Assembly: GCA_949358305.1 (NCBI GenBank)
Contig: OX442314.1
Coordinates: 58,475,369 to 58,539,368, forward strand
Length of the DNA: 64,000 bases
Source of the DNA: Strigamia acuminata
Lineage: Eukaryota; Arthropoda; Chilopoda; Geophilomorpha; Linotaeniidae
Reading direction: 5' to 3'
How positions within the stretch are numbered: the stretch's first letter is position 1; every line of letters begins with the position of its first letter. Made by a program: the position numbers and the translations under genes. The notes below the pieces were generated by a model that was given only the letters and a program-made list of their open reading frames with translations, was not told where the DNA came from and made no database searches. Shown piece by piece: positions 1-64,000 of the stretch.

Positions 1-405
1 CCCACCATGCGTTGTATTGTTAAGTTATCACCCGGAAAAGGTCGCATTAAATGTTTCTGGAGAGGGAACGCTTCATCTCCAATAATAACATATGGCATGC
101 TTGGTGTAGAGTTGCTCAATTTCCTGGATTTAGGTAGATTCATTGAGCCGCTTGTTAACTATAAAAATAAAATATAATGTATTAATTTTTTTTTAAATTT
201 TAACTATATTTACATTTCTTCCTAAGTTACTGCGGCCAAAAATGCCAGCATCACTTTCAGATCCTGCAGAACCAATAGTGCTCGTGGTAAAATTGTAACA
301 GGCATCACACGTAGCCAGTAAAACGATTGAAATTTGCCAGGCTGACGGTCTGATTCCTCGCATGGTCCGATGTTGTTCCAAGTGCATTTTGAAGATGCGC
401 AGCAT
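1..405 (-). pseudogene. PIF/Harbinger-type DDE transposase, partial, cut by window edge
   Basis: The minus strand encodes two blocks typical of the DDE_Tnp_4 (PIF/Harbinger) transposase. The first, near 370-215, reads SIVLLATCDACYNF followed by GSAGSESDAGIFGRS. The second, near 163-1, contains PYVIIGDEAFPLQKHLMRPF, the region around the second catalytic aspartate. Between them lies an AT-rich gap of about 50 bp with a GTAAAT donor-like start and a TTTTTATAG acceptor-like end, so it is probably an intron. The gene continues beyond base 1, and the upstream part (405-470) is in a poor frame, so it cannot be called intact. Family membership is well supported; activity is not. Confidence 0.75.
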
Positions 406-582
406 ACTTCAGAAAATGTGGATTTGTTGCCGGAAAGTTTGAATACATTCCCAGTTTTGCCAATTTTCACTTAACACTCCGATTGGTATACCAAACTTGC
501 ACTTACACTTGCTGGATGCAGCAACAGATCGAAATTCCCAACAATGTCAAAATATGCCCCCAAAACACAAAAATACCCACAC

Positions 583-1489
583 TTATTTGCTTTTTATTAT
601 CACAATATCGCTTATATTAGAATTTTTTGGAAAACACCATGCACATGGTGATATGTTATTTTTCTTGTCATCATATATAAACCATTTGTCTGATATGCGA
701 ACAATGCACAGAAAATGATTTCCATTAACATGCAGTGTTATTGCTAATAAATCAAAATTACATTCCCCAATACGATATCTTTTAGGTATTTCTTTTAAAT
801 TTTGGATGTTGACAATATATCTGAATATTATTAATGGGGGAAACAGAACAAATTGCTGCTTGGATGTAAGGTTTCCTTTGCAATTAAGGTTTTTACAGTG
901 TCCCTTTGGTTTTGTTCCGATCCATGTTTTGTGTGCATCTAGTTTATAATAAATGGGAAAGCCAGTGCTTAAAGATTCATTAGATTGGCACATTCCAGAT
1001 GAACATACAATAGTAGTTTTAATCATTTGAAATTTTTTTTGAAAAATATCAACAAAATATTCATCTTCACTTCCATACAAATCAATAATTTTAGATTGTG
1101 GAATGTTTTTCTTCAGCACATTTGTTATCCAATATAGTCTTGCTTTGGTAAAGTCTTTGTTAGACAATAACTTGTTTATTTCTATAATTGCTGTAGCTAC
1201 ATCTTTCGTGCTGGATGAAAAGAACTTCTTGACTTCATCATCAATATTTAAGGAGAAATTTAACACAGCTAATAAGCTATCTAATGGACATGTATTTATC
1301 AATTGGATTTTTTCACCATTTAGGTCTACAGTACCATTCCATGGAATTGGAATAAAAAAGTCTAACCCGAAATAGGAATGCATTTTGAGTTTGGATTGTG
1401 TTGCATAGTATTTTGATGTCTTATTAGTACGTTTCTTTTTCCAGCTGTCATGTGTGAGAATGAGATCTTCATGGCAATTGAGTTTAAAT
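583..1489 (-). CDS. USP-like cysteine protease, probably transposon-associated
   Basis: An uninterrupted frame of about 300 residues; the first ATG is at 1383, but the frame is open to about 1489, so the true start is uncertain or lies in another exon. From the ATG, residues 30-40 read NTCPLDSLLAVL, resembling the Cys box of C19 (ubiquitin-specific) proteases, with C32 as candidate nucleophile. Residues 219-239 contain GNHFLCIVRISDKWFIYDD, resembling the His box, with H223 and the following YDD. A central CKNLNC pair could bind metal. Proteases of this kind are often carried by large DNA transposons in invertebrates, and the neighbours here are all transposon remnants. The host or transposon origin is inferred. 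A divergent Ulp-type protease is the alternative. Confidence 0.5.
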
Positions 1490-2260
1490 TTCCGTTAGGT
1501 GTTTGTTAACTTTTTTACCAGACAATGGCCTGTAATCGTGCAGGGTCTGGCTTCTTTCTCTCTTTAGACACATAGACACAGTATAGCCAAGGAAGCTCAC
1601 CTCCCTTCTCAATAGTTGGCACTTATCCAGGCATACTTGAAGACCCTTCTTTATCAGTCCCTTCAACAATAACTCCCATCTCGTGATCAGCTCGTTGATA
1701 ATACGGCTAGACTGGCCCACATCGTCCATATATGCGGCTGTTCGCTCCACCTGTCTGCATACTTTGTCCATAATTTACTGCATCTTAATGGAGAAATTTT
1801 CACACCCATCGACAGTTTTGTTAACTCCATCAATCCCTCTGGCATCAAAAATGCAATCTTATGGCAGTCTCCGCTGCGCAACCTGACGTGGTAAAATGCC
1901 ATCGTGACATCGCCTATGTTAAAATACAATGGCTGTTCCTCCAACAGAAACTCAATTGTTTCATCTTTTGTCGGCGTGCAGTACATTGACACGTCGACGA
2001 TCTCGTTCAATCGCCGCAAATCCAGCACCGGTTGCAATTTCTGCTTATGTTCCCCTTGCTTGACAAACCACAGTGTGGTAATTGCGACGTTGATGGCCGA
2101 CAAATTCCTAATCTCAGCCAGAGCGTCATTGTTTTGCTACAAGCCCTTTCGTCCGCTAGTGACAACTTCTTTGGTTTTATCTTGATCGGGTTGTCGTGCT
2201 TCAAACGGATCTCGCACTTTTCGTCACAAGACAAGACAGGAAATTGCAATATCCGCCCCT
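1490..2260 (-). pseudogene. Ty3/Gypsy-like reverse transcriptase, frameshifted
   Basis: Three overlapping minus-strand frames each carry part of a Gypsy-type reverse transcriptase. Near 2220-2110 is the region before the RT core (IRLKHDNPIKIKPKKLSLA). Near 2070-1800 come LQPVLDLRRLNEIV, then FNIGDVTMAFYHVRL in place of the usual catalytic-aspartate motif, then MGVKISP. Downstream frames near 1770-1490 resemble the fingers-to-thumb region (LGYTVSM). At least two frame changes are needed, and the YxDD box is not readable, so this is a dead fragment. It is clearly diverged from the intact Gypsy element at 48-59 kb. Confidence 0.7.
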
Positions 2261-2359
2261 GAACACCTATATTAATTTCCTCTTCTTCTAAAGATGAAAA
2301 GCATTTCTTCAGTCCAACGAAAATATCAAACGAAATGGGATTCCTCAAATCAGATGAAA

Positions 2360-2734
2360 TTATTCGAACCAAATGAAATAAATTAAAAACCAAATGGCAT
2401 GCACCCTAGTAGCCGTTTGCAGCTGATTCATACCGATAACTGATCTGACATGCAAACCCTCCAAATTCCGTGCAAACTGCAGTGCCGCTATACGTCGATT
2501 GAGATGCTTAGTTGCCTGGGCATGCCAAGATTCCAAAGCATTGTTTGTCCCGTGCTGCAACCTGCATACAGTTATTCTCTCCTTGACAACTGTCTGCATC
2601 CAATATCTGTCTACATAATCAAGGAACTTATCCACTGCACTGGCTTCTGGACAGGAACTTTCTCCACCTGTGGCGGAAGCTTCTTTTCCATCATCTGCCG
2701 AATATTCCGATTCCTCCACTTCATCGGCGACCAA
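2360..2734 (-). pseudogene. MULE-like transposase C-terminal fragment
   Basis: A 124-residue frame. Residues about 35-85 (FLDYVDRYWMQTV, then TNNALESWHAQATKHLN) resemble the conserved stretch after the DDE core of MULE-type transposases in arthropods, where an asparagine-rich TNN..E.WH motif is typical. The first 30 residues are acidic and of low complexity. The frame starts inside what should be the middle of the protein, so it is a fragment. The following sequence (2260-2393) runs into the Gypsy RT remnant. The assignment rests on one motif and is moderate. Confidence 0.45.
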
Positions 2735-2882
2735 ATACTCAACTTGCCAAGAATCGTCCCAAGCTGCTAAAGGTATTATTGGCTCGTCGGGGTCTCAAGT
2801 TCCTTTTATTTTGATCAACAAAGCGTCTTCTCGGGACAATGGCAATGTAATCTCTCGCTGTGCTCTGGATTTCTTCTTCGGT

Positions 2883-3441
2883 CTATTCGATGGGAGAGTG
2901 ACGGCTCGTTTCTTGACGTCGATCCCTCGAGTGTTCTTGACTTCGAGTTGGTCCTACTGGAACATTTCGCCTGCTGCGGGGTCGATAGTTGGTGTTGGTT
3001 GTGACTCGGTTCCCTACAGCTCCGGTCAGGTACAATTGGTGCATTTGGTACTGTGTCTTCCCAAAATGCTCAGGTTTCGATGTGACTGGCGGGGATTCTA
3101 ATCTCTCTTGTTCTTCCAGAAAAGCTTGATGCTTGACCAAATAGGTCGCTGCTACTTCACCAGCTTCTGCACGAAGTCTTGCCATAACTTGGTTGACAAA
3201 TTTGTGTCTGTTAGTGGCCGGATCACAGTATATTTTGTAATCCTGGGCCTCCTCGTATACCATGTCGTATTCGTCTTCTAGCATCGAGTTCCAGACGGGT
3301 CCGTATGGATCTTCTTCTTCGGAGATTATTCTTCGCAATGCGCACGCTTCCATCGTATTCCCAGAACAAATTCTCTTTGTTGTACCCCAGTATTTCTTCA
3401 TATTTAACCCTGGCTACTCTTGCAGGGTCCTCGTACGCCAC
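2883..3441 (-). CDS. Hypothetical charged ORF, retroelement-like
   Basis: Two overlapping frames. The larger (2883-3401, 172 aa) is highly charged: ALRRIISEEEDPYGP near residues 20-35, a helical central part and an Arg/Ser-rich tail (YRPRSRRNVPVG). A shorter overlapping frame (3223-3441) supplies an alternative N-terminus rich in arginine. The ALR..ISEE.D motif recurs in the ORF at 10929-11117 (ALRAEISEEDYPPRP), so the two probably belong to one retroelement-associated family. I do not recognise the family. No membrane segment or signal peptide is visible. The start is uncertain. Confidence 0.3.
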
Positions 3442-4072
3442 TGAGGAAACTTTGGAAGTTGAAAACCGAACTTTGAACCTAAACCCATTAATTCACTGAA
3501 GACGAATAGATTGAACATTCACTTGTTTTATTTTAACTGGATTTCACACACCAAGGACTAAACGTCATCAGAAAAGACCGGAAAGCAGTTGGAAGTTGAA
3601 GACAAACTTCCACCGTAACAAATACCAGAGAGACAGTGAGAAGAGAAGGCGAGCATGATGAGCGGCGGGCTTCGACCGCCTCGCTGACCCCGGACCGGCC
3701 TCTTCGTTTGGGCAGGTACACAAACACAGATTACACTGTACACTCGAATCTTAAAAATCCTTCTCATCTGTTTGCGTCCCTATACTAGTAACAGTCGGTT
3801 GAATCTGTAGTTTCACTGATTTGTTTTGAACCGAAGTCAACCAACACTCGACAGTTTTTGAAGTTGTCTATCATTAAAAAAAAAGAAATTAATCCATTAC
3901 TGTAAACAATTCAAAACATTTACTAACAGGACAGATAGCTTGACATCTCCAGTCGCGGGTATTTAAATTTCTGCTCTCTTCTTGCATTTCATAGTCACTT
4001 GAATTTAAAGTTTCCAAGCTGCCAAATGCAAAAGTTACAGCCTGTTGGAGTGGTTCAGAAATTATTTCTTCG

Positions 4073-4275
4073 TTGCGAAATGTTTCACCTTTGTTGCGAA
4101 ATGTTTCACCCTTGTTGCAAAATGTTTCACCCTTGTTGCAAAATGTTTCACCCTTGTTGCAAAATGTTTCACCCTTGTTGCAAAATGTTTTACCTTTGTT
4201 GCAAAATGTTTCACCCTTGTTGCAAAATGTTTCACCTTTGTTGCAAAATGTTTCACCCTTGTTGCAAAATGTTTC
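4073..4275. repeat. 21-bp minisatellite, about 10 copies
   Basis: About ten head-to-tail copies of a 21-bp unit containing AAATGTTTCACCCTTGTTGC, with point variants such as tttacc for tttcac and cgaaatg for caaaatg. Because the period is a multiple of three and the unit contains few stop codons, several frames on both strands stay open and give seven-residue repeats (ETFCNKG on the minus strand; FTLVAKC on the plus). There is no independent support for translation. It lies inside a hairpin-rich, LTR-like region. Confidence 0.9.
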
Positions 4276-4463
4276 CATGGGATTTGCACAGGATTTATTT
4301 CCACTGGATTTATTTATGAGCAACAGCAACGCATCGTCCGATACAGCTTGTCGCGTCCTACCTGGTGATAGGTTTAATGAGCTAACGTGTATTACTTTAC
4401 CTGTGATCTTACTAAATATGTAAATTACCCAAATGAATACTAAGCATATGTAAATGAACAAAT

Positions 4464-5167
4464 AGGTTTATTCAATAGGCGTGAGCCTTAAAATACACTC
4501 AGTATAAAACTAGAGTCGACTTGGTCAGAGTCGAACAAAGGATTTCCCAAGATGGCGTCGTCGGTTCCGCGTGGTCGGCGGAACAAAGGCGGCGTCTCGA
4601 GTTGTCGTAAATTCGTCACGGATTCGTCGTTCACGGACGCGGTGGAATGCTCTTTCGAGTCTTCTATCCGTGCCTGTTGTCTAGGGGTTGGTTTTAGCGT
4701 CGCAAGGCTCCGTCCAGAAACGTGGAGTTTCTTACAGGGCACTCGGACACTTTAGTGGTGGAATAACCGTGGGTCGGTTATTCGGTGTGAATTCACAAGG
4801 GTTATTTTCCTGCTTTCGCGGGAAATAAACGCACAGTGTAAATTCGTGAGAGTTACAGTTGCACTGGAATCAGCGGTCCTCGATCAATCCTAACTTTTGG
4901 TGGAGTTGGCCTGACGGTGAGGTAGTTGCTGTGTTCTTGGTGTCGTTTGTGTAAGTTCTGCTTGTAGGGCGCGAAACTCTACCTGATATAGGCCAGGGTG
5001 AGGGGCCTGGCTCGGCCAATGGGGGCCGTCCACGCATCACCTCACCCCCTCGGGGCACGCGCTTCCCAGGGGGGGAAGGCGGAGCCAACGCGAGGGAACT
5101 GACCTTTCCTAGTGACTCATGCGGATGGCGTCCACTGGAGGGACGACCACCCGCAGGGTCACCACAA
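4464..5167 (-). repeat. Probable LTR fragment with hairpin train; left end undefined
   Basis: The right end, CAGGGTCACCACA at 5155-5167, matches the last 13 bases of the candidate LTR ending at 18718. The interior is a run of perfect short hairpins: GTTCCGC/GCGGAAC (4564-4584), GAATAACCG/CGGTTATTC (4761-4783), a stem at 4802-4828 and GCCAGG/CCTGGC (4992-5011). A minus-strand AATAAA-like signal (plus TTTATT) lies near 4470, as in the other LTRs here. I could not find the TG... left end or a target duplication, and hairpins continue leftwards (for example 3590-3610), so the true extent may be larger. Confidence 0.45.
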
Positions 5168-5325
5168 GCTAGTATTCAATAAATTTTTATTCATTCTGGA
5201 ACCAAATCACTTAAGAACTTAAACATGTTCGATGTGTCGGTGGATCTTTTATTGGCCAACACTGGCCGCATTTGCAGAAACTTTGAAGATTTAAATTTTG
5301 TATTTTGTGTATTTGGGCAACCGGT

Positions 5326-5760
5326 ATGGATCTGGATTATTTCAGAGCAAAATACGGCAAGAATATGAACTTACAGCAACGACTGACCACTCTGTGTCTG
5401 CATGGAGATGATGTCATGACTGAATTGCAGATGAAAACTTTTTTGCTGCAGTGTGGGAATTTAGAAGTGTTGTATTTTACCGGTTGTCGAGCTTTGACTG
5501 ACAATTTGGTTCTCGATCTTATTAAATTGAATACTTTGGCACACGTAAGAGTTTTGAAGTTTCGGTGTTGTGATTCGATGAGTTTGGCCTCGATCAAGAA
5601 GTTGTTGGAAATGCAAAATCCGTTGAAGGATTTGGTATTCTTGAATTGTCTTCATATAAGCAGATTGGCTTTCGAAAAGATTGAAAGTTATGTGAAAAAG
5701 CACAATTTGGATTTGAAGGTTACTGTGGAAACTGGTGGTTTCCAAATTGTGTTAAATTAG
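5326..5760 (+). CDS. Small leucine-rich-repeat protein (FBXL-like)
   Basis: A single 145-residue frame from ATG 5326. It has at least three degenerate LRRs of the cysteine-containing or FBXL type: LTTLCLHG (residues about 20-28), LEVLYFTGCRALTDN (about 46-60), VRVLKFRCCDSMS (about 73-85) and LKDLVFLNCLHIS (about 102-114). No F-box is visible. A different frame upstream from ATG 5225 reads protein-like (LLLANTGRICRNFEDL) but is out of phase, so a missing intron or a frameshift may separate an N-terminal exon. An AATAAA lies near 5850. LRR proteins of this kind usually act as adaptors; no specific role can be assigned. Confidence 0.5.
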   Translation: MDLDYFRAKYGKNMNLQQRLTTLCLHGDDVMTELQMKTFLLQCGNLEVLYFTGCRALTDNLVLDLIKLNTLAHVRVLKFRCCDSMSLASIKKLLEMQNPLKDLVFLNCLHISRLAFEKIESYVKKHNLDLKVTVETGGFQIVLN

Positions 5761-6355
5761 TTCTGTGTTTTTACCACTTGTGACTCATATTAAATATTCT
5801 TTGAATTGAATGGAATGTTAATCCCTACCCTTTATATACCCTGGACAATGAATAAAATTTCTATGTGTTTTTAATAAGTTTTAAGAATATATCAGTTACA
5901 AACTACTTGTAGTAATTTTGTTTTACCAATACAGAAATTTGCATATCAATTTTGGTATGTAAACCCACATCTAGACGTATTTATGATTTTTTTACTATCA
6001 AACTAATGTGCGGTATACTTTCTTGAGTGTTAAATAAATAAATAAATGAATGATCCACTTGCGAGAGAGCTACAACAAAATTTGTGGACAAGGTGTGTTT
6101 ACTAAGAGGTGCAGGCAAAGACGAATGCCACGATTCTAAACTGTCATTAGTGCGATGGGGTAATTCGTAGACACTGACTCGAGTTGGAGTAACTTCTGTT
6201 ATCCAGTATGAACGATAGTAGTTAAAAAATTAAAGTATTAGTTCTTTTAAACGGTCTTCATGTGTCGCAACATTTCAATAGCATTCTAGAACTTCCAAAC
6301 ATTACATCAACAAAAAAATACACAAATAGATTGAAGAAGCTATTATGTAGTCCTA
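5761..6355. other. Non-coding interval after the LRR gene
   Basis: AT-rich sequence containing a likely 3' UTR with AATAAA near 5850 and a short AAAT tandem run near 6032-6048. I see no protein-coding or structured signal in the rest. Confidence 0.6.
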
Positions 6356-7079
6356 TCAATCCCTAACGTTTTTAAAAGCTTTCATTAAATTCCGCATTTT
6401 TTCATTTAAACTCTTCATTGGTAATTGCAATAGCTCATGAGTCAATGGATGCTGATTTTCTAAAAATTCTCGCTTCAACAGCTCAGTGATTTTATTTGAA
6501 TCTATCCTCACTGAGCTGTTCTTCATTCTTTTTAATTCATCCAAGTAGGGCTTCATAATCACCTCGAAATGACTAGCTAAGATCGGAGTAAGTCGTTTCA
6601 CTCCAGGTTTCACTAAAGGAACCGGTGGTGGATCTGACTCGTCGTCCGAACTGTTTATTTCATTCGACTCGTTCAAACTCACCTGCGGATCCTTTGAGCA
6701 ACCTGGCGTGCTACGATCCAGCTCTTCCCTATCATTCTATAAAAATGTTCATAAGCCACTGATGATGATTGAAAGCCCATTTCTACTGAGTAATACGTAT
6801 CTGCCACCGATTTAGAATGAGACATGTGATTTGCAATCGAATGTTGAACGTCTTGACTCAACTTGTTTTCTCTTGCCAGAGACACAGCCATCTGTCTAAA
6901 TTTGTTTGCCGAAATCTGAGGAGCCGTTTCACTGCTTCATAGCAACAGTAAGTTTTGAAATGTTGCTGCATTGCTTTGTTAAATCCAGATGCATCGAGTT
7001 TCGTTCCTTGGTTCGATACAAATGCGTGTGGGGTTGTTGAATTGATCAAAGGACGCAAATTTACTTCTACACTCATCAC
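6356..7079 (-). pseudogene. Tyrosine-recombinase-like ORF of a mobile element, frameshifted
   Basis: Three minus-strand frames follow one another: 7079-6858, 6891-6679 and 6682-6356. In the middle frame an arginine-led segment (FRQMAVSLAREN) is followed some 25 residues later by NHMSHSKSVADTYYS. That resembles the C-terminal R...H.HS....YY pattern of tyrosine recombinases of the Crypton or related class. The last frame has an acidic, Pro-rich linker and a helical tail. A frame change near 6890 separates the first two parts, so this is probably a decayed element gene. The histidine between the arginine and the HS motif is not obvious, so the assignment is tentative. Confidence 0.4.
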
Positions 7080-7356
7080 TTCTTCCTACTTAGCTCTTCG
7101 GCATTTCCACAATCCATTGCGTCTGTTTTTACAGGGCCTTCATGAAGTAAACTCTTTACTAACTTTGCAGGTAGTGTTGAATCACATCGACCTGCTATAG
7201 TCTTTGCATTAGATGCTGTCACTAATCCTTCTTTCTTTCAGCCACCTAGTAGATTGTGCTTGTTGTTGTGTGGCTGCTTCTATTACATCTTTTCCTTCAG
7301 AATTAATACAAACTCTGTCGTTATGATACAATTGGCATATAGCTTCTAAATCTGGC

Positions 7357-8286
7357 TCATCGGGCTGCAGCATTGTCTAAATCTGGCCTTGCATTGCTTT
7401 TACATGTACTTCTTTTTGTTTGTCGCCTATTTCCATGGTTAATGTATCGGTTTTGTCTTTTCACTAACATGCTTGTCATTGGAGTCGAAACTTTATTGCG
7501 CCCGGGTATATCTGTCTTAAGCCATTGTTGAGCTGGCGTATTGTAAGCAAGAAGTGCCAACTGTACACGTCTTTCATAGGTGCCACCGTTTGAAAAATGA
7601 ACTCTCTTACCACCAATGGTTTTTGCAATAGCACTCATAAATGTCTCAGCTGGATTATTGCTTAAAGTTGCAAGTTGAGCTGCAGCATCTTCAATCGTAG
7701 TCATCATTAGATCATGGGTTAATATATCCTTATGACTATCAACTTTAGTATCTTCTTTGCACTCATCTTTGTGACATTTTGAATGGTTGCCGAATGCATG
7801 TCTTGGCATGGATTTTAGCTTTCATCTTAGAATTGAAATTTTATTCTGAGTAGCCATGCTTGAAGAAGATATACCGTGCTGTGGGATTAACTGTCTTGCA
7901 TTTCTGGATAGTGACTCAATGTGTTTCTTCAGACATTTTCTGGCATCCACTCCTCCTTCTCTCCGATGAAAAAGTTTACTATTATCTGCTGCTTTTTCTA
8001 ATTTTTTCCTAAAATTACGAACTGCATGGTTAGCACATTCAATTTTTAAAACAGCTTTTGTCCTGGCATATATCACTTTTTCCTTAATACGTGCCATCAC
8101 TGATGAGTTACCATCACCAACAATTCTTGTACATATAACCTTATGTTCATCATGCAAACAGTTCAAACCTTGAACAGTTATATCCGCTTCCATTCCAGTT
8201 GACGTCCCGTGCCAATTGCAATTGCAAATATGCTCTCTGGGTTCAACATTTATATATATACACAAGATTTTAGTTTTATGATACAT
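7357..8286 (-). pseudogene. Mutator-like transposase domain protein, two frames
   Basis: The frame at 8286-7822 contains WHGTSTGMEADITVQGL, then RIVGDGNSSVMARIKEKV and KIECANHAVRNFRKKL. The frame at 7809-7357 continues with FGNHSKCHKDEC, ATLSNNPAETFMSAIAKTIG and GKRVHFSNGGTYERRVQLAL. These match, in order, the blocks I know from the 'Mutator-like transposase domain' proteins of invertebrates, which often also carry YqaJ nuclease and PHD domains. A stop or frame change between 7822 and 7809 breaks the gene. The nearby YqaJ/PHD remnant at 9.2-9.6 kb may derive from the same kind of element, but its order is inverted relative to a single collinear protein. Confidence 0.7.
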
Positions 8287-8599
8287 TAAGTGTGTTTAAA
8301 AGAAGGAATGCGACTTCGTTATAATATTCTATGCCTTTTTCTGCATTTTTCAACTTTTTCAAATACAAAAACGCTACTTTATAATTAATTTGGGGGATTC
8401 TATAATGTTTAGGCGGTGTATACGTTAGACTTGACAAAATCATGTCTATAACTTCCGTTGTTGGTTTATTCATTAGCATCATATTAGTTGCTGCAGCGAG
8501 TGTAGATTCAGCAGCATTTGGTGCTGAGGCATTCAATGTTGCGGGACCCAAGGCCAATTCCATTTCCAGCGCTTTCTTCGCAGCGTCGTACCCTGCCAT
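8276..8599 (-). CDS. Hypothetical Ala-rich ORF overlapping the MSN gene A tail
   Basis: A 107-residue frame with an alanine-rich first half (AAKKALEMELALGPATLNASAP) and a more ordinary second half (HYRIPQINYKVAFLYLKKL). It overlaps the last 67 bp of MSN gene A in another frame and could be a continuation of that gene after a frame change, or the C-terminus of a different gene joined to it. I do not recognise it. Confidence 0.3.
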   Translation of the reverse strand: MAGYDAAKKALEMELALGPATLNASAPNAAESTLAAATNMMLMNKPTTEVIDMILSSLTYTPPKHYRIPQINYKVAFLYLKKLKNAEKGIEYYNEVAFLLLNTLNVS

Positions 8600-8973
8600 T
8601 GGTTCAGATAATGGTCTAAGTTATCTCTTCCTTGTTCGATGTCTCTCGCTATTTGTTCATCCTCCATATCAAGCGCCAGATTGTCTACCAACCGCTGGAT
8701 GATCGCATCCAACTTCGCACACACCACTCTTGCCTGAATGGCGCAAAAACGGGCACGCAAAAGCGTGCGGAGGTCCACGTACGATAAATGCGGATATCCG
8801 TTTAAAACGAATGTGTGCTGATTTACTCCAGGCGGAAAGCCTCGAAATGGAACCTCGTTTATAAATTGTATCGCAACCATTGGCACTTCAATGGCTAGGA
8901 CGGCCTCATCATCTAAGGATATGTCTATAACCTCAATCTGGTCAATTGGAATCAAATTCCACGCATTAGACAT
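8533..8973 (-). CDS. MSN family protein A, SUMO-interaction-like motif
   Basis: The open frame extends to 9015 only through a TTG; the ATG shared with the other copies (MSNAWNLIPID) is at 8973. Residues about 10-22 read IEVIDISLDDEA, which fits a SUMO-interacting motif, (V/I)(V/I)x(V/I) followed by acidic residues. It continues with FRGFPPGVNQHTFVLNGYPH and LSYVDLRTLLRARF. The tail (IARDIEQGRDNLDHYLN) is shared with copy E and then diverges into WQGTTLRRKRWKW. Copies lie at about 20-21.5, 24.6-25.4, 26.6-27 and 28.6-29.1 kb, all on the minus strand. About 640 bp of 5' flank, including a PHD remnant, is shared with copy D, so the dispersal was by segmental duplication. Function unknown; the SUMO link is inferred. 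Confidence 0.55.
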   Translation of the reverse strand: MSNAWNLIPIDQIEVIDISLDDEAVLAIEVPMVAIQFINEVPFRGFPPGVNQHTFVLNGYPHLSYVDLRTLLRARFCAIQARVVCAKLDAIIQRLVDNLALDMEDEQIARDIEQGRDNLDHYLNQWQGTTLRRKRWKWNWPWVPQH

Positions 8974-9208
8974 TTTGGAGAAAGCTAAAGGTTCGAAAAG
9001 AAGAAATGGTGTCAAGATTGGAACTAAATTCTATCAAAATGTCTAACAAAAACTAACTTATCTTATAAAAAAAAGCTGAAATAGTATTTAGATATTCTCT
9101 CACAAAGACCTAGTGGCTGATCCACAAAGATCTAGTAACATTTCCTAATAAATCTAACAAGAAAAGCTAAGCTGGTGGTTGGATTTTCCTCCCACAGCGG
9201 CCCAGTAG

Positions 9209-9640
9209 CTAATGTGGCAGTAAAACGTCACAGAAGGGTTGGATACTACTTTTACATGCTGGACAATACCATTTGCACTTGGGAACTCTCTTAACATTAA
9301 CACATTTTTTATGAAACCATTCAATTTCACATGAGCTGTTATCACAGCCAATCAACATACCACCGATGTCTTTCTGGCAAGTACACCACAATTTGCTATT
9401 GGGTGACTGGGAAACTCCCTGCACCGGTGATGGAGTATTTGTCAGTACTGGTGGTGAATTATTGGTTAATGTGGATTGGGTGTCAGTCAATTTGGGCTAT
9501 GGGGAACCAGTCAAAACAGGCAGTGTTTTTGGTTGATTTGTGTACCAGTGGCCCAGAAGTTTAGGCAGATTACAGAGTTAAAAAATGTCTGGACCTTTGG
9601 AATTACTTCAGACCATCTGGATATATCCTAGTGACATGAA
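9209..9640 (-). pseudogene. YqaJ/PHD protein remnant A (ING-type PHD finger)
   Basis: Minus-strand frame 9490-9209 has a Ser/Thr/Pro-rich linker and then an ING-type PHD finger: WCTCQKDIGGMLIGCDN, CEIEWFHKKC and CKWYCPAC give the C4-H-C3 ligands in the right spacing. Finger proteins of this type read histone H3K4 methylation. Upstream, LGHWYTNQP is the segment that follows a YqaJ-like nuclease domain in the second copy at 27 kb. Stop codons upstream, and the abrupt join at about 9650 to a Gypsy fragment, show this copy is broken. It lies 5' of MSN gene A exactly as the second copy lies 5' of MSN gene D. Confidence 0.7.
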
Positions 9641-9650
9641 TTTCTGAAGG

Positions 9651-10735
9651 AGAACATGACGAACCATTCCTCGAGTGGTTGATCCGTCAGAACGATTTCG
9701 TCTCCGCCGCAGTTCATGCACGGGATTCGCGATAGGTTCCACAGCGTGATGTAGCCGAAGCCGTTGCAAACTGGGCACTGGACCCATTCGTTGTTTCGAT
9801 GATTTTCCATCGTTTTTCCAAATTTTCGTTTTGATTTTCCAGAGAAGTTCCACGCAACTGGTCAGTGGCGATCGCAGCGAACAAGTGACTTGATCAACGA
9901 ATGGTGGTGTTTAAGTATAGGACCGGAAGACGTCCCGCGAACGTTTAATTGGCGTATGGACCGCAGATGTTATGTCTGTGATTGGTCCAAATGGGTCTTC
10001 CGATTTGAAGTGTCACCTAGCGGTCAATCACGATATCGGATCGGCAAAATGTGATTTTTCGAAGGTCTAATTGAATCCGAATTTGGTTTTGGTCGAACTG
10101 TCGTGGGTTTTTGCGAATCCACTCGTGGCAACAGCAAGGACTTCTTCCTTTTCGGTTTTCCAAAAGGTTTTACTGGTGTTGGCAACTTGGTTGCGATACC
10201 AGATTCCGTTGGTCGCACTAGAGTTGGCAATATTGTTGCTGTTCCAGTGTCCACAGGTTGGTTTTCAAGAACTTCTTCATCTTCCTTATCTAAAATGGGC
10301 CATTCAGCCTTTTTTTCTGAGGGAATTAATCTCCTGAGTTTTACAATGTTGTATGTACCCCTCGCTTGCAAAGTTATTGGTTTCGCAAGGGCATACGCAT
10401 TGTTGTTAAAGACTTTAGTTATTACATAAGGTCCTTCAAAGCGATCCTCAAGGGACGCAGCATATCGATTAGCAGCATTGGACAATGGGTGGGTCTTTAG
10501 TAGAACCAAATCTCCAATTTCGAACTTATCGTCGCTGCGGTGTTGATCGTAGTAAGTTTTCTGTTTTGCTTGGGCCAGATTCTTATTTTTAAGAGCTGCA
10601 GCAATCAGAGTACGGTGTCTAGCAACTAGCATTCTGACAGCGTCGTAGGGCCTATTTGGGTCGAATGGAGTGTCATAAGACACGTCTCGATTATCCCAAA
10701 ATGGTCGTAATTCCCTGCCATATTTAACAATATAA
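9651..10735 (-). pseudogene. Truncated copy of the 48-59 kb Gypsy element (pol 3' end plus ORF3 5' end)
   Basis: From about 9651 to 10735 the sequence matches 50352-51432 of the intact element closely. It holds the C-terminal part of integrase (RFEGPYVITKVFNNNAYAL, the GPY/F module), the pol stop, the intergenic spacer and the first roughly 50 codons of ORF3 (WVQCPVCNGFGYI, PCMNCGGDEIVL). The left junction is a sharp switch to the YqaJ/PHD repeat; the right junction is a switch after CCCTGCCATA into unrelated AT-rich sequence. No LTR is attached. It is older than the intact copy, with scattered substitutions. Confidence 0.85.
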
Positions 10736-10928
10736 TTAATAATACAATCCTTAATGTGGTCTCGGATCCTATCGGCGGATACGATTCGTTGCTGTGTTAC
10801 AGTCTTACACGCGGTCTGTGTTTGTCTAGGGTTAAATGGCATTAAATAGCTTTAGGTATTTAAAAACATCTCGGTAGGCTGTACTCTTGATGGATTCTTT
10901 GGCGTTCTTCGTCGGTCGCAACATTTTT

Positions 10929-11518
10929 CTAACGTTCGAGAACGTCCCATTCCTCCTGTTCACTCGGATAATCTTTTCGTAGGAACGGATGAGGGAGTGG
11001 CCTTGGCGGGTAGTCTTCTTCGGAAATCTCGGCCCTTAATGCGTCGCGCATTTTCTCCGGCATGTAGTGGATGAGCGTTTCTTTGCGTGCCCATCTTCGT
11101 GATCGTGATCGGGACATGGTGAGTTTGATTAGCCATGGGTCGGTGTCCAGGACTGTACTAAGGTTTGCCTTCTGGTTGCTATTTCTATTTCTCTAATCCC
11201 AGCTTCCGGTAACATAACTTCGTTTTCGTAGAACTCTGTTTCATTTTGCCAACGTTGAACACAGGTATTTAAGGTGATGGCACTTAAAACACTTCTATCC
11301 CGCATTGTGAATCCACTTTCCAAAGCAATTTCATCCCGTATTCGAGGTTCATTTTCTAAATTACTTTCATCCTGCGTTGCAGTTTCATTTTCTAAACTTT
11401 GCTGATAAGAAGTCTGGATGTCGTATGGAACCGGTTTAAAATTTGCAGCCTGAATACACTTCCTAATGTTAGAGAATGCATTTTGATGTTGACGCGATGC
11501 ATTGAAGCGGGTCTGCAT
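10929..11518 (-). CDS. Hypothetical charged ORFs, possibly retroelement
   Basis: Two consecutive minus-strand frames, 11518-11129 (129 aa, rich in Glu/Asn/Arg) and 11117-10929 (62 aa, starting MSRSRSRRWARKE). The second contains ALRAEISEEDYPPRP, which resembles the motif in the 2883-3441 ORF. They may be two pieces of one frameshifted protein of a retroelement. No recognised domain is visible. Confidence 0.3.
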
Positions 11519-12049
11519 GCGCTTCTTAGCTCTTCATGTCGTGCCTACGTTTAATGCCGATGCGAAGGTTATTTATCACGAAATGGGTATCTCAATTTAA
11601 GAATTTATATATAATTTCATTGAAATTTATTTTAATTTTTATATTTTTTAGTGGTACTAGGGCGTAAACTTTTTCATGTGATATTGCCGAGTTAAATTAC
11701 GCAAACTGACATCGAACACGAACATGATATGGAATGGACAAACCAGCAGTTTGGTTAAAAACAATTAAAAGTGATTACTTAAATTAACGAGTATTTACGG
11801 TATTTCCGCGCGGAAAAAATGCCTTTTTGAGCAATAAACGTAAACTTATATTTTCCCGCGTATTGTGGACAAAAGCCATTTTCATGATAAAAAATTTATT
11901 TCCACTTTCATACAAGAAAAATGCATTTTGTTTAATCGTGCGAAAAGGGAACACTAACCTCTAAAAATCGATATCTGGTAACAAGTCAAATTCAATTTAA
12001 AGAAAATTTGTTTTCTTATAAATGATTGATTTGTGCTCGTGGCTTTGAA
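11519..12049. other. AT-rich non-coding interval
   Basis: I see no coding or structured feature in this stretch. Confidence 0.5.
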
Positions 12050-12265
12050 AGGGGGTGTAAAATCCAACTCTCTACCTCCCCGTGGTCACCCCTGGATAAA
12101 CTGATGACGTGACACGTCTCAGTGGAACCAGAAGAGAGCTCTGGTCATTTGAAAATAGGAATTTGACATTTTGTATTGTAAGCCCGCATTCCCACATGAG
12201 AGTGGCATTTACATGTCTTGGTATTGTAAGATTCCCTTACCATCTTGAATGTGACATGTGCACAG
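12050..12265 (+). repeat. Dispersed structured repeat, copy 1
   Basis: A conserved 5' block (AATCCAACTCTCTACCTCC, CCCTGGATAAACTGA, GAAGAGAGCTCTGG) is followed by hairpin units of the form TATTGTAAGCCCGCATTC-loop-AGTGGCATTTACA. The same arrangement is found at 23.40-23.69 kb and 62.35-62.69 kb, and the hairpin units alone at 43.4-43.6 kb. CTCTCT and AGAGAG segments within the 5' block can pair. No ORF is shared between copies, so it is non-coding, either a structured RNA or a non-autonomous mobile element. Confidence 0.6.
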
Positions 12266-12989
12266 CTAATTGTAGCAACATGTTCCTTTTTGTATCGCAT
12301 TTACATTGTGTTTACATCTTAATTCTCTTTTGCAATTAATGTTTGTTTACTGAGATCCTTAGGAATGATAAATGATAATTGTATTCTATTAATGTCTGGT
12401 TTCTTAAGAAGATAAGCTAAGTTGGAACAGACAATGACCGGCATGGAAGATGTGATGATCTTTGCGTCTGACTTTTTAATCAGACTGAATCGATGGGTCT
12501 TCTAACAGCCGCAGCATTGTCATTGTGTGTCCAGGTATATAAACAGCATTATAGTTGTCCAAATCATAGAAAGCAAAGAAGCCCTCACCCATTGATGTAT
12601 TGATTTATGTGACTGCAAACCCTTTCTTATGCTTATTGCAAATGCCAGATATATTCCGAAACAAAAAGCTAGGTGGTTTATGTTACCTTAGTAATATGTC
12701 TGACCACTAAAAGAAACACAAATGAACTCCAAAGCAAAAATCAATCCGTTTATTATTGGAAAAAAGGCCCTTCTCTTTGGGCAACTGTTTAACTTGTACA
12801 GCTAAGTTTAATATTTAGTCCAATACCCTTGGTTGGTGTAAATTGATCAAACTGTTTGGTTTAGATTCAAACAGGTGATTAACAATATTGGGCCTTGCAT
12901 TGCTCCTTGGAGTTGGAGTCATAATTGGTCTTGATTCAGGGCTTTTGGCTGCAAAAAAGCTAACAATAACAAAAACAAGAACAAAAACA
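12266..12989. other. Non-coding interval between structured repeat and mariner remnant
   Basis: No recognisable gene. Short AT-rich tracts only; the right end merges into the sequence downstream of the Tc1/mariner remnant. Confidence 0.5.
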
Positions 12990-13395
12990 AGAACATTAAT
13001 GAATTTTGTCACCAGGAGTGGAATTAGTTTTTTAACTTTAGTCCACATTTTCGATGGGATTAATATCTGCACCTTTAGGAGGCCAACCTAACTGTTTGCA
13101 ATTCAGTAGGGTAAGTTGGCTTTTAGCCATGCAGCAATGTAGCCAGATGTGTGCATTGTGCATTGGCTGCTGAAACAGCCCGGCATCCCCTGAATAAACC
13201 TAACAAAAATATTACCATATTATAAATGCACTTTATTAAGAAATTGGGACAAGAAGAAAATAATTTTGAACTTAAATTGACTTCACACCTGTAATGCATA
13301 GGGCACCATAACATTCTCAAGAATGTCTGCATATTTTATTGCATTTAAATGCCCATCAATTCTATGAATGGGCCCAAAACTGGCAGTAGAAATGC
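12990..13395 (-). pseudogene. Tc1/mariner transposase C-terminal remnant with a probable intron
   Basis: Near 13395-13290 the minus strand reads FGPIHRIDGHLNAIKYADIL and ENVMVPYALQ, typical of the central part of Tc1-like transposases. After a gap of about 100 bp starting with GTGTGAAG and ending TTTATTCAG, the frame resumes with GLFQQPMHNAHIWL (equivalent of the QDNAPxH block) and WPPKGADINPIENVW, the hallmark DLNPIE-like motif near the last catalytic residue. The gap has canonical GT/AG ends and is best read as an intron, unusual for this superfamily. The N-terminal part is missing. Confidence 0.7.
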
Positions 13396-14134
13396 ATGCT
13401 CATTTTTTACTAAATTTGTATAGAAATAATTAATAATTAAAATAAACTATAATTCTTTTTCTTTTCTAAATGAATTAAAGAATTAAAGAAATAACAGCAG
13501 ACTTTCAAAAGTTCAAGGCCCAGCTCAGGTAATAGGGGTTTTTAAGAAAAGGAATGACCCAAACTCCAAACTTAATTATAAATCAAACTTTATTCAAATC
13601 GGACATTAAATAAGCCTTTACAAAAGTTTGGCTCTCAAAATTCAAATTTCGAATTGGAAAAAAAAAACAGTTTCAAATAAAGTCAATACACTCAAGTGAA
13701 CCGGACATTTCAAACAGAAATGTTCAATCTCCGTTTCCTTTGATTACATAAAGGTTTACATTCACAGTGGTGTTCAATTTTAATAACGCCTGCATGAGCA
13801 GTCTGTTTTCTGTGTCATCAAGGCATGTACAATTGGAAATGCGAACCCATTGCTCTCAAAAAACATCGTCACAAGCTGGTAAAACATGTGGGGCAACTGA
13901 GAATGTGCTGTCCATTCTTCACTCTGTTTCATCGCTATATAATTCTTTGTCCAGATTACTTATACCAATGTAATTAAATTACACTGGTAACATTTATATC
14001 TATCTGGTTTGTATCTATCTGGCATCACTTTCATGCGATTCGAACACTGCCGTAATGGTTGAGGTTGAGATTCTGTCAGTTGAAATTTTGATTTCTTTAG
14101 AATGGATTTTTTCTTGAGAATATTGGCCTGTTCT
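13396..14134. other. AT-rich interval, nothing recognised
   Basis: Contains runs of A and short direct repeats but no gene signal that I can support. Confidence 0.5.
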
Positions 14135-14458
14135 TCATCGGAATTCCTTATGGGTGTTCCTAGTTGCTTTTCTTAAGGTTTTTTTTTCTGGTTTTATCCA
14201 GAAATAGTAATCGATGACTATGACCATCGCTACAATAAGTTCGAATAAGGCATAAATTGCAAATAAGCAACGACACATTATTCCGTAAAGCCATGATTCG
14301 TTCCAAATTTTACATGCTGCACAGATCGAAAATAATCCGTGCATAAACAATAGAAATCCTATCGTAGGCACAAAAAATTGTTTGTGAAGCATGATACTGA
14401 TGTTACTCAGGCGAGAAAGTTTAACTGTTGCCGAACCAACACCAACACTACTTTCCAA
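14135..14458 (-). CDS. Small membrane protein, about three TM segments
   Basis: A 107-residue frame. Hydrophobic stretches: FFVPTIGFLLFMHGLFSICA (about 28-48), LYGIMCRCLFAIYALFELIV (about 57-77) and AMVIVIDYYFWI (about 77-88), then a basic tail (KPEKKTLRKATRNTHK). The N-terminus is short and polar, so there is no classical signal peptide. I do not recognise the family. It could be one exon of a larger membrane protein. Its immediate right neighbour is the Rep-like pseudogene, with about 180 bp of AT-rich sequence between. Confidence 0.4.
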   Translation of the reverse strand: MESSVGVGSATVKLSRLSNISIMLHKQFFVPTIGFLLFMHGLFSICAACKIWNESWLYGIMCRCLFAIYALFELIVAMVIVIDYYFWIKPEKKTLRKATRNTHKEFR

Positions 14459-14639
14459 GCAATACTACGGACTAAATTTAAATCTCTCAGGCAGAAAGTC
14501 AACAACAACAAAATAAAGTTATTCCAGTTCGGCATTCCCTCAAACCGTGCCATGTAGTGTACCGTTCATCATCTAAAAATTAATTAAAAAATTAATTTAA
14601 AGTTGGAAAATTTTATTAAATTATACTTACAAACGTAAT

Positions 14640-15938
14640 GGCACGATTACACTGTGGACGCTGAGCATTAGGTATAACTATGTTGACATGGAATATCAGA
14701 CCCAGGGCCACCCCAGTGGTCACTACAACTTGATTCTGTCAATAATGCACAGGCACACAATGAGAAGATTGTAAATGAGGTGTGCGAGTTTTCTGCAAAA
14801 CTTGGGAAACCATCGGTTTCCACATATCTATAAATGCCTCGTAGGAAAATGACTGAAGGAATGGATGTTTTCGTTCTTCATGTCTCGGGACATCTCTTAC
14901 TCTTCATTGCAATAACTGAAGGAAAAACATTAATTATTAAATTATTAAAATTGTCAACAATTAATCAATATAATAAAATAAAATATTAAAAAATTTCATA
15001 CTCCGTCCTCTCTGCTCATCCTATGAGAGCGCCAATACAAAGGTAGACCCAATTGTTCATATACACTATCAGCTAGAGCGAAGTTGCCTGCCACGCAACA
15101 AACAATAATATAATAGAAAAGAAAAGAAAATTAACAATCAAAACACTTAAATAAACAATTTGAATAAAAGCTGTGGTAGTGTCTGGGCTAAACATCTCTG
15201 TGAGAAATGTTTTTCCCGCCCCGGGTGCACCATGAAGATACATGTTCTTCCGTGTCAGATCAGGGTCGGTGGTGTCCAAGTTGGCAAAGAAGTGCACCAC
15301 CTTGTCCACCCACGTCCCTGGTGTAATTTACGAATTCTTTGTGTGACCCCGTCTGAATCCAGCTTTTTAGCTTGGAAGCGATTGTACATCTCTTGGTGAA
15401 CAATTCTGAAAGAGCTTATTTCAGCTCTGTGCTCAAAGGCAAACGGATCTGTTGACAGGCGAATGCCTTCCTCACGTGTCCTTTCCGCCCATCGTATCGT
15501 CTGATAAAACAGGTTTGCCTTTGACAGCGATACGTTGATGCGAATGGCAGCTAAATCGGATTTGGTGACATATTGTCGCGTTTTTGGGCTATTCGGCTTT
15601 AACTGCCGGACACTTATTGAGGGCTTTTGGTCAGGGCGGAATAAAGAAACCCTGATGTGTTGTCTGAGCCCTAGGTTGTGGGTCGCCATTTTCAAGTTGC
15701 AGTAAGCATGAATGTGGTTTGGCTCCACTCCTAGCTCTCTGGACGCTGTGTTATCATCATGCGGTTCTTGCGCAATGATGAGCTCTTGGCACAGTTCCTG
15801 CAACACACCAAGCACCTCCTCGCGGGTTTTAGCACACCGTGACAGTGTCACCAGGTAAAGGCGACGGTTAAGAGGATGTATTCGTTCGGCTGTCTCTTCG
15901 ATGATTTTAGCCTCATCAACAAATTCGAGGTCGAGGCG
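14640..15938 (-). pseudogene. Endogenous Rep-like gene (HUH endonuclease plus helicase), broken
   Basis: The minus frame 15938-15255 carries the three rolling-circle replication motifs in CRESS-DNA virus order. Motif I, LYLVTLS, lies near 15865. Motif II is HIHAY (about 15716-15702, a two-histidine metal site). Motif III is YVTK (about 15572-15561), with the nucleophile tyrosine and a lysine three residues on, 44-48 residues after motif II. A second frame, 15309-15073, has a Walker A box, GAPGAGKT (15231-15208), fitting the helicase domain. The two frames overlap in different phases, so the gene is frameshifted. No ATG precedes motif I. Coding-like stretches continue to about 14640, separated by GT/AG-bounded AT-rich gaps. 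It looks like an old integrated viral or plasmid-type Rep, or a HUH transposon. The motifs are seen; the virus family is not determined. Confidence 0.65.
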
Positions 15939-16164
15939 TCAATAAGTCCTTCCTCTCGTTGCCGTCGTCGGTATCTGGCATCGTCACGCTGGTATGCGGC
16001 GTCGTCACGGCGGCATCTGTCGTCGTCACGGTGACATCTGGCGCGCTGGACGGTCCAGCTGTTACCAGCAATGCAGGCAGTATGGACCGCAAACCATGGG
16101 CTCGCTGTGTATCGGTTGAGAAGAAAAACGGGTCTAGGCCTTTGTTCTCGGAGATATTCTTTTA

Positions 16165-16789
16165 AAATTGTTGCTCCGATAATTGGTGCATTTAAAATAA
16201 CCTAACTTTAAAATAAATTAATAATTTTCCAAAAATATGAAAATTTATTATCTATTGTCATTTCCAAACTGTTCCCAAACAGCGTGCCAGATTCACATGG
16301 AATCTGGTGAAAGAAAACTGTAAAAAAAAGCCAGAAATTTAAAATAAAATAAAATTCATAAAAAAATCAACTTACAATTTTTAAATTACATGCAACTGCA
16401 GCCTTAGCAATTACAAATAGTTGCAAACACTTATTAACATTATTGGTGGATCGCTGGAAAGTTTGAAGGAAAAATGGCTAAAAACATTTTTTAACTTCTG
16501 GTATGCAAACAAGATGCGGGGGACTTCATTTGAATGCTGATTGTTGGATGGCTGGAAAGTTGGAAAAAACTGATTAATTTTTTTAAATGTTTGATTAATT
16601 TTTTTAATTTCTGCATTTGAATAATAGTATAATATAGTAATAGTTTAGTTTATTGAGACTTCAATCGTAGTAGTTTTGTCCTTCACAACAGCCAAGGCCT
16701 ACAGGGGGAGAGCCAGGATGAAACACTTCAACAAAAACCAAAAACTACAAACAAAAAACACTCAAACTACCAAATAAAACTAAGCAAAT
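16165..16789. other. AT-rich interval, nothing recognised
   Basis: I see no gene or clear repeat here apart from short A-rich tracts. Confidence 0.5.
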
Positions 16790-17062
16790 AAAGCAATCAA
16801 AGCTCGCGTCAAATCTTGATAGGATAAATTAAAAATATCAATATTACTTTGTAACTTATTAACATTAACACTGTCAGTTAGAAGAGAAAAGGCAATAAGC
16901 GAGTGGTCGCTCAGGGATTCCTCCGCCAGATGATTGTCTTAGTGGTGCAGTCCAACCAAACTGGCGGCACTGTGGTCCAATCTCAACGGCACCAATATAC
17001 GGCTCCTGAACAAAAGCGATGTCAACATTGTTGTGACCAGCTGGCCACGCAGGCTGTGTCAC
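16790..17062 (-). pseudogene. Non-LTR retrotransposon endonuclease fragment (APE type)
   Basis: The minus strand reads NNVDIAFVQEPYIGAVEIGP (around 17030-16970), the N-terminal glutamate-containing block of APE-type endonucleases in R1-like LINEs. Only about 60 bp later comes SLSDHSLIAFSL, which belongs to the C-terminal SDH block. About 150 residues that should lie between are missing, and the frame changes, so this is an internally deleted fragment. No reverse transcriptase is present. The upstream side abuts a sequence related to the 3' part of the Gypsy LTR. Confidence 0.6.
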
Positions 17063-17215
17063 TCACCTGCAACACAAGGCAACTTTGGTGCAGCTCTCGC
17101 GCCTCTCGTTTCTTGCGCAACCTGTTGCAGACCTCGCAACCAGGTGGAGCTGCGGCCCTTTGGCGCAGGACCAATCGGGCCCCGTTCCTCCCTGGAAGTT
17201 CTGATGACACATAGT
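17028..17215 (-). repeat. Diverged fragment of the Gypsy LTR end
   Basis: On the minus strand the segment matches, with substitutions, the last 150 bp of the 623-bp LTR. It shares CCGCAGCTCCACCTGGTTGC, GCAACAGGTTGCGC, ACGAGAGGCG and the terminal GCTGGTCACA. It runs directly into the LINE endonuclease fragment. The orientation is opposite to the LTRs at 48 and 58 kb. Confidence 0.6.
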
Positions 17216-17449
17216 CGCCTGCTTGTTTATCCACTGTATGCGGGCCTCCTCTAATGTTTCCTCGAACACGTATTCCACCTGTTTCGTGGCCTTCTGCCGA
17301 GGGGCCGTTGGATTAGACCCGCCTCACACCTGTATCTTCCTTTCTACTGTTGCGATCCTCCGGGATTTCCCACTCTAAACAAATACTTACCTTGTCGGGA
17401 GCGGTTCGCAAGTGAAATGCCGTTTATAGGCCTTATACTCGGCTGCCTG

Positions 17450-18718
17450 TGTGGTGTGTCTAGGGGTATTTTTATGAAAGGAAAACGACAGTTTGAATTG
17501 AATAAAAAGATAAATGAATTTTATTCCTCGAAAATTACAAATAATTGAAAGAAATATAAAATAGAGAATCGAAAGAAAGATTTAATTAATATTAGCGGCT
17601 AAAACTAGGGAGAGGAAGAGGAAAGGAGTGGGAAATGTCACAAGTGAGCGGTTGCGCTCACTCGAAACAAAGGAAAGGCGCCAACAACGACGGTTGATCG
17701 TTAAGCGCGAGTGTTTGGCGCGCAACAAACGGCTGCTTGTTGCGCTCGGAAAATGGCGAAGCGGATTCGCCTGAGAAATATTCTTTCTCGTTGAAAAACG
17801 ATGACTTTCTATCTGTAAACTCCGGAGGAAAGCTCGCAGGTGGTTTACAGATATCGGCGATGGCTTTCTACGAGAAGCGTGCCGTTGACGACGACGATGA
17901 GTCTCGGAACAAGTCGGACGAGACTCACAATAGTTGACAACGAGCGGGTACAAATTTCCTTCGCTTGTACGATGGCGATGAACAGTGAACTCCGGAGTAA
18001 AGCTCGCAGGTGGTTCACTGTCTTCTCACGATGGTTGACGGCGACGGGTTGCTCAATCGACGGAGGCGAGTCTCGGAACAAGTCAACGGGACTCGGCGGC
18101 GACGGTGAGCGAGTTTTCTCGGGCGTTACCCGAGATTCGATGCCTGTACGCAAATGTGGCTGGTGGAAACAGCAATGTCTCTTAACTCACCAAAACGTGT
18201 AAACCCGGTCAGCACTTGGAATCCTTTTGTTTGAAGTTCTTCAGTGATGATCATTTGGGTTGTTGTTGTTGGTGTGTGTGTGTCAAGAGTGGGCCAAACC
18301 GCTAAAATTTGCGGTTTTATGCACTCTTGAAATCTGCGCACTAAATATGTGCAGATTACTAATTTTGGCACAACAAAGGATTTTGTTGCGCCAAAAGCCG
18401 TTATTATTGCACCATAACCGTTGGCTATGGGAAGGGTGGAGTGTGCCGAGCACACTTCGAACATGCGCAGCGGATGCTGCGCAGACAGCGTAATTTAGTG
18501 AAACAAAGCATTTTTGCCTCACTAAGCGGTTAATTAGCGCCTCACCCCACATAATATTGGGGTGAACCAGGTTAGGGGAGTTTTTTCTCCCCTAAATTAT
18601 GTAATTGTTTGGCGTGTGCCAAACACAAATATTACCAAAATAAAATGTAAAATACAACTTCTTTCGTGGTGACTCGTCGTGACATTGAATTAAATAAAAG
18701 TGACTCAGGGTCACCACA
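17450..18718 (-). repeat. Candidate solo LTR (1.27 kb) made of consecutive hairpins
   Basis: Bounded by TGTGGTG (17450) and CACCACA (18718), an inverted pair as expected for LTR ends; the last 13 bases equal those ending at 5167. An AATAAA signal on the minus strand lies about 50 bp inside the left end, as in the Gypsy LTRs, which suggests minus orientation. I saw no PBS or PPT next to it and no convincing target duplication, hence solo and older. From 17640 to 18625 the interior is almost entirely short perfect hairpins, for example GTGAGC/GCTCAC, GCGCAACAA/TTGTTGCGC, CTCGGG/CCCGAG, TGCGCAGC/GCTGCGCA and TTAGGGGAG/CTCCCCTAA. LTR status is inferred from ends and analogy; the hairpins are directly visible. 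Confidence 0.6.
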
Positions 18719-18889
18719 CTACGATGCCGCTTATCGTTTTGAAAATTTCCGGCGACCCCGCCGTCCATGCCTGCTGGAAGTTGGGGGTATCCTCTCTAAC
18801 AAGTAAGTTCACTAGTGGTAATAATTTGTTATCAGAATAAAATTTTGCACTATAAAAGATCAAACAAAAGCACCCCAGCTCCTGCAATT

Positions 18890-19830
18890 AAAAGAAATTA
18901 GACACTAATCCCCCAAAATAAAATGGGAACAGGCCCGTCTAAAAAACACAGGTATGGCATTGGGTCAGAGGTGCAATTGCATCGGCGGACGAGTGTATTG
19001 GCCCATGCTCTGATGATATTCCTGAGGATATGTGGTAATAATGTGTTGCATAATGGAAGAAGGGGTGATGTCACACTCTCGCTCGGACTGAGGATCGGTG
19101 CTGTCGTCGGGTGTAGTGTGATAAACATACCAGTAACAGTTACGTGTGACATTTTCAAGTACGGGAAAGAAATCTGTCAATAACGACTTGCAATCGACTA
19201 TATTGTCTCGTTTGTAAAACTGGGGCATAAACTCAAAGTAATGCCTTCACGACCCCTATTATTGCGAACCCTCGAGGCCAGGCGGTGGCGTTGGACGACC
19301 GTGAATTATGGAGTCGCAGCTTGTCAGTGATTACTTCATGAGTAAGAGACTTGAGTTTTTTCTGGATAGGCCAAGTTGTGTGCCAACTAGAGCGAAGCTG
19401 GACTTGCTTGCAACGGGCGATATGTGTCTTGGAGTCAATGCCTCCCATCACAGTAGGCCTAGTGGACCGACGTTCGATGTGATGTTTGGCCGCACATTCG
19501 GATTGTTTTTGACGCCAGTTGATCTGTCTTTACACTCGGAATTTCAATCCTGCATCATTTGGATTGGTACTAGGTACTGATGTTGCTGTTCAGACAATTA
19601 AAGATTTGGTTGTCAGAAAGATGAAGTGTCTCATCCCGCGATGGCGGGCAAGACGTGCTGTTTATTCTCTGTGTATTGGTACAATGTATTTGTTGTTTAG
19701 CAACTTGTATATTGGTAACAATGATAGAATTAAATCGGAGTGTTTATTGGTGTTGATTGTTGAGTACATAACATGTTTAAAACCATTCTTTGGCATCGTA
19801 GCAACCGATAGCTGGAAGCGACACAACTAA
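18890..19830. other. Unassigned region with several open frames
   Basis: Both strands have frames of 70-105 codons (for example minus 19228-18965, containing CDITPSSIMQHIITTYPQEY, and plus 19519-19830). None matches a family I know, and they overlap each other, so at most one strand is coding. The minus-strand frame has the more protein-like composition. No function is proposed. Confidence 0.25.
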
Positions 19831-19899
19831 CCAGGCGCATCGTTAACATTTTACTGAAATAAATAAAATGTACTGTATACTGAAATAAAATTGACAATT

Positions 19900-21461
19900 T
19901 CAATTAGAGCCAAAAGTAGCGTGGAACTCTGTAGCTTCCTCTTTGGTAAAACCACACCAAGACAACAACTTCTCAAGTTCTTCTTCTTCATCGTCAAATG
20001 CTGAATCACCATCCATTGTCGAAAGAAAATAAGTTGCCAAGCCCTTTTTGAAATCGACAACTTCCTGAGCATTTGAAAGAATAAAATTCAAGAAACAGTC
20101 GATCAATGGCCAGTCCCTTGGATTACCAATGCAATAAACAATGTTGCAAACGTGATGAGCGATGCAAGAACAGCTTTCTCTTTAAATTCCTTCATTTCCT
20201 CCTCCGTCCGAACGAATTGCTTCGCTACACTCTCCACGAAATCCCAATTGATATCATCATAACCATATTCGCACATGAGAAACACAACTCGTGCCAATAT
20301 TCGTCCGATCGTCTTTTCACTCCGATGTTCGAACAACTTGGAAATGGCGCCGGAATCTCTGCTCGAGCAAATATCCAAACAAGTCTGGCATAAATTCTCC
20401 ATCTCGCCCGCAAAATCAGTCGGAACCAACTGACGTCTCACTTCGGGGGAAATCAAACCACACCAAGAAAGAAACCTATTTTGAAACAACTCTGAGCTTT
20501 CGTTGTAAATCGTGTAGTCAAACGCCAGACGTTTTTTGAATTTGTCCACTTCTTGCGCGCTTGGGAAACAAAAATTCAAAAAGCGATCGATTTTCGGCCA
20601 CTTGTTTTCCTCACTGTCGCCGAGAACGGCACAAACTGAGTGTGCGAGAGAAGACAAATCTCGCTTGAACATCGCCATCTCTTGTTCAGAAGCGATGCAC
20701 ACTTTTGCCACCGTCTCCAACAAATCCCAATTCAATTCGAAGTCGCTGTCGGTGGCCATGTTTTTCGAAACACACCTGGTCAGGACTCTTCGCTTATTGT
20801 CGGCGTCGCGCAACAATAGTTGGATATTTCGCAAATCCTGCGCGCAAAGTGCCTTACGTGAACCGTCGAAAAGAAATACAAACGTGTCTTCAAAAACGCG
20901 TGCGCAACAGCGAGTTTTAAGATCGGTCGGAGCGTTTGTCAACAAATCCGTCAGACAGTCTTTGATCGCAACAATGTTGACGCAGTTTTTCCTAGAGGAT
21001 GCTCGAATCAACACATCGAGCGTGCAATGAAGACCGTCGCTCGTAAATTGATCCATCACGTGATTGACTGTCGGCGTGAAAAATTCGACGAGCAGAAAAT
21101 CGAACAAGAAAACGACGTAAAGTCGCGATGCGACGTTCGAAGACAAAACGGCGTCGACTTGCTGCTCGTTTAATTGGGCTCGCAAAAGCATACAGAGGTC
21201 CACATAACTTAAATGTGGGTATCCGTTCAAAACGAATTGTTCTGGATCGACTTCAGGCGGAAAGCCTCGGAAGGGAACCTCGTTAATTGGTTGTATAATA
21301 ACCATAGGCTCATCGTCATCGTCAGAGTCCGACTCCGACGGAACTTCAGCGGCCACGATGGCCTCATCGTCTGATGGCACTTGAATGACCTCGACGGCTT
21401 CCTCATCGGAGGTAATATCAATAACCTCTACGAGGTCAATTGGAATTAAATTCCACGACAT
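19900..21461 (-). CDS. MSN family protein B, long chimeric form; frameshift near the end
   Basis: From ATG 21461 the main frame gives 452 residues. Residues 1-95 are the short MSN module with VEVIDITSDEEA (SUMO-interaction-like), a second acidic stretch, MVIIQPINEVPFRGFPP and LNGYPHLSYVDL. From LNEQQVDAVLSS (about 102) it switches to helical sequence shared with gene F at 41.8-43.2 kb (LFDFLLVEFFTPTVNHV, DCLTDLLTNAP, MATDSDFELNWDLLETVAK). A repeat follows: KIDRFLNFCFPSAQEVDKF matches LIDCFLNFILSNAQEVVDF near 20100-20040, but that second unit lies in another frame. A one-base slip near 20185 ends the main frame at 20103, while the shifted frame runs to 19900. It is a broken gene or an assembly error. 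The long helical repeats suggest a scaffold or adaptor; function unknown. Confidence 0.6.
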
Positions 21462-21689
21462 TTTTTTTAGCTAAAGGAAGAAGGAAAAGAAGAAATGGTT
21501 TATAGATTGGAAAAAAATTCTAACAAAATGTCTAACAAAAACTAACTTATCTTATAAAAAAAAGCTGAAATAGTATTTAGATATTCTCTCACAAAGACTT
21601 AGTGGCTGATCCACAAAGATCTGGTAACACTTCCTAATGAAATTAACAAATCTAACCACAAAAGCTAAGCTGACCAGAAAAGAACAATA

Positions 21690-22483
21690 CTCACCAAGTG
21701 TTCAATCACTCCTTGTAGTTGATATTCGCACCTGTCCGAAACACTATCCGTGCAAAAACGCTTCAAATTTAGCTTTTCAAGCACGTTAATTTCGGACGAA
21801 TTCTTTTCTACGATCCAATAGCGCAGATGAACGATGAGAATTCTGACAAAATTAATTAATTTCATAAAAAAAATTTTTTGCAATGCAATTATTTACCCTA
21901 GGATGCGGGAAAATCGCTTGGCGAGATTGACACTTTGATTGCACGGGAACTCGAATGCAGATTTGATGAAAGAATTCATTTCGAATTTGGCGCCAAAATT
22001 CCTGCAAATACATTGTTTGTTTGACACTGGGTCTTTGGCTTCGAATTTTGTTTGAATTTCCTTGGGAATATTGATGCCCAATTCGCTGTAAGTTTGCGTT
22101 TTGGAGTTGACGCTGTTGGTTAGGGAAAGGGTGCGCGGCGGACATCTATTTTCAACCATTTCGAAGTTCGTTAGGTCTTCGATGGTCCTGTCGTTTAGCA
22201 ATCTTCGTTCAATTTCCTGCTGTAGCGACTCTTTAAATGCTAAATAATACTTGTGGACGTCCTCAAAACGAGAAAAAAATCGTTTTTTAGTGGTGGGACA
22301 TTGGGATGTAAATAAATTCGTGGAAAACACCTCGTAGTATCCAATTTCTTTAAATTTGTCGCTAGTTTTCATTATTTTTTTCTTGAAATCGCGTAAATAA
22401 CCCGTTTTGATGTTGCTTGAATTGTGGAAACGGACGAAATTTAGTCGTAAAAATGCTCTAAAATTAGAAAATAAAATGAACAT
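21690..22483 (-). CDS. Unknown protein with mitochondrial-type N-terminus, two exons visible, 3' end lost
   Basis: Exon 1 starts at ATG 22483. The first 23 residues (FSNFRAFLRLNFVRFHNSS) are Arg/Phe-rich without acids, resembling a mitochondrial targeting peptide. The rest is soluble (KKRFFSRFEDVHKYYLAF, TLSLTNSVNSKTQTYSELGI, CICRNFG). It ends near 21900 at a GGTAAATAAT donor. Exon 2 begins after a TTTTGTCAG acceptor near 21845 (ILIVHLRYWIVEKNSSE) and reaches a strong GTGAGT donor near 21695. The next sequence is the flank shared by the MSN copies, so the 3' exons are missing or were displaced by the insertion of MSN gene B. I do not recognise the family. Confidence 0.45.
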
Positions 22484-22544
22484 GTGACTATGACGCTTTT
22501 GTGCTTAAATGTATGACGCGCGAGATAGATTGGGCGAGTGAACT

Positions 22545-23136
22545 TGTGAGTTCAGGTAAAATAAATTAGTTAGTGGAATTATCAAATCATATAACATTTA
22601 TTAATAGGTTGAGAATATTAAACAATAACTATGCCGACAAAGGGCCAATTAATATGAATTAAACTATATATTACGTAATGGCTAAAATAGTACTGGAGTA
22701 TCATTTTGTTTCTTCCATCTGGGATCAAGGATAAATGGCTTTCCAATCCCAGACGATGAAAGATGTCGTCTAAATCGGTTGATTGTCATCTTGGTTCCGG
22801 TATTTGGTTCTAAAAGGAGTGTAATGGTAGTTAATGGGATCCGAGGCATACGGTTGGCTTCTCTGCACCGCCACAACTTGTGTAACCATTTCGATCGAGT
22901 AATGGCTAATCTTCAGTTACAACAATTCTAGAAGAAGTATCCATGTTCATGCATAATTAGGAGTTATGGCATGAACCAGTTGGGAATTTAATCTAACTGA
23001 ATTGGTTTAGAATTTAGTTATTTCAATTCTGTGATCTGTTTTCAACACGCGGTTCGGCTGCCGTGTTTTACTAAATCTGGAGGGCCACCAAGTCCGATGG
23101 CAAGCGTCATCCATCACCGGACTTGATCTCGTCACA
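22545..23136 (-). repeat. Candidate solo LTR, 592 bp, related to the 35-37 kb LTR
   Basis: Ends TGTGAG (22545) and CGTCACA (23136). It shares with the LTR at 35252-36935 a block with ATAACTATG.CCGACAAA.GGCCAAT and a TTTATTA signal (minus AATAAA). Hairpins include CAAGTCCG/CGGACTTG near 23089-23125 and the ACACG...CGTGT pair near 23045-23070. I could not find a target duplication (flanks aact and gttc), so the edges are less certain than for the 35-kb copy. Confidence 0.5.
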
Positions 23137-23399
23137 GTTCTTCCTGAAAGTGAAAATGCGAATCTTCTTGAAATTGATCTTTTACGCCAACCACATCGAA
23201 TAGAAAAACAAAATTGGTATGTATTGAATTTTTAGCATTTTAATTTCGGGAAAGAAAATTCTAGTTTTTACTTTTTTCTGAAAACTGAAAAATTGAAATA
23301 AACAAATCTGATATTTCTAGGTCTCGTAAGGAGCATGTCCAACTTCACATTCTTACAAAAGACGGTGGATATAACTGTTCAAAGCCATGAATAGATTTG

Positions 23400-23690
23400 T
23401 TTGCGGGGGTGTAAAATCCAACTCTCTACCTCCACGTGGTCACCCCTGGATAAACTGAGCACATGACTTGTCTCGGTGAAACCAGAAGAGAGCTCTGGTC
23501 ATTTGAAAATTTCTGACACATCACCTACCATAGTTGTATTGTAAGCCCGCATTCGAGAAGGAATGTGGCATTTACAATTCTCATTGTATTGTTAGCCCAC
23601 ATTCCTCCATGATTGTGGCATTTACATGACCGTATTGTAAGACTGCATTCCTACATGAATGTAGCGTTTACATTTTTTGAAGATTTTACA
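23400..23690 (+). repeat. Dispersed structured repeat, copy 2 (three hairpin units)
   Basis: Nearly the same 5' block as at 12.05 kb (AATCCAACTCTCTACCTCC, CACCCCTGGATAAACTGA, CAGAAGAGAGCTCTGGTC). Then come three tandem units of about 50 bp, each with GTATTGTWAG, a GCATTC- or ACATTCC-type arm, a 6-9-base loop, a GAATGTGGC- or ATTGTGGC-type arm and ATTTACA. The arms pair in each unit even where the bases differ. Confidence 0.6.
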
Positions 23691-23943
23691 TATTTGTGCT
23701 GGAACTTTATTTTTGCTGACTATTTCTTACGAGAAATGTTGAGAAAAATACTTTTTCGTATTTGGTTTTCTATATTTTTAATGGTTCATTCGAATTTGCT
23801 ATTTCCAACACTCATGATGCTAGAAGAACCTCATTTTATTTCTGGAAGAATTTACGTACTAGTCAGAAATAAACGTACACGTGAATAATACACTCAATAA
23901 TTCCCACAAAAATTATTTAAACCAAAATTGAGTTTAATTAAAC

Positions 23944-24285
23944 ATGCCTAAACTTAAACTACAAATCAAGTGTGTTTTCACACTCTTGGTTTCCTTAATC
24001 CTTCTGAATGGGGCGTCTGCTGTGATTGAAAAATTCGAGATACCTGTTGTGCTTAGCCGCAGATATTTGATAATCCATATTTTTGGTGTGACCTTTTTTG
24101 TGTTGGCACTGCGTCCGGGTCATTTTTGCATTCTTGACCTGTTGTGGATTATTTTACAGTGTTATGGTGTGTATAAGAGCACCATGTTGTTACTTGGCCT
24201 ATTGATAAAAATCTCACCAATCGATTATTACAGACACCTGGTCTTCAAAAGCAGACCAGAAATAAGAAGGCATGGTTGTTTTTAG
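23944..24285 (+). CDS. Small hydrophobic protein with signal peptide or TM segments
   Basis: A 113-residue frame from ATG 23944. It has a basic start (MPKLKLQIK), then a hydrophobic stretch CVFTLLVSLILLNGASAV with a plausible signal-peptide cleavage site after ASA. Two more hydrophobic segments follow (IIHIFGVTFFVLALR and ILDLLWIILQCYGVY, then LLLGLLIKI), and a basic tail. The preceding 300 bp have no obvious coding sequence. I do not recognise a family; it could be a small secreted or membrane protein. Confidence 0.45.
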   Translation: MPKLKLQIKCVFTLLVSLILLNGASAVIEKFEIPVVLSRRYLIIHIFGVTFFVLALRPGHFCILDLLWIILQCYGVYKSTMLLLGLLIKISPIDYYRHLVFKSRPEIRRHGCF

Positions 24286-24583
24286 CGATTCCCTGTCAGG
24301 CCAATACTAGCTGTTTAAAGGAATCGCACATAATGTCTTAACATTTTGCAGAAATTTCTTTCTATAATCGATCTCAAAATGTCAAATCTGTAAGCTAAAT
24401 GTTTAAATGGACAATTTAATCTTAACTTCATAAGCAAAACTCTGAAAAAAAGTCAAATTATTAAATCTAACCTTATCAATTTAAAAACTACACTCACACA
24501 GTGAGAGAATACGATAAGACAAGAGCATGTTGTAAGGATACGAGTATAAGATTTTAGTTTTAATATTTATTTATTTATTTAAA

Positions 24584-25365
24584 TTATAATTGCATTGGTA
24601 ATAACCGAACTGTATTTGGGATCATATGTCCCAGCTCCATCTGGTCATCTCCATCCATTGGAGGATGGAGTCGCTTAACTAAACTTCGGCACAATAGCGA
24701 CAACGCTACAAAATGCTGCACATGGTATAGGTAGTCTCCGGCAGAAATCTTTTGCAACAGGATCATTTGCTATCACGACATCACGCGCCTGGTTGTCGTC
24801 CACCAAGCGCTGGATGATCGCATCCAACTCTCTTCCCACCACCACTCTTGCCTGAATGGCACAAAAACGGGCACGCAAAAGCGTGAGGAGATCCACATAT
24901 GACAGATGCGGATAACCATTTAAAACAAATGTATAAGGATCAACTCCTTTGAAATGTTAATTAAAAATGAAATTTAAACTACAATCTCATACACCTTACA
25001 AATTAGTTATTTACCATGTGCATTCGTGTTTGAAACTATCTCGAGAACGCTTTCTTCCTTATTTTTCTTGGCCTTTCTTTCTCGCTTCTTCTCTCTACGT
25101 TCCTCTTCATTTAGAACTGTTAATTAAAAATGAAATTTAAACTACAATCTCATATACCTTACAAATTAGTTATTTACCATGTGCATTCGTGTCTGAAACT
25201 ATCTCGAGGACGCTTTCTTATTGGTTGTATAACAACCATTGGCTCATCATCGGAGTCTGAGTCCGACTGCTGCCCTTCAACCACCTCGATGGCCTCATCG
25301 CCTGAAGAAATGTCAATGACCTCGATTAGGTCAATCAGGATCAAATTCCACTGCACATTAGACAT
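24584..25365 (-). pseudogene. MSN family copy C, interrupted by a basic exon
   Basis: The N-terminal part is at 25365-25215 (MSNVQWNLILIDLIEVIDIS, then EPMVVIQPI). The second half is at 24960-24675 (YTFVLNGYPHLSYVDLLTLL). A frame change joins it to a tail at 24766-24584 (HPPMDGDDQMELGHMIPNTV) that matches copy E. Between the halves lies foreign sequence with a duplicated block of about 100 bp (24957-25055 and 25119-25215). Within it, a splice-bounded exon on the minus strand encodes EERREKKRERKAKKNKEE. The copy is thus either disrupted or a chimeric spliced gene. Confidence 0.55.
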
Positions 25366-25631
25366 TTTTGAAAAAGCTAAAGGTTCGAACAGAAGATTAG
25401 CCTGAGAGTGAAATGGTGTAAAGATTGGAACAAAATTCTAACAAAATTTCTAACAAAAACTAACTTAACTTATCAAGCTAAAGTAATATTTGGATATTCT
25501 GCAAAAGCCACAAAATCGATTTGAATGCACACCCCCGATTTCACTTTTCTTAACTGACTTCGTGGCATTGTACTCTAGCTCATCCGACTCCTCTCCACTT
25601 GATAAGCAAGGTAGCTGACATCCCGGAAAAG

Positions 25632-25970
25632 TTATAAATTTAAAACTTTACAAATTTTTGAAAATAAATTTTCTAAATTTATTATTTCAGTTTTCTCTAA
25701 TATATTTTGTGGTTTCCTATTAAACTGTTCTGATGTTTTCTTGGATTTTCCAGTTGTTTGTTCATTCTGAAAAGGAAATTGATTTTTATTTGTTTTAGAC
25801 ATAAGCTTATTACTTACTGGATGTTGTGTGTTTTGTTTGGATTTTGCTTGGTTTCTTTCCTTGACAGAAGATTTAATAGGGTCCGACTCATCTCCACTTG
25901 ATAAGCAAGGTAGCTTTGTGACCGTCTGGCCATTGTGGCTACCCACAGTGAACCACGTCACTCCACACAC
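25632..25970 (-). CDS. Low-complexity hypothetical ORF
   Basis: A 112-residue frame rich in Lys, Asn, Ser and Gln (KSKQNTQHPVSNKLMSKTNK). No domain is recognisable. A segment with CTCCACTTGATAAGCAAGGTAGCT occurs twice, near 25594-25617 and 25890-25915, so the frame sits in a local duplication. The end of the frame overlaps a GC-richer region. Coding status is doubtful. Confidence 0.2.
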   Translation of the reverse strand: MCGVTWFTVGSHNGQTVTKLPCLSSGDESDPIKSSVKERNQAKSKQNTQHPVSNKLMSKTNKNQFPFQNEQTTGKSKKTSEQFNRKPQNILEKTEIINLENLFSKICKVLNL

Positions 25971-26099
25971 TGCTCTCTAGCCCCTGGCCACCCCTCGTTG
26001 CGAGGTAGACTGACCCCTTGGGGAAGGAGGGAGTGGAATGATGGGGGAGAAGAGACAGTCAGAGAGAGAGAGTTTGGACAGCACAGAGTGAGGACGTGT

Positions 26100-26293
26100 G
26101 CTCTTGAGGTCGTCTTCGTCTTCTCGGCAACTAGATTTTTAGGCACAAGCGGCCTTCGTGGCGGGCGAAGAACCTTTCGCGACGTCGTTTTCAATTTCTT
26201 CTTCGGGGGTTGCGTTATAATGCCTAAAGATTGCCCATTGATGTTTACAAGATTGCCCGTTGCTTCTAGCAGGACAACTACAATAGCGTACAT
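26100..26293 (-). pseudogene. Fragment of the Gypsy ORF3 (basic segment)
   Basis: The minus frame contains PPKKKLKTTSRKVLRPPRRP and LVPKNLVAEKTKTT. These match in order the ORF3 protein of the intact element (PPKKRQKTAT..., TTSQKVLRPPHKPFVLKKKA). Only the basic central region is present, with the intervening part of ORF3 deleted. This is a second ORF3-derived fragment in the window. Confidence 0.6.
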
Positions 26294-26636
26294 CCGTGTT
26301 TACATGATAAACGTTTCTATTTTGCTTTTCACTTTGAACTTTGAAATAATCATTAGCTATCTAAAGAACAACAAAATAAACAAATTAAATTAGCAAGAAT
26401 AATAACTAGTATTTTAATTAAATATACTCTTTTAATGTCATCTGCTGTTAATCCTGATCTCTTTTCTGTTAATTTGAGCAATATATCTTCTCGAAATCGA
26501 TTGTAAGCAAGCAATAGCACTCTCTATTGACAAAAAAAATTGAAATGAAAAAAAAAACACAAAACAAAAAACAAACGTCATTTTGAAATTATCCATTTAT
26601 CCATCTGTGTTCTTATCATTCACTTCATTAAGTGCT

Positions 26637-26993
26637 TTATCTAATTGCCGGTATGACATCAAGCGCCTGGTTGCTGTCCACCAAGCGCTGGATGATCGCA
26701 TCCAACTCTGCTCGCACCGCTTTTGCCTGAATGGCACAAAAACGGGCACGCAAAAGCGTGCTGAGGTCCAAGTACGACAAATGTGGATACCCGTTTAAAA
26801 CGAATGTATAACGATCAACTCCTGGTGGAAAGTCTTTAAACGGGACCTCGTTTAATGATTGTATAACAACCATTGACTCATCATCGGAGTCTGAGTTCGA
26901 CGGCATTTCAATGACCACGATGGCCTCATCGTCGGAAGAAATGTCTATGACCTCAACCAGGTCAATTGGGATCAAATTCCGTGCATTAGACAT
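26637..26993 (-). CDS. MSN family protein D, C-terminally short
   Basis: From ATG 26993: MSNARNLIPIDLVEV, then IDISSDDEAIVVIEMPS (SUMO-interaction-like motif with acidic flank), MVVIQSLNEVPFKDFPP and LNGYPHLSYLDLSTLLRARF, ending after DSNQALDVIPAIR at 26637. The tail found in copies A and E (IARD..QGR.NLD.YLN) is absent, so the protein is about 25 residues or more shorter. The frame is clean. The 5' flank to about 27680 is collinear with that of copy A, including the PHD remnant. Confidence 0.5.
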   Translation of the reverse strand: MSNARNLIPIDLVEVIDISSDDEAIVVIEMPSNSDSDDESMVVIQSLNEVPFKDFPPGVDRYTFVLNGYPHLSYLDLSTLLRARFCAIQAKAVRAELDAIIQRLVDSNQALDVIPAIR

Positions 26994-27239
26994 TTTGGAG
27001 AAAGCTAAAGGTTCGAAAAGAAGAAATGGTGTCAAAATTGGAACAAAATTCTAACAAAATGTCTAACAAAAACTAACTTATGTTATAAAAAAAAAGCTGA
27101 AATAGTATTTAGATATTCTCTCACAAAGACCTAGTGGCTGATCCACAAAGATCTGGTAACATTTCCTAATGAAACTAACAAATCTAACAAGAAAAGCTAA
27201 GCTGGTGGTTGGATTTTCTCCCACAGCGGTCCAGTAGTT

Positions 27240-27740
27240 AATGTGGCAGTAAAACGTCACAGAAAGGTTGCATACTACTTCTACATGCTGGACAATACCA
27301 TTTGCCCTTGGGAATTCTCTTAACATTAACACTTTTTATGAAACCATTCAATTTCACATGAGCTGTTATCACAGCCAATCAACATATCACCGATGTCTTT
27401 CTGGCAAGTACACCACAATTTGCTATTGGGTGACTGGGAAACTCCCTGCACTGGCGATGGAGTATTTATCAGTACTGGTGGTGAATTATTGGTTAATGTG
27501 GATTGGGTGTCAGTCAATTTGGGCTGTGGGGAACCAGTCAAATCAGGCAGTGTTTTTGGTTGATTTGTGTACCAGTGGCCCAGAAGTTCTGGCAGAATTA
27601 CAGAGTTAAAAAACGTCTGGACCTTTGGAATTACTTCAGACCATCTGGATATATCCTAGTGACATGAATTTCTGAAGGAGTCCAAATCACAAAATCAGCA
27701 TATTTGGTGTTTGACAAGTACAATTGTGCCTGAACATTAA
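27240..27740 (-). pseudogene. YqaJ nuclease/PHD protein remnant D
   Basis: Near 27740-27640 the minus strand reads FNVQAQLYLSNTKYADFVIW then TPSEIHVTRIYP, which fits the C-terminal QxxxQ....DFVVWTP block of YqaJ-like (lambda exonuclease family) nucleases. After a one-base slip near 27637 the frame continues with PKVQTFFNSVILPELLGHWY, the linker, and an ING-type PHD finger (WCTCQKDIGDMLIGCDN, CEIEWFHKKC). The N-terminal nuclease core is missing. Such YqaJ/PHD combinations are known from large invertebrate transposons. Confidence 0.65.
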
Positions 27741-27837
27741 AGTGAAAATAAATTTATACATTACACCACTTATTACTTTTAAATCAACTGTTTTAAATAC
27801 TTGATAATAATACAAATGGGTTTTTTTTAAATTTCCT

Positions 27838-27955
27838 TCGTGACTGTGCGACTGAGCTCGTTGCAGCTGAAAAACTGGCGCACGATAAACAAATTGCGCT
27901 CAAAGTCCGCCACGAACTCCTAACCTCTTCCAGACGACCCAAACCAATTCAATAG
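27838..27955 (+). pseudogene. Short helical C-terminal coding fragment
   Basis: A plus-strand frame ending at TAG 27953-27955 reads DCATELVAAEKLAHDKQIAL and ends SSRRPKPIQ. Codon composition is GC-richer than the AT-rich flanks on both sides, suggesting a coding fragment of a transposon protein. No family assigned. Confidence 0.25.
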
Positions 27956-28051
27956 TGCTTCAACCTCCACAAACCGCTCGTCTAACAACAAATTCCAGGT
28001 CACTTTAATAATGGATGGGATAAAAAAATGGTTAAAAATGGCCATTTTTGA

Positions 28052-28566
28052 TCAAAAACGGTAGGAATCTCGAGTATTCTCTTCACTGCACGGTACCACG
28101 AATTCCACCGCGTGTTTACAGGCTGAAGTAATGCTAACTGTGTAATTACGAATTACATCGGCTCCAACGGTTCCAGAGGTTGGCACACTTCTGCACAGCG
28201 CCTGAGTAAAGTTGACGATATAATTCGGATGCGGATCAGCCTTCTTCGCATCAGTTGTAGCTATCAAGTTTATCGTATGGGCGGCGCATCGCAAATGAGG
28301 AGGCCAAAAAATGTCTTGTGTTTCGATGTAGTTATCTGCTGTTAATGCAGCATCCAAGTCAAACTCGTCGACGTTGATGGAAACGACTTTATCTGTAATT
28401 TGGTATTTGGAAAAAAGTTCCACATCGCCATCTTGTTCCTCTTCTTCGGCATCGGCATTAATCGTAATCGCAGCATCTTGATCTACATTCTTCTCCCCAA
28501 ATTCAATTTGAAATTCATTAAATGCTTTGACAAAATTACTACCATTGTCCGTAATGGTGTTTAAAA
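28052..28566 (-). pseudogene. hAT transposase fragment 1
   Basis: The frame starts with NTITDNGSNFVKAFNEF (catalytic-aspartate block of hAT transposases), passes through an acidic linker (ADAEEEEQDGDVELF) and reaches PPHLRCAAHTINLIATTDA, the diagnostic RCaAHtLNL block. It stops at about 28052. BED finger, first DDE block and C-terminal dimerisation domain are missing. MSN copy E begins immediately upstream at 28575. Confidence 0.75.
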
Positions 28567-28574
28567 TATTTTGT

Positions 28575-29095
28575 TTAAAATATCAAATTTCGAACAGCAT
28601 TGGGGATCATATTCCCCCATATTAATTGGTCATCCCCATCCGTCGGAGGATGAGGTCGCATCACTTGACTTCGGCACATTACCGTCAAGTTTAGATAGTT
28701 ATCTAAGTTTACTCTTCCTTGAAAGAAGTCTCTCGCTATTTGTCCATCATCAATTATTACATCAAGTGCCTGGTTGTTGTCTACCAAGTGCTGGATGATC
28801 GCATCCAACTCCACTCTCACCACTCTTGCCTGAATGTCGCAAAACGGGCACGCAAAAGCGTGCGTAGGTCCACGTACGTCAAATGTGGATATCCGTTTAA
28901 AACGAATGTGTAACGATTAACTCCAGGTGGAAAGCCTCGAAACGGGACCTCATTTATCGGTTGTATCACAACCATAAACTCATCGTTGGAGTCTTGAGTT
29001 CGATGGCACTTCAATAGCCACAACGGCCTCATCATCTGAGGAAATGTCTATGACCTCAACCAGGTCAATTGGGATCAAATTCCAGGCATTAGACA
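28575..29095 (-). pseudogene. MSN family copy E, two frameshifts
   Basis: Three frames must be combined: MSNAWNLIPIDLVEVIDISS near 29095-29000, MVVIQPINEVPFRGFPP and LNGYPHLTYVDLRTLLRARF near 28990-28830, and the tail ELDAIIQHLVDNNQALDV with IARDFFQGRVNLDNYLNL from 28823 to 28575. The tail extends to HPPTDGDDQLIWGNMIPNAV, the longest C-terminus in the family. The two frame changes (near 28990 and 28830) make it a pseudogene unless they are assembly errors. It sits against a hAT transposase fragment. Confidence 0.6.
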
Positions 29096-29599
29096 TTTTG
29101 GAGAAAGCTAAAGGTTCGAAAAGAAGAAATGGTGTAAAGATTGGAACACCAAACTCGCACTTCCAGCTGCAGTTGCACTTGCACTTCCACTTTCTTCTTC
29201 GGAATTCTCGCAGTCCTCCTCGTAACACTTCCTAATGCCTTCAAATGCCTTCATGCCTTTGGTAATTACACATTCACAAAAAATAAATTATCTAAACATT
29301 CGTTCTTTTCTTGCGCCGATTAACCTTTCAAGTGATGTCTAAAAAATAAAGAAAAAAAAATAAATTTAATTTATAAAATTAAATTTAAAATACTTGCAAA
29401 TCTTATAATTGTTGGACATCTATTGCATCTTGAGGCTGGTACTGGTACTCCGTCAATCAGAATAAATTCTATTGGCAGTTTCGTAGATGTTTTGATAAAG
29501 GTGAAGCATCCTAGACCTAGGCAACAAAATAAATAAATAAATCAAACAATCAAATATACAAATTTCATAGAATAACTCTTTCTCACATCTAATTTTATA

Positions 29600-30005
29600 T
29601 TCGATCCTTAAAAATCCTGCTATAATTGACATTAGGACATTCAAGTCATTTGTAACCAACAGATCCAGCGTTACGTTACTCCGTGCGGGGTGCAAGAGTG
29701 TCACCAGTATTCGGTTTCGATACGCCAGCGGAGAACTGAAGCGGATTGACCACATTCTCATCGCAATTATCAGTAACAAAAATTACTTTATCTACATGAA
29801 TTCTAATTTCATTTAAAACTACTAGTACTTCTTTCTGTGTTATATCACCAGTGGCATTCTCTGCTTCACGGGTTTGAATTACTCCAGCAACCAATTTCTC
29901 TTTTAATCTGTACTGGATAGTTACAGTGAAATATTTTACGTTTGTGTGCTCGTGTGTCCAATGGTCGCACGTAACATGAACCAGAGTGTTCTCAAAAAAC
30001 CTGGT
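29600..30005 (-). pseudogene. hAT transposase fragment 2
   Basis: The minus strand has NTLVHVTCDHWTHEHTNVKY with FTVTIQYRL (first catalytic block of hAT) near 29990-29910, then KVIFVTDNCDENVVNPLQF (second block) near 29790-29740. Frames shift after that. It carries its own TDN block, as does fragment 1, so these are two separate hAT copies, not one element split by MSN copy E. Confidence 0.65.
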
Positions 30006-30192
30006 TTGAGATTACGAAAGCATGTGTCACCTGTGTTTACAATGGAACTGAGTGTCCTTTTTGAGTCCGGTATGTACACACATAATAAAAAAAAACGTTA
30101 GAAATGAACATTTAAAATACAGCATTCAAGAAATTAACAGAATAACACAACTATAATTATTCTATACAAGTGTTTATAAATTAATATATGGC

Positions 30193-30417
30193 TCAAAACA
30201 ATCCGGTGTAAAATGTCTGGAACAGACAGCTGCTGTACGTGAGGAAGGTTTGGAAAAAAAAATTGGGTTCCACTCGAATTTTCACTGCTAGCCTTTGCAG
30301 CCATTCATCCAGTTCCTGGAATTTGTTTGGATCTGGTAGGCAGTGAAATGATAATCCTCTGCATCTGGATTGTGAAACCTCACAGTTCAAAACCACGCAG
30401 GATTTGCCAACCGTCAT
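30193..30417 (-). CDS. THAP-domain zinc finger fragment
   Basis: From ATG 30417 the frame begins MTVGKSCVVLNCEVSQSRCR then GLSFHCLPDPNKFQELDEWL, the start of a C2CH THAP domain (C..NC, SFH..P, W). The second half of the domain is not visible; the frame runs out into PNFFFQTF at 30193, perhaps an unspliced intron. THAP domains bind DNA in P-element-like transposases and their domesticated relatives. Confidence 0.6.
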   Translation of the reverse strand: MTVGKSCVVLNCEVSQSRCRGLSFHCLPDPNKFQELDEWLQRLAVKIRVEPNFFFQTFLTYSSCLFQTFYTGLF

Positions 30418-30543
30418 TTGGAAATTTTGCTTGAATGCTGTTTTCAGGCAGTCATTACGTTGACAGGAAGTGAAAGCTACTCTAGTGATATCACTTCCTG
30501 TATTCATACGCTTCTTACCTACAATCAATTCAAAAGCATAAAG

Positions 30544-31335
30544 TTATCTGAAATTTGATAAACAAATATAAGCATAGTTATAAGAAATATTGACTTTGTT
30601 TACTTTGTAATGCCTCATTAAGTTCATTGCTTTCACTCGCATCGACCCCGAAAGAAGAATGCTTGCAGCAATAGTAAGATTGCCATGTGGCAGAGATTTA
30701 ATCAGTGGTTGAGATGACCAAGTTCTTGAGTGATAATTTGGGCATGTTTGGACAACCTCTATATATGAGCCCAAAACTCTCTTAACCTAGCTTTTGCTGG
30801 TTTCCTGACAAACTGGACATTCATTAAATAATTGCTTCAAACAGCTTTCGTATATCACAAATTTTCTCTGTTCCATTGGTGGTTTGTTCAAGAGCATATT
30901 CAATGTTTCACTATAAAACATAAAAAATTAAAAAAAAATTATAACCAATGTAAAGTTCATACTCGTCACAAGTTTCCATTTCAGAATCATTGCTGTCATC
31001 AGATTCATAATTATTATAATTAGGGGTCCATTTATTTTCGTTGCAATGTTCAATACTATGGTTATCCTCATCATACATTTGTTCAGTCATGTTAATATTT
31101 TCTTTGTTTTGCATGAAATCATGTTTAACTTGCAATCGTTGTCCCAAAGTTCACTATCCGTGCCGTTAATTCGCGCTCGTCTGCGGCGTCGAAAATCGAC
31201 TTGTGCGTCGAGCATTTCTAACCGTTGCTGCAAGTAATACGAATTTAGATACGAACCATCACGACGATAAATCAAGCCGTTAACAATATACAATTTCGAA
31301 CCCTTCCTCTTTCCCTCGAACGTTGTTGTTACCAT
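30544..31335 (-). pseudogene. THAP-linked transposase-type protein, N-terminal part
   Basis: The frame at 31335-31087 starts MVTTTFEGKRKGSKLYIVNG and a basic stretch (DFRRRRRARING). An adjoining frame (31147-30911) is acidic and Asn-rich (YESDDSNDSEMETCDEYE). Farther on, at 30850-30544, are NECPVCQETS and, after a frame change, GSYIEVVQTCPNYHSRTW, SQPLIKSLPHGNLTIAASIL and SGSMRVKAMNL. The last block (W.SQP....P.GNL..aa.IL.SG) is a motif I know from transposase-like proteins with THAP fingers in many invertebrates. Several frame changes are needed. Confidence 0.45.
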
Positions 31336-31339
31336 CTTC

Positions 31340-32655
31340 AGCGCTGATCGATTACAAGTGATTTATTCCAGCTGAATACCCAGGTTAAATACTTCAGCGC
31401 TTAGCCATGATTGGCTGTTAAACTAAACGTATTGCATACAACGTTCGTAACAACTGCTCTCTGGCGGTGCATTCGCAGCCGTAACACGCAATGTCCAAGA
31501 AATAAAAATTCCAAATTTCGAACCACAGACGAATATCATTAGTGGTGAGCCCCAAAACCCACTTTACAAAAACAAATTTAAACGTTAGCAATAGCATTAC
31601 TGCAAAGGGTGTTCCACGATGTCCTCCAGCATCTATCTAGTTCAATCGGTTCTGTTCAGTCATTACATTGTCCGGTTCGACGGTTTGAAGTCGAACAGAC
31701 TAAGGGATAAAAATGCATCTGTTCATCAAATTTAAATATTATTTTAAAAGTTTACTTTAAATCTTTGGAAATTTTTTTTAAACAACTAACCAAGTTGATA
31801 AACTATCAAAAGACTCATCTTTGCACCTAAAACAGCTTTCCACAACACTTTACAATATATATACATATTAAGCAATAAAAACCATAAGTTACGAATCTTT
31901 GTATAAATTGAAATCCCGGTAACTGTTTTTGTACTGATAAACAGGAAAAGTTATTTTTTTAAATAATCTTTGCTGCACTGTTCATGTCCATTTCTGCTCA
32001 GTTCACTGTCTCTGGTCACTTGCCCTGACCCCTCTCCACTGACTGTCTGCATCTCACTCGCTCCGCCGGCTGCCCACTTATTCCGTCCTCTCCAATGCTC
32101 CATTCACTTTCCACTTGCAGTCCCCTGTCCACTAGAACCCTGTAAAGAATCAATGAATTTAAAACTCTAATTAATAAATACATTAATTTCAGCTACAATT
32201 ACCAACACTTAAAATAAATTCAATTTTGTTTATCCGAATGAGGAAGCAACCAGTTGAATCTATTAAAAAGTATTAAAAACGTGAAAAAAAATTAAAAGAA
32301 AAATAATTATAACATTGTAGTAGTAACTTAATTAGTGAATTGCCCACTTCAAATTAAAATTTGATAACATTAGGTGAGGCCTCCAACAAGATGAATGGCT
32401 GCTATTAATAACGACTTCTTTGCTGTTGATGACTCCTGTTGAAAAAATAATTAATCTTAACACTTTCCTAACCCTAACTGAATAAAACAATTAAAACTGA
32501 ATTACTCATGACCGTACCTGATTCTTTGTTACAGGATTCATGATTGCGCAAAGTCGCTAAACAATGTCAAATCCAACAGCTTAAATCCTACAAATTTAAT
32601 TCAATTTAACAATCACATCAACAACTAACATTTATACATTACCGGTAACTTCTAT
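31340..32655. other. Mostly non-coding interval
   Basis: Upstream region of the THAP-linked ORF and AT-rich sequence. A C-rich stretch near 31970-32150 has an open plus-strand frame without recognisable content. Nothing else is supported. Confidence 0.4.
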
Positions 32656-32660
32656 CTTCG

Positions 32661-33010
32661 TCACCGTCGTTGCTCGTCTCCGTCACCGTCAAATTTCATA
32701 CGGTCAAAGATTAATCTTTTTTCGAGGGTGAGTGCGAAAACATCTTCGCAATCATTTCTGCATTTCCTATTTAATTTTCTCCTTTGTGTTAGTGCTGATG
32801 ATTCACTCCTTGAAGGGACATTTTCCAAATCATTAGGATGCACAAGATCTGGAGTGGTCAGAACAATTCTGGATACATTCAAATCATTCAATATTATTTC
32901 TTCATTAATTAAATGTGGGTCCTCGATTTCACTAATGACATCTAGGGTGTCCAGAAGAAATGGTGGATCAATATTTGGCCGCTCATTCATGATTTCGTCA
33001 AATATTTCAA
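32661..33010 (-). pseudogene. Myb/SANT-like DNA-binding domain fragment
   Basis: The frame reads CPWFEIFDEIMNERPNIDPP followed by FLLDTLD, then an acidic stretch and a basic segment (LTQRRKLNRKCRNDCEDVF). The CPWFE..D.IM..RP..DPP pattern is typical of the end of Myb/SANT-like (trihelix) domains in arthropod proteins, with the same region after it. The beginning of the domain is missing or in another exon (the frame is interrupted near 33080). The ATG at 32990 is internal. Confidence 0.45.
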
Positions 33011-33685
33011 ACCAAGGACACTTGGCTAGGCTTATGTTTGGCTTGCAACCTGGTTTGCAATTTCAAACTTGCCTCGTTTGTCTCTGTCTCCTCGTGTTCA
33101 CCCGGCTCGGATTCCTTCTCGAAAATGATCGTGTGGAGAAAAGGAGACCAAACGAAGATTAAAAAGAAAGCTGGTTTGATCCAGTGTAAAGAAAATAAAA
33201 AACTAACTTCGCACGAACAAGACATGGCGACGTTTCGTTCGAGGGAGAACAGAACAACAACACGTCTGCCTAAAAGGCAGTTCATAACAACAACAACAAC
33301 CTTGGCGTTGCGTAGCAACGAACATAACAGCTCTACGGGGTTACCCTAGAGAGCGATTCGTTTCGCAAACGAGATAAACATAAAAAATAATGCCACATAA
33401 AAGCGATACAACTCGTAAAATTAACAGCAACAAGTATTTCACATAATATTTGACCAATAATCTGTTGCACATTTACTATTCATATAGAATATACGTGTTG
33501 GCATGTTGCCATTATTTGCTTCTCAATATCAGATACGGTGTTCGAGACACCTGTAATGAGAATGTCATTTAGCATTATCACGTTGCAATTGAATTGAAAC
33601 GGCCCTGGACAGGTGTTGGTTTTGTTTATACTTCTATTACCTGTACTTAGATAACTCACTCCAGAAGCTTCTCTTTCATTCAAGG

Positions 33686-34486
33686 ATGATCCCCGGAAAC
33701 GTATCAGGCGTGCGAAACAATTTCAGATTTGTTTCTCACTTTGAAGAAAACTTTGACTACCGTCATTACTTTAATTGGCAACTCTCGATCCTTTACGCCG
33801 CCATTTACGTGGCACTCACCTTGTGCGGTAAACGTTACATGAGATCGCGTGCCAGCTTCGATTTGCGCACACCACTCGTTTTGTGGAATGTGAGTTTGGC
33901 TCTGTTCAGCATCGCCGGAACGTGTCGTTTTCTACCAGAACTCGTGCACGTCTGGACCAAATTTGGATTCCACTTCACCGTGTGCAATGCCAGTTACATT
34001 AGGGACAATCCGACAGTTGCCTGCTGGACTTGGCTTTTCATCTTATCCAAAGTAATAGAATTAGGAGACACTGCCTTCATCGTTTTACGAAAACAAAAGC
34101 TCAGGTTTCTTCACTGGTACCACCATGCGACTGTTTTAGTTTATACTTGGTACGGAGCCCCTCAACAGATCGCCACTGGTCGTTGGTTCGTATTGGTTAA
34201 TCTTACAGTCCACTCGGCTTTGTACTCTTATTTCGCTCTCAAAGCCATGAAATTCACCGTTCCACGATCAATTGCCATGTCCATCACTTTAGCCGAGCTC
34301 TTTCAAATGGTGGTAGGCCTTTACACCAACTGGTGGGCTTACGGCGCACTAGTTCGAGGCGAAAGTTGCCGCACAAACTTTATTTATATCAAAGCTTCTT
34401 TAATGATGTATACTTCCTATTTGCTTTTGTTTGCTCATTTCTTTTATGAGAATTATGTAAGAACAGTTCGAAAAAAATTAAATTGA
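33686..34486 (+). CDS. ELOVL6: Very-long-chain fatty acid elongase, ELOVL3/6 type
   Basis: An intact, intronless 266-residue protein, the usual length for the family. It catalyses the condensing step that adds malonyl-CoA to C12-C16 acyl-CoAs in the ER. Visible features: a hydrophobic segment near residues 31-50, ELGDTAFIVLRKQKLRFLHW (about 123-142) with the histidine box HWYHH; the HWYHH form (rather than HVYHH) is typical of ELOVL3/6. Further motifs are NLTVHSALYSYFALKAM and the C-terminal helices ending in a basic tail (RTVRKKLN). ATG 33686 is the first in frame; the upstream TACTTAG could be a 5'-UTR splice acceptor. AATAAA lies near 34519. No break is seen. Assignment to ELOVL6 rather than ELOVL3 is by default for invertebrates. 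Confidence 0.9.
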   Translation: MIPGNVSGVRNNFRFVSHFEENFDYRHYFNWQLSILYAAIYVALTLCGKRYMRSRASFDLRTPLVLWNVSLALFSIAGTCRFLPELVHVWTKFGFHFTVCNASYIRDNPTVACWTWLFILSKVIELGDTAFIVLRKQKLRFLHWYHHATVLVYTWYGAPQQIATGRWFVLVNLTVHSALYSYFALKAMKFTVPRSIAMSITLAELFQMVVGLYTNWWAYGALVRGESCRTNFIYIKASLMMYTSYLLLFAHFFYENYVRTVRKKLN

Positions 34487-36115
34487 TGTACATATTCATA
34501 CACATACCAACAATAACAATAAAATAATTTTTTTTTCTTTTTTTTAGTAGTCACTTTCCCACCTGTTATTTTGTGGCGCGTTAAGGTGCGTTTTCATGTG
34601 CGATTATTTCGTCAATCTTCATTTCCAGGCACAGAAACTTCTGTGGCACAGAAAGTGGCAATCGGTTTTGACAATTTGTGACCGGTCGTACTTTTTTTAA
34701 CCGGTCTCAAATATGGCTGCAATCAGTTCTGCAAACAAATGCAAACAACTGTATATTCTATTTATAAAAATATATTATCAGTTGATAATTAAAATTAAAG
34801 ATTAAAAAAAAAATAGCAATCCTATTCATCCAAACTCCAAAAGAAGCCTTAAAAATGTTTATTGGCATCCATCTTGTTTAGGTTTTGTATAAGGGTGCGT
34901 TTGAATCGGTTTGAATCGGATTTTTTAAAAATCCGATCCAAACCAAAAAATTTTGGATGGATAAACCAATTATCCAATCCTATCCGAAAAAAATTGTGGC
35001 CTATTCAATCCTATCCACATTCAATTCAAACCGAGTGCGGATTGCGGATAGGATTGAGTCCCGAACATCCAAACGTGTCAAACTGATGAATAAAGTGAAA
35101 AATGACCAAAAACTGATGAATTGTGTGCAGAAATGACCAAAAAAAAAGATTAAAATGAGCAAAAATGGCCAAACACGGATGAATTACTTGCAAAACTGGC
35201 CAAAAACGGATGAATTACGTGCAAAACTGACCAAAAAAAGTCGAAAAAAGTTGTGACGATGACTGCCCGGGATAGGAAATGTATCAATTTAAGTCCAGTG
35301 AAACTTCAGAGTGTAGTAAAGTGCAAAAATAACGAAGCAATATGTTTCTCAAAACATAGAACATTTATTAAACGAATCAAGTTTATATAATAACTATGGC
35401 CGACAAATGGCCAATAAATCGGATGAAATAAAACTATACAATAATTGGCTCGAAAGCCCTAACTTAATCTAGAAGATGCCGAGGTATTCAGCCGTGAAAT
35501 AAGAAGTTTAACTTTCTTATTTCTCATGGCGTAACAGATGTCGTCGTAACAATCAGATTGATTATCGTCTGCTTCGGTTGGTTCTGTGTAAAGTAAATAT
35601 CCGAGATGTGCGGTTGTCTTTGCTGCACCGTCACAACTTGGGTTGATCGTTGGTTTAAATATCTATTTGTAGATATTTACCAAATGATCTATTTATAATT
35701 ATCGAAATAATTATAAATCGAGTTGGGCAAGGCTAAGCCTTAAATAAATAATTGTGTACGGATAACTTGGTTAAACAACTTATCACGTAGCAATTACACT
35801 TCCGGATCCGTGTAAAATATTAGTTTGTAACTTATTAATATAAGTCACAACTGAATATTACTTAGTTCTAAAACTCATCAAAAGACTTCGAAATGCAAGA
35901 TGGATTTACAAATAAATCCGGTCAAGCAAGTTGGGATTTAATTAGTTAAGTTACAAATAACTCAACTATTAAATCTGGAAAACTGCAAAGTAAAATGATT
36001 AGGAAAGACCCTGTCAATTCGTTGCACCAAAGTACAACCAGCCCAGAATTTAATCAATGGCGCTCACGTCAATCCAACACTAGGTTTGGTCCTAATGTCT
36101 CGTTGGAAAAGGATT

Positions 36116-36362
36116 TGAGCACGGCATTTTACTGCACGTGCCCCTACAACGGAATGTTGGCATGAAGTACGGGAAAAGGGGTTGAGCACGGCATTTTACT
36201 GCACGTGCCCCTACAACGGAATGTTGGCATGAAGTTCGGGAAAAGGGTTGAGCACGGCATTTTACTGCACGTGCCCCTACAACGGAATGTTGGCATGTAG
36301 ACAGGTAAAGGGAATGAGCACGGAATTTACTGCACGTGCCCCTACAACGGAATGTTGGCATG
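36116..36362. repeat. Minisatellite of about 62 bp, four copies
   Basis: Four head-to-tail copies containing GAGCACGG-ATTTTACTGCACG then TGCCCCTACAACGGAATGTT, with small differences (third and fourth shortened by a few bases). It lies inside the nested LTR. Confidence 0.85.
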
Positions 36363-36397
36363 AAGCGAAGCGAAGCGAAGCGAAGCGAAGCGAAGCG
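36362..36397. repeat. Pentanucleotide microsatellite (GAAGC)n
   Basis: About seven perfect copies of a 5-bp unit, directly after the 62-bp minisatellite. Confidence 0.9.
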
Positions 36398-37361
36398 TAG
36401 AATATATGGGCTCAAGAATATCAAAGTCAGAAACAAAAACAAAACAAGAGCGAGCTATATCCGGTTTGCACTGGGATATATACTCAGTAGGAACAATGAG
36501 TTGGCCATTGCTCCAATAGGAACACTGGTCACTCAGAAACTGCCCAATCCTAGTAATTAGGAAGTGGATACAGGGACACATAGTCTTCTACTAGGTCTGT
36601 CCCAGGAAGTGGATACAGAGGACACATTTGAGATTAAGACTTTTGTCTTACTCTACAAATGTAGATCAAACACCTGTGGGTGGTGAGGGGTGGCTTAATC
36701 CTTTAACCAGGTGTTGATATGATTTGTCCAAATCATAACACACTGTGGAATTAATTACATAAATATATCATACTAGTATGATATAATATATACAACAACC
36801 GTGGATTTATATAAAACCTTTGATTTTATATAAATAACTCATAAATAGTAGATGCATTCGAATTTCCCGCTAAAATGGGAAATAGCGCCATCTATTGGTG
36901 AACTTGGGACTAAATATGACGTTATGACCGTCACAAAGTGAAAAAAAACCATAAAAATTTAAAATAAAGTGCATTTAAATTTATTTTTTGAATTTCGGAT
37001 TATATGGATCGGTTTCGGTTTTTCCCCTCAATCCTATCCGAAATGTATGGATAAAATATTTAATTATCCAATCCGATTCAAAAAAAATCGGATTGATTTG
37101 GGACCATCCATATCCGACTCAATTCAATCCGAATTCGGTTTGGATCGGATTGTACTCAATCCGACCGCACCCTTAGTTTTGTAGGTTAGCTAATTGCATT
37201 ACGTCTTCAGATTCAGGTTAATAGAGATTATTCTGCTTCTTTCAATGCTAGATACAACAGATTTTGCTCCGCTGAGCTGCATACCTGCAATACACTCCAG
37301 CTGTGATGGCGCATTTACTTCTACGATGCACCTTGAATGTCCAGTCGACGTCCTCAACTGA

Positions 37362-37419
37362 ACGCTGTACGTATAAGGTTACCTTATACTACCTTATTAA
37401 GGTAGTATACGTACAGCGT
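37362..37419. promoter_or_regulatory. Nested palindrome just upstream of POLR2E
   Basis: Outer arms ACGCTGTACGTAT and ATACGTACAGCGT are perfect complements. Between them are two smaller hairpins, ATAAGG/CCTTAT and ACTACCTTA/TAAGGTAGT. The whole can fold as a three-way junction or cruciform. It ends 49 bp before the POLR2E ATG. It could be a promoter element, an inserted foldback sequence or a transposon footprint; the role is not known. Confidence 0.6.
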
Positions 37420-37468
37420 GATACTGTATAACTACAGTTTGGTAGATTCATCGCACACACGACCAAAC

Positions 37469-38103
37469 ATGGACGACGAAGCGGAGACACAAAAATTATG
37501 GCGAATCAGGAAAACGGTGCTGCAGTTGTGCCACGATCGAGGGTATTTGGTCACCCAGGACGAATTAGACCAAACTCTGCATGGTTTTATATCGCAATAC
37601 GGAGATAAACCGAGTGAAAATCGACCTGGCAGGAACGATTTGACGGTTCTGGTCGCGCACAACGACGCGATCCGACGAACCAAATGTTTGTCTTCTTTCC
37701 GGACGAGCCGAAAATCGGGATCAAAACCATCAAGTTGTACTGCCAGCGCATGCAAAAGGAATCCATTTCAAACGCCATCATTGTCGTGCAGCAAGGAATC
37801 ACTCCGTCGGCGAAACAAGCTTTGGTCGAAATGGCGCCCAAATACATTCTCGAGCAGTTTTTGCAGTCGGAGCTTCTCATTAACATCACGGAACACGAGT
37901 TGGTTCCGGAACATGTGGTCATGACACCCGAGGAGAAGAAAGAACTGTTGGTTAGGTACAAGCTGAAGGAATCGCAGTTGATGAAGATCCAATTGGGGGA
38001 TCCGGTTGCTCGATACTTCGGTTTAAAGCGCGGACAGGTTGTGAAAATCGTCAGGCCGAGTGAGACGGCCGGCAGATATATTTCGTACAGGGTGGTTATG
38101 TAA
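37469..38103 (+). CDS. POLR2E: RNA polymerase subunit RPB5 (POLR2E) with one frameshift
   Basis: The shared subunit of RNA polymerases I, II and III. Residues 1-65 from ATG 37469 ([51 protein letters not shown]) match the N-terminal jaw domain. After a slip at about 37664-37669 the other frame continues with [20 protein letters not shown] and the assembly domain ([47 protein letters not shown]), ending at TAA 38101-38103. The total length matches the usual 210 residues. One missing base or two extra bases cause the break. The gene is intronless with AATAAA near 38133. Since the rest is near-perfect and no other copy is in the window, an assembly error is as likely as a pseudogene or retrocopy. 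Confidence 0.9.
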
Positions 38104-38228
38104 TTTCGTGTCGTAATTTCGCACTTTTTGTCAATAAAAATATACCATTGAATGAAATACAGTAACTCGGAAAAACGTGCTTCTTGCAACAATTTAATTA
38201 TGTAAAAATAAAAAAAATCACGAGGCCA

Positions 38229-38233
38229 AAAAT
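38229..38233 (-). terminator. RNA polymerase III terminator of tRNA-Lys
   Basis: A run of five T on the minus strand (AAAAA on plus) 7-11 nt downstream of the tRNA 3' end. Confidence 0.7.
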
Positions 38234-38239
38234 GAAACT

Positions 38240-38312
38240 CGCCCGAACAGGGACTCGAACCCTGGACCCTTAGGTTAAAAGCCTAATGCTCTACCGACTG
38301 AGCTATCCGGGC
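38240..38312 (-). tRNA. tRNA-Lys (anticodon UUU)
   Basis: The minus strand gives a complete 73-nt tRNA starting GCCCGGATAGCTCAG, with the anticodon arm TTAGGCTTTTAACCTAA (anticodon TTT), T arm CAGGGTTCGAGTCCCTG and acceptor pairing GCCCGG/TTCGGGC with discriminator G. A- and B-box promoters are intact (TAGCTCAGTCGG; GGTTCGAGTCC). No intron and no encoded CCA. A T5 run just after the gene serves as the RNA polymerase III terminator. Confidence 0.97.
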
Positions 38313-38319
38313 ACTTCCT

Positions 38320-39759
38320 GTTGGCGTAGTGTGTGTTGATGGCGTGTTAGGCTTATGGTTTTTCAGTGGTCAATTTGTCATTTTGTCACCACATTTTGTT
38401 GGTTTTTATGTTGTTAATTTAATTATTTGCCAACAAATTTAATTCAGCATATTTCGCCATTCATGTTTTTTGATATTTATTTCGTGTATAAATTGTCTGT
38501 GTATTTGGTTTTAATTTAATTTTGAAGTTTTGTAAATTTTAAAAAATAATTTAGTTTATTATTGTTATGATTTTTACAATTTCTTGGTTTGCTTTTTAAA
38601 TTTTGATTGTAGAAATAAGATCAAACAGACGTGTGGTGTTTGTTGTGAAAGATGATTGCGCATTTTACAGAACGTTGGCGCTGCCGTCAGTATTTCCCAG
38701 AGTGCAATTCGGATGACTTCCACTTCCGTCGCTACCGAGGCATCAACGTGAACCTGCTCGCTTTTCGATTCCAATTTTGTGTGCATTTATCCTATTATCC
38801 TCGAAGCATCCGGTATTTTAACTACCAAATTCTTCATTTTGGTGACTTTAACAGTCCCTACGATAAATTTTCGATTGGTTTGTAACAGATTTTCATTTGA
38901 AGTTATATCTCCTTTTCGCCACTGATGTGGTATTGTGAGAGTTATTTTATTTTTTCAATATTGGAGTTTAAAATTTATCGGTCGAGCTCCTCTTTATCCT
39001 TCCAAATCCCCTTTTTTTTAAGTGGTGTTTTAATTTTTGTACCAATTGCACCAGCTGGTCGAAACTCGATAAGACTAAATCCAAAATTTTAATTATCGTT
39101 GTATGAAGATTGGTTCTATCATAACAAGATGCCCGCGTTTTCTCGCGTGTAAACCCCGTAGACGTAACCGTCGGAGGCACGCCGGCATGTTGCAAATGGT
39201 TGCATTCCCGATGGTTTTGTTTTCTCGTTAATGTGCATCAATTTGTTTCACTTATTCGCTGTTTAAATTTCAGTGTTTTTATTACGGGTGTTCATGGTCC
39301 CTCCGAGATGTGTTTTGGTTAGAAACGAGAGGAATTTACAAATTCTGGTAAATTGTGTTCGAATTCAAATTTGTCTGATTATTTCTTTATTTGTCATACT
39401 TTGATCAAATATTTTTAAAGACCATTGTTTACATAATTCTAAGAAAAATGTTTGGAATATTATTCCTTAAAATTGCTTATTTTAAATCGGTTCAGTTAAT
39501 GCCGCCTTTTCGTTTTAATAACTCTGGTATCTGTCGGGTAATACACCAGTGAATAGGCTCGGATGATCTGAGCTTCTTAAGGTGAGCCAGAGTATAGTGG
39601 TGTAATACATAAGTAGGACACGTCATCTTTCTCTATAGTAGAATGGCAACTTTGACATCTAAAAAAAATTAAGGATATTAAATATAAATATAAATATTTA
39701 TTAAAAAAATATATATAAAAAAAATAATTTTAATTACCTTATGGTTGCATAAAACGTAA
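38320..39759. other. Non-coding interval
   Basis: AT-rich sequence without recognisable genes; open frames at 38652-38885 and 38968-39195 have no family resemblance. Confidence 0.5.
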
Positions 39760-41160
39760 AAGCTCCGGACACTCATCTTTGTACTCAATAAATGATACAA
39801 AATAGATAATTTACTTGATAAATCTTTCAAAAATTTACAATAATAATTCAATAGTCCCAGAAATGATCGCTGTTCAGAAATATTTTTGGGTGATGGAACA
39901 TTACTTATCTCATCAATTTTCTCATTTGTGAGATGAATACTGTCCTTATCAATAACATGACCTAAATACTTGATCTTTTTAAAAAAAATTAAAAATAATT
40001 TTTAAAAAAAATTAAAATTAATTTTTAAAAAAATTAAAAAAATAAAAATAAACATTTTTTTTTTCATAGAAATTACTTGTATTCCATTATAAAAGTCATT
40101 GAGATGTTTAGAAAACAATCTTTGAACGTCTGGAAGTTGGGACTAAAATTTGCTGCTACACCCTCCTGGTAACACTAGGACCTTCTGTACCTCCTTGTTT
40201 CGCTCCATTTTAAATGATGGGTAAGGACATAGTACTCTGTATTCTGGTTTCTAAAAATTAAAAAGGAAGAAAACAAAACAAAAGAGAGAAAACACAACAA
40301 AACAAAGAAAAATTTGCACTTTTTGCGATTTAAACACACATTATACTTCTTTAAGCGTTCGAAAAGGCCCTCCACACTGCAAAATGTTTAGATCTGGAAA
40401 GAGCTGTCGTCATTGTGTCATCCTGAAAAGCAACTACTTGTTTTAATCCCAGTATGAACTTGGTCGATAACGCGGTGAAATACGGCGGAAGCACTAGCGA
40501 TACCATACACCAAACGAGTACGACGCATTAAACCCATGTGTGTGTTCAATGTCAAAATCTCCTGCGGCCTGCTCATCAAGTTCAATTTGCTCCTACGCAT
40601 CTGAGCAATCTACTGTTGAAAACTCTTCACCGCCACACAGGGTTGCGAATATATCCTGCTGTGTAGGCAGTGGATACTGATTGACATCCATGCTTTTGAA
40701 GTTACCACATCACCGAATCGATCTGTTAGGCTTAACTACGTTGACCATATGAGTTGCCCATGGTGAATGGTCAACTTGCTTCCATATTTCGGCTTCCAAA
40801 TGTCTCTGGATTTGAGCTGTAACTGCCGGCTTCAATGCACCGGTCAATGTTTACAAAATACTGGTCTGGCATCCTTACTCAGTTTTATTGTTGCTTTGAA
40901 CTGCCTGATATGGGATCCTTGTTTGACTTGAACAATGCCGAATATCTATCCAACAACTTGTCAATCGTGTTTGACCCTCTGGATACCACTGAACTTCCAC
41001 CGGTGAAAATACTTCCTCAGTCCAATTTGATATGTTTGATCCAATTGCGGCCAAACAATGGCAAATTAAATGAATTGTTGTCATACTCAACCACAACCTC
41101 AGTGTGTCTCTGGATCCTCAGCAGCCAACCAGGACACAGGATTCTGCTAGGTCCAGACTG
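39760..41160 (-). pseudogene. Degenerate Ty3/Gypsy pol (protease end, RT)
   Basis: Read on the minus strand: NSFNLPLFGRNWIKHIKLDW (end of protease and start of RT) near 41070; QIQRHLEAEIWKQVDHSPWA and EEFSTVDCSDA (catalytic block) near 40800-40610; LNTHMGLMRRTRLVYGIASA near 40550; FERLKKYNVCLNRKKCKFF near 40360. The RT connection (IKYLGHVIDKDSIHL, QRSFLGLLNYYCKFLKDLSS) lies near 39978-39790. Stops, frame changes and AT-rich insertions (40000-40080, 40250-40310) interrupt it. It is a different, older Gypsy lineage from the intact element. At about 41160 it joins a GC-richer sequence that continues to about 41400. Confidence 0.75.
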
Positions 41161-41786
41161 ACCAAGGAGGGACTGAACCACACCAGCCACGAGAGTGTCT
41201 GGTCGCGTTGGCAATACCAATAACTGGCGAGGTCGCCCTGAAGTCTGAAGGGATTTGAGCCGACCCGTTGGGCCGTGCTGCAAGGCACGGCGTGATGTAC
41301 AGCTAACCGACCACACTGCCCATGTGACCCTCGGCCATGTGGTGAGCAGTAGGTCTGGGTTGGGTTGCTGAAAGGCAACTCAACATCCAAGGTGATAACA
41401 CGACGACACACTAACCCCTAGTCAACCAAGGCAATAAAGAATCAATCCTAAAATGTGTGTCTCTGTGTTTTCTCCGCCACTCACACTACCACTCTCGTCG
41501 CTATTGTGGTGTTGTTTATAAATAAAGAGTCTTAGTTAAATACTTCTGTCTTTACTGCTGGGGAAAACACGTTACACCGGCGGTATTTTAACATGATACA
41601 TTTTTTATTTCTGTTTTATTTAGTTAAAAAAATCTCAATGAATTCAAAAATCTGGTCAGTTATTGAAAATTATAAATATTTTCAACCAACAGTGTGGTTG
41701 GCTACACCTGCACAATGCACTTCCGGAGCTGACCGTGGGCCCCGGAGTAGGTTACTCATCATCAACCAAACCAAGACAATAACTTC

Positions 41787-43178
41787 TCAATTTCTCATTA
41801 AATTCCTCCGTCTGAATGAAATGTCGACTTTTAGCGCAAACTTTTTTTTTTCCAAATATTTCTTGAAAATCGCCATCTCATGTTCTGAAGTGATGCTCAG
41901 TTTTGCCACCTCCTCCAGCAAATCCCAATTCAATTTGGTGGCCATGTTGTTCTTAATGCACCTGGTCAGCAATACTCGCTGACTGACGGCACCGCGCAAC
42001 AATAGCATTATAATTCGGATATCCTGCGCGCAAATATCCGTCCCAAAATCGGCGAAAAACAATGAAAAATTCTCTTCCAAAACCTGGGCGCACGAACAAG
42101 TTTTCAGTTCGGTCGGAGCATTTGTCAATAAATCCGTCAAACAGTCTTTGACCGCAACAACGTTGACACATTTTTTCCGATAACTCACTTCAACCAACAC
42201 ATCAAGCGTACATTGTAGATCGTCACTCGTAAATTGTTTCAACACGTGATTGACTGTCGGAGTGAAAAACTCGACAAGCAGAAAATCGAACAGGAAAATG
42301 GCGTAAAGTTGCGATGTGACACCCGAAGACAAAACCGCATCGACTTGTTGGTCGTTTAATTGGGAGAGTACGAACCAGACGGTCGGAATTCCGCGAATCG
42401 GGCCCTCGCCTTCGCTTAACTGATCCTGATCTTCGAATATGTTGTCGATTAAACTTTCGAAGACACTTTCCGGTTGGAGGAATTGGACGAGTAGATCGTT
42501 TCTCTCGTCGTCTGTCATTAGTGTCCAGAAATACTCGACCGCGCTTTTGTTGTCGTAATCCACGGAAGTCGCACACATTTCGGATTTGGTGTCAGGACTT
42601 ATGTGACTCGAGTCGATTCCGAACGAATGTCCCTTCCAAAAGCGTCGCATATGGCTTTTTAAACAAACGAGGTGCGGAACGGTGCCTTCGAAAAGTCGTT
42701 TTAAATCGTGCGAATGTTCGTCCCAAAGATCTTTCACTCGATCTTGCAAACAAAACACGCAAGAAATGTCGAATTTTTGCTCCACCGACAAATCTTCCGA
42801 TTGCGAAAGAATTCGCGCTGATTGGGTCACGTCCAGTCGTCCATTCACCCTCCAGCGGGTGCACTTTGTTATGTTTTTTATTAATTGAGGTGTGAGAAGG
42901 TCAAGCACGTAGTCCGTTAAGTAGTTGCACCAATTCGAAAATTCGTTTCTAACGTGTCTGATAAAAAGGTGCAACGACGGTTTGAAATATTTTGGAATGG
43001 CCAAAACGTCCACTTGATTACAAATGTCAATTTTAATTGTCGACCAATTATCGCACAATGTATCTTCTACATCCCAGTCGTCGTCATTTAGAGTGTTTAT
43101 GTAATTTCTCCATAAATGAACCGCAATTTCGACGGACGCAATGTGCCGGAAGCTTGGCACGTCCAAAATAAATTTCAT
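41787..43178 (-). CDS. Long helical MSN-related protein F, possibly truncated
   Basis: The frame is open from 43214; the likely start is ATG 43178 (MKFILDVPSFRHIASVEIAV), giving about 463 residues. The first 280 residues are unique here: SVEIAVHLWRNYINTL, a Cys-containing segment (KFDISCVFCLQDRVKDLW), and AVEYFWTLMTDDERNDLL. From about residue 300 (LNDQQVDAVLSSGVTSQLY) it is collinear with MSN gene B. The match stops at MAIFKKYLEKKKFAL in a homopolymer (41843-41852); another frame just after reads TEEFNEKLRSYCLGL, which resembles the repeat near the end of gene B, so a frameshift and an internal deletion are likely. It lacks the SUMO-interaction-like N-terminus. I recall similar all-helical proteins as multigene families in spiders. 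Function unknown. Confidence 0.55.
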   Translation of the reverse strand: MKFILDVPSFRHIASVEIAVHLWRNYINTLNDDDWDVEDTLCDNWSTIKIDICNQVDVLAIPKYFKPSLHLFIRHVRNEFSNWCNYLTDYVLDLLTPQLIKNITKCTRWRVNGRLDVTQSARILSQSEDLSVEQKFDISCVFCLQDRVKDLWDEHSHDLKRLFEGTVPHLVCLKSHMRRFWKGHSFGIDSSHISPDTKSEMCATSVDYDNKSAVEYFWTLMTDDERNDLLVQFLQPESVFESLIDNIFEDQDQLSEGEGPIRGIPTVWFVLSQLNDQQVDAVLSSGVTSQLYAIFLFDFLLVEFFTPTVNHVLKQFTSDDLQCTLDVLVEVSYRKKCVNVVAVKDCLTDLLTNAPTELKTCSCAQVLEENFSLFFADFGTDICAQDIRIIMLLLRGAVSQRVLLTRCIKNNMATKLNWDLLEEVAKLSITSEHEMAIFKKYLEKKKFALKVDISFRRRNLMRN

Positions 43179-43250
43179 GGCTATAGGATTGTGAGGGAAT
43201 GACAAAGTAATCAATTCTATGTCTTATATATCTCTCCCTGTGAATACGTT

Positions 43251-43278
43251 GTAAGAACGTCCCCCCGGACGTCCTTAC
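43251..43278. promoter_or_regulatory. Inverted repeat upstream of gene F
   Basis: GTAAGAACGTCC, a CCCC loop and GGACGTCCTTAC form a 12-bp stem with one mismatch, 73 bp before the ATG of gene F. A regulatory role is possible but not shown. Confidence 0.45.
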
Positions 43279-43435
43279 GACGTTTAATAAGCCGCACGAT
43301 ATTCAAAGAAAGTTTCAAATAATGATGAAAATGCCAAAATATTTTATTTTTATTTGCTGCGTCGGTAATTTATTCAATCAATGTGACTAAATCGATTGTT
43401 CTGTGGTGACAGAGCAGTTTTCACTCATTGCAAAC

Positions 43436-43618
43436 ACCGTAGTTATGTACGAGTGCAGCATTTACTAGTTCGCACATTTTGTGTAATGAAATCGTATTGT
43501 TAGACTGCATTCCAATTTATGAGTGTAGCATTTACTAGACACCACATTGTTTGTCCAGTATTGGTACTGTAAGACTGCATTTAAATCTAGAAGTGCAGCA
43601 TTTTCTAAACTGCAGATA
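43436..43618 (+). repeat. Hairpin units of the dispersed structured repeat, copy 3
   Basis: Three units with TTGTTAGACTGCATTC or a variant, a loop, and GAGTGTAGCATTTACTA or GTGCAGCATTT. The 5' block seen at 12, 23 and 62 kb is absent. Spacing of about 60 bp. Confidence 0.5.
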
Positions 43619-43740
43619 ATGTGCACAGTAATGGTGCAATACGACAGCAATTTTTGAAATGGAGCACTGTCAATCCTTTGGAAATGGGGAATGCAAAAGT
43701 AAAGAAAAGAAAAACACAACACATAATGTTCCATTTGGAG

Positions 43741-44247
43741 CTAATTGTCCTCTTTGTCGAATGGCAACAGTTCCTTGTGCATAATTTCATAAAGAATGCG
43801 GTGTCGAAGATGTATTGGGTGGGCGTGGTGCATCACATCCCGGTCTATCATGTATCGGCGCACAAAATAAAGTATGGTGGGCCCGCAACTATCTTCGTCA
43901 AGTTGTTGCATGCGGGGTGGGTCCCAAAGAGCTAATCCTCTTGGAAAATGGAGCCCAACACCCACAAAGCAATTGTGGATCTGTTTCCACGCCGGACAAT
44001 TAAGGTTAAGGGTTTCGCTGGGGTCATACAGCGTTACCTGGGCTGGGAAAAAACGCCAATCCAACACAAATAATTGCCAATGTTCATGGGCGGGTATGGG
44101 CATTACCAAAATGCTCTTCCCGTAATGATGATGAGTTCTTCTTAACCAGGCGACCGCTTTTGGAAATTGGTCGGGGTCCATCATCATTTCCATCATTTCA
44201 ACACGGAAGACGCACATCTTTTTATACTTTTCGGCAATCATCTCCAA
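43741..44247 (-). CDS. Ulp1-like (C48) cysteine protease domain
   Basis: A 168-residue frame carrying the full catalytic set of SUMO/Ubl-specific proteases: H56-W57 in HEHWQLFVLDWR, D75 in TLYDPSETL, and QLDEDSCGPTILYFVRRY with Q115 and nucleophile C121 in the expected Q-x5-C spacing. Such domains process SUMO or related modifiers; transposon-borne versions are common in invertebrates. The frame is uninterrupted, but the N-terminus (MEMIAEKYKKMCVF) is an odd start, and an upstream exon may exist. It lies directly downstream of a decayed gag. Function as an active protease is plausible from the residues only. Confidence 0.7.
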   Translation of the reverse strand: MEMIAEKYKKMCVFRVEMMEMMMDPDQFPKAVAWLRRTHHHYGKSILVMPIPAHEHWQLFVLDWRFFPAQVTLYDPSETLNLNCPAWKQIHNCFVGVGLHFPRGLALWDPPRMQQLDEDSCGPTILYFVRRYMIDRDVMHHAHPIHLRHRILYEIMHKELLPFDKEDN

Positions 44248-44263
44248 GTAACAATTGATAATA

Positions 44264-44970
44264 CTAGTATGAACCCCTTACGTCTTGGTGCCAAATGTCC
44301 GCAACGATTTGATTTCCAGTATATGCATCTTTTTCGCCAGCAGTGGTCAGCTTTCGACGACAGTCTAAAATTTGTGCCTTTTCTGTCAACTCAGCAACTG
44401 ACGAATAGGAGTGGGCAGCCAGAGGGTTTGCCCAAACATCTGATGTAATGCCCGCAAGAATGAGAAATGCGCTCATCCGTCGAGAGTTTGTATGGCGCCT
44501 TTTCTAACATTGCATTTTTGTCATAGATGTAATTGTTTCAGACGGTGAGAGCTGGCGTGCAGCTTGATAAGTGAAAAAGTCCTGCAGTTGCATTCGATGT
44601 TTAAAACGGTTGCAAATTTCGTTTTTCCATAGGTCCCATGTTGAAATCGTTTTTCCACATGTTTTCTGCCAATTTGATGCTTGACCTCCAAGTCGAGTTG
44701 CAGAATTCAACATCGTGAGAGGTGGCGTCCAGTTTGCAGAGTGGACACTCGTTCAACCTCTTTGATCCATTCAGTAACGTTGTCATGTTTTTCTCCGTTA
44801 AAACAATGAATCGCTTTTGCCGTATCCATCGTGGAATGAATTTGAATAGGATTCGAAATGTTGAGCTGGGCAGCAGCAAGTTTTTGGTTGGCCAAACTCG
44901 TCAACAGATCGTTGGGCGTCGTGGGTGGTAGTGGGTTGGAAAATTTTGCCAAATTTTCAACAATCTTCAA
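44264..44970 (-). pseudogene. Decayed Ty3/Gypsy gag
   Basis: Across three frames: AIHCFNGEKHDNVTEWIKEV near 44830-44770, then LGGQASNWQKTCGKTISTWD and LWKNEICNRFKHRMQLQDF near 44700-44590, then GITSDVWANPLAAHSYSS with AQILDCRRKLT near 44450-44350. This is the order of a Gypsy capsid domain (F.G....W, L.G.A..W, tW..wk.....F). At least two frame changes. No zinc knuckle was seen. Confidence 0.65.
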
Positions 44971-45218
44971 TCAATTGGTTCCTTTTTATGTTTTCCGTTT
45001 GTGTCTATATTTCGAGAGTTGCACTCATTTCTGATAGCATCAACAGTCATTAGGTTCAAAACGTTTTCATCAGTAGAAAGAAAAATTCCATGCGTAGCAG
45101 AAGCCATTTTTGGAAAGAAAAATACAAATTTTGTAATAAAATATCCTACTTTTCAGTGCTCGTCGTTTACACTGGTCGGTTTTGGTTTCACTTTCTCACA
45201 AACACAACTTTGGCCGGG

Positions 45219-45627
45219 ATAGAGCAAAATTTTCAATTACAAAGTTGTAGAGCACCATCAAATTAGTACTATCCAACTTATCTTACAAGTTAGTCACCTC
45301 AAGTTAAATGTTTTTTTTTTTAAAAAAAAGGAAAACAAATCAGCAAATTGAAATTTTTTATTCTTAGAAAATAAAATAAAAAGGCATTAAAAAAATACAG
45401 TTGTTTTTCTTGTTTACTTGCATAATAATGCAAATTTGAATACATTTATTGAAGAAATTCAGTACTTTTGCAGTAAAAATTTATTTTTTGCCAAAATCGC
45501 TGGCTTTATTTCAGCTGATTTGTTTTGATTTTAAAATGAAAAAGTTAACTTAAGGTGACTAAGATAAGTTGGATAGTACTAATTTGATGGTGCTCTACAA
45601 CTTTGCAATTGGAAATTTTGCTCTATC
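45219..45627. mobile_element. MITE-like element with about 85-bp terminal inverted repeats
   Basis: The left arm (45219-45306, ATAGAGCAAAATTTTCAATT onward, including GAGCACCATCAAATTAGTAC) is repeated inverted at 45543-45627 with few mismatches. The roughly 235 bp between are AT-rich with no ORF. The ends read GATAGAGC... and ...GCTCTATC. No clear target duplication was found. Confidence 0.75.
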
Positions 45628-45802
45628 TTGACCAGATAACGAGTTAGCGAATGAAAAGTGCATTGTTGCATGTCTGGCATGAAATTTGATTAAACCATTG
45701 GATTCGTCATCCCTACTTTGCTACAGGCTAGTCTGCTTGGTTTTTTAAAAAAACATATACTTATTCTGGAAATTGACTGGGCATCTTAAACGAAACACCC
45801 TG

Positions 45803-45980
45803 TATATTGGCGCAACATTGGCGTTTTCTTACATCTTGACATTGGCCCAATATTGGGACACAATATTGGGCCAATTTGGTGTTTTCTTACAGCTTGACAT
45901 TGGCCCAATATCGGCGACATTATTGGGCCAATACTTGGAACCAACATTGGTCCAATATATGGTCCAATACATTGGTCCAA
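45803..45980. repeat. Array of ATTGGCCCAATAT palindromic units
   Basis: Repeated TTGG(C/T)CCAATAT motifs, including a perfect 15-bp inverted pair ATTGGCCCAATATTG / CAATATTGGGCCAAT (45842-45876) around a 5-bp centre, a degenerate copy at 45898-45932 and further half-units to 45980. Contains the CCAAT-type core but in a dense palindromic array. Confidence 0.6.
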
Positions 45981-46466
45981 TATATGCGATAAAAATTAAT
46001 TCCATGAAAAATTTCTTATAATTTTCTTAGAAATCATCAGAAAAGACCTTGTTTAACCTTTGTGAAACTCAAACATTAGAGTATTCATGCACAGCCACAA
46101 TATAAAAGCAGAGCAAAATTTGCAGAAGGCAGTTATACAAACTCCCATCAATGGCAATGGTGTTCCACACACGCCGAATGTCGAATGGAAAAGACATCTA
46201 AAGTGTCATTACCTGTCAAATTATGTGTGTTTCTTAAAGAGAAACTATAAAAAATCTGAAATCCAGTCAATTCATAAAGGTTTAATTTATTAAATATACA
46301 AAATTCAACAATACAATTACAAAGTTATTGCTTTTATAAATCGCTTTCATCAGATGAATCTGTCTCACTTGACTACTCACTGACTTCATACTCACTGCCA
46401 GATAAATTAAATGATTGCTCACTGTCATCTGCCTCTAACTTGTAAGTTCACACTCTCAAAGATGAA

Positions 46467-47639
46467 CTATGATTCGTCCAAGTCTAAGTCGACTTCTGTA
46501 ATATTTCTCTCAGGTCTGCCTTCAAACAAAACCTCAACTTCAACTTGCTCTTCAACTAAATCCTCAATTGACAATTCTGATAGCCGAGGCCGAACTTTCC
46601 TTTCGTTTCTCTCCAATTCCAAAATACTCGCCATCCCAGGCTTGGCAATCGCTATCGCGTGCTTAATTCCATCCAAGTGCTGCTTGTAAGGAATCGGACC
46701 GCTCAAAGTCACCTTATTCGGATCCAAATTAGCTTTCTTAACGTGCGCCGCGCTCTCCAAGTGCTGTTCGTGCGGTCTTTCACCGCTAAACTTCTTATCG
46801 CACACCAAACAGGAAAAGGGAAACGGTAAACTCGCGTCTGCCATTGAAATCGAACTCTCCGTCGCCTCGTTTTCAATCCCGCTTAGAGTTTTCATAATCA
46901 CTTTTCGCAAATGCAGCGCGCTGGCCAAATGCTGGTTGTACGGCTCTTTGCCGTTGAATTTTTTGTCGCAAGTGTCGCAAGCGAACGGGAAGGTGTCTTC
47001 CAGCAAATTCTGCGCTTTTTTTAAGTACAGCGCGCTGGCCAAATGCTGGTCGTACGGCTCTTTGCCGTTGAATTTCTTGGCGCAAGTTTCGCAGGCGAAT
47101 GGAAATGCACCGTCGACGCGCTTTTCAACGTGCGGTTTGTTCTGCGTTTTTTTCACGTGTTCTGCGCTGTTGAGATGTTGTTGGTGAGGCTCTTTGCCGG
47201 TGAGATTCTTGTTGCAAGCTGTACAGGCGAAGGGAAACAGGTCGTCGATGTTGACGGATCCTTCGATCGTGTTCGGTTCTAGCGATCGAATCGCTTTGAG
47301 TTTCTTTTGGTGCTTCGAGCCTACGAGATGTTGCTGAAATGCGACTGCTCCCGTAGTAAACGTCTTGCAAATCAGGCATTTGAAATTGTTGACATCGTTA
47401 ATCAAATTGTCTAAGCAACGCCGCTTACTCATCATCGTCACGTTCTCCTCGCCCGCCGCCACAGTTGCAAATATGCTGGTTAAGCTGTCTGAGGGCTCCT
47501 CCTCTGCCTTCCTCTTGACGGCTACCCTTCGATTGGCAAGTGCGCTCGGCGCAACCTCGTGGGCCAGGTTATGTGGCGTAGTCAAGCTAGCCATCAGCTT
47601 GGATCGCTTGCGTAATCCTTTAACAATTGTAGCTTGCAT
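46467..47639 (-). CDS. Zinc-finger protein with matrin/U1-type C2H2 fingers
   Basis: An intact, intronless 390-residue frame from ATG 47639. A basic N-terminus (GLRKRSKL; AVKRKAEEE) precedes at least five fingers of the C-x2-C-x12-H-x5-H type (zf-met/JAZ class). The first is CLICKTFTTGAVAFQQHL and the others have the spacer FNGKEPY.QHLASA. The third finger has Tyr for the last His (LASALY), and a last partial unit (PIPYKQHLDGIKH) lacks its cysteines. The C-terminus is acidic (EEQVEVEVLFEG, DLDLDES). Such fingers bind double-stranded or structured RNA. The repeats look recently duplicated. It has its own TATA box and an AATAAA near 46284-46289. A real gene is likely; orthologue not identified. 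Confidence 0.75.
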   Translation of the reverse strand: MQATIVKGLRKRSKLMASLTTPHNLAHEVAPSALANRRVAVKRKAEEEPSDSLTSIFATVAAGEENVTMMSKRRCLDNLINDVNNFKCLICKTFTTGAVAFQQHLVGSKHQKKLKAIRSLEPNTIEGSVNIDDLFPFACTACNKNLTGKEPHQQHLNSAEHVKKTQNKPHVEKRVDGAFPFACETCAKKFNGKEPYDQHLASALYLKKAQNLLEDTFPFACDTCDKKFNGKEPYNQHLASALHLRKVIMKTLSGIENEATESSISMADASLPFPFSCLVCDKKFSGERPHEQHLESAAHVKKANLDPNKVTLSGPIPYKQHLDGIKHAIAIAKPGMASILELERNERKVRPRLSELSIEDLVEEQVEVEVLFEGRPERNITEVDLDLDES

Positions 47640-47694
47640 GTCACCGGTTGGACTTCGAACGAGAATGAGAATGAAAATCTGCAGTTCCAGTGGT

Positions 47695-47703
47695 CTTTAT
47701 ATA
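47695..47703 (-). promoter_or_regulatory. TATA box of the zinc-finger gene
   Basis: TATATAAAG on the minus strand, 56 nt upstream of ATG 47639, which would place the transcription start near 47668 with a short 5' UTR. Confidence 0.65.
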
Positions 47704-47768
47704 CCACCAAAAAGGGCACGTCGTATGTACGAATCGTGTCACGTCGCGTGTACGAATCGTGTTACGCA

Positions 47769-47784
47769 TACGCGACGTCGCGTA
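47769..47784. promoter_or_regulatory. Perfect 16-bp palindrome TACGCGACGTCGCGTA
   Basis: A perfect palindrome with GACGTC (CRE-like core), 66 bp upstream of the TATA box. A related half-site (CACGTCGCGTG) and two copies of GTACGAATCGTGT lie between it and the TATA box (47725-47765). It is probably an operator-type element of the zinc-finger gene. Confidence 0.6.
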
Positions 47785-48128
47785 TAGGAATGACTTCGTA
47801 ATCGGCAGCGACTACGATGATTGTTTACTACTGCAGGTTCTATCAGTTTATTGCGGTTTAGTGAGCATTTATTTTGCAAGAGTGGCCATTAAAGTTTTTC
47901 TTGCATGGTTTGAGCGCGGAGAAGAAAAGGAGGGTCGTGTCTGAAAATTTCACAGAGGCAAATTTCCATTAAATTAAATTTAAATTAAATTGAATTTACC
48001 GCTATTTACTAACAGCACCATCTATTGACAAAATTGATTATTTATTTAACTAAAGTTCCTGACTGTCATATATTGTAGGAGATGACGTTGTTTTTCAGCT
48101 CTGGATTCGTTGATTTCTGACCACAAAC

Positions 48129-48751
48129 TGTGAGTGTTCGGACGGACGCCACGTGGTCGGGGGAGAGCCACGGAGGCGCTGGACGCAACACACACGATAA
48201 AACAAACCACGAAATACACGGAGACACAATATAGTTTTAGTTATGGCTTTATTGGATGTCTAGGGGTATGATTGTAGTGTCCCATAGTGTATTTCCCAAG
48301 GCGGCGGTTCCTTCGAACCGTCCCTAATCAGACCGCGTGGCACGGCGGCCATCGGCCGCCATGACACACGAGGTCGGTAATCGGTTTTGGGCCACGCCGC
48401 CGAAGTTACGGTTAACGTCCGGCGGACGTGGCGCAACTGGACGCTCAGGTCCCGGCGGGCGATATCATCGCCACGCCGATAGTTTGGGTTATCTCAATAG
48501 CCAGTTTCGGAGGCGGTCGCAACACGACCGTTCGCCTTGCTGGTTGATCAACAACTCTCTTGTCCCTACGGGGACCAACCACTTCCGGAAGGGCGACTTC
48601 CGGGGCCTGATCCTGCTTGACCAAAGGCCCGCAGCTCCACCTGGTTGCGGAGGACCGCAACAGGCTGCGCGAGATACGAGAGGCGCTGGAGCTGCGCCAA
48701 GTGCATTGCCGTTGCAGTGCAGCGACCCGTGCGCAGGGGCAGCTGGTCACA
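48129..48751 (-). repeat. 3' LTR of the Gypsy element
   Basis: 623 bp, TGTGAG...GTCACA. It holds perfect hairpins at 48305-48320 (CGGTTC/GAACCG), 48344-48360 (GGCGGCC/GGCCGCC), 48391-48432 (GCCACG/CGTGGC enclosing CCGCCG/CGGCGG), 48562-48575, 48585-48603 and 48644-48661 (GTTGCGG/CCGCAAC). A minus-strand AATAAAG lies near 48248-48254. Confidence 0.95.
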
Positions 48752-48764
48752 TTTCCCCCCCCTG
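48752..48764 (-). promoter_or_regulatory. Polypurine tract of the Gypsy element
   Basis: The minus strand reads CAGGGGGGGGAAA directly before the 3' LTR TGTGAC. This is the plus-strand DNA priming site. A near-identical copy (AGGGGGGGGAAGTGAC) lies just upstream of gag near 56196-56209. Confidence 0.9.
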
Positions 48765-49246
48765 GAAAAAGGTAAGTACGAGGGGGTACAACGCAATCAC
48801 TGAAGTGGTTGTTGAAAGTTAACACATCGCATTACTTTTCTTTTTTCAGTTTATCAGATGACCATATTTCGGACGAGCCATCAGCTAGAACGAAGATCAC
48901 CGGTAGGAATGCACTTGGGAAAATAACAACACTACAAAGGAACACATACACACTTACCCCCAGGATGGAAAACTTGTACAATTTAAACACTATTGAAAAA
49001 TAAAAATGTAAAATAACACTTGTAATTTAAAAATATATATGAATAAAAAACACTTTTTGAACTTTAAAATCTAACATTTGTAGTTATTGAATCCATTTAA
49101 CATTAAAAGGTAAGTATGCTAATTTTAACACTTTGGAATAATTAATAATAAAAAAAACTTGTTTTGACAATAAAAAAATTATTTCTGGCACTATAAAAGT
49201 CTTAACAGGCTTGGCCAAAATCTCCTTTAAAACGACGGCGAAAACT

Positions 49247-50512
49247 TCACTGCAGCGATTTCCCCGGTGTGGGTGGCGTATCGTCGGTTTTTGGCTCTTC
49301 TTCAGTTTTGTCGTCGACGAATTCTTCTGCTAGCTTCTTGCGTGACTTCTTATTCGACTTCTTTTTCACGGCGGTAGCTTTGGGCTCGGGAACGACTGGC
49401 GGTGGTGGTGGCGGTGTGTGCGACTCCTCGTTCGGTGCGCCGTCAATCTGCATCGCGGTCTCGATCGTTGCTTCGGTGGTGACTACATTGTTGTCGCAAA
49501 CTGGTGGAGGATCCGCGAATCCCTGGAACACGACGTTCGTCGGGCGTTCTCCAACCATCGGCGGCATAATGACAGCCGGCGTCGCCGCTGTATTGGCACC
49601 AAACATCGTTTGCGGTAGTTGGCAGGCCGCTGGAAAAGCGATTGCGGCCGCCGTGGCTTTGGTCGGGATCAGGTTCACAATACCTTGGATTGGTTGAGGA
49701 CCGTACTGTCCCGCCCAAGCTGTTCGTAGCTCATCGGGAGTTTTTTCCGTTTGAGCTGGGATTTTCTTAACGAGTGCGCGTGGCGCATTCGATGTGATTG
49801 TGGCCGATGGCGCAGTCAATTGCTGATGAGCCGCTTTCTCGGCGTCTCTTTTTGCCATTCGGTCCCTATGGTCCGCGTGTTTTTTCGCTCTGTACCGAAT
49901 TTTTGCTTCGGTATTCACGCTTCGTTCACTCAACGTGGGATTTTCGATCGCCACGAGCCGTCTCATTTCCAGCAATTTCTCCGAAATGTTTGGACGGGCG
50001 GTCGGTGGTTGGTGAGGAGCTTGGGCGACGGTACTTTGTACGGTCGCTTTTGTCTCCTCGGCAGCCTTCTTTTTAAGCACAAATGGCTTATGTGGCGGAC
50101 GAAGAACCTTCTGCGACGTCGTCGCTGCGGGTTTCTTCGTAGAGATATTAGTAGAGGCAGTCGGCGGCGGTTGAGAGCGTACGCTCTTCGTTGCCGTTTT
50201 CTGTCTTTTCTTTGGGGGTTCCGTCGGTGTGGCATTCGCCACACGCGCTTGTTCCCTGTCTGCGATTTCCTTCTCGCGTTCTGCGCGCGATCGGACGCGC
50301 ATCCAGTTAATATGTCGGTGGTGCAGCGGAATCGGCTGACCGGGCAGCGTCATGAACATGACAAACCATTCCTCGAGTGGTTGGTCCGCCAGAACGATTT
50401 CGTCTCCGCCGCAGTTCATGCACGGGATCCGCGATAGATTCCACAGCGTGATGTAGCCGAAGCCGTTACAGATTGGGCACTGAACCCATTCGTTGTTTCG
50501 GTGATTTTCCAT
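49247..50512 (-). CDS. Gypsy ORF3, DnaJ-like zinc motif and basic Pro/Ala-rich protein
   Basis: 421 residues downstream of pol, on the same strand, in the position where errantiviruses carry env. It shows no signal peptide or membrane segment, so it is not an envelope. Residues about 10-40 have WVQCPICNGFGYITLWNLSR and PCMNCGGDEIVL: two CxxC knuckles, the first CxxCxGxG-like as in DnaJ zinc domains. Then come an Arg-rich segment, a nuclear-localisation-like PPKKRQKTATKSVR, a long disordered Ala/Thr/Pro region, PPPPPPVVPEP and a Lys-rich then acidic C-terminus (KKKSNKKSRKKLAEEF). It looks like a nucleic-acid-binding accessory protein. The same start is found in the truncated copy at 9.65 kb. 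I know no named family with this architecture. Confidence 0.75.
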   Translation of the reverse strand: MENHRNNEWVQCPICNGFGYITLWNLSRIPCMNCGGDEIVLADQPLEEWFVMFMTLPGQPIPLHHRHINWMRVRSRAEREKEIADREQARVANATPTEPPKKRQKTATKSVRSQPPPTASTNISTKKPAATTSQKVLRPPHKPFVLKKKAAEETKATVQSTVAQAPHQPPTARPNISEKLLEMRRLVAIENPTLSERSVNTEAKIRYRAKKHADHRDRMAKRDAEKAAHQQLTAPSATITSNAPRALVKKIPAQTEKTPDELRTAWAGQYGPQPIQGIVNLIPTKATAAAIAFPAACQLPQTMFGANTAATPAVIMPPMVGERPTNVVFQGFADPPPVCDNNVVTTEATIETAMQIDGAPNEESHTPPPPPPVVPEPKATAVKKKSNKKSRKKLAEEFVDDKTEEEPKTDDTPPTPGKSLQ

Positions 50513-50733
50513 CGTTTTTCCAATCTTTTCGTTTCGATTTTCCAGAGAAGTTCCACACGACTGGTCAGTGGCGATCGCAGCGAATAAGTGATTTGGACAA
50601 CGAATGGTGGTGGCTAAGTATAGAACCGGAAGACGTTTCGCGAACGTTTAATTGGCGTATGGACCGCAGATGTTTTGTAAACAGTCTGTGATTGGTCCAA
50701 ATGGGTCTCCCGATTTGAAGTGTCACCTAGCGG

Positions 50734-53700
50734 TCAATCCCGATATCGGATCGGTAAAACGTGATTTCTCGAAGGTCTATTTGAGTCCGAATTTGGTTTT
50801 GGTCGAGCCGTCGTGGGTTTTTGTGAATCCACTTGTGGCAACAGCAAGGGTTTTATTCTTTTTGGTTTCCCAAAAGGTTTTACTGGTGTTGGCAACTTAG
50901 TTGCGATACCAGATTCCGTTGGTTGCACTGGAGTTGGCAATATCGTTGCTGTTCCAGTGTCCACAGGTTGGTTTTCAAGAACTTCTTCATCTTCCTTATC
51001 TAAAATGGGCCATTCAGCCTTTTCTTCTGAGGGGATGAATCTCCTGAGTTTTACAATGTTGTGTGTACCCCTCGCTTGCAAAGTTATTGGTTTCGCAAGG
51101 GCATACGCATTGTTGTTAAAGACTTTAGTTATTACATAAGGTCCTTCAAAGCGATCCTCAAGGGACGCAGCATATCGATTAGCAGCATTGGACAATGGGT
51201 GGGTCTTTAGTAGAACCAAGTCTCCAATTTCGAACTTATCGTCGCTGCGGTGTTGATCGTAGTAAGTTTTCTGTTTTGCTTGGGCCAGACTCTTATTTTT
51301 AAGAGCTGCAGCAATCAGAGTACGGTGTCTAGCGACTAGCATTCTGACAGCGTCGTAGGGCCTATTTGGGTCGAATGGGGTGTCATAAGACACATCTCGA
51401 TTATCCCAAAATGGTCGTAATTCCCTGCCATACGTCAGCATTGCTGGTGTAAAACCGGTAGACACATTTGGGGCAGAGTGCAAAGCAAAATTTATCTGGT
51501 CAATGCATCTGTCCCAGTGATCGTGCTCAAATGTAAAAATTCGAAGCATAATCTTGATATTCCTGTTTACGCGTTCAGTCAGGTTAGTCTGGGGATGGTA
51601 AGGCGTTGCTTTAATTGGTACAACCCCTGCATCGTCACAGAGAGTCTGAAACACGTCAGAAATGAATTGGGGGCCATTATCGCTCAACATGAAACGAGGG
51701 CACCCATGACAGCTGAAAAATCGTTTTAAAATTGGTGCAATTGCAGTCATTTTAGCGGATCTCAGCGGTGTAGCTTCCATCCAGCCGGTGGCATAATCCA
51801 CCACAACTAGAATGAAGCGATTTCTGTTCGAGGTTCTAGGTAATGGACCTATTAGATCGATTCCTATCTTCTCAAAACGACCAATTTTTGGAGAAGTTGG
51901 GACCATCAATCCCTTTGGTTTTCTCTGAATCGGTTTGCAGCGTTGGCAGCGATTGCAGCTTGCTACATGAAGTTTTACTTCTTTTTGCATGCCAGGCCAG
52001 AAATAAACTCTTTTCAATCGCTCTAGAGTTACTTCAACTCCTCCGTGACCAGCCATCGGATGGTCGTGAATTAGTTGAAGTGCTGCGAGTTGCAGAGATG
52101 GTGGAATAAAGATTTTAAATCCAATTCCCAAATCCTCTTCCTCCACAAAGAAATCAGTTTTAAAAGGTGCATAAATAATAAGCATTCCTTTTCTAGTGAG
52201 TGTGCAGTCGTACTGCCTTTCTTCCAAGAACTTAGGAAGTTCTGGTCGAGGTTGTCCATCATCCAATTCCAACCATTCGATTAGTTTTGAAAGATGTTTA
52301 TCTGCACGCTGCTGTAATATAATGTTCTCGAAAGACATCGGGTAATCGGTCTCATTGGTGAGATATGCCAGAGCAACAGGCTCTATAATCTCAGTTAGAG
52401 TTGCTTTCCCTTCTAATGGATTGCCATTATCAAGAGAGACTCTGGATAAGGCATCTGCGACTTGATTGTCGGTGCCTTTCCGGTACTTGATGGTGAAATT
52501 TTCATTCTGCAATTTCATTGCCCACCTAGCCAGTCTTCCAGCTGGATTTTCCATTGTCATGAGAAATCTCAGAGCATGATGGTCAGTCTCAACTTGGTAC
52601 TCAGAATATTCAATGTATGGTTTGAACTTATCAACAGCCCAAACCACAGCTAAACATTCCAAATCAGTGGTGCTGTAGTTGTTTTCCGCGCCTTGCAGAG
52701 TTCTGCTGGCGTACGCAACTGGTCTTAAAGCACCATGGTCATCCAGTTGCATGAGGACTGCACCGAGCCCGCCGCCACTAGCATCTGTATGGATGGTAAA
52801 GTTGCGAGCGAAATCAGGCAGAGGTAGCACAATTCCTTTTGCAAGCTGGTTTTTCAGATATTCGAAAGCAACATTGCACTCTTCAGACCATTCCCATTTT
52901 GTATCTTTCTTTAAAAGGGCAAAAAATGGTTTTTGAGTAATACTCAGTTTTGGAATTAGAGCAGCATAGAAACCCACCATCCCAATAAAACGCTGAAGCT
53001 GTTTTATACTGGAAGGGGTCGGATAATTTAAAATTGCTTCCACTTTGTCGTTGTTTGGGCTATAACCCCCATTTGACATCGTGAAACCAAGAAAGTTTAA
53101 TTCTTCAGGGCAAATAAATGACTTTGACGGACTCGCTGTCAATTTGTTTTTATCTAATTTTGACAATATGTCATCTAAATGCTGAAGGTGTTCTTCAAAT
53201 GAGTCGCTAAAAATGATAATATCATCGAGGTAAGCGAGTGCCCACTTGTGTTGTGCAGTTCCAAGAACTTGATCCATCATTCTTTGAAATGCACTGGGTG
53301 CATTGCACAGTCCGAAGGGCATACGAGTAAATTGGTATGTTCCATCAGAAGTAGAAAAAGCAGTTTTCTTCTTGTCACTTGATTTAAGTTTTATTTGGTA
53401 ATAACCTTTAGTTAAATCCAAAGTAGAAAAGAACTTTTTTCCACCTAAACAGGCCAAAATCATAGAAATTGAGGGCATCTGGTAGACGTCCTCAATTGTG
53501 ATCTTATTTAGCCAGCGAAAGTCAATACAGAGGCGGTACCCTCCGTCTTTCTTTGCAACAATCACGGGGGGATTTTTATAACTCCCCTCGCAAGGTTCGG
53601 CCCAACCATCTCTCAGCAATTCAGCAACCAATTCGCGATAAATCTCAGCTTTCTTGGGATTCATTGGTCGGTCTTTGCATCGAAATGAAGGTGCATCTCC

Positions 53701-54444
53701 AGTCGGAATTGGATGTTCCAACGTGGGGTGGCAGCCAGCTTTGTCACTAAACACATGTCTGTATTTTTCTACAAGAGTTAAGATTTGAGATCTCTGCCTT
53801 GGTGACAAATTGCTTTTTGCTAACAGTCTCTGGCTCAAATCAGCCGTGGAGACAGAAGGTGACTTTGATTCTGCAACCAAAGCATCCCATCGATCCATTA
53901 TTGCATTTCCAAGTTCTTCAGGCGATGGTGGGTCGTCGAAGGGAAATGTGTCATGTGGAAAATCAAGAAAGAAATATTCTCGATCTGTTAGATTGAGAAC
54001 AATCCTATTTTCGATAATCCAAGAGCAACCTAATAATATAAATTTGGAAGCTGATGGAAGAACAGTAAATGTCACAGGGATTTCACCACCCCGCCACTTG
54101 AGTGGCAATGTGATTGTTCCGATTGGACGTGTTGGTCTATCGCCAGTGTATACAACTCGATTTTCTAAAAATGGAGTCATAAAGTGCAAGAGGTTTAGCT
54201 TTTTAAGCATTCCTCCGCTGATGTACCTATGGGTTGCCCCAGTATCCATCAGAGCGGTGACTTTTAAGCCGTTTAGTGTTGCTTTGAAGTAAGGCAGGGG
54301 AGTAATACTCTTTCCTGTCTTTAAAGCAACGTTAACATGATCGATTTCAGGTTCTGTGGAAAAAACCACGCGAGGATCTGGCTCTGTGGATGAAATGTCA
54401 TCAAATAGCGCATCCTCCATGTCTTCTTCCATTGGAATCAACAC
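50734..54444 (-). CDS. pol: Gypsy pol polyprotein (PR-RT-RNase H-IN)
   Basis: 1236 residues. Domains in order: aspartic protease (MDTGATHRYIS, D67); RT (DGGYRLCIDFRWLNK, FFSTLDLTKGYYQIKL, AYLDDIIIFS near 405); RNase H (FTIHTDASGGGLGAVL, near 550); integrase with HHCC finger (HDHPMAGHGG, CNRCQRCK), catalytic D (IGIDLIGPLP, about 860), D (LSDNGPQF, about 925) and E (LTERVNRNI); then a GPY/F module (RFEGPYVITKV, about 1100) and a basic tail. No chromodomain is seen. All catalytic residues are present. The frame lies -1 relative to gag and is open across the gag stop, so pol is probably made by -1 frameshifting; no canonical slippery heptamer in the right phase was found. The first ATG in frame is 54435 (54444 is TTG). 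Confidence 0.95.
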   Translation of the reverse strand: MLIPMEEDMEDALFDDISSTEPDPRVVFSTEPEIDHVNVALKTGKSITPLPYFKATLNGLKVTALMDTGATHRYISGGMLKKLNLLHFMTPFLENRVVYTGDRPTRPIGTITLPLKWRGGEIPVTFTVLPSASKFILLGCSWIIENRIVLNLTDREYFFLDFPHDTFPFDDPPSPEELGNAIMDRWDALVAESKSPSVSTADLSQRLLAKSNLSPRQRSQILTLVEKYRHVFSDKAGCHPTLEHPIPTGDAPSFRCKDRPMNPKKAEIYRELVAELLRDGWAEPCEGSYKNPPVIVAKKDGGYRLCIDFRWLNKITIEDVYQMPSISMILACLGGKKFFSTLDLTKGYYQIKLKSSDKKKTAFSTSDGTYQFTRMPFGLCNAPSAFQRMMDQVLGTAQHKWALAYLDDIIIFSDSFEEHLQHLDDILSKLDKNKLTASPSKSFICPEELNFLGFTMSNGGYSPNNDKVEAILNYPTPSSIKQLQRFIGMVGFYAALIPKLSITQKPFFALLKKDTKWEWSEECNVAFEYLKNQLAKGIVLPLPDFARNFTIHTDASGGGLGAVLMQLDDHGALRPVAYASRTLQGAENNYSTTDLECLAVVWAVDKFKPYIEYSEYQVETDHHALRFLMTMENPAGRLARWAMKLQNENFTIKYRKGTDNQVADALSRVSLDNGNPLEGKATLTEIIEPVALAYLTNETDYPMSFENIILQQRADKHLSKLIEWLELDDGQPRPELPKFLEERQYDCTLTRKGMLIIYAPFKTDFFVEEEDLGIGFKIFIPPSLQLAALQLIHDHPMAGHGGVEVTLERLKRVYFWPGMQKEVKLHVASCNRCQRCKPIQRKPKGLMVPTSPKIGRFEKIGIDLIGPLPRTSNRNRFILVVVDYATGWMEATPLRSAKMTAIAPILKRFFSCHGCPRFMLSDNGPQFISDVFQTLCDDAGVVPIKATPYHPQTNLTERVNRNIKIMLRIFTFEHDHWDRCIDQINFALHSAPNVSTGFTPAMLTYGRELRPFWDNRDVSYDTPFDPNRPYDAVRMLVARHRTLIAAALKNKSLAQAKQKTYYDQHRSDDKFEIGDLVLLKTHPLSNAANRYAASLEDRFEGPYVITKVFNNNAYALAKPITLQARGTHNIVKLRRFIPSEEKAEWPILDKEDEEVLENQPVDTGTATILPTPVQPTESGIATKLPTPVKPFGKPKRIKPLLLPQVDSQKPTTARPKPNSDSNRPSRNHVLPIRYRD

Positions 54445-54467
54445 AATAGTGAGAGCGCAGTCGTCAG

Positions 54468-56162
54468 TTACTCGGGGGTTTCTGTCGACTGCGACTCCTC
54501 GTTTCCCGCCATGTCAGGCCAGCCACCAAATTCATTGGCTGCAAGCATAGCCTGCATCATGCTGTGTTGGGCAGCGGCGATTGTTTCCATTGCTGCTTTA
54601 GCGGCTTCCACTTTAAGGGGGCAATCCCTTTCAAAGTGTGCGCCACCGCAGCCCCAGCAACCGCCAACTCTTGGTTTGGTCGCATAATCTTTGAGCCTAT
54701 TGCTCGGGACTAGCGCCTTCTCGTTGCCTTCTGCGGCCTTTGTTGCTGCTATCGCAGCATTTTTAGGCGCAGGGAACAGTGTTCTATTGTTTGGATTTCT
54801 CAATCCAAACGGAACAAATTTCGGTTTATCTCCACCCGCAGCATTTGGTATTGTTACCATTTGCTGGTTGGATTTTTGAATTGGCGTAACAGTTTCTGTT
54901 TTTGCCGCCTCAATGATTGCTGCATTTGTCACAGTTTCCTGATTTATGATCGCGGCCTCCGTAGCAATGCAGGCTCTCCTGAGCGACGCCCAAGTGTTCT
55001 CCAAATTAATGGCATTTGCGACCATGTTTTTGGCCGCTGGGCGCAGAATTGCCAGCACTTTTTGAATTTGCTGGCTCTCGTGCACAGGAATAGTCAATTG
55101 AGCGTATAACTTCTCGAGTCTTATCACCACTTGGGTGGCAGACTCATGAGACAGTTGCTGTGTTTTAGCGATTTCTGCTAAAAGCAGCGCATCGCTCGGA
55201 CGAAAATGGGTGATAAATTCATGTTCGAATTCCTCCCAATTCGTTTTGGCATGAGAAGAGAACCATGTGGCCGCATCTCCTCGGAAAAACTTAAACAAAT
55301 GCTCAGCAAGCACTTGGTTCAGATAGGGCAAAGCAAAGCGTAGAGAACGTTTTAAATCAATAAGGAAAGACTTAGCTTTCGTTTTGTCCCCTGCAAACGC
55401 TTCAATTCCAATGGATTTGACTCGTTTACTTAGCTCTACTTCATCCATTGGCCTGGGAGCAGGCATAGCCTGGTCAGTTTTGTGAAGAAACTTTTCTCCC
55501 CAAGCCAGAAAAAGAGGATTTCCAGTCGTAGGCGTTGAGCCTGTGCTGGATCCAGAGTTTGGTGTTGTCACGGTGGGAGAAATCGTGTTTGAGATTGCAG
55601 ATTGTGCTCTCAAATTCGATTGTCCAGCCGCCACCACGCTGTCAACGATAGCTTTTTGACTAGCTATCATCTTCAACAAGCTTTCATTCGATAATTTCGT
55701 AGAGTCTAACTCCTGCAAAGCATGAGTTAACCGGTCGCTAATATCACCGAATTCCGTGCGCGTTTGCGTTAATTGACGCATAGTGCTATCCGATTTGTCT
55801 TGGAGTTCCACCAAGTGATCGGCTACTTTCAGAAGCGTGTCTTCCCACACTTCGTAGGTTGTCATATCATCGATAACTAGATTAAAGACGTTGCAAGTCG
55901 TTTCAAGCATCGCTTGATCCAACAATTTAACTTTAGGACTTGACATATCGTCGTTTGAAGAAGCAATCGAATTGTTATCCGAGTCGTTCAAATCTGAATC
56001 CGTTGCGGGTGTGAAAGAATTAGGTGCAGGAGAGTCCCACGTGGTCTTACCAGTTCTGGTCGCTGGCATTGACACAATGTGACCAAAAGCAGGACCGCAG
56101 CTTGCAAGGTGAACAAGTGGAATTAAGTCACGACCAATGAGGAGACAGGAGATTAGGCTCAA
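54468..56162 (-). CDS. gag: Gypsy gag
   Basis: 564 residues if ATG 56162 is used; MPATRTGKTTWDSP at ATG 56066 is a more gag-like start. N-terminal coiled-coil region (LQDKSDSTMRQLTQTRTEF; TKLSNESLLKMIASQKAIV). The capsid region has FAGDKTKAKSFLIDLKRSL, FFRGDAATWFSSHAKTNWEE and FEHEFITHF. A single CCHC-like zinc knuckle, CWGCGGAHFERDC, lies at about residues 495-507. It ends STETPE before TAA 54468. Forms the virus-like particle of the element. Confidence 0.9.
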   Translation of the reverse strand: MSLISCLLIGRDLIPLVHLASCGPAFGHIVSMPATRTGKTTWDSPAPNSFTPATDSDLNDSDNNSIASSNDDMSSPKVKLLDQAMLETTCNVFNLVIDDMTTYEVWEDTLLKVADHLVELQDKSDSTMRQLTQTRTEFGDISDRLTHALQELDSTKLSNESLLKMIASQKAIVDSVVAAGQSNLRAQSAISNTISPTVTTPNSGSSTGSTPTTGNPLFLAWGEKFLHKTDQAMPAPRPMDEVELSKRVKSIGIEAFAGDKTKAKSFLIDLKRSLRFALPYLNQVLAEHLFKFFRGDAATWFSSHAKTNWEEFEHEFITHFRPSDALLLAEIAKTQQLSHESATQVVIRLEKLYAQLTIPVHESQQIQKVLAILRPAAKNMVANAINLENTWASLRRACIATEAAIINQETVTNAAIIEAAKTETVTPIQKSNQQMVTIPNAAGGDKPKFVPFGLRNPNNRTLFPAPKNAAIAATKAAEGNEKALVPSNRLKDYATKPRVGGCWGCGGAHFERDCPLKVEAAKAAMETIAAAQHSMMQAMLAANEFGGWPDMAGNEESQSTETPE

Positions 56163-58267
56163 GTAGCCATTCTTGGGAGAGGGATTAGTGATGTCACTTC
56201 CCCCCCCTGGTTTCCCATTGGTAGAAAAATTAAATTAATTCATGGAATTGATTTCCCAGAGTTCCAAGAAAATGTCAAAATTTAAAATTCCAATCATTCT
56301 CGAAAATTCCGAGATTTCCACATGTTTTTCTATTGTTTTCAGGTCGCCATCTTGATTTTTTGACAAAAAATAAAACTTTGACCAATATAAATGCCGAATT
56401 TTCTCCATTTCTGAAGAGAAACAACATTTTTTTGAAAGCAAAATAGAAATTTGTTTGGAACTAGAAGTTCTGAACCAGATCAAAATGGTCTGATTCCACA
56501 AAAACATGACTTTTGTGCTTTCCTAAAAAAGCACGAAATCATGTCTGTAGAACTTCGAAATTTTCAAACCAGTTAATTTTATCATTGTTGGCAACAAATA
56601 ACAAAATCAAACCGCGCTAGCGCGCAGACAAACCGATTCTTGATGCCTCGCAAGAAGAAACAGAGGAAGAAAGATAAGAAAATAAAAATAAAAAATTACA
56701 AAATACTGGGTGTTTTTTAATCTAAAAGACACTCAAAAAGTTCCAATTTTTAGCAGAAGGTTTTTGCAGATATTTACACTACGGGGATATTGTTGCAATC
56801 TCTTCTTCTGCCCCAAGAGACCAACAAACGCGCCCGCTCACCCCTTTCGGAGACTCATTCCAGTCTGCACGAGGCTGCCTTTCGACAGAAACGTGCCTAC
56901 ACTGAGATGTCTGTTCATCCCAATGAAATGGTGTTTTTTGTGGAACAGTCAGTTGCACTTAAAGTAAGAAGGAAATGCATCTTCTGTCCCTAGTCGCCTT
57001 GGGTCCCACCCTTCAGCCGCCATTGTGAAGCCATATCGCCCTCCATTTGGCGCTGTATACAACCCGGCATTTGAGGTGATTACTACCGCTGTCAGGTGTG
57101 GAGTCCCAAGAAAACCATGAAAATCATAGATAGGGAAGTTTAGAGAAAAAGTAAAAAATGAAAAAGATGTAAAAACAACTAATTTCCAAATTACAGAGAT
57201 TGCTCCAGACTGTGGTTCGAGCACAGTCCTTTAACAAACTGCAGTAGCCCAGAAATCAAGCAAGAGTGAATAAAATTCAGAAACAAAAGTTACAGGCTAG
57301 ATTCCCAATCTTTTTTCAAAGTTGGTAGCTACCTGAACGCACAGATATCGTTCCTACGCCCTAACGAACTCTCTGTACCATTTGAGCACTTCACCATCGG
57401 TATCCCCGTACCTCCGGCAGCTCTCCCTGCTGTCCGTGTCCCAATTTCAGCAACTCTTGGGTTAAATACGTTAACTTGCAGTTGCCTACCAACCAGTACA
57501 CGGGACAGGGTAGGATTATGACCGATGTGAACCCGGATGAGCGCCTTGAGCAGCCACAACGCAACCCATAAATTATGAGTCGCAACAAAAATCAAGGCAG
57601 TCTTCCCATGTGTGCGGACACTTCGCTGCTACTCGGGTCCAACTACACGCCAACTCACCGCACGTGACTGTTCCCGCGCCAGCGACCACTAAGCTAGCAA
57701 CCTGCATCCAAGCGACTAAACGTCCTACAAGAAATTTGGTGTCACTCAAAGCTCAGTTCAACATCGCCTCCTCGCCCGGCCCATAATGGAACCAGTGATT
57801 GCAGCGTGGCACCTGGAATATGACCGCTTCTCCCCCGTGGGATTTGGTTTGCTGGTGGCCACCAGCGCGCCTCCTCCACGAATCGAGTTTGAATACGCTG
57901 CAGACTGTCCCATTACTTTTACTTGGGCTGCGCACCAAGAAATAGAAATAATAAAGAAGGTTTGGAATTATATTCCCCTCCCAACCACTCAGTTTTTTAG
58001 GCTAAGCTAGAAAGGAATAGAAGACCGTTGGAAAGTGTGGCTAGTGTAAGTCCCGGCTTGCCAGTACCCAGGCAAGCTGGACATGCAAAGCCACCAATTT
58101 TTGTCTGATCAGGGTCCAATGGTCAGCGATTAGCGGCCGTTTCGCCTGCTGACCCCCTGTCACAATCATGACCAAGGAAATTTCCCCCTCTAGTTGAAAG
58201 AAAAAATTCATTTAATATTGTGCTTCGCACAATCAGTAAATTAGAATAGTATTCGCAAGAGAATTCA
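56163..58267 (-). other. Long leader of the Gypsy element
   Basis: About 2.1 kb between PBS and gag. No ORF with recognisable content; several open frames on both strands of 60-90 codons. It includes a polypurine-tract copy near 56196-56209. Such a long leader is unusual for Ty3/Gypsy and may contain the packaging signal or captured DNA. Confidence 0.6.
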
Positions 58268-58285
58268 AAATCCTGGACGGGCCCA
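58268..58285 (-). promoter_or_regulatory. Primer binding site, tRNA-Pro-like
   Basis: Four bases inside the 5' LTR the minus strand reads TGGGCCCGTCCAGGATTT, close to the complement of the 3' end of eukaryotic tRNA-Pro (known: TGGGGGCTCGTCCGGGATTT), with two bases missing and two changed. The 5' LTR also contains GTCTAGGGGTATGATT, which resembles the D-arm of tRNA-Pro. Assignment is tentative. Confidence 0.5.
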
Positions 58286-58289
58286 CAAT

Positions 58290-58912
58290 TGTGAGTGTTC
58301 GGACGGACGCCACGTGGTCGGGGGAGAGCCACGGAGGCGCTGGACGCAACACACACGATAAAACAAACCACGAAATACACGGAGACACAATATAGTTTTA
58401 GTTATGGCTTTATTGGATGTCTAGGGGTATGATTGTAGTGTCCCATAGTGTATTTCCCAAGGCGGCGGTTCCTTCGAACCGTCCCTAATCAGACCGCGTG
58501 GCACGGCGGCCATCGGCCGCCATGACACACGAGGTCGGTAATCGGTTTTGGGCCACGCCGCCGAAGTTACGGTTAACGTCCGGCGGACGTGGCGCAACTG
58601 GACGCTCAGGTCCCGGCGGGCGATATCATCGCCACGCCGATAGTTTGGGTTATCTCAATAGCCAGTTTCGGAGGCGGTCGCAACACGACCGTTCGCCTTG
58701 CTGGTTGATCAACAACTCTCTTGTCCCTACGGGGACCAACCACTTCCGGAAGGGCGACTTCCGGGGCCTGATCCTGCTTGACCAAAGGCCCGCAGCTCCA
58801 CCTGGTTGCGGAGGACCGCAACAGGCTGCGCGAGATACGAGAGGCGCTGGAGCTGCGCCAAGTGCATTGCCGTTGCAGTGCAGCGACCCGTGCGCAGGGG
58901 CAGCTGGTCACA
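58290..58912 (-). repeat. 5' LTR of the Gypsy element
   Basis: The same 623 bp as the 3' LTR, with no mismatch noticed, including all hairpins. Flanked on the right by the target duplication aaac. Confidence 0.95.
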
Positions 58913-58983
58913 AAACACCACCGTATACTCAACAAGGAAGTGGAATTGGTCTATGAGTTGCTGTTCTGTGTTGATGACATCTA

Positions 58984-59260
58984 ACTTCCCGAAGCGTCTC
59001 CCAATGGTCGCCCAAGGATCTCCCAGGGATCGTCCAGGGGTCGTCCAAAAAAAAGGTTTGGGAGATTTCCTGTGCATGGTTTTTGTGTAAACAGAGTTTG
59101 AAGTTGGGTGTGAATTTGGGGAAAGTGGGAATGTTTGGGAGTCTGTAACTTTTTTATCTAGAGTGGTGTCGTTCTGAAATTTGGTGTGTTGGTGGAGGAG
59201 AGGCCAAAGAACTTCCAAAAAAGGTTTGAGAGATTTTCTGTGCATGGTTGTTGCACAATT
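58984..59260. repeat. Tandem duplication with 171-bp period
   Basis: CCAAAAAA.GGTTTG.GAGATT, then CTGTGCATGG, occur at about 59043-59076 and again at about 59214-59247. Before it, a short internal repeat of the form CC.AGG.(A/T)C(G/T)(T/C)CC near 59010-59045. Confidence 0.6.
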
Positions 59261-62050
59261 TCAATTCGAAGTTTGGAGTCTAGGCGCAAACCTAATTCCT
59301 AAACTTTAAACTAGTTTTTCAGGCATTTGCGCACACTTTTGGCCCTTCTACCATACATATTCGGAATCAGCTTGCTGAGAGGACCAAATTAGCCTATGTT
59401 TATTAAAATACTAGAATATTAGCATTATGTCATAAACAATGTACTATCTTCCCGAAGCACGAAAACACCGAAATTCCAGTCAAAATTAGTTCTCTAACGC
59501 TTGAAAGCACAATTTAAAGAGCAGCTCCATCTTGGGAAAAGCGAAAAGCAGGTACGATCTAAAGAGCACAAATCAGCAAAAATGTACAATTCTTTACAGT
59601 CAATGATCCAATTTGAATACATTTTGCTTCGCAGACTGCTAGTAAACACTATCGAATCCGTAGAACCGTCACCGCTTTGCTTGCTCGTCATTTGCCGCTA
59701 ATATTACTTCGTTGCTGCCCCTTCCGTTGGCCTCGCTACCGTACTCTCAAAACGATCACCGATGCCGTGCGCCGCTGTCGTCCGTCCTACACCAACTTTT
59801 CGAGCTGGATCTGAATTTAAGGTCAGAATTAACACCAGAACTCACTCATCTGTTGATATTTGGTAGTCAGAACTGGTGTATCGACGGTTTCTTAATAAGC
59901 ACCCATCCAGTATTATGTTTGTATTTGATTAAATTTTATTGAAATTTTTTATGTATAAAAATTTCACTAATAAATGAATAAAACATAAAATATATCTTTA
60001 TTCAACAATTGAAAAATTGAAAATCTTGATTTGGAAAAAAAATAAAAACATTTAAAAAAATAAAAATAAATTGAATACTTGAAAAATAGCATGGAAAGAA
60101 GACACTTTCGAACAAATAAAATTGCTATTATTGAATTTTGGTTTTATGGAATATGAATTATTCTGTTAAATATGTGATGAAATTTCTATCAGGATCTTGA
60201 TGCTCTTATTGCTCTTTCTGCAATTATGTACTGCTCGTTCCTGCTCGTTTACCGCAAACAAATTTGAAAAAATTTGAAAACCTGAACAAAAACCGCGAAT
60301 TGTAGCCGCCCTCGAATAACAGCTGGGACTACTTAATAGATGCCGGTTCTAATTACAAACCGCTTCTCTGTGCAGCGGCTACAAATTCAGAGCAACTCTT
60401 AATCGAGAAAATACAGAATTAGAATTAGAGGAAAATAATGGAGTTTTACACTAAAATATGTACATTTAAATATTATTGCATCATTAATAATAATAAAATT
60501 TTTATACATTATAATGTATATTATTATTAATAATATAATTCATAATTTATAATTGTTAAATTTAAATTTAAATATAAATTATTAGTACAATTACTATCAT
60601 ATTTAAATAATTGCTAAATTACCGTATACTAATTGTACTAATACAATATTATTAGTAGGTGAAAATTATCGTGACAATTTTATGACCAGGATTGTACATA
60701 CATTTGTAAAAAAATATATCTTTACATGTAAAATGTTTAAATTTGTAGATAAAATGCATTTCTGTGAAAAAAAAAAACTACATGTATTCCAACTTAGCCA
60801 AAGCTACATGAATACTTGAAACTCACAGGAACCAAATATTCAAGTAATCTTGACCGTTGGCAATGATAAGATTTTGTTAAAATCTATTCGCCTGGCTTTG
60901 TTCAGTTCTCTGTCTTGCGATGATGTTTTCCTCGCCACGAGTTGTCACGAGTTGTTTTTTCATCTTAAATAACAAATTTTGCCTTAAATAAATTGTTCAT
61001 GAGTTTATTTGTTTTATTCTGTCACTTATCTAGTGGCTAGTTTCAATTTTTCGTTTGCTGATTACATATGTCGTGGCTCCTTGTCCTCGTTCCAATCGGT
61101 TCTGCTTGTTGTTCGTTGTAGCATCTGGCACGATAGATTTTCCTTTGTCTGCCTTGAATTTGTTCAAAATTAATTTCCATTATTGCTTGTTAAATATCAT
61201 TAAATATTAATCTTTGGTCTTACCGTCTATTTCTGTCAATTCCGTGTTACTCAGCTTATAATCGGTCGTTCTCCAACTCGAGTTTCGGCGTGCTCACTAA
61301 ACGTAAGAACTACTAATTAGATTCTGTTCGTACTATAAACATTTTAAATACGTACGAGGCGTTTTCGGGTCGGTTCTTATCGGTTCTGTCATTTTCATGG
61401 TGACTGGGATCTTCCTTCTTGCTGTATTTGTGTTCGATTGCTCTATCACCACTATTCTGTGCTATCACTAATTAGTCCGCCATTTGCAATTCACCGATGT
61501 ATTACGGAAGCTCATTATAGTCATTTTTTTTGCCATTTCTCGCCATTTATTGACGTTTGTGCACATACTGTAATGTCTTTTAACATATAACATATTTCTC
61601 GATTTCTGAGCACAAATATCACGTTTTAAATTATAATTATTTGTATGCATTGCGACTTAAAAAATATAAAAAAAATTAAATTTTATTCATTTTTCCCTCG
61701 ATTTTTCCTGTCGCAGAATGTGGTGTCTGATCGGGTTTTCCCGCTACCACACCCCGAAAACATGATCAATCAACAAGGATCACATTATTTGACACAAAAA
61801 GTTATTTAAGTGAAGAGAACTGAAAATTTATGACGCATATAATTCAACCAATCCGCAACCGCACACTAGCTGAGCTCTTATTGGCTCTATCCTTTCTTTA
61901 TCATTCCACTTCCGTTAGCGCCATTTGTAAGTTGAGGACAGCTTCGTTCTGCAAGTCGTAAGTTTCTGCCATTTATCTTCAAAATCTTTTAGCATCGAAT
62001 TCATGTGTGTGTAATTTTATGTTCATTAAGTTCGTAGTGATGTTATTTCG
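59261..62050. other. Long AT-rich non-coding interval
   Basis: No convincing gene. Very AT-rich between 60430 and 60780. Near 61850-62000 the sequence becomes less AT-rich and has GTAAGTT-type donors (CCATTTGTAAGTTGAGG; AAGTCGTAAGTTTCTGCC), perhaps the first non-coding exon(s) of a gene reading rightwards; this is speculative. Confidence 0.4.
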
Positions 62051-62052
62051 GT

Positions 62053-62350
62053 GTTAAAATGTTATTTTCTTTCCTAGATTGCTCGTGTCGCCATTTTCAC
62101 GCGGACCAGGCGAACGATTGCAGCAATTTATTTCAAGCGGTTGAAACGACGGCGATGAAAATATCCCGCATCCATTCAACTAAGTTTATCGATCTTTTTA
62201 TCGTTTTATTTTCCAAATTTATTTGTTAAAATGTCATTTTCTGTCCTAGATTGCTCGTGTCGCCATTTTCATGCGGATCACGTGAGCGATTGCTACAATT
62301 CAACGCCAGCGATTTATCGATGTTTTATCGTTTTATTTGCCAAAGTTTGA
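62053..62350 (+). repeat. Tandem duplication with about 172-bp period
   Basis: GTTAAAATGT.ATTTTCT, TCCTAGATTGCTCGTGTCGC and CATTTTCA.GCGGA occur at about 62055-62120 and again at about 62227-62290, followed in both by TATCGAT.TTTTATCGTTTTAT. The second unit ends next to the structured repeat copy 4. Confidence 0.7.
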
Positions 62351-62690
62351 AATGGGGGCAGCAAATCCAACTCTCTACCTCCTCGTGGTTGTCCCTGGAC
62401 CACTGGACTCGTTCCGGTTGGTACTAGATGAGAGCTCTGGTGTTTGATATTTCTGTGCTGGTTTATAAGTCATACAAACCAGTGAGTACAATATGGTTCT
62501 GTTAGCCTGCATCTCATAAATGAGTGTAGCATTTATCATACCAATGCGTGCAATGTGGTTCTGTTCGTCTGCATTCTATAAATGAGTGTGGCATTTATCA
62601 CATGGAATATTGGAGAGAGAATATTGGTTCTGTTAGTCTGCATTCTATAAATGAATGTGGCATTTATCCAATGTAACATTTAATTCAATT
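62350..62690 (+). repeat. Dispersed structured repeat, copy 4 (three hairpin units)
   Basis: The 5' block has AATCCAACTCTCTACCTCC, GTCCCTGGACCACTGG and GATGAGAGCTCTGG, then three units GGTTCTGTTAG.CTGCATTC-loop-GAGTGTGGCATTTATC with a period of about 63 bp. The most diverged of the copies in the 5' block but with the best preserved hairpins. Confidence 0.6.
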
Positions 62691-63085
62691 TAATTGTTAG
62701 TTTGCGAGTCGATTGGTATTTCGCTGGTGTACAGGTTTCAATTCGTTCTGTCTATTCCTTTGACAGTTCCATCGTGGTGATAAAATCGCTTTTAAAGAGT
62801 GTGATTCTGTATTGTAAAAAATTGAATATATTTTTTCCATTTTCGTTTTAAAATCCCTGCATCTAATAGATTTATTTTCTTACAGTTTAACGGTTTTAAT
62901 ATCCCACCAAAGGTCATTGAAGTAATTTTATGCTTTGATATTTAATGCATCCATTTAGAAATGCCTTAATTAAGCATATTTACATCAGAACAAGCTTTTT
63001 TGAAGCGCTCTGGAATTTTTTACATTGGATAATATTTATGAACTGCAATTAATTTAATTGAAATTGAAAAATTCTGTGCCTTTTA

Positions 63086-63479
63086 TCACTCCTTGTTTTG
63101 TGCTAAGGTCTGACTGGTAGGACGTTGGTTTTTCACGTGTTTGTTTCTGAATCGGTTCTGCCATTTGGAGCTAAGCAAATCCCTCACTCCAAAGGCCTTC
63201 TCGTCAGGTGGCACATATTTTTCAGCATTGCACACAGTTTTTCTTATGTCTTTTGCTGTAAAAAAGAAGCGAGTTTGCACATAATACAATACCATTTTTG
63301 GCAAAATATTTTCTACATGTTTTTGGTTTACACCACAAATCATTACAGACAGTTAATTGAGGTATTAAATCTAAAATGTCTACAAATATGTTGCCAACCA
63401 AGCTTGAATAATTCAAGTTGCCATCATTATCAGTTAACACTTTTTGTAGAAAATATTCTACTTGCAGTGGCTGGGACAT
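63086..63479 (-). pseudogene. Possible C-terminal fragment of a THAP-type transposase
   Basis: Two overlapping frames. One begins VEYFLQKVLTDNDGNLNYSS and the other has ILPKMVLYYVQTRFFFTAKD and KWQNRFRNKHVKNQ. A helical tail ending in R.FF..KDIRK resembles the C-termini of P-element/THAP9-like proteins. Frame changes are needed and the resemblance is weak. Confidence 0.3.
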
Positions 63480-63659
63480 TTAGAATCACCTAAATTCTCT
63501 GCCTTAAATCCGCAGACTTCTTTGGCCCGCCAGGCCTTGCTCTCAGTGGCGTCCAAGAACCGCACATGCAATTCTCGCCACTGCTTCACCTCAATCCAGA
63601 GCGGCATAACTTTCAAGTGTGCAAGGAAAAATCTAGATCTTTCAAATAAGTAAACAATT

Positions 63660-64000
63660 GGATAATTTATACTGTCATTTTAATTTTGCTGACCCATCTA
63701 ATACAAATAATAATACAAATTTAACTTACACTTGAGTTTTCAATCAAATAGGCTGAACATTTTCTGATTAATACTGCCTTGATTTTGTCCTCAGTGACTT
63801 AGTTGAAGCAAACGCCGAGAGGAGGTGACTGGTTAAAACATCATTTTTTAGAATTTCTCCTAAGTTCTAGTCTATTCTAAGTATATTAGGTTGCATGCAG
63901 ACGTAGATAAGCTAAGAAAAATTTCTTTTTCATCTTTTAATTTATTTTTTCAAATTTGTGACCTTAAGTTCAGTTAACTTCATAGTGGTGGGCCTCACCG
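63660..64000. other. Window end, nothing recognised
   Basis: AT-rich sequence without supported features. Confidence 0.5.

Follow-up and report, generated by a model that had tools for sequence, protein, structure and literature searches.

A serial array of short hairpins in the inferred U3 of a long terminal repeat from Strigamia acuminata

The solo LTR, its family and its surroundings

The stretch of Strigamia acuminata DNA analysed here (the window, 64,000 nucleotides of contig OX442314.1) contains a solo long terminal repeat (LTR) of 1371 bp from a retrotransposon family, and inside it an array of short perfect hairpins (Table 1). An earlier sequence-only reading had named a candidate solo LTR at this place. 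The comparison of 30 loci with their flanks upholds that identity, since the loci share a 1371-bp unit, longer than the interval first noted, with ends of the TGT...ACA type and target site duplications (TSDs). In the sense orientation the ends read TGTGGTGACC...CGCAACA, and as written in the window (plus strand) they read TGTTGC...CACCACA. Of the 40 loci cut out from the genome, 30 retain both ends, and a perfect 4-bp TSD flanks 23 of them; of the other seven, six adjoin internal sequence on one side and one (L010) has a TSD in which three of the four bases agree. Two of the loci, L017 and L018, are a single duplicated site. A MITE or foldback transposon was ruled out, as the ends of the unit are LTR ends, and the sole inverted repeat of at least 40 nt reported in the window lies outside the LTR, at 45211-45634 (75 bp, 93% complementary, arms 274 nt apart).

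Table 1. Coordinates of the solo LTR and of the features within it (window positions)
Feature	Position	Strand	Basis or remark
Solo LTR	17348..18718	minus (sense)	common unit of 30 loci, ends and TSDs
TSD CTAC, left	17344..17347	.	sequence
TSD CTAC, right	18719..18722	.	sequence
U5 hairpin, splice-donor-like GTAAGTA in loop	17370..17404	minus	stem replaced between subfamilies
AATAAA, candidate polyadenylation signal	17520..17525	minus	proposed role
Pyrimidine tract with terminal AG, resembling a splice acceptor or an initiator	17605..17625	minus	proposed role
Array of 19 perfect hairpins (6 bp or more), probably in U3	17640..18625	minus	counts, folding, covariation
Twin hairpin 1, 11-bp stem, conserved 22-nt loop CACCTGCGAGCTTTnCTCCGGA (sense)	17810..17853	minus	
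Hairpin TGAGTCTCG/CGAGACTCA	17898..17927	minus	perfect hairpin list and alignment
Twin hairpin 2, same loop CACCTGCGAGCTTTnCTCCGGA, different matching stem (9 bp)	17982..18021	minus	
Hairpin TGCGCAGC-GGAT-GCTGCGCA	18464..18483	minus	loop inverted, stem longer in L055
Hairpin TCACCCCA/TGGGGTGA	18542..18565	minus	perfect hairpin list, covariation
Hairpin TTAGGGGAG-T6-CTCCCCTAA	18572..18595	minus	perfect hairpin list, covariation
Hairpin TGTTTGGC/GCCAAACA	18606..18625	minus	perfect hairpin list, covariation

The genome (237.5 Mb, 157 contigs) holds at least 46 matches to 17640-18625, from about 40 separate places and with some copies split. This is a lower bound for the copy number, because 40 of 180 candidates were scored. 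Among the matches listed, 33 are near full length, comprising the window copy itself and others at 84-90% identity. Two LTRs, L038 and L040, are cut at nearly the same position (about 18045-18046 in window coordinates), with unrelated sequence beyond.

Two full copies, L031 and L032, have two direct LTRs with 6.1 kb between them. The LTRs of each pair differ by substitutions at only 9 of 1396 sites (L031) and 6 of 1397 sites (L032), so the family moved fairly recently. A PBS-like sequence, which presumably resembles tRNA-Pro, follows the 5' LTR, a PPT-like sequence precedes the 3' LTR, and a long gag open reading frame (ORF) encodes 953-979 aa, varying with copy and start. The orientation of these three features places the sense strand of the element on the minus strand of the window, a point absent from the earlier reading. 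The gag ORF of L031 matches PF03732 (E 1e-6) and the sequences of solved Arc chains (E 5e-4), together with a sub-threshold CCHC match, and has no homologue at 1e-3 in the protein database. No Pfam match to reverse transcriptase (RT) or integrase was found in the ORF pieces scanned, which come from these two full copies, there being 15 internal candidates in the genome. Downstream of gag, L031 has a 560-aa open frame (L031:6335-8014) without Pfam match and with a PDB hit at chance level only.

Paired LTRs, TGT...ACA ends, 4-bp TSDs, PBS- and PPT-like sequences, a PF03732 gag and the sub-threshold CCHC match liken the family to Ty3/gypsy-type elements (Metaviridae), from which it differs in that the copies read contain no RT or integrase and in that its U3 is full of covarying hairpins. 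A pair of LTRs 12.9 kb apart (C6) was considered as an autonomous partner and rejected as a duplicated solo LTR, because its stop-to-stop frames include none of 120 aa in the first piece and one of 130 aa in the second, and because the LTR flanks are the same. Next to a diverged relative (L045), the segment L076:1614-3676 has frames with weak, below-cut-off matches to Dam and phage integrase, which presumably recall DIRS-type elements.

Other elements and repeats are present in the window. The segment 35400-36950 is an LTR from a second family of Ty3/gypsy type, which is autonomous and was active recently and whose full copies have LTRs 9.1-9.5 kb apart; a tandem repeat of about 66 bp (36105-36377) lies inside it. 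In L071, one copy of this second family, the gag and pol frames are open and encode RT, protease, RNase H and integrase domains; the LTRs of this copy are identical over 1390 bp. The gag of L031 resembles that of L071 at 25% identity (E 5e-10). A further Ty3/gypsy-type element lies on the minus strand, with LTRs at 48129-48751 and 58290-58912 that are identical over 623 bp, open gag (54468-56162) and pol (50734-54444) frames, and a third ORF (49247-50512) without Pfam match. A tandem repeat of 21-bp period (GTTGCAAAATGTTTCACCCTT) occupies 4030-4317, and the diverged repeats at 8682-9160, 21107-21649, 24743-25483, 26621-27181 and 28724-29197 look like duplicated genes or gene fragments. For one protein encoded in the window, the best database hit comes from Strigamia maritima, at 60% identity.

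Hairpin abundance, folding energy and covariation

The hairpins of 17640-18625 were counted as perfect Watson-Crick, non-overlapping stems with loops of 3-30 nt and compared with 200 shuffles. Stems of at least 6 bp number 19 (shuffle mean 4.96, maximum 9), those of at least 7 bp 15 (mean 1.3, maximum 4), those of at least 8 bp 10 (mean 0.46, maximum 2) and those of at least 9 bp 6 (mean 0.09, maximum 2). The earlier estimate of about 18 non-overlapping hairpins is thus borne out. Eleven of the 12 intervals it named agree within a base at their ends, and the remaining one, 18363-18396, needs one A/C mismatch, its perfect core being 18371-18388. As the earlier reading stated, the array taken as a whole is no tandem repeat, though two of its hairpins share one loop and represent a diverged duplication. 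No Rfam family matches the array, and no ribozyme match, hammerhead included, was found in the window at gathering threshold or in 17348-18718 up to E 5.

The predicted minimum free energy of the array as RNA is also far below that of shuffled controls, the comparison proposed in the earlier reading: -399.3 for the plus strand against -312.0 (sd 7.6; 20 shuffles, z -11.4), and -368.9 for the minus or sense strand against -261.2 (z -17.2). Across the window, the strongest z among 319 windows of 400 nt falls at 18201-18600 (-9.8 plus, -12.4 minus), with medians of about -0.9; next comes 35401-37400, with z down to -8.3, and several further stretches go beyond -4.5. All 10 LTR copies tested, down to about 75% identity, fold below their shuffles (z -7.7 to -10.3 plus, -10.8 to -16.8 sense), and the U5 end of four copies has no energy excess like that of the array (z +1.1 to -2.4). 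In diverged relatives, which were found by the loop pattern described below, the hairpins of at least 7 bp number 15 (L045), 19 (L048), 11 (L051), 17 (L055), 14 (L056) and 17 (L057), against about two in the shuffle control (60 shuffles). The two relatives of about 65% identity, L046 (LTR of 980 bp) and L047 (end put by hand at 900 nt), have six each, against 1.3 shuffled. Hairpin arrays thus occur in relatives 10-25% diverged, and partly at 35%.

Two other LTRs of the window fold strongly. That of the second family has nine hairpins of at least 7 bp, against 2.0 shuffled (maximum 7, 100 shuffles), with z -8.2/-9.1, and in 10 aligned rows six of its eight double variants are Watson-Crick. The LTR of the other Ty3/gypsy-type element (scanned at 48127-48751) is not claimed as a hairpin array, despite z -6.3/-7.3, because it has three hairpins of at least 7 bp (shuffle mean 0.9, maximum 4) and none of at least 8 bp.

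Covariation was measured in an alignment (A2) of 34 LTRs out of 54 LTR-bearing loci, with stems placed from the window copy alone; near-duplicates, fragments, nested or inserted copies and the most distant LTRs, L046 and L047, were omitted. In this alignment 24 of 147 pairs have changed on both sides, against 11.9 (sd 2.1) after shuffling, so that the covariation among aligned copies which had been named as a check is present. The double-change cells number 74, against 20.2 shuffled, with none of 500 shuffles as high. In a control the structure was slid so that each partner moved 1-3 columns, and this yields 5-12 pairs and 6-20 cells. In a tree for which non-stem columns were used, 44 double changes start from a Watson-Crick pair, and 37 of these arrive at another such pair, where one third would be expected. 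Internal branches have 21 compensated events among 88 changes and terminal branches 16 among 152 (p 0.009), and a tree-free count gives 14 of 78 shared variants against 4 of 82 private ones (p 0.011, 36 copies), event counts and p values that are optimistic because the copies are related and the tree shows reversals. That matched changes are commoner on internal branches favours selection during replication over the repair of resident copies. Selection while the element replicates is accordingly supported, although not proved, and the suggestion that local self-complementarity is maintained or generated here finds support in the covariation.

Stem conservation on its own is weak. Single-copy stems have a column diversity of 0.089, against 0.107 in loops, 0.113 between hairpins and 0.158 in the rest of the LTR, and in 12 runs between 1 and 236 of about 1000 rolls were equally extreme. 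A sharper contrast obtained with RNAalifold (0.047 in stems against 0.12-0.14 elsewhere) was set aside as circular, because the method favours conserved columns and the single-copy stems give a small contrast.

The two twin hairpins combine a nearly fixed loop with varying stems. Their loop pattern, allowing up to three mismatches, has 98 matches in the genome, and the reversed control none. In a tally of 101 places within the fetched loci (loop with up to three edits), the commonest 9-bp stems are ACAGTGAAC (37), TCTGTAAAC (27), TTCGTAAGC (13) and ACTGTAAAC (4), each with its perfect partner; TCTGTAAGC and TCTGCAAAC are perfect as well and occur once each, and 18 places have wobbles, mismatches or no stem. 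An alignment of 39 distinct sequences of the motif (A1) has both sides changed at 8 of 11 stem pairs, 64 double-change cells against 26 shuffled, and 89.5% of cells paired against 74.7% shuffled, a value that none of 500 shuffles reaches. In the 34-LTR alignment 98.7% of the cells of twin hairpin 1 are paired, and its diversity is 0.135 in the stem and 0.035 in the loop, a low value that is not unique, since 28 and 43 of 1350 LTR windows of 22 nt are equal or lower. In the predicted minus-strand fold, the loop itself may form a smaller bulged helix.

Sense strand and rival explanations

The strand on which the hairpins would act can be approached through wobble pairs. Written in plus orientation, an A.C event corresponds to G.U in the sense RNA, and a G.T event to G.U in the antisense RNA. 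Sense wobbles exceed antisense ones on internal branches (30 against 13, p 0.014 for a 1:1 expectation), on terminal branches (59 against 40, p 0.07) and on all branches taken together (89 against 53, p 0.003). Mutation bias does not explain this excess, because the per-base rates of unpaired columns predict an A.C share of 46-49%, with p 0.002-0.009 on internal branches. The wobble cells of the twin motif are divided 13 to 4 in favour of sense; the tree-free count of wobble variants (53 against 36, p 0.09) is not significant, and single changes in the 10 rows of the second-family LTR have no strand bias (12 against 10). The bias extends to terminal branches, where selection should be weaker, which counts against selection on the sense RNA. 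When the control sequences retain the perfect stems, the comparison favours sense in all 12 related copies (z 0.7-3.7). Raw strand energy was rejected as support, since sense is lower in 5 of 34 copies at span 60 and in 3 of 34 at span 200; the lower raw energy of the plus strand in most copies is put down to composition. Sense RNA, rather than DNA, as the functional form is supported, not proved.

The array probably belongs to the U3 of the LTR, and its roughly 19 local hairpins probably form in the sense RNA and are kept by selection during replication. Among the roles suggested earlier, none of which is proved, structured RNA fits best, given the sense wobble bias and the nearly fixed twin loops. 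An unlikely account, although one with a clear example, is fold-back copying, in which the polymerase of the element (its RT) or of host replication repeatedly jumps to a new template where short inverted repeats occur, so that one arm is copied from the other in reverse complement. Stems would then be made or repaired in single steps, and the hairpins would be by-products without a role. PMC8794818 describes template switching in RNA genes as a source of hairpin creation, loop inversion and multi-pair correction, and states that double changes can come in one step by this route. The clear example is L055, which at 18464-18483 has the loop ATCC in place of GGAT and one flank rewritten so that it complements the other, which makes the stem 18 bp long; local repeats occur there as well, and a template-switch event is likely. 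L042 has a loop of the inverted type too. In the same direction point the wholesale replacement of hairpins between subfamilies at 17898 (where 23 of the 34 aligned copies have a different segment in place of 17898-17927), at 18440-18483 and in U5, and the joint switch of three pairs of twin hairpin 1 from TCTGTAAAC to TTCGTAAGC in one copy group. General support is nevertheless scarce. In the comparison of each copy with its nearest relative, a reverse-complement copy within 60 nt fully accounts for none of the 174 mutation clusters, and a looser scan gave four reverse-complement hits, three of them from the L055-L012 pair, against two and one in controls, both scans being of low power. Furthermore, the twin loops are not inverted in any of the 34 aligned LTRs, matched changes form a smaller share on terminal branches, and fold-back copying predicts no strand bias among wobbles. 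A mixed model, where template switching creates hairpins and selection keeps them, fits all the data.

Promoters and enhancers reside in U3, and the palindromes could act there as DNA, either as sites for dimeric regulators or as extruded hairpins. DNA folding parameters also place the array far below its shuffles (z -10.4), yet arms that vary between hairpins and loops of up to 30 nt are ill-suited to one dimeric factor, the twin stems change while their loop stays, and wobble events are biased to one strand. Control of transcription or recombination at the DNA level, another of the roles suggested earlier, seems still more improbable than fold-back copying. It is very improbable that the foldbacks serve or suffer RNA silencing, as mimics of small-RNA precursors or as a shield against small-RNA targeting: the resemblance to miRNA precursors (mir-96, E 0.15; mir-981, E 2.7) is sub-threshold and far under gathering, the hairpins are short and unequal in size, and nearly fixed loops would not be expected. 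As for chance, composition or a sampling artefact, the shuffle controls, the U5 control, the window-wide background and the covariation refute it and leave it a negligible probability.

Processing signals and a possible role of the array

The preferred reading, sense RNA hairpins kept by selection, gains a context from the candidate processing signals of the LTR. AATAAA and the AT-rich stretch preceding it point to an end of U3 about 190 nt short of the LTR end. In the sense orientation, AATAAA lies 135 nt upstream of a donor-like site, AAG|GTAAGTA, which stands at the tip of the U5 hairpin. The stem of this hairpin is CCGCTC or CCACTC with GAGTGG or GAGCGG in most copies, TATTCACGA/TCGTGAATA in L045 and L048, and TTGACC.GTAAA/TTTAC.GGTCAA in L046 and L047. 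Predicted folds of 38 copies, as read here, put the donor-like site in the apical loop in 28 and partly paired in 10 (L008, L017, L018, L020, L022-L025, L034 and L045). Its first intron base is changed in L011 and L055 and another letter in L004, L015, L037, L051 and L057, and the segment is absent from L026, L033, L035, L038 and L040. L011 is the 5' LTR of the full copy L031, whose other LTR, L013, is unchanged at the first intron base. The site may be a used splice donor.

With signals so placed, the full-length RNA would contain U3 at its 3' end only, and the array would form a folded 3' UTR. In the 5' LTR it would lie upstream of transcription, judging from AATAAA and the AT-rich stretch; if R started near the start of the LTR, the array would also be part of the 5' leader. 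A donor in the leader would mean that unspliced RNA must escape splicing and be exported or correctly ended, a task for which retroviruses use RNA structures in the LTR or at the 3' end. The array and the U5 donor hairpin may then govern the export, 3' processing or packaging of unspliced RNA, and the twin loops may be protein-binding sites, for Gag or for a host RNA-export factor. If the hairpins work as RNA, export or 3'-end processing is a plausible job, without being an assured one; packaging or dimerisation is more doubtful, and some other job slightly more so again.

Retroviral structures for export and 3' processing are what the array may work like, by analogy and not by membership. The Rex responsive element of HTLV-1, which bridges a long R according to PMC3694450, is likewise an extensive RNA structure within the LTR near the polyadenylation signal; there it is one element, and here about 19 separate hairpins with an export role proposed by analogy. 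The major splice donor of foamy virus also lies in the LTR, in or beside RNA hairpins, as the predicted donor-like site does here, and PMC3694450 has U1 snRNP at that donor suppress polyadenylation in the 5' LTR. The foamy virus donor, however, is upstream of the polyadenylation signal, whereas the donor-like site here is in U5, downstream of AATAAA. For long R regions of retroviral LTRs, PMC3601003 links residual conservation to stem-loops; here the structure is an array of about 1 kb, in a probable U3, with measured double changes.

The hammerhead ribozyme of retrozymes sits in their LTRs. These non-autonomous elements with a functional RNA fold (PMC4918200) offer a further likeness, and the present family differs from them in having no Rfam ribozyme match and in carrying gag. 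An LTR that combines a serial hairpin array in U3 with twin sites of one conserved bulged loop and a donor on a hairpin was not met in the open PMC papers searched, a scope that does not demonstrate its absence in print.

Tentatively, several LTR families of the lineage might share a modular LTR for RNA control, consisting of a U3 hairpin array, twin bulged loops and a donor hairpin, with modules swapped by fold-back copying and then selected. U3 is regarded mainly as promoter DNA, and conservation there is generally lower than elsewhere in the LTR (PMC3601003). In this family RNA structure seems to have shaped about 1 kb of U3, whose diversity (0.09-0.11) is below that of the remaining LTR (0.158). 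The twin hairpin is a compact and well-defined RNA motif whose partner can be sought. Since many copies record how stems are made, swapped and kept, stepwise compensation and template switching can be tested against each other within one genome.
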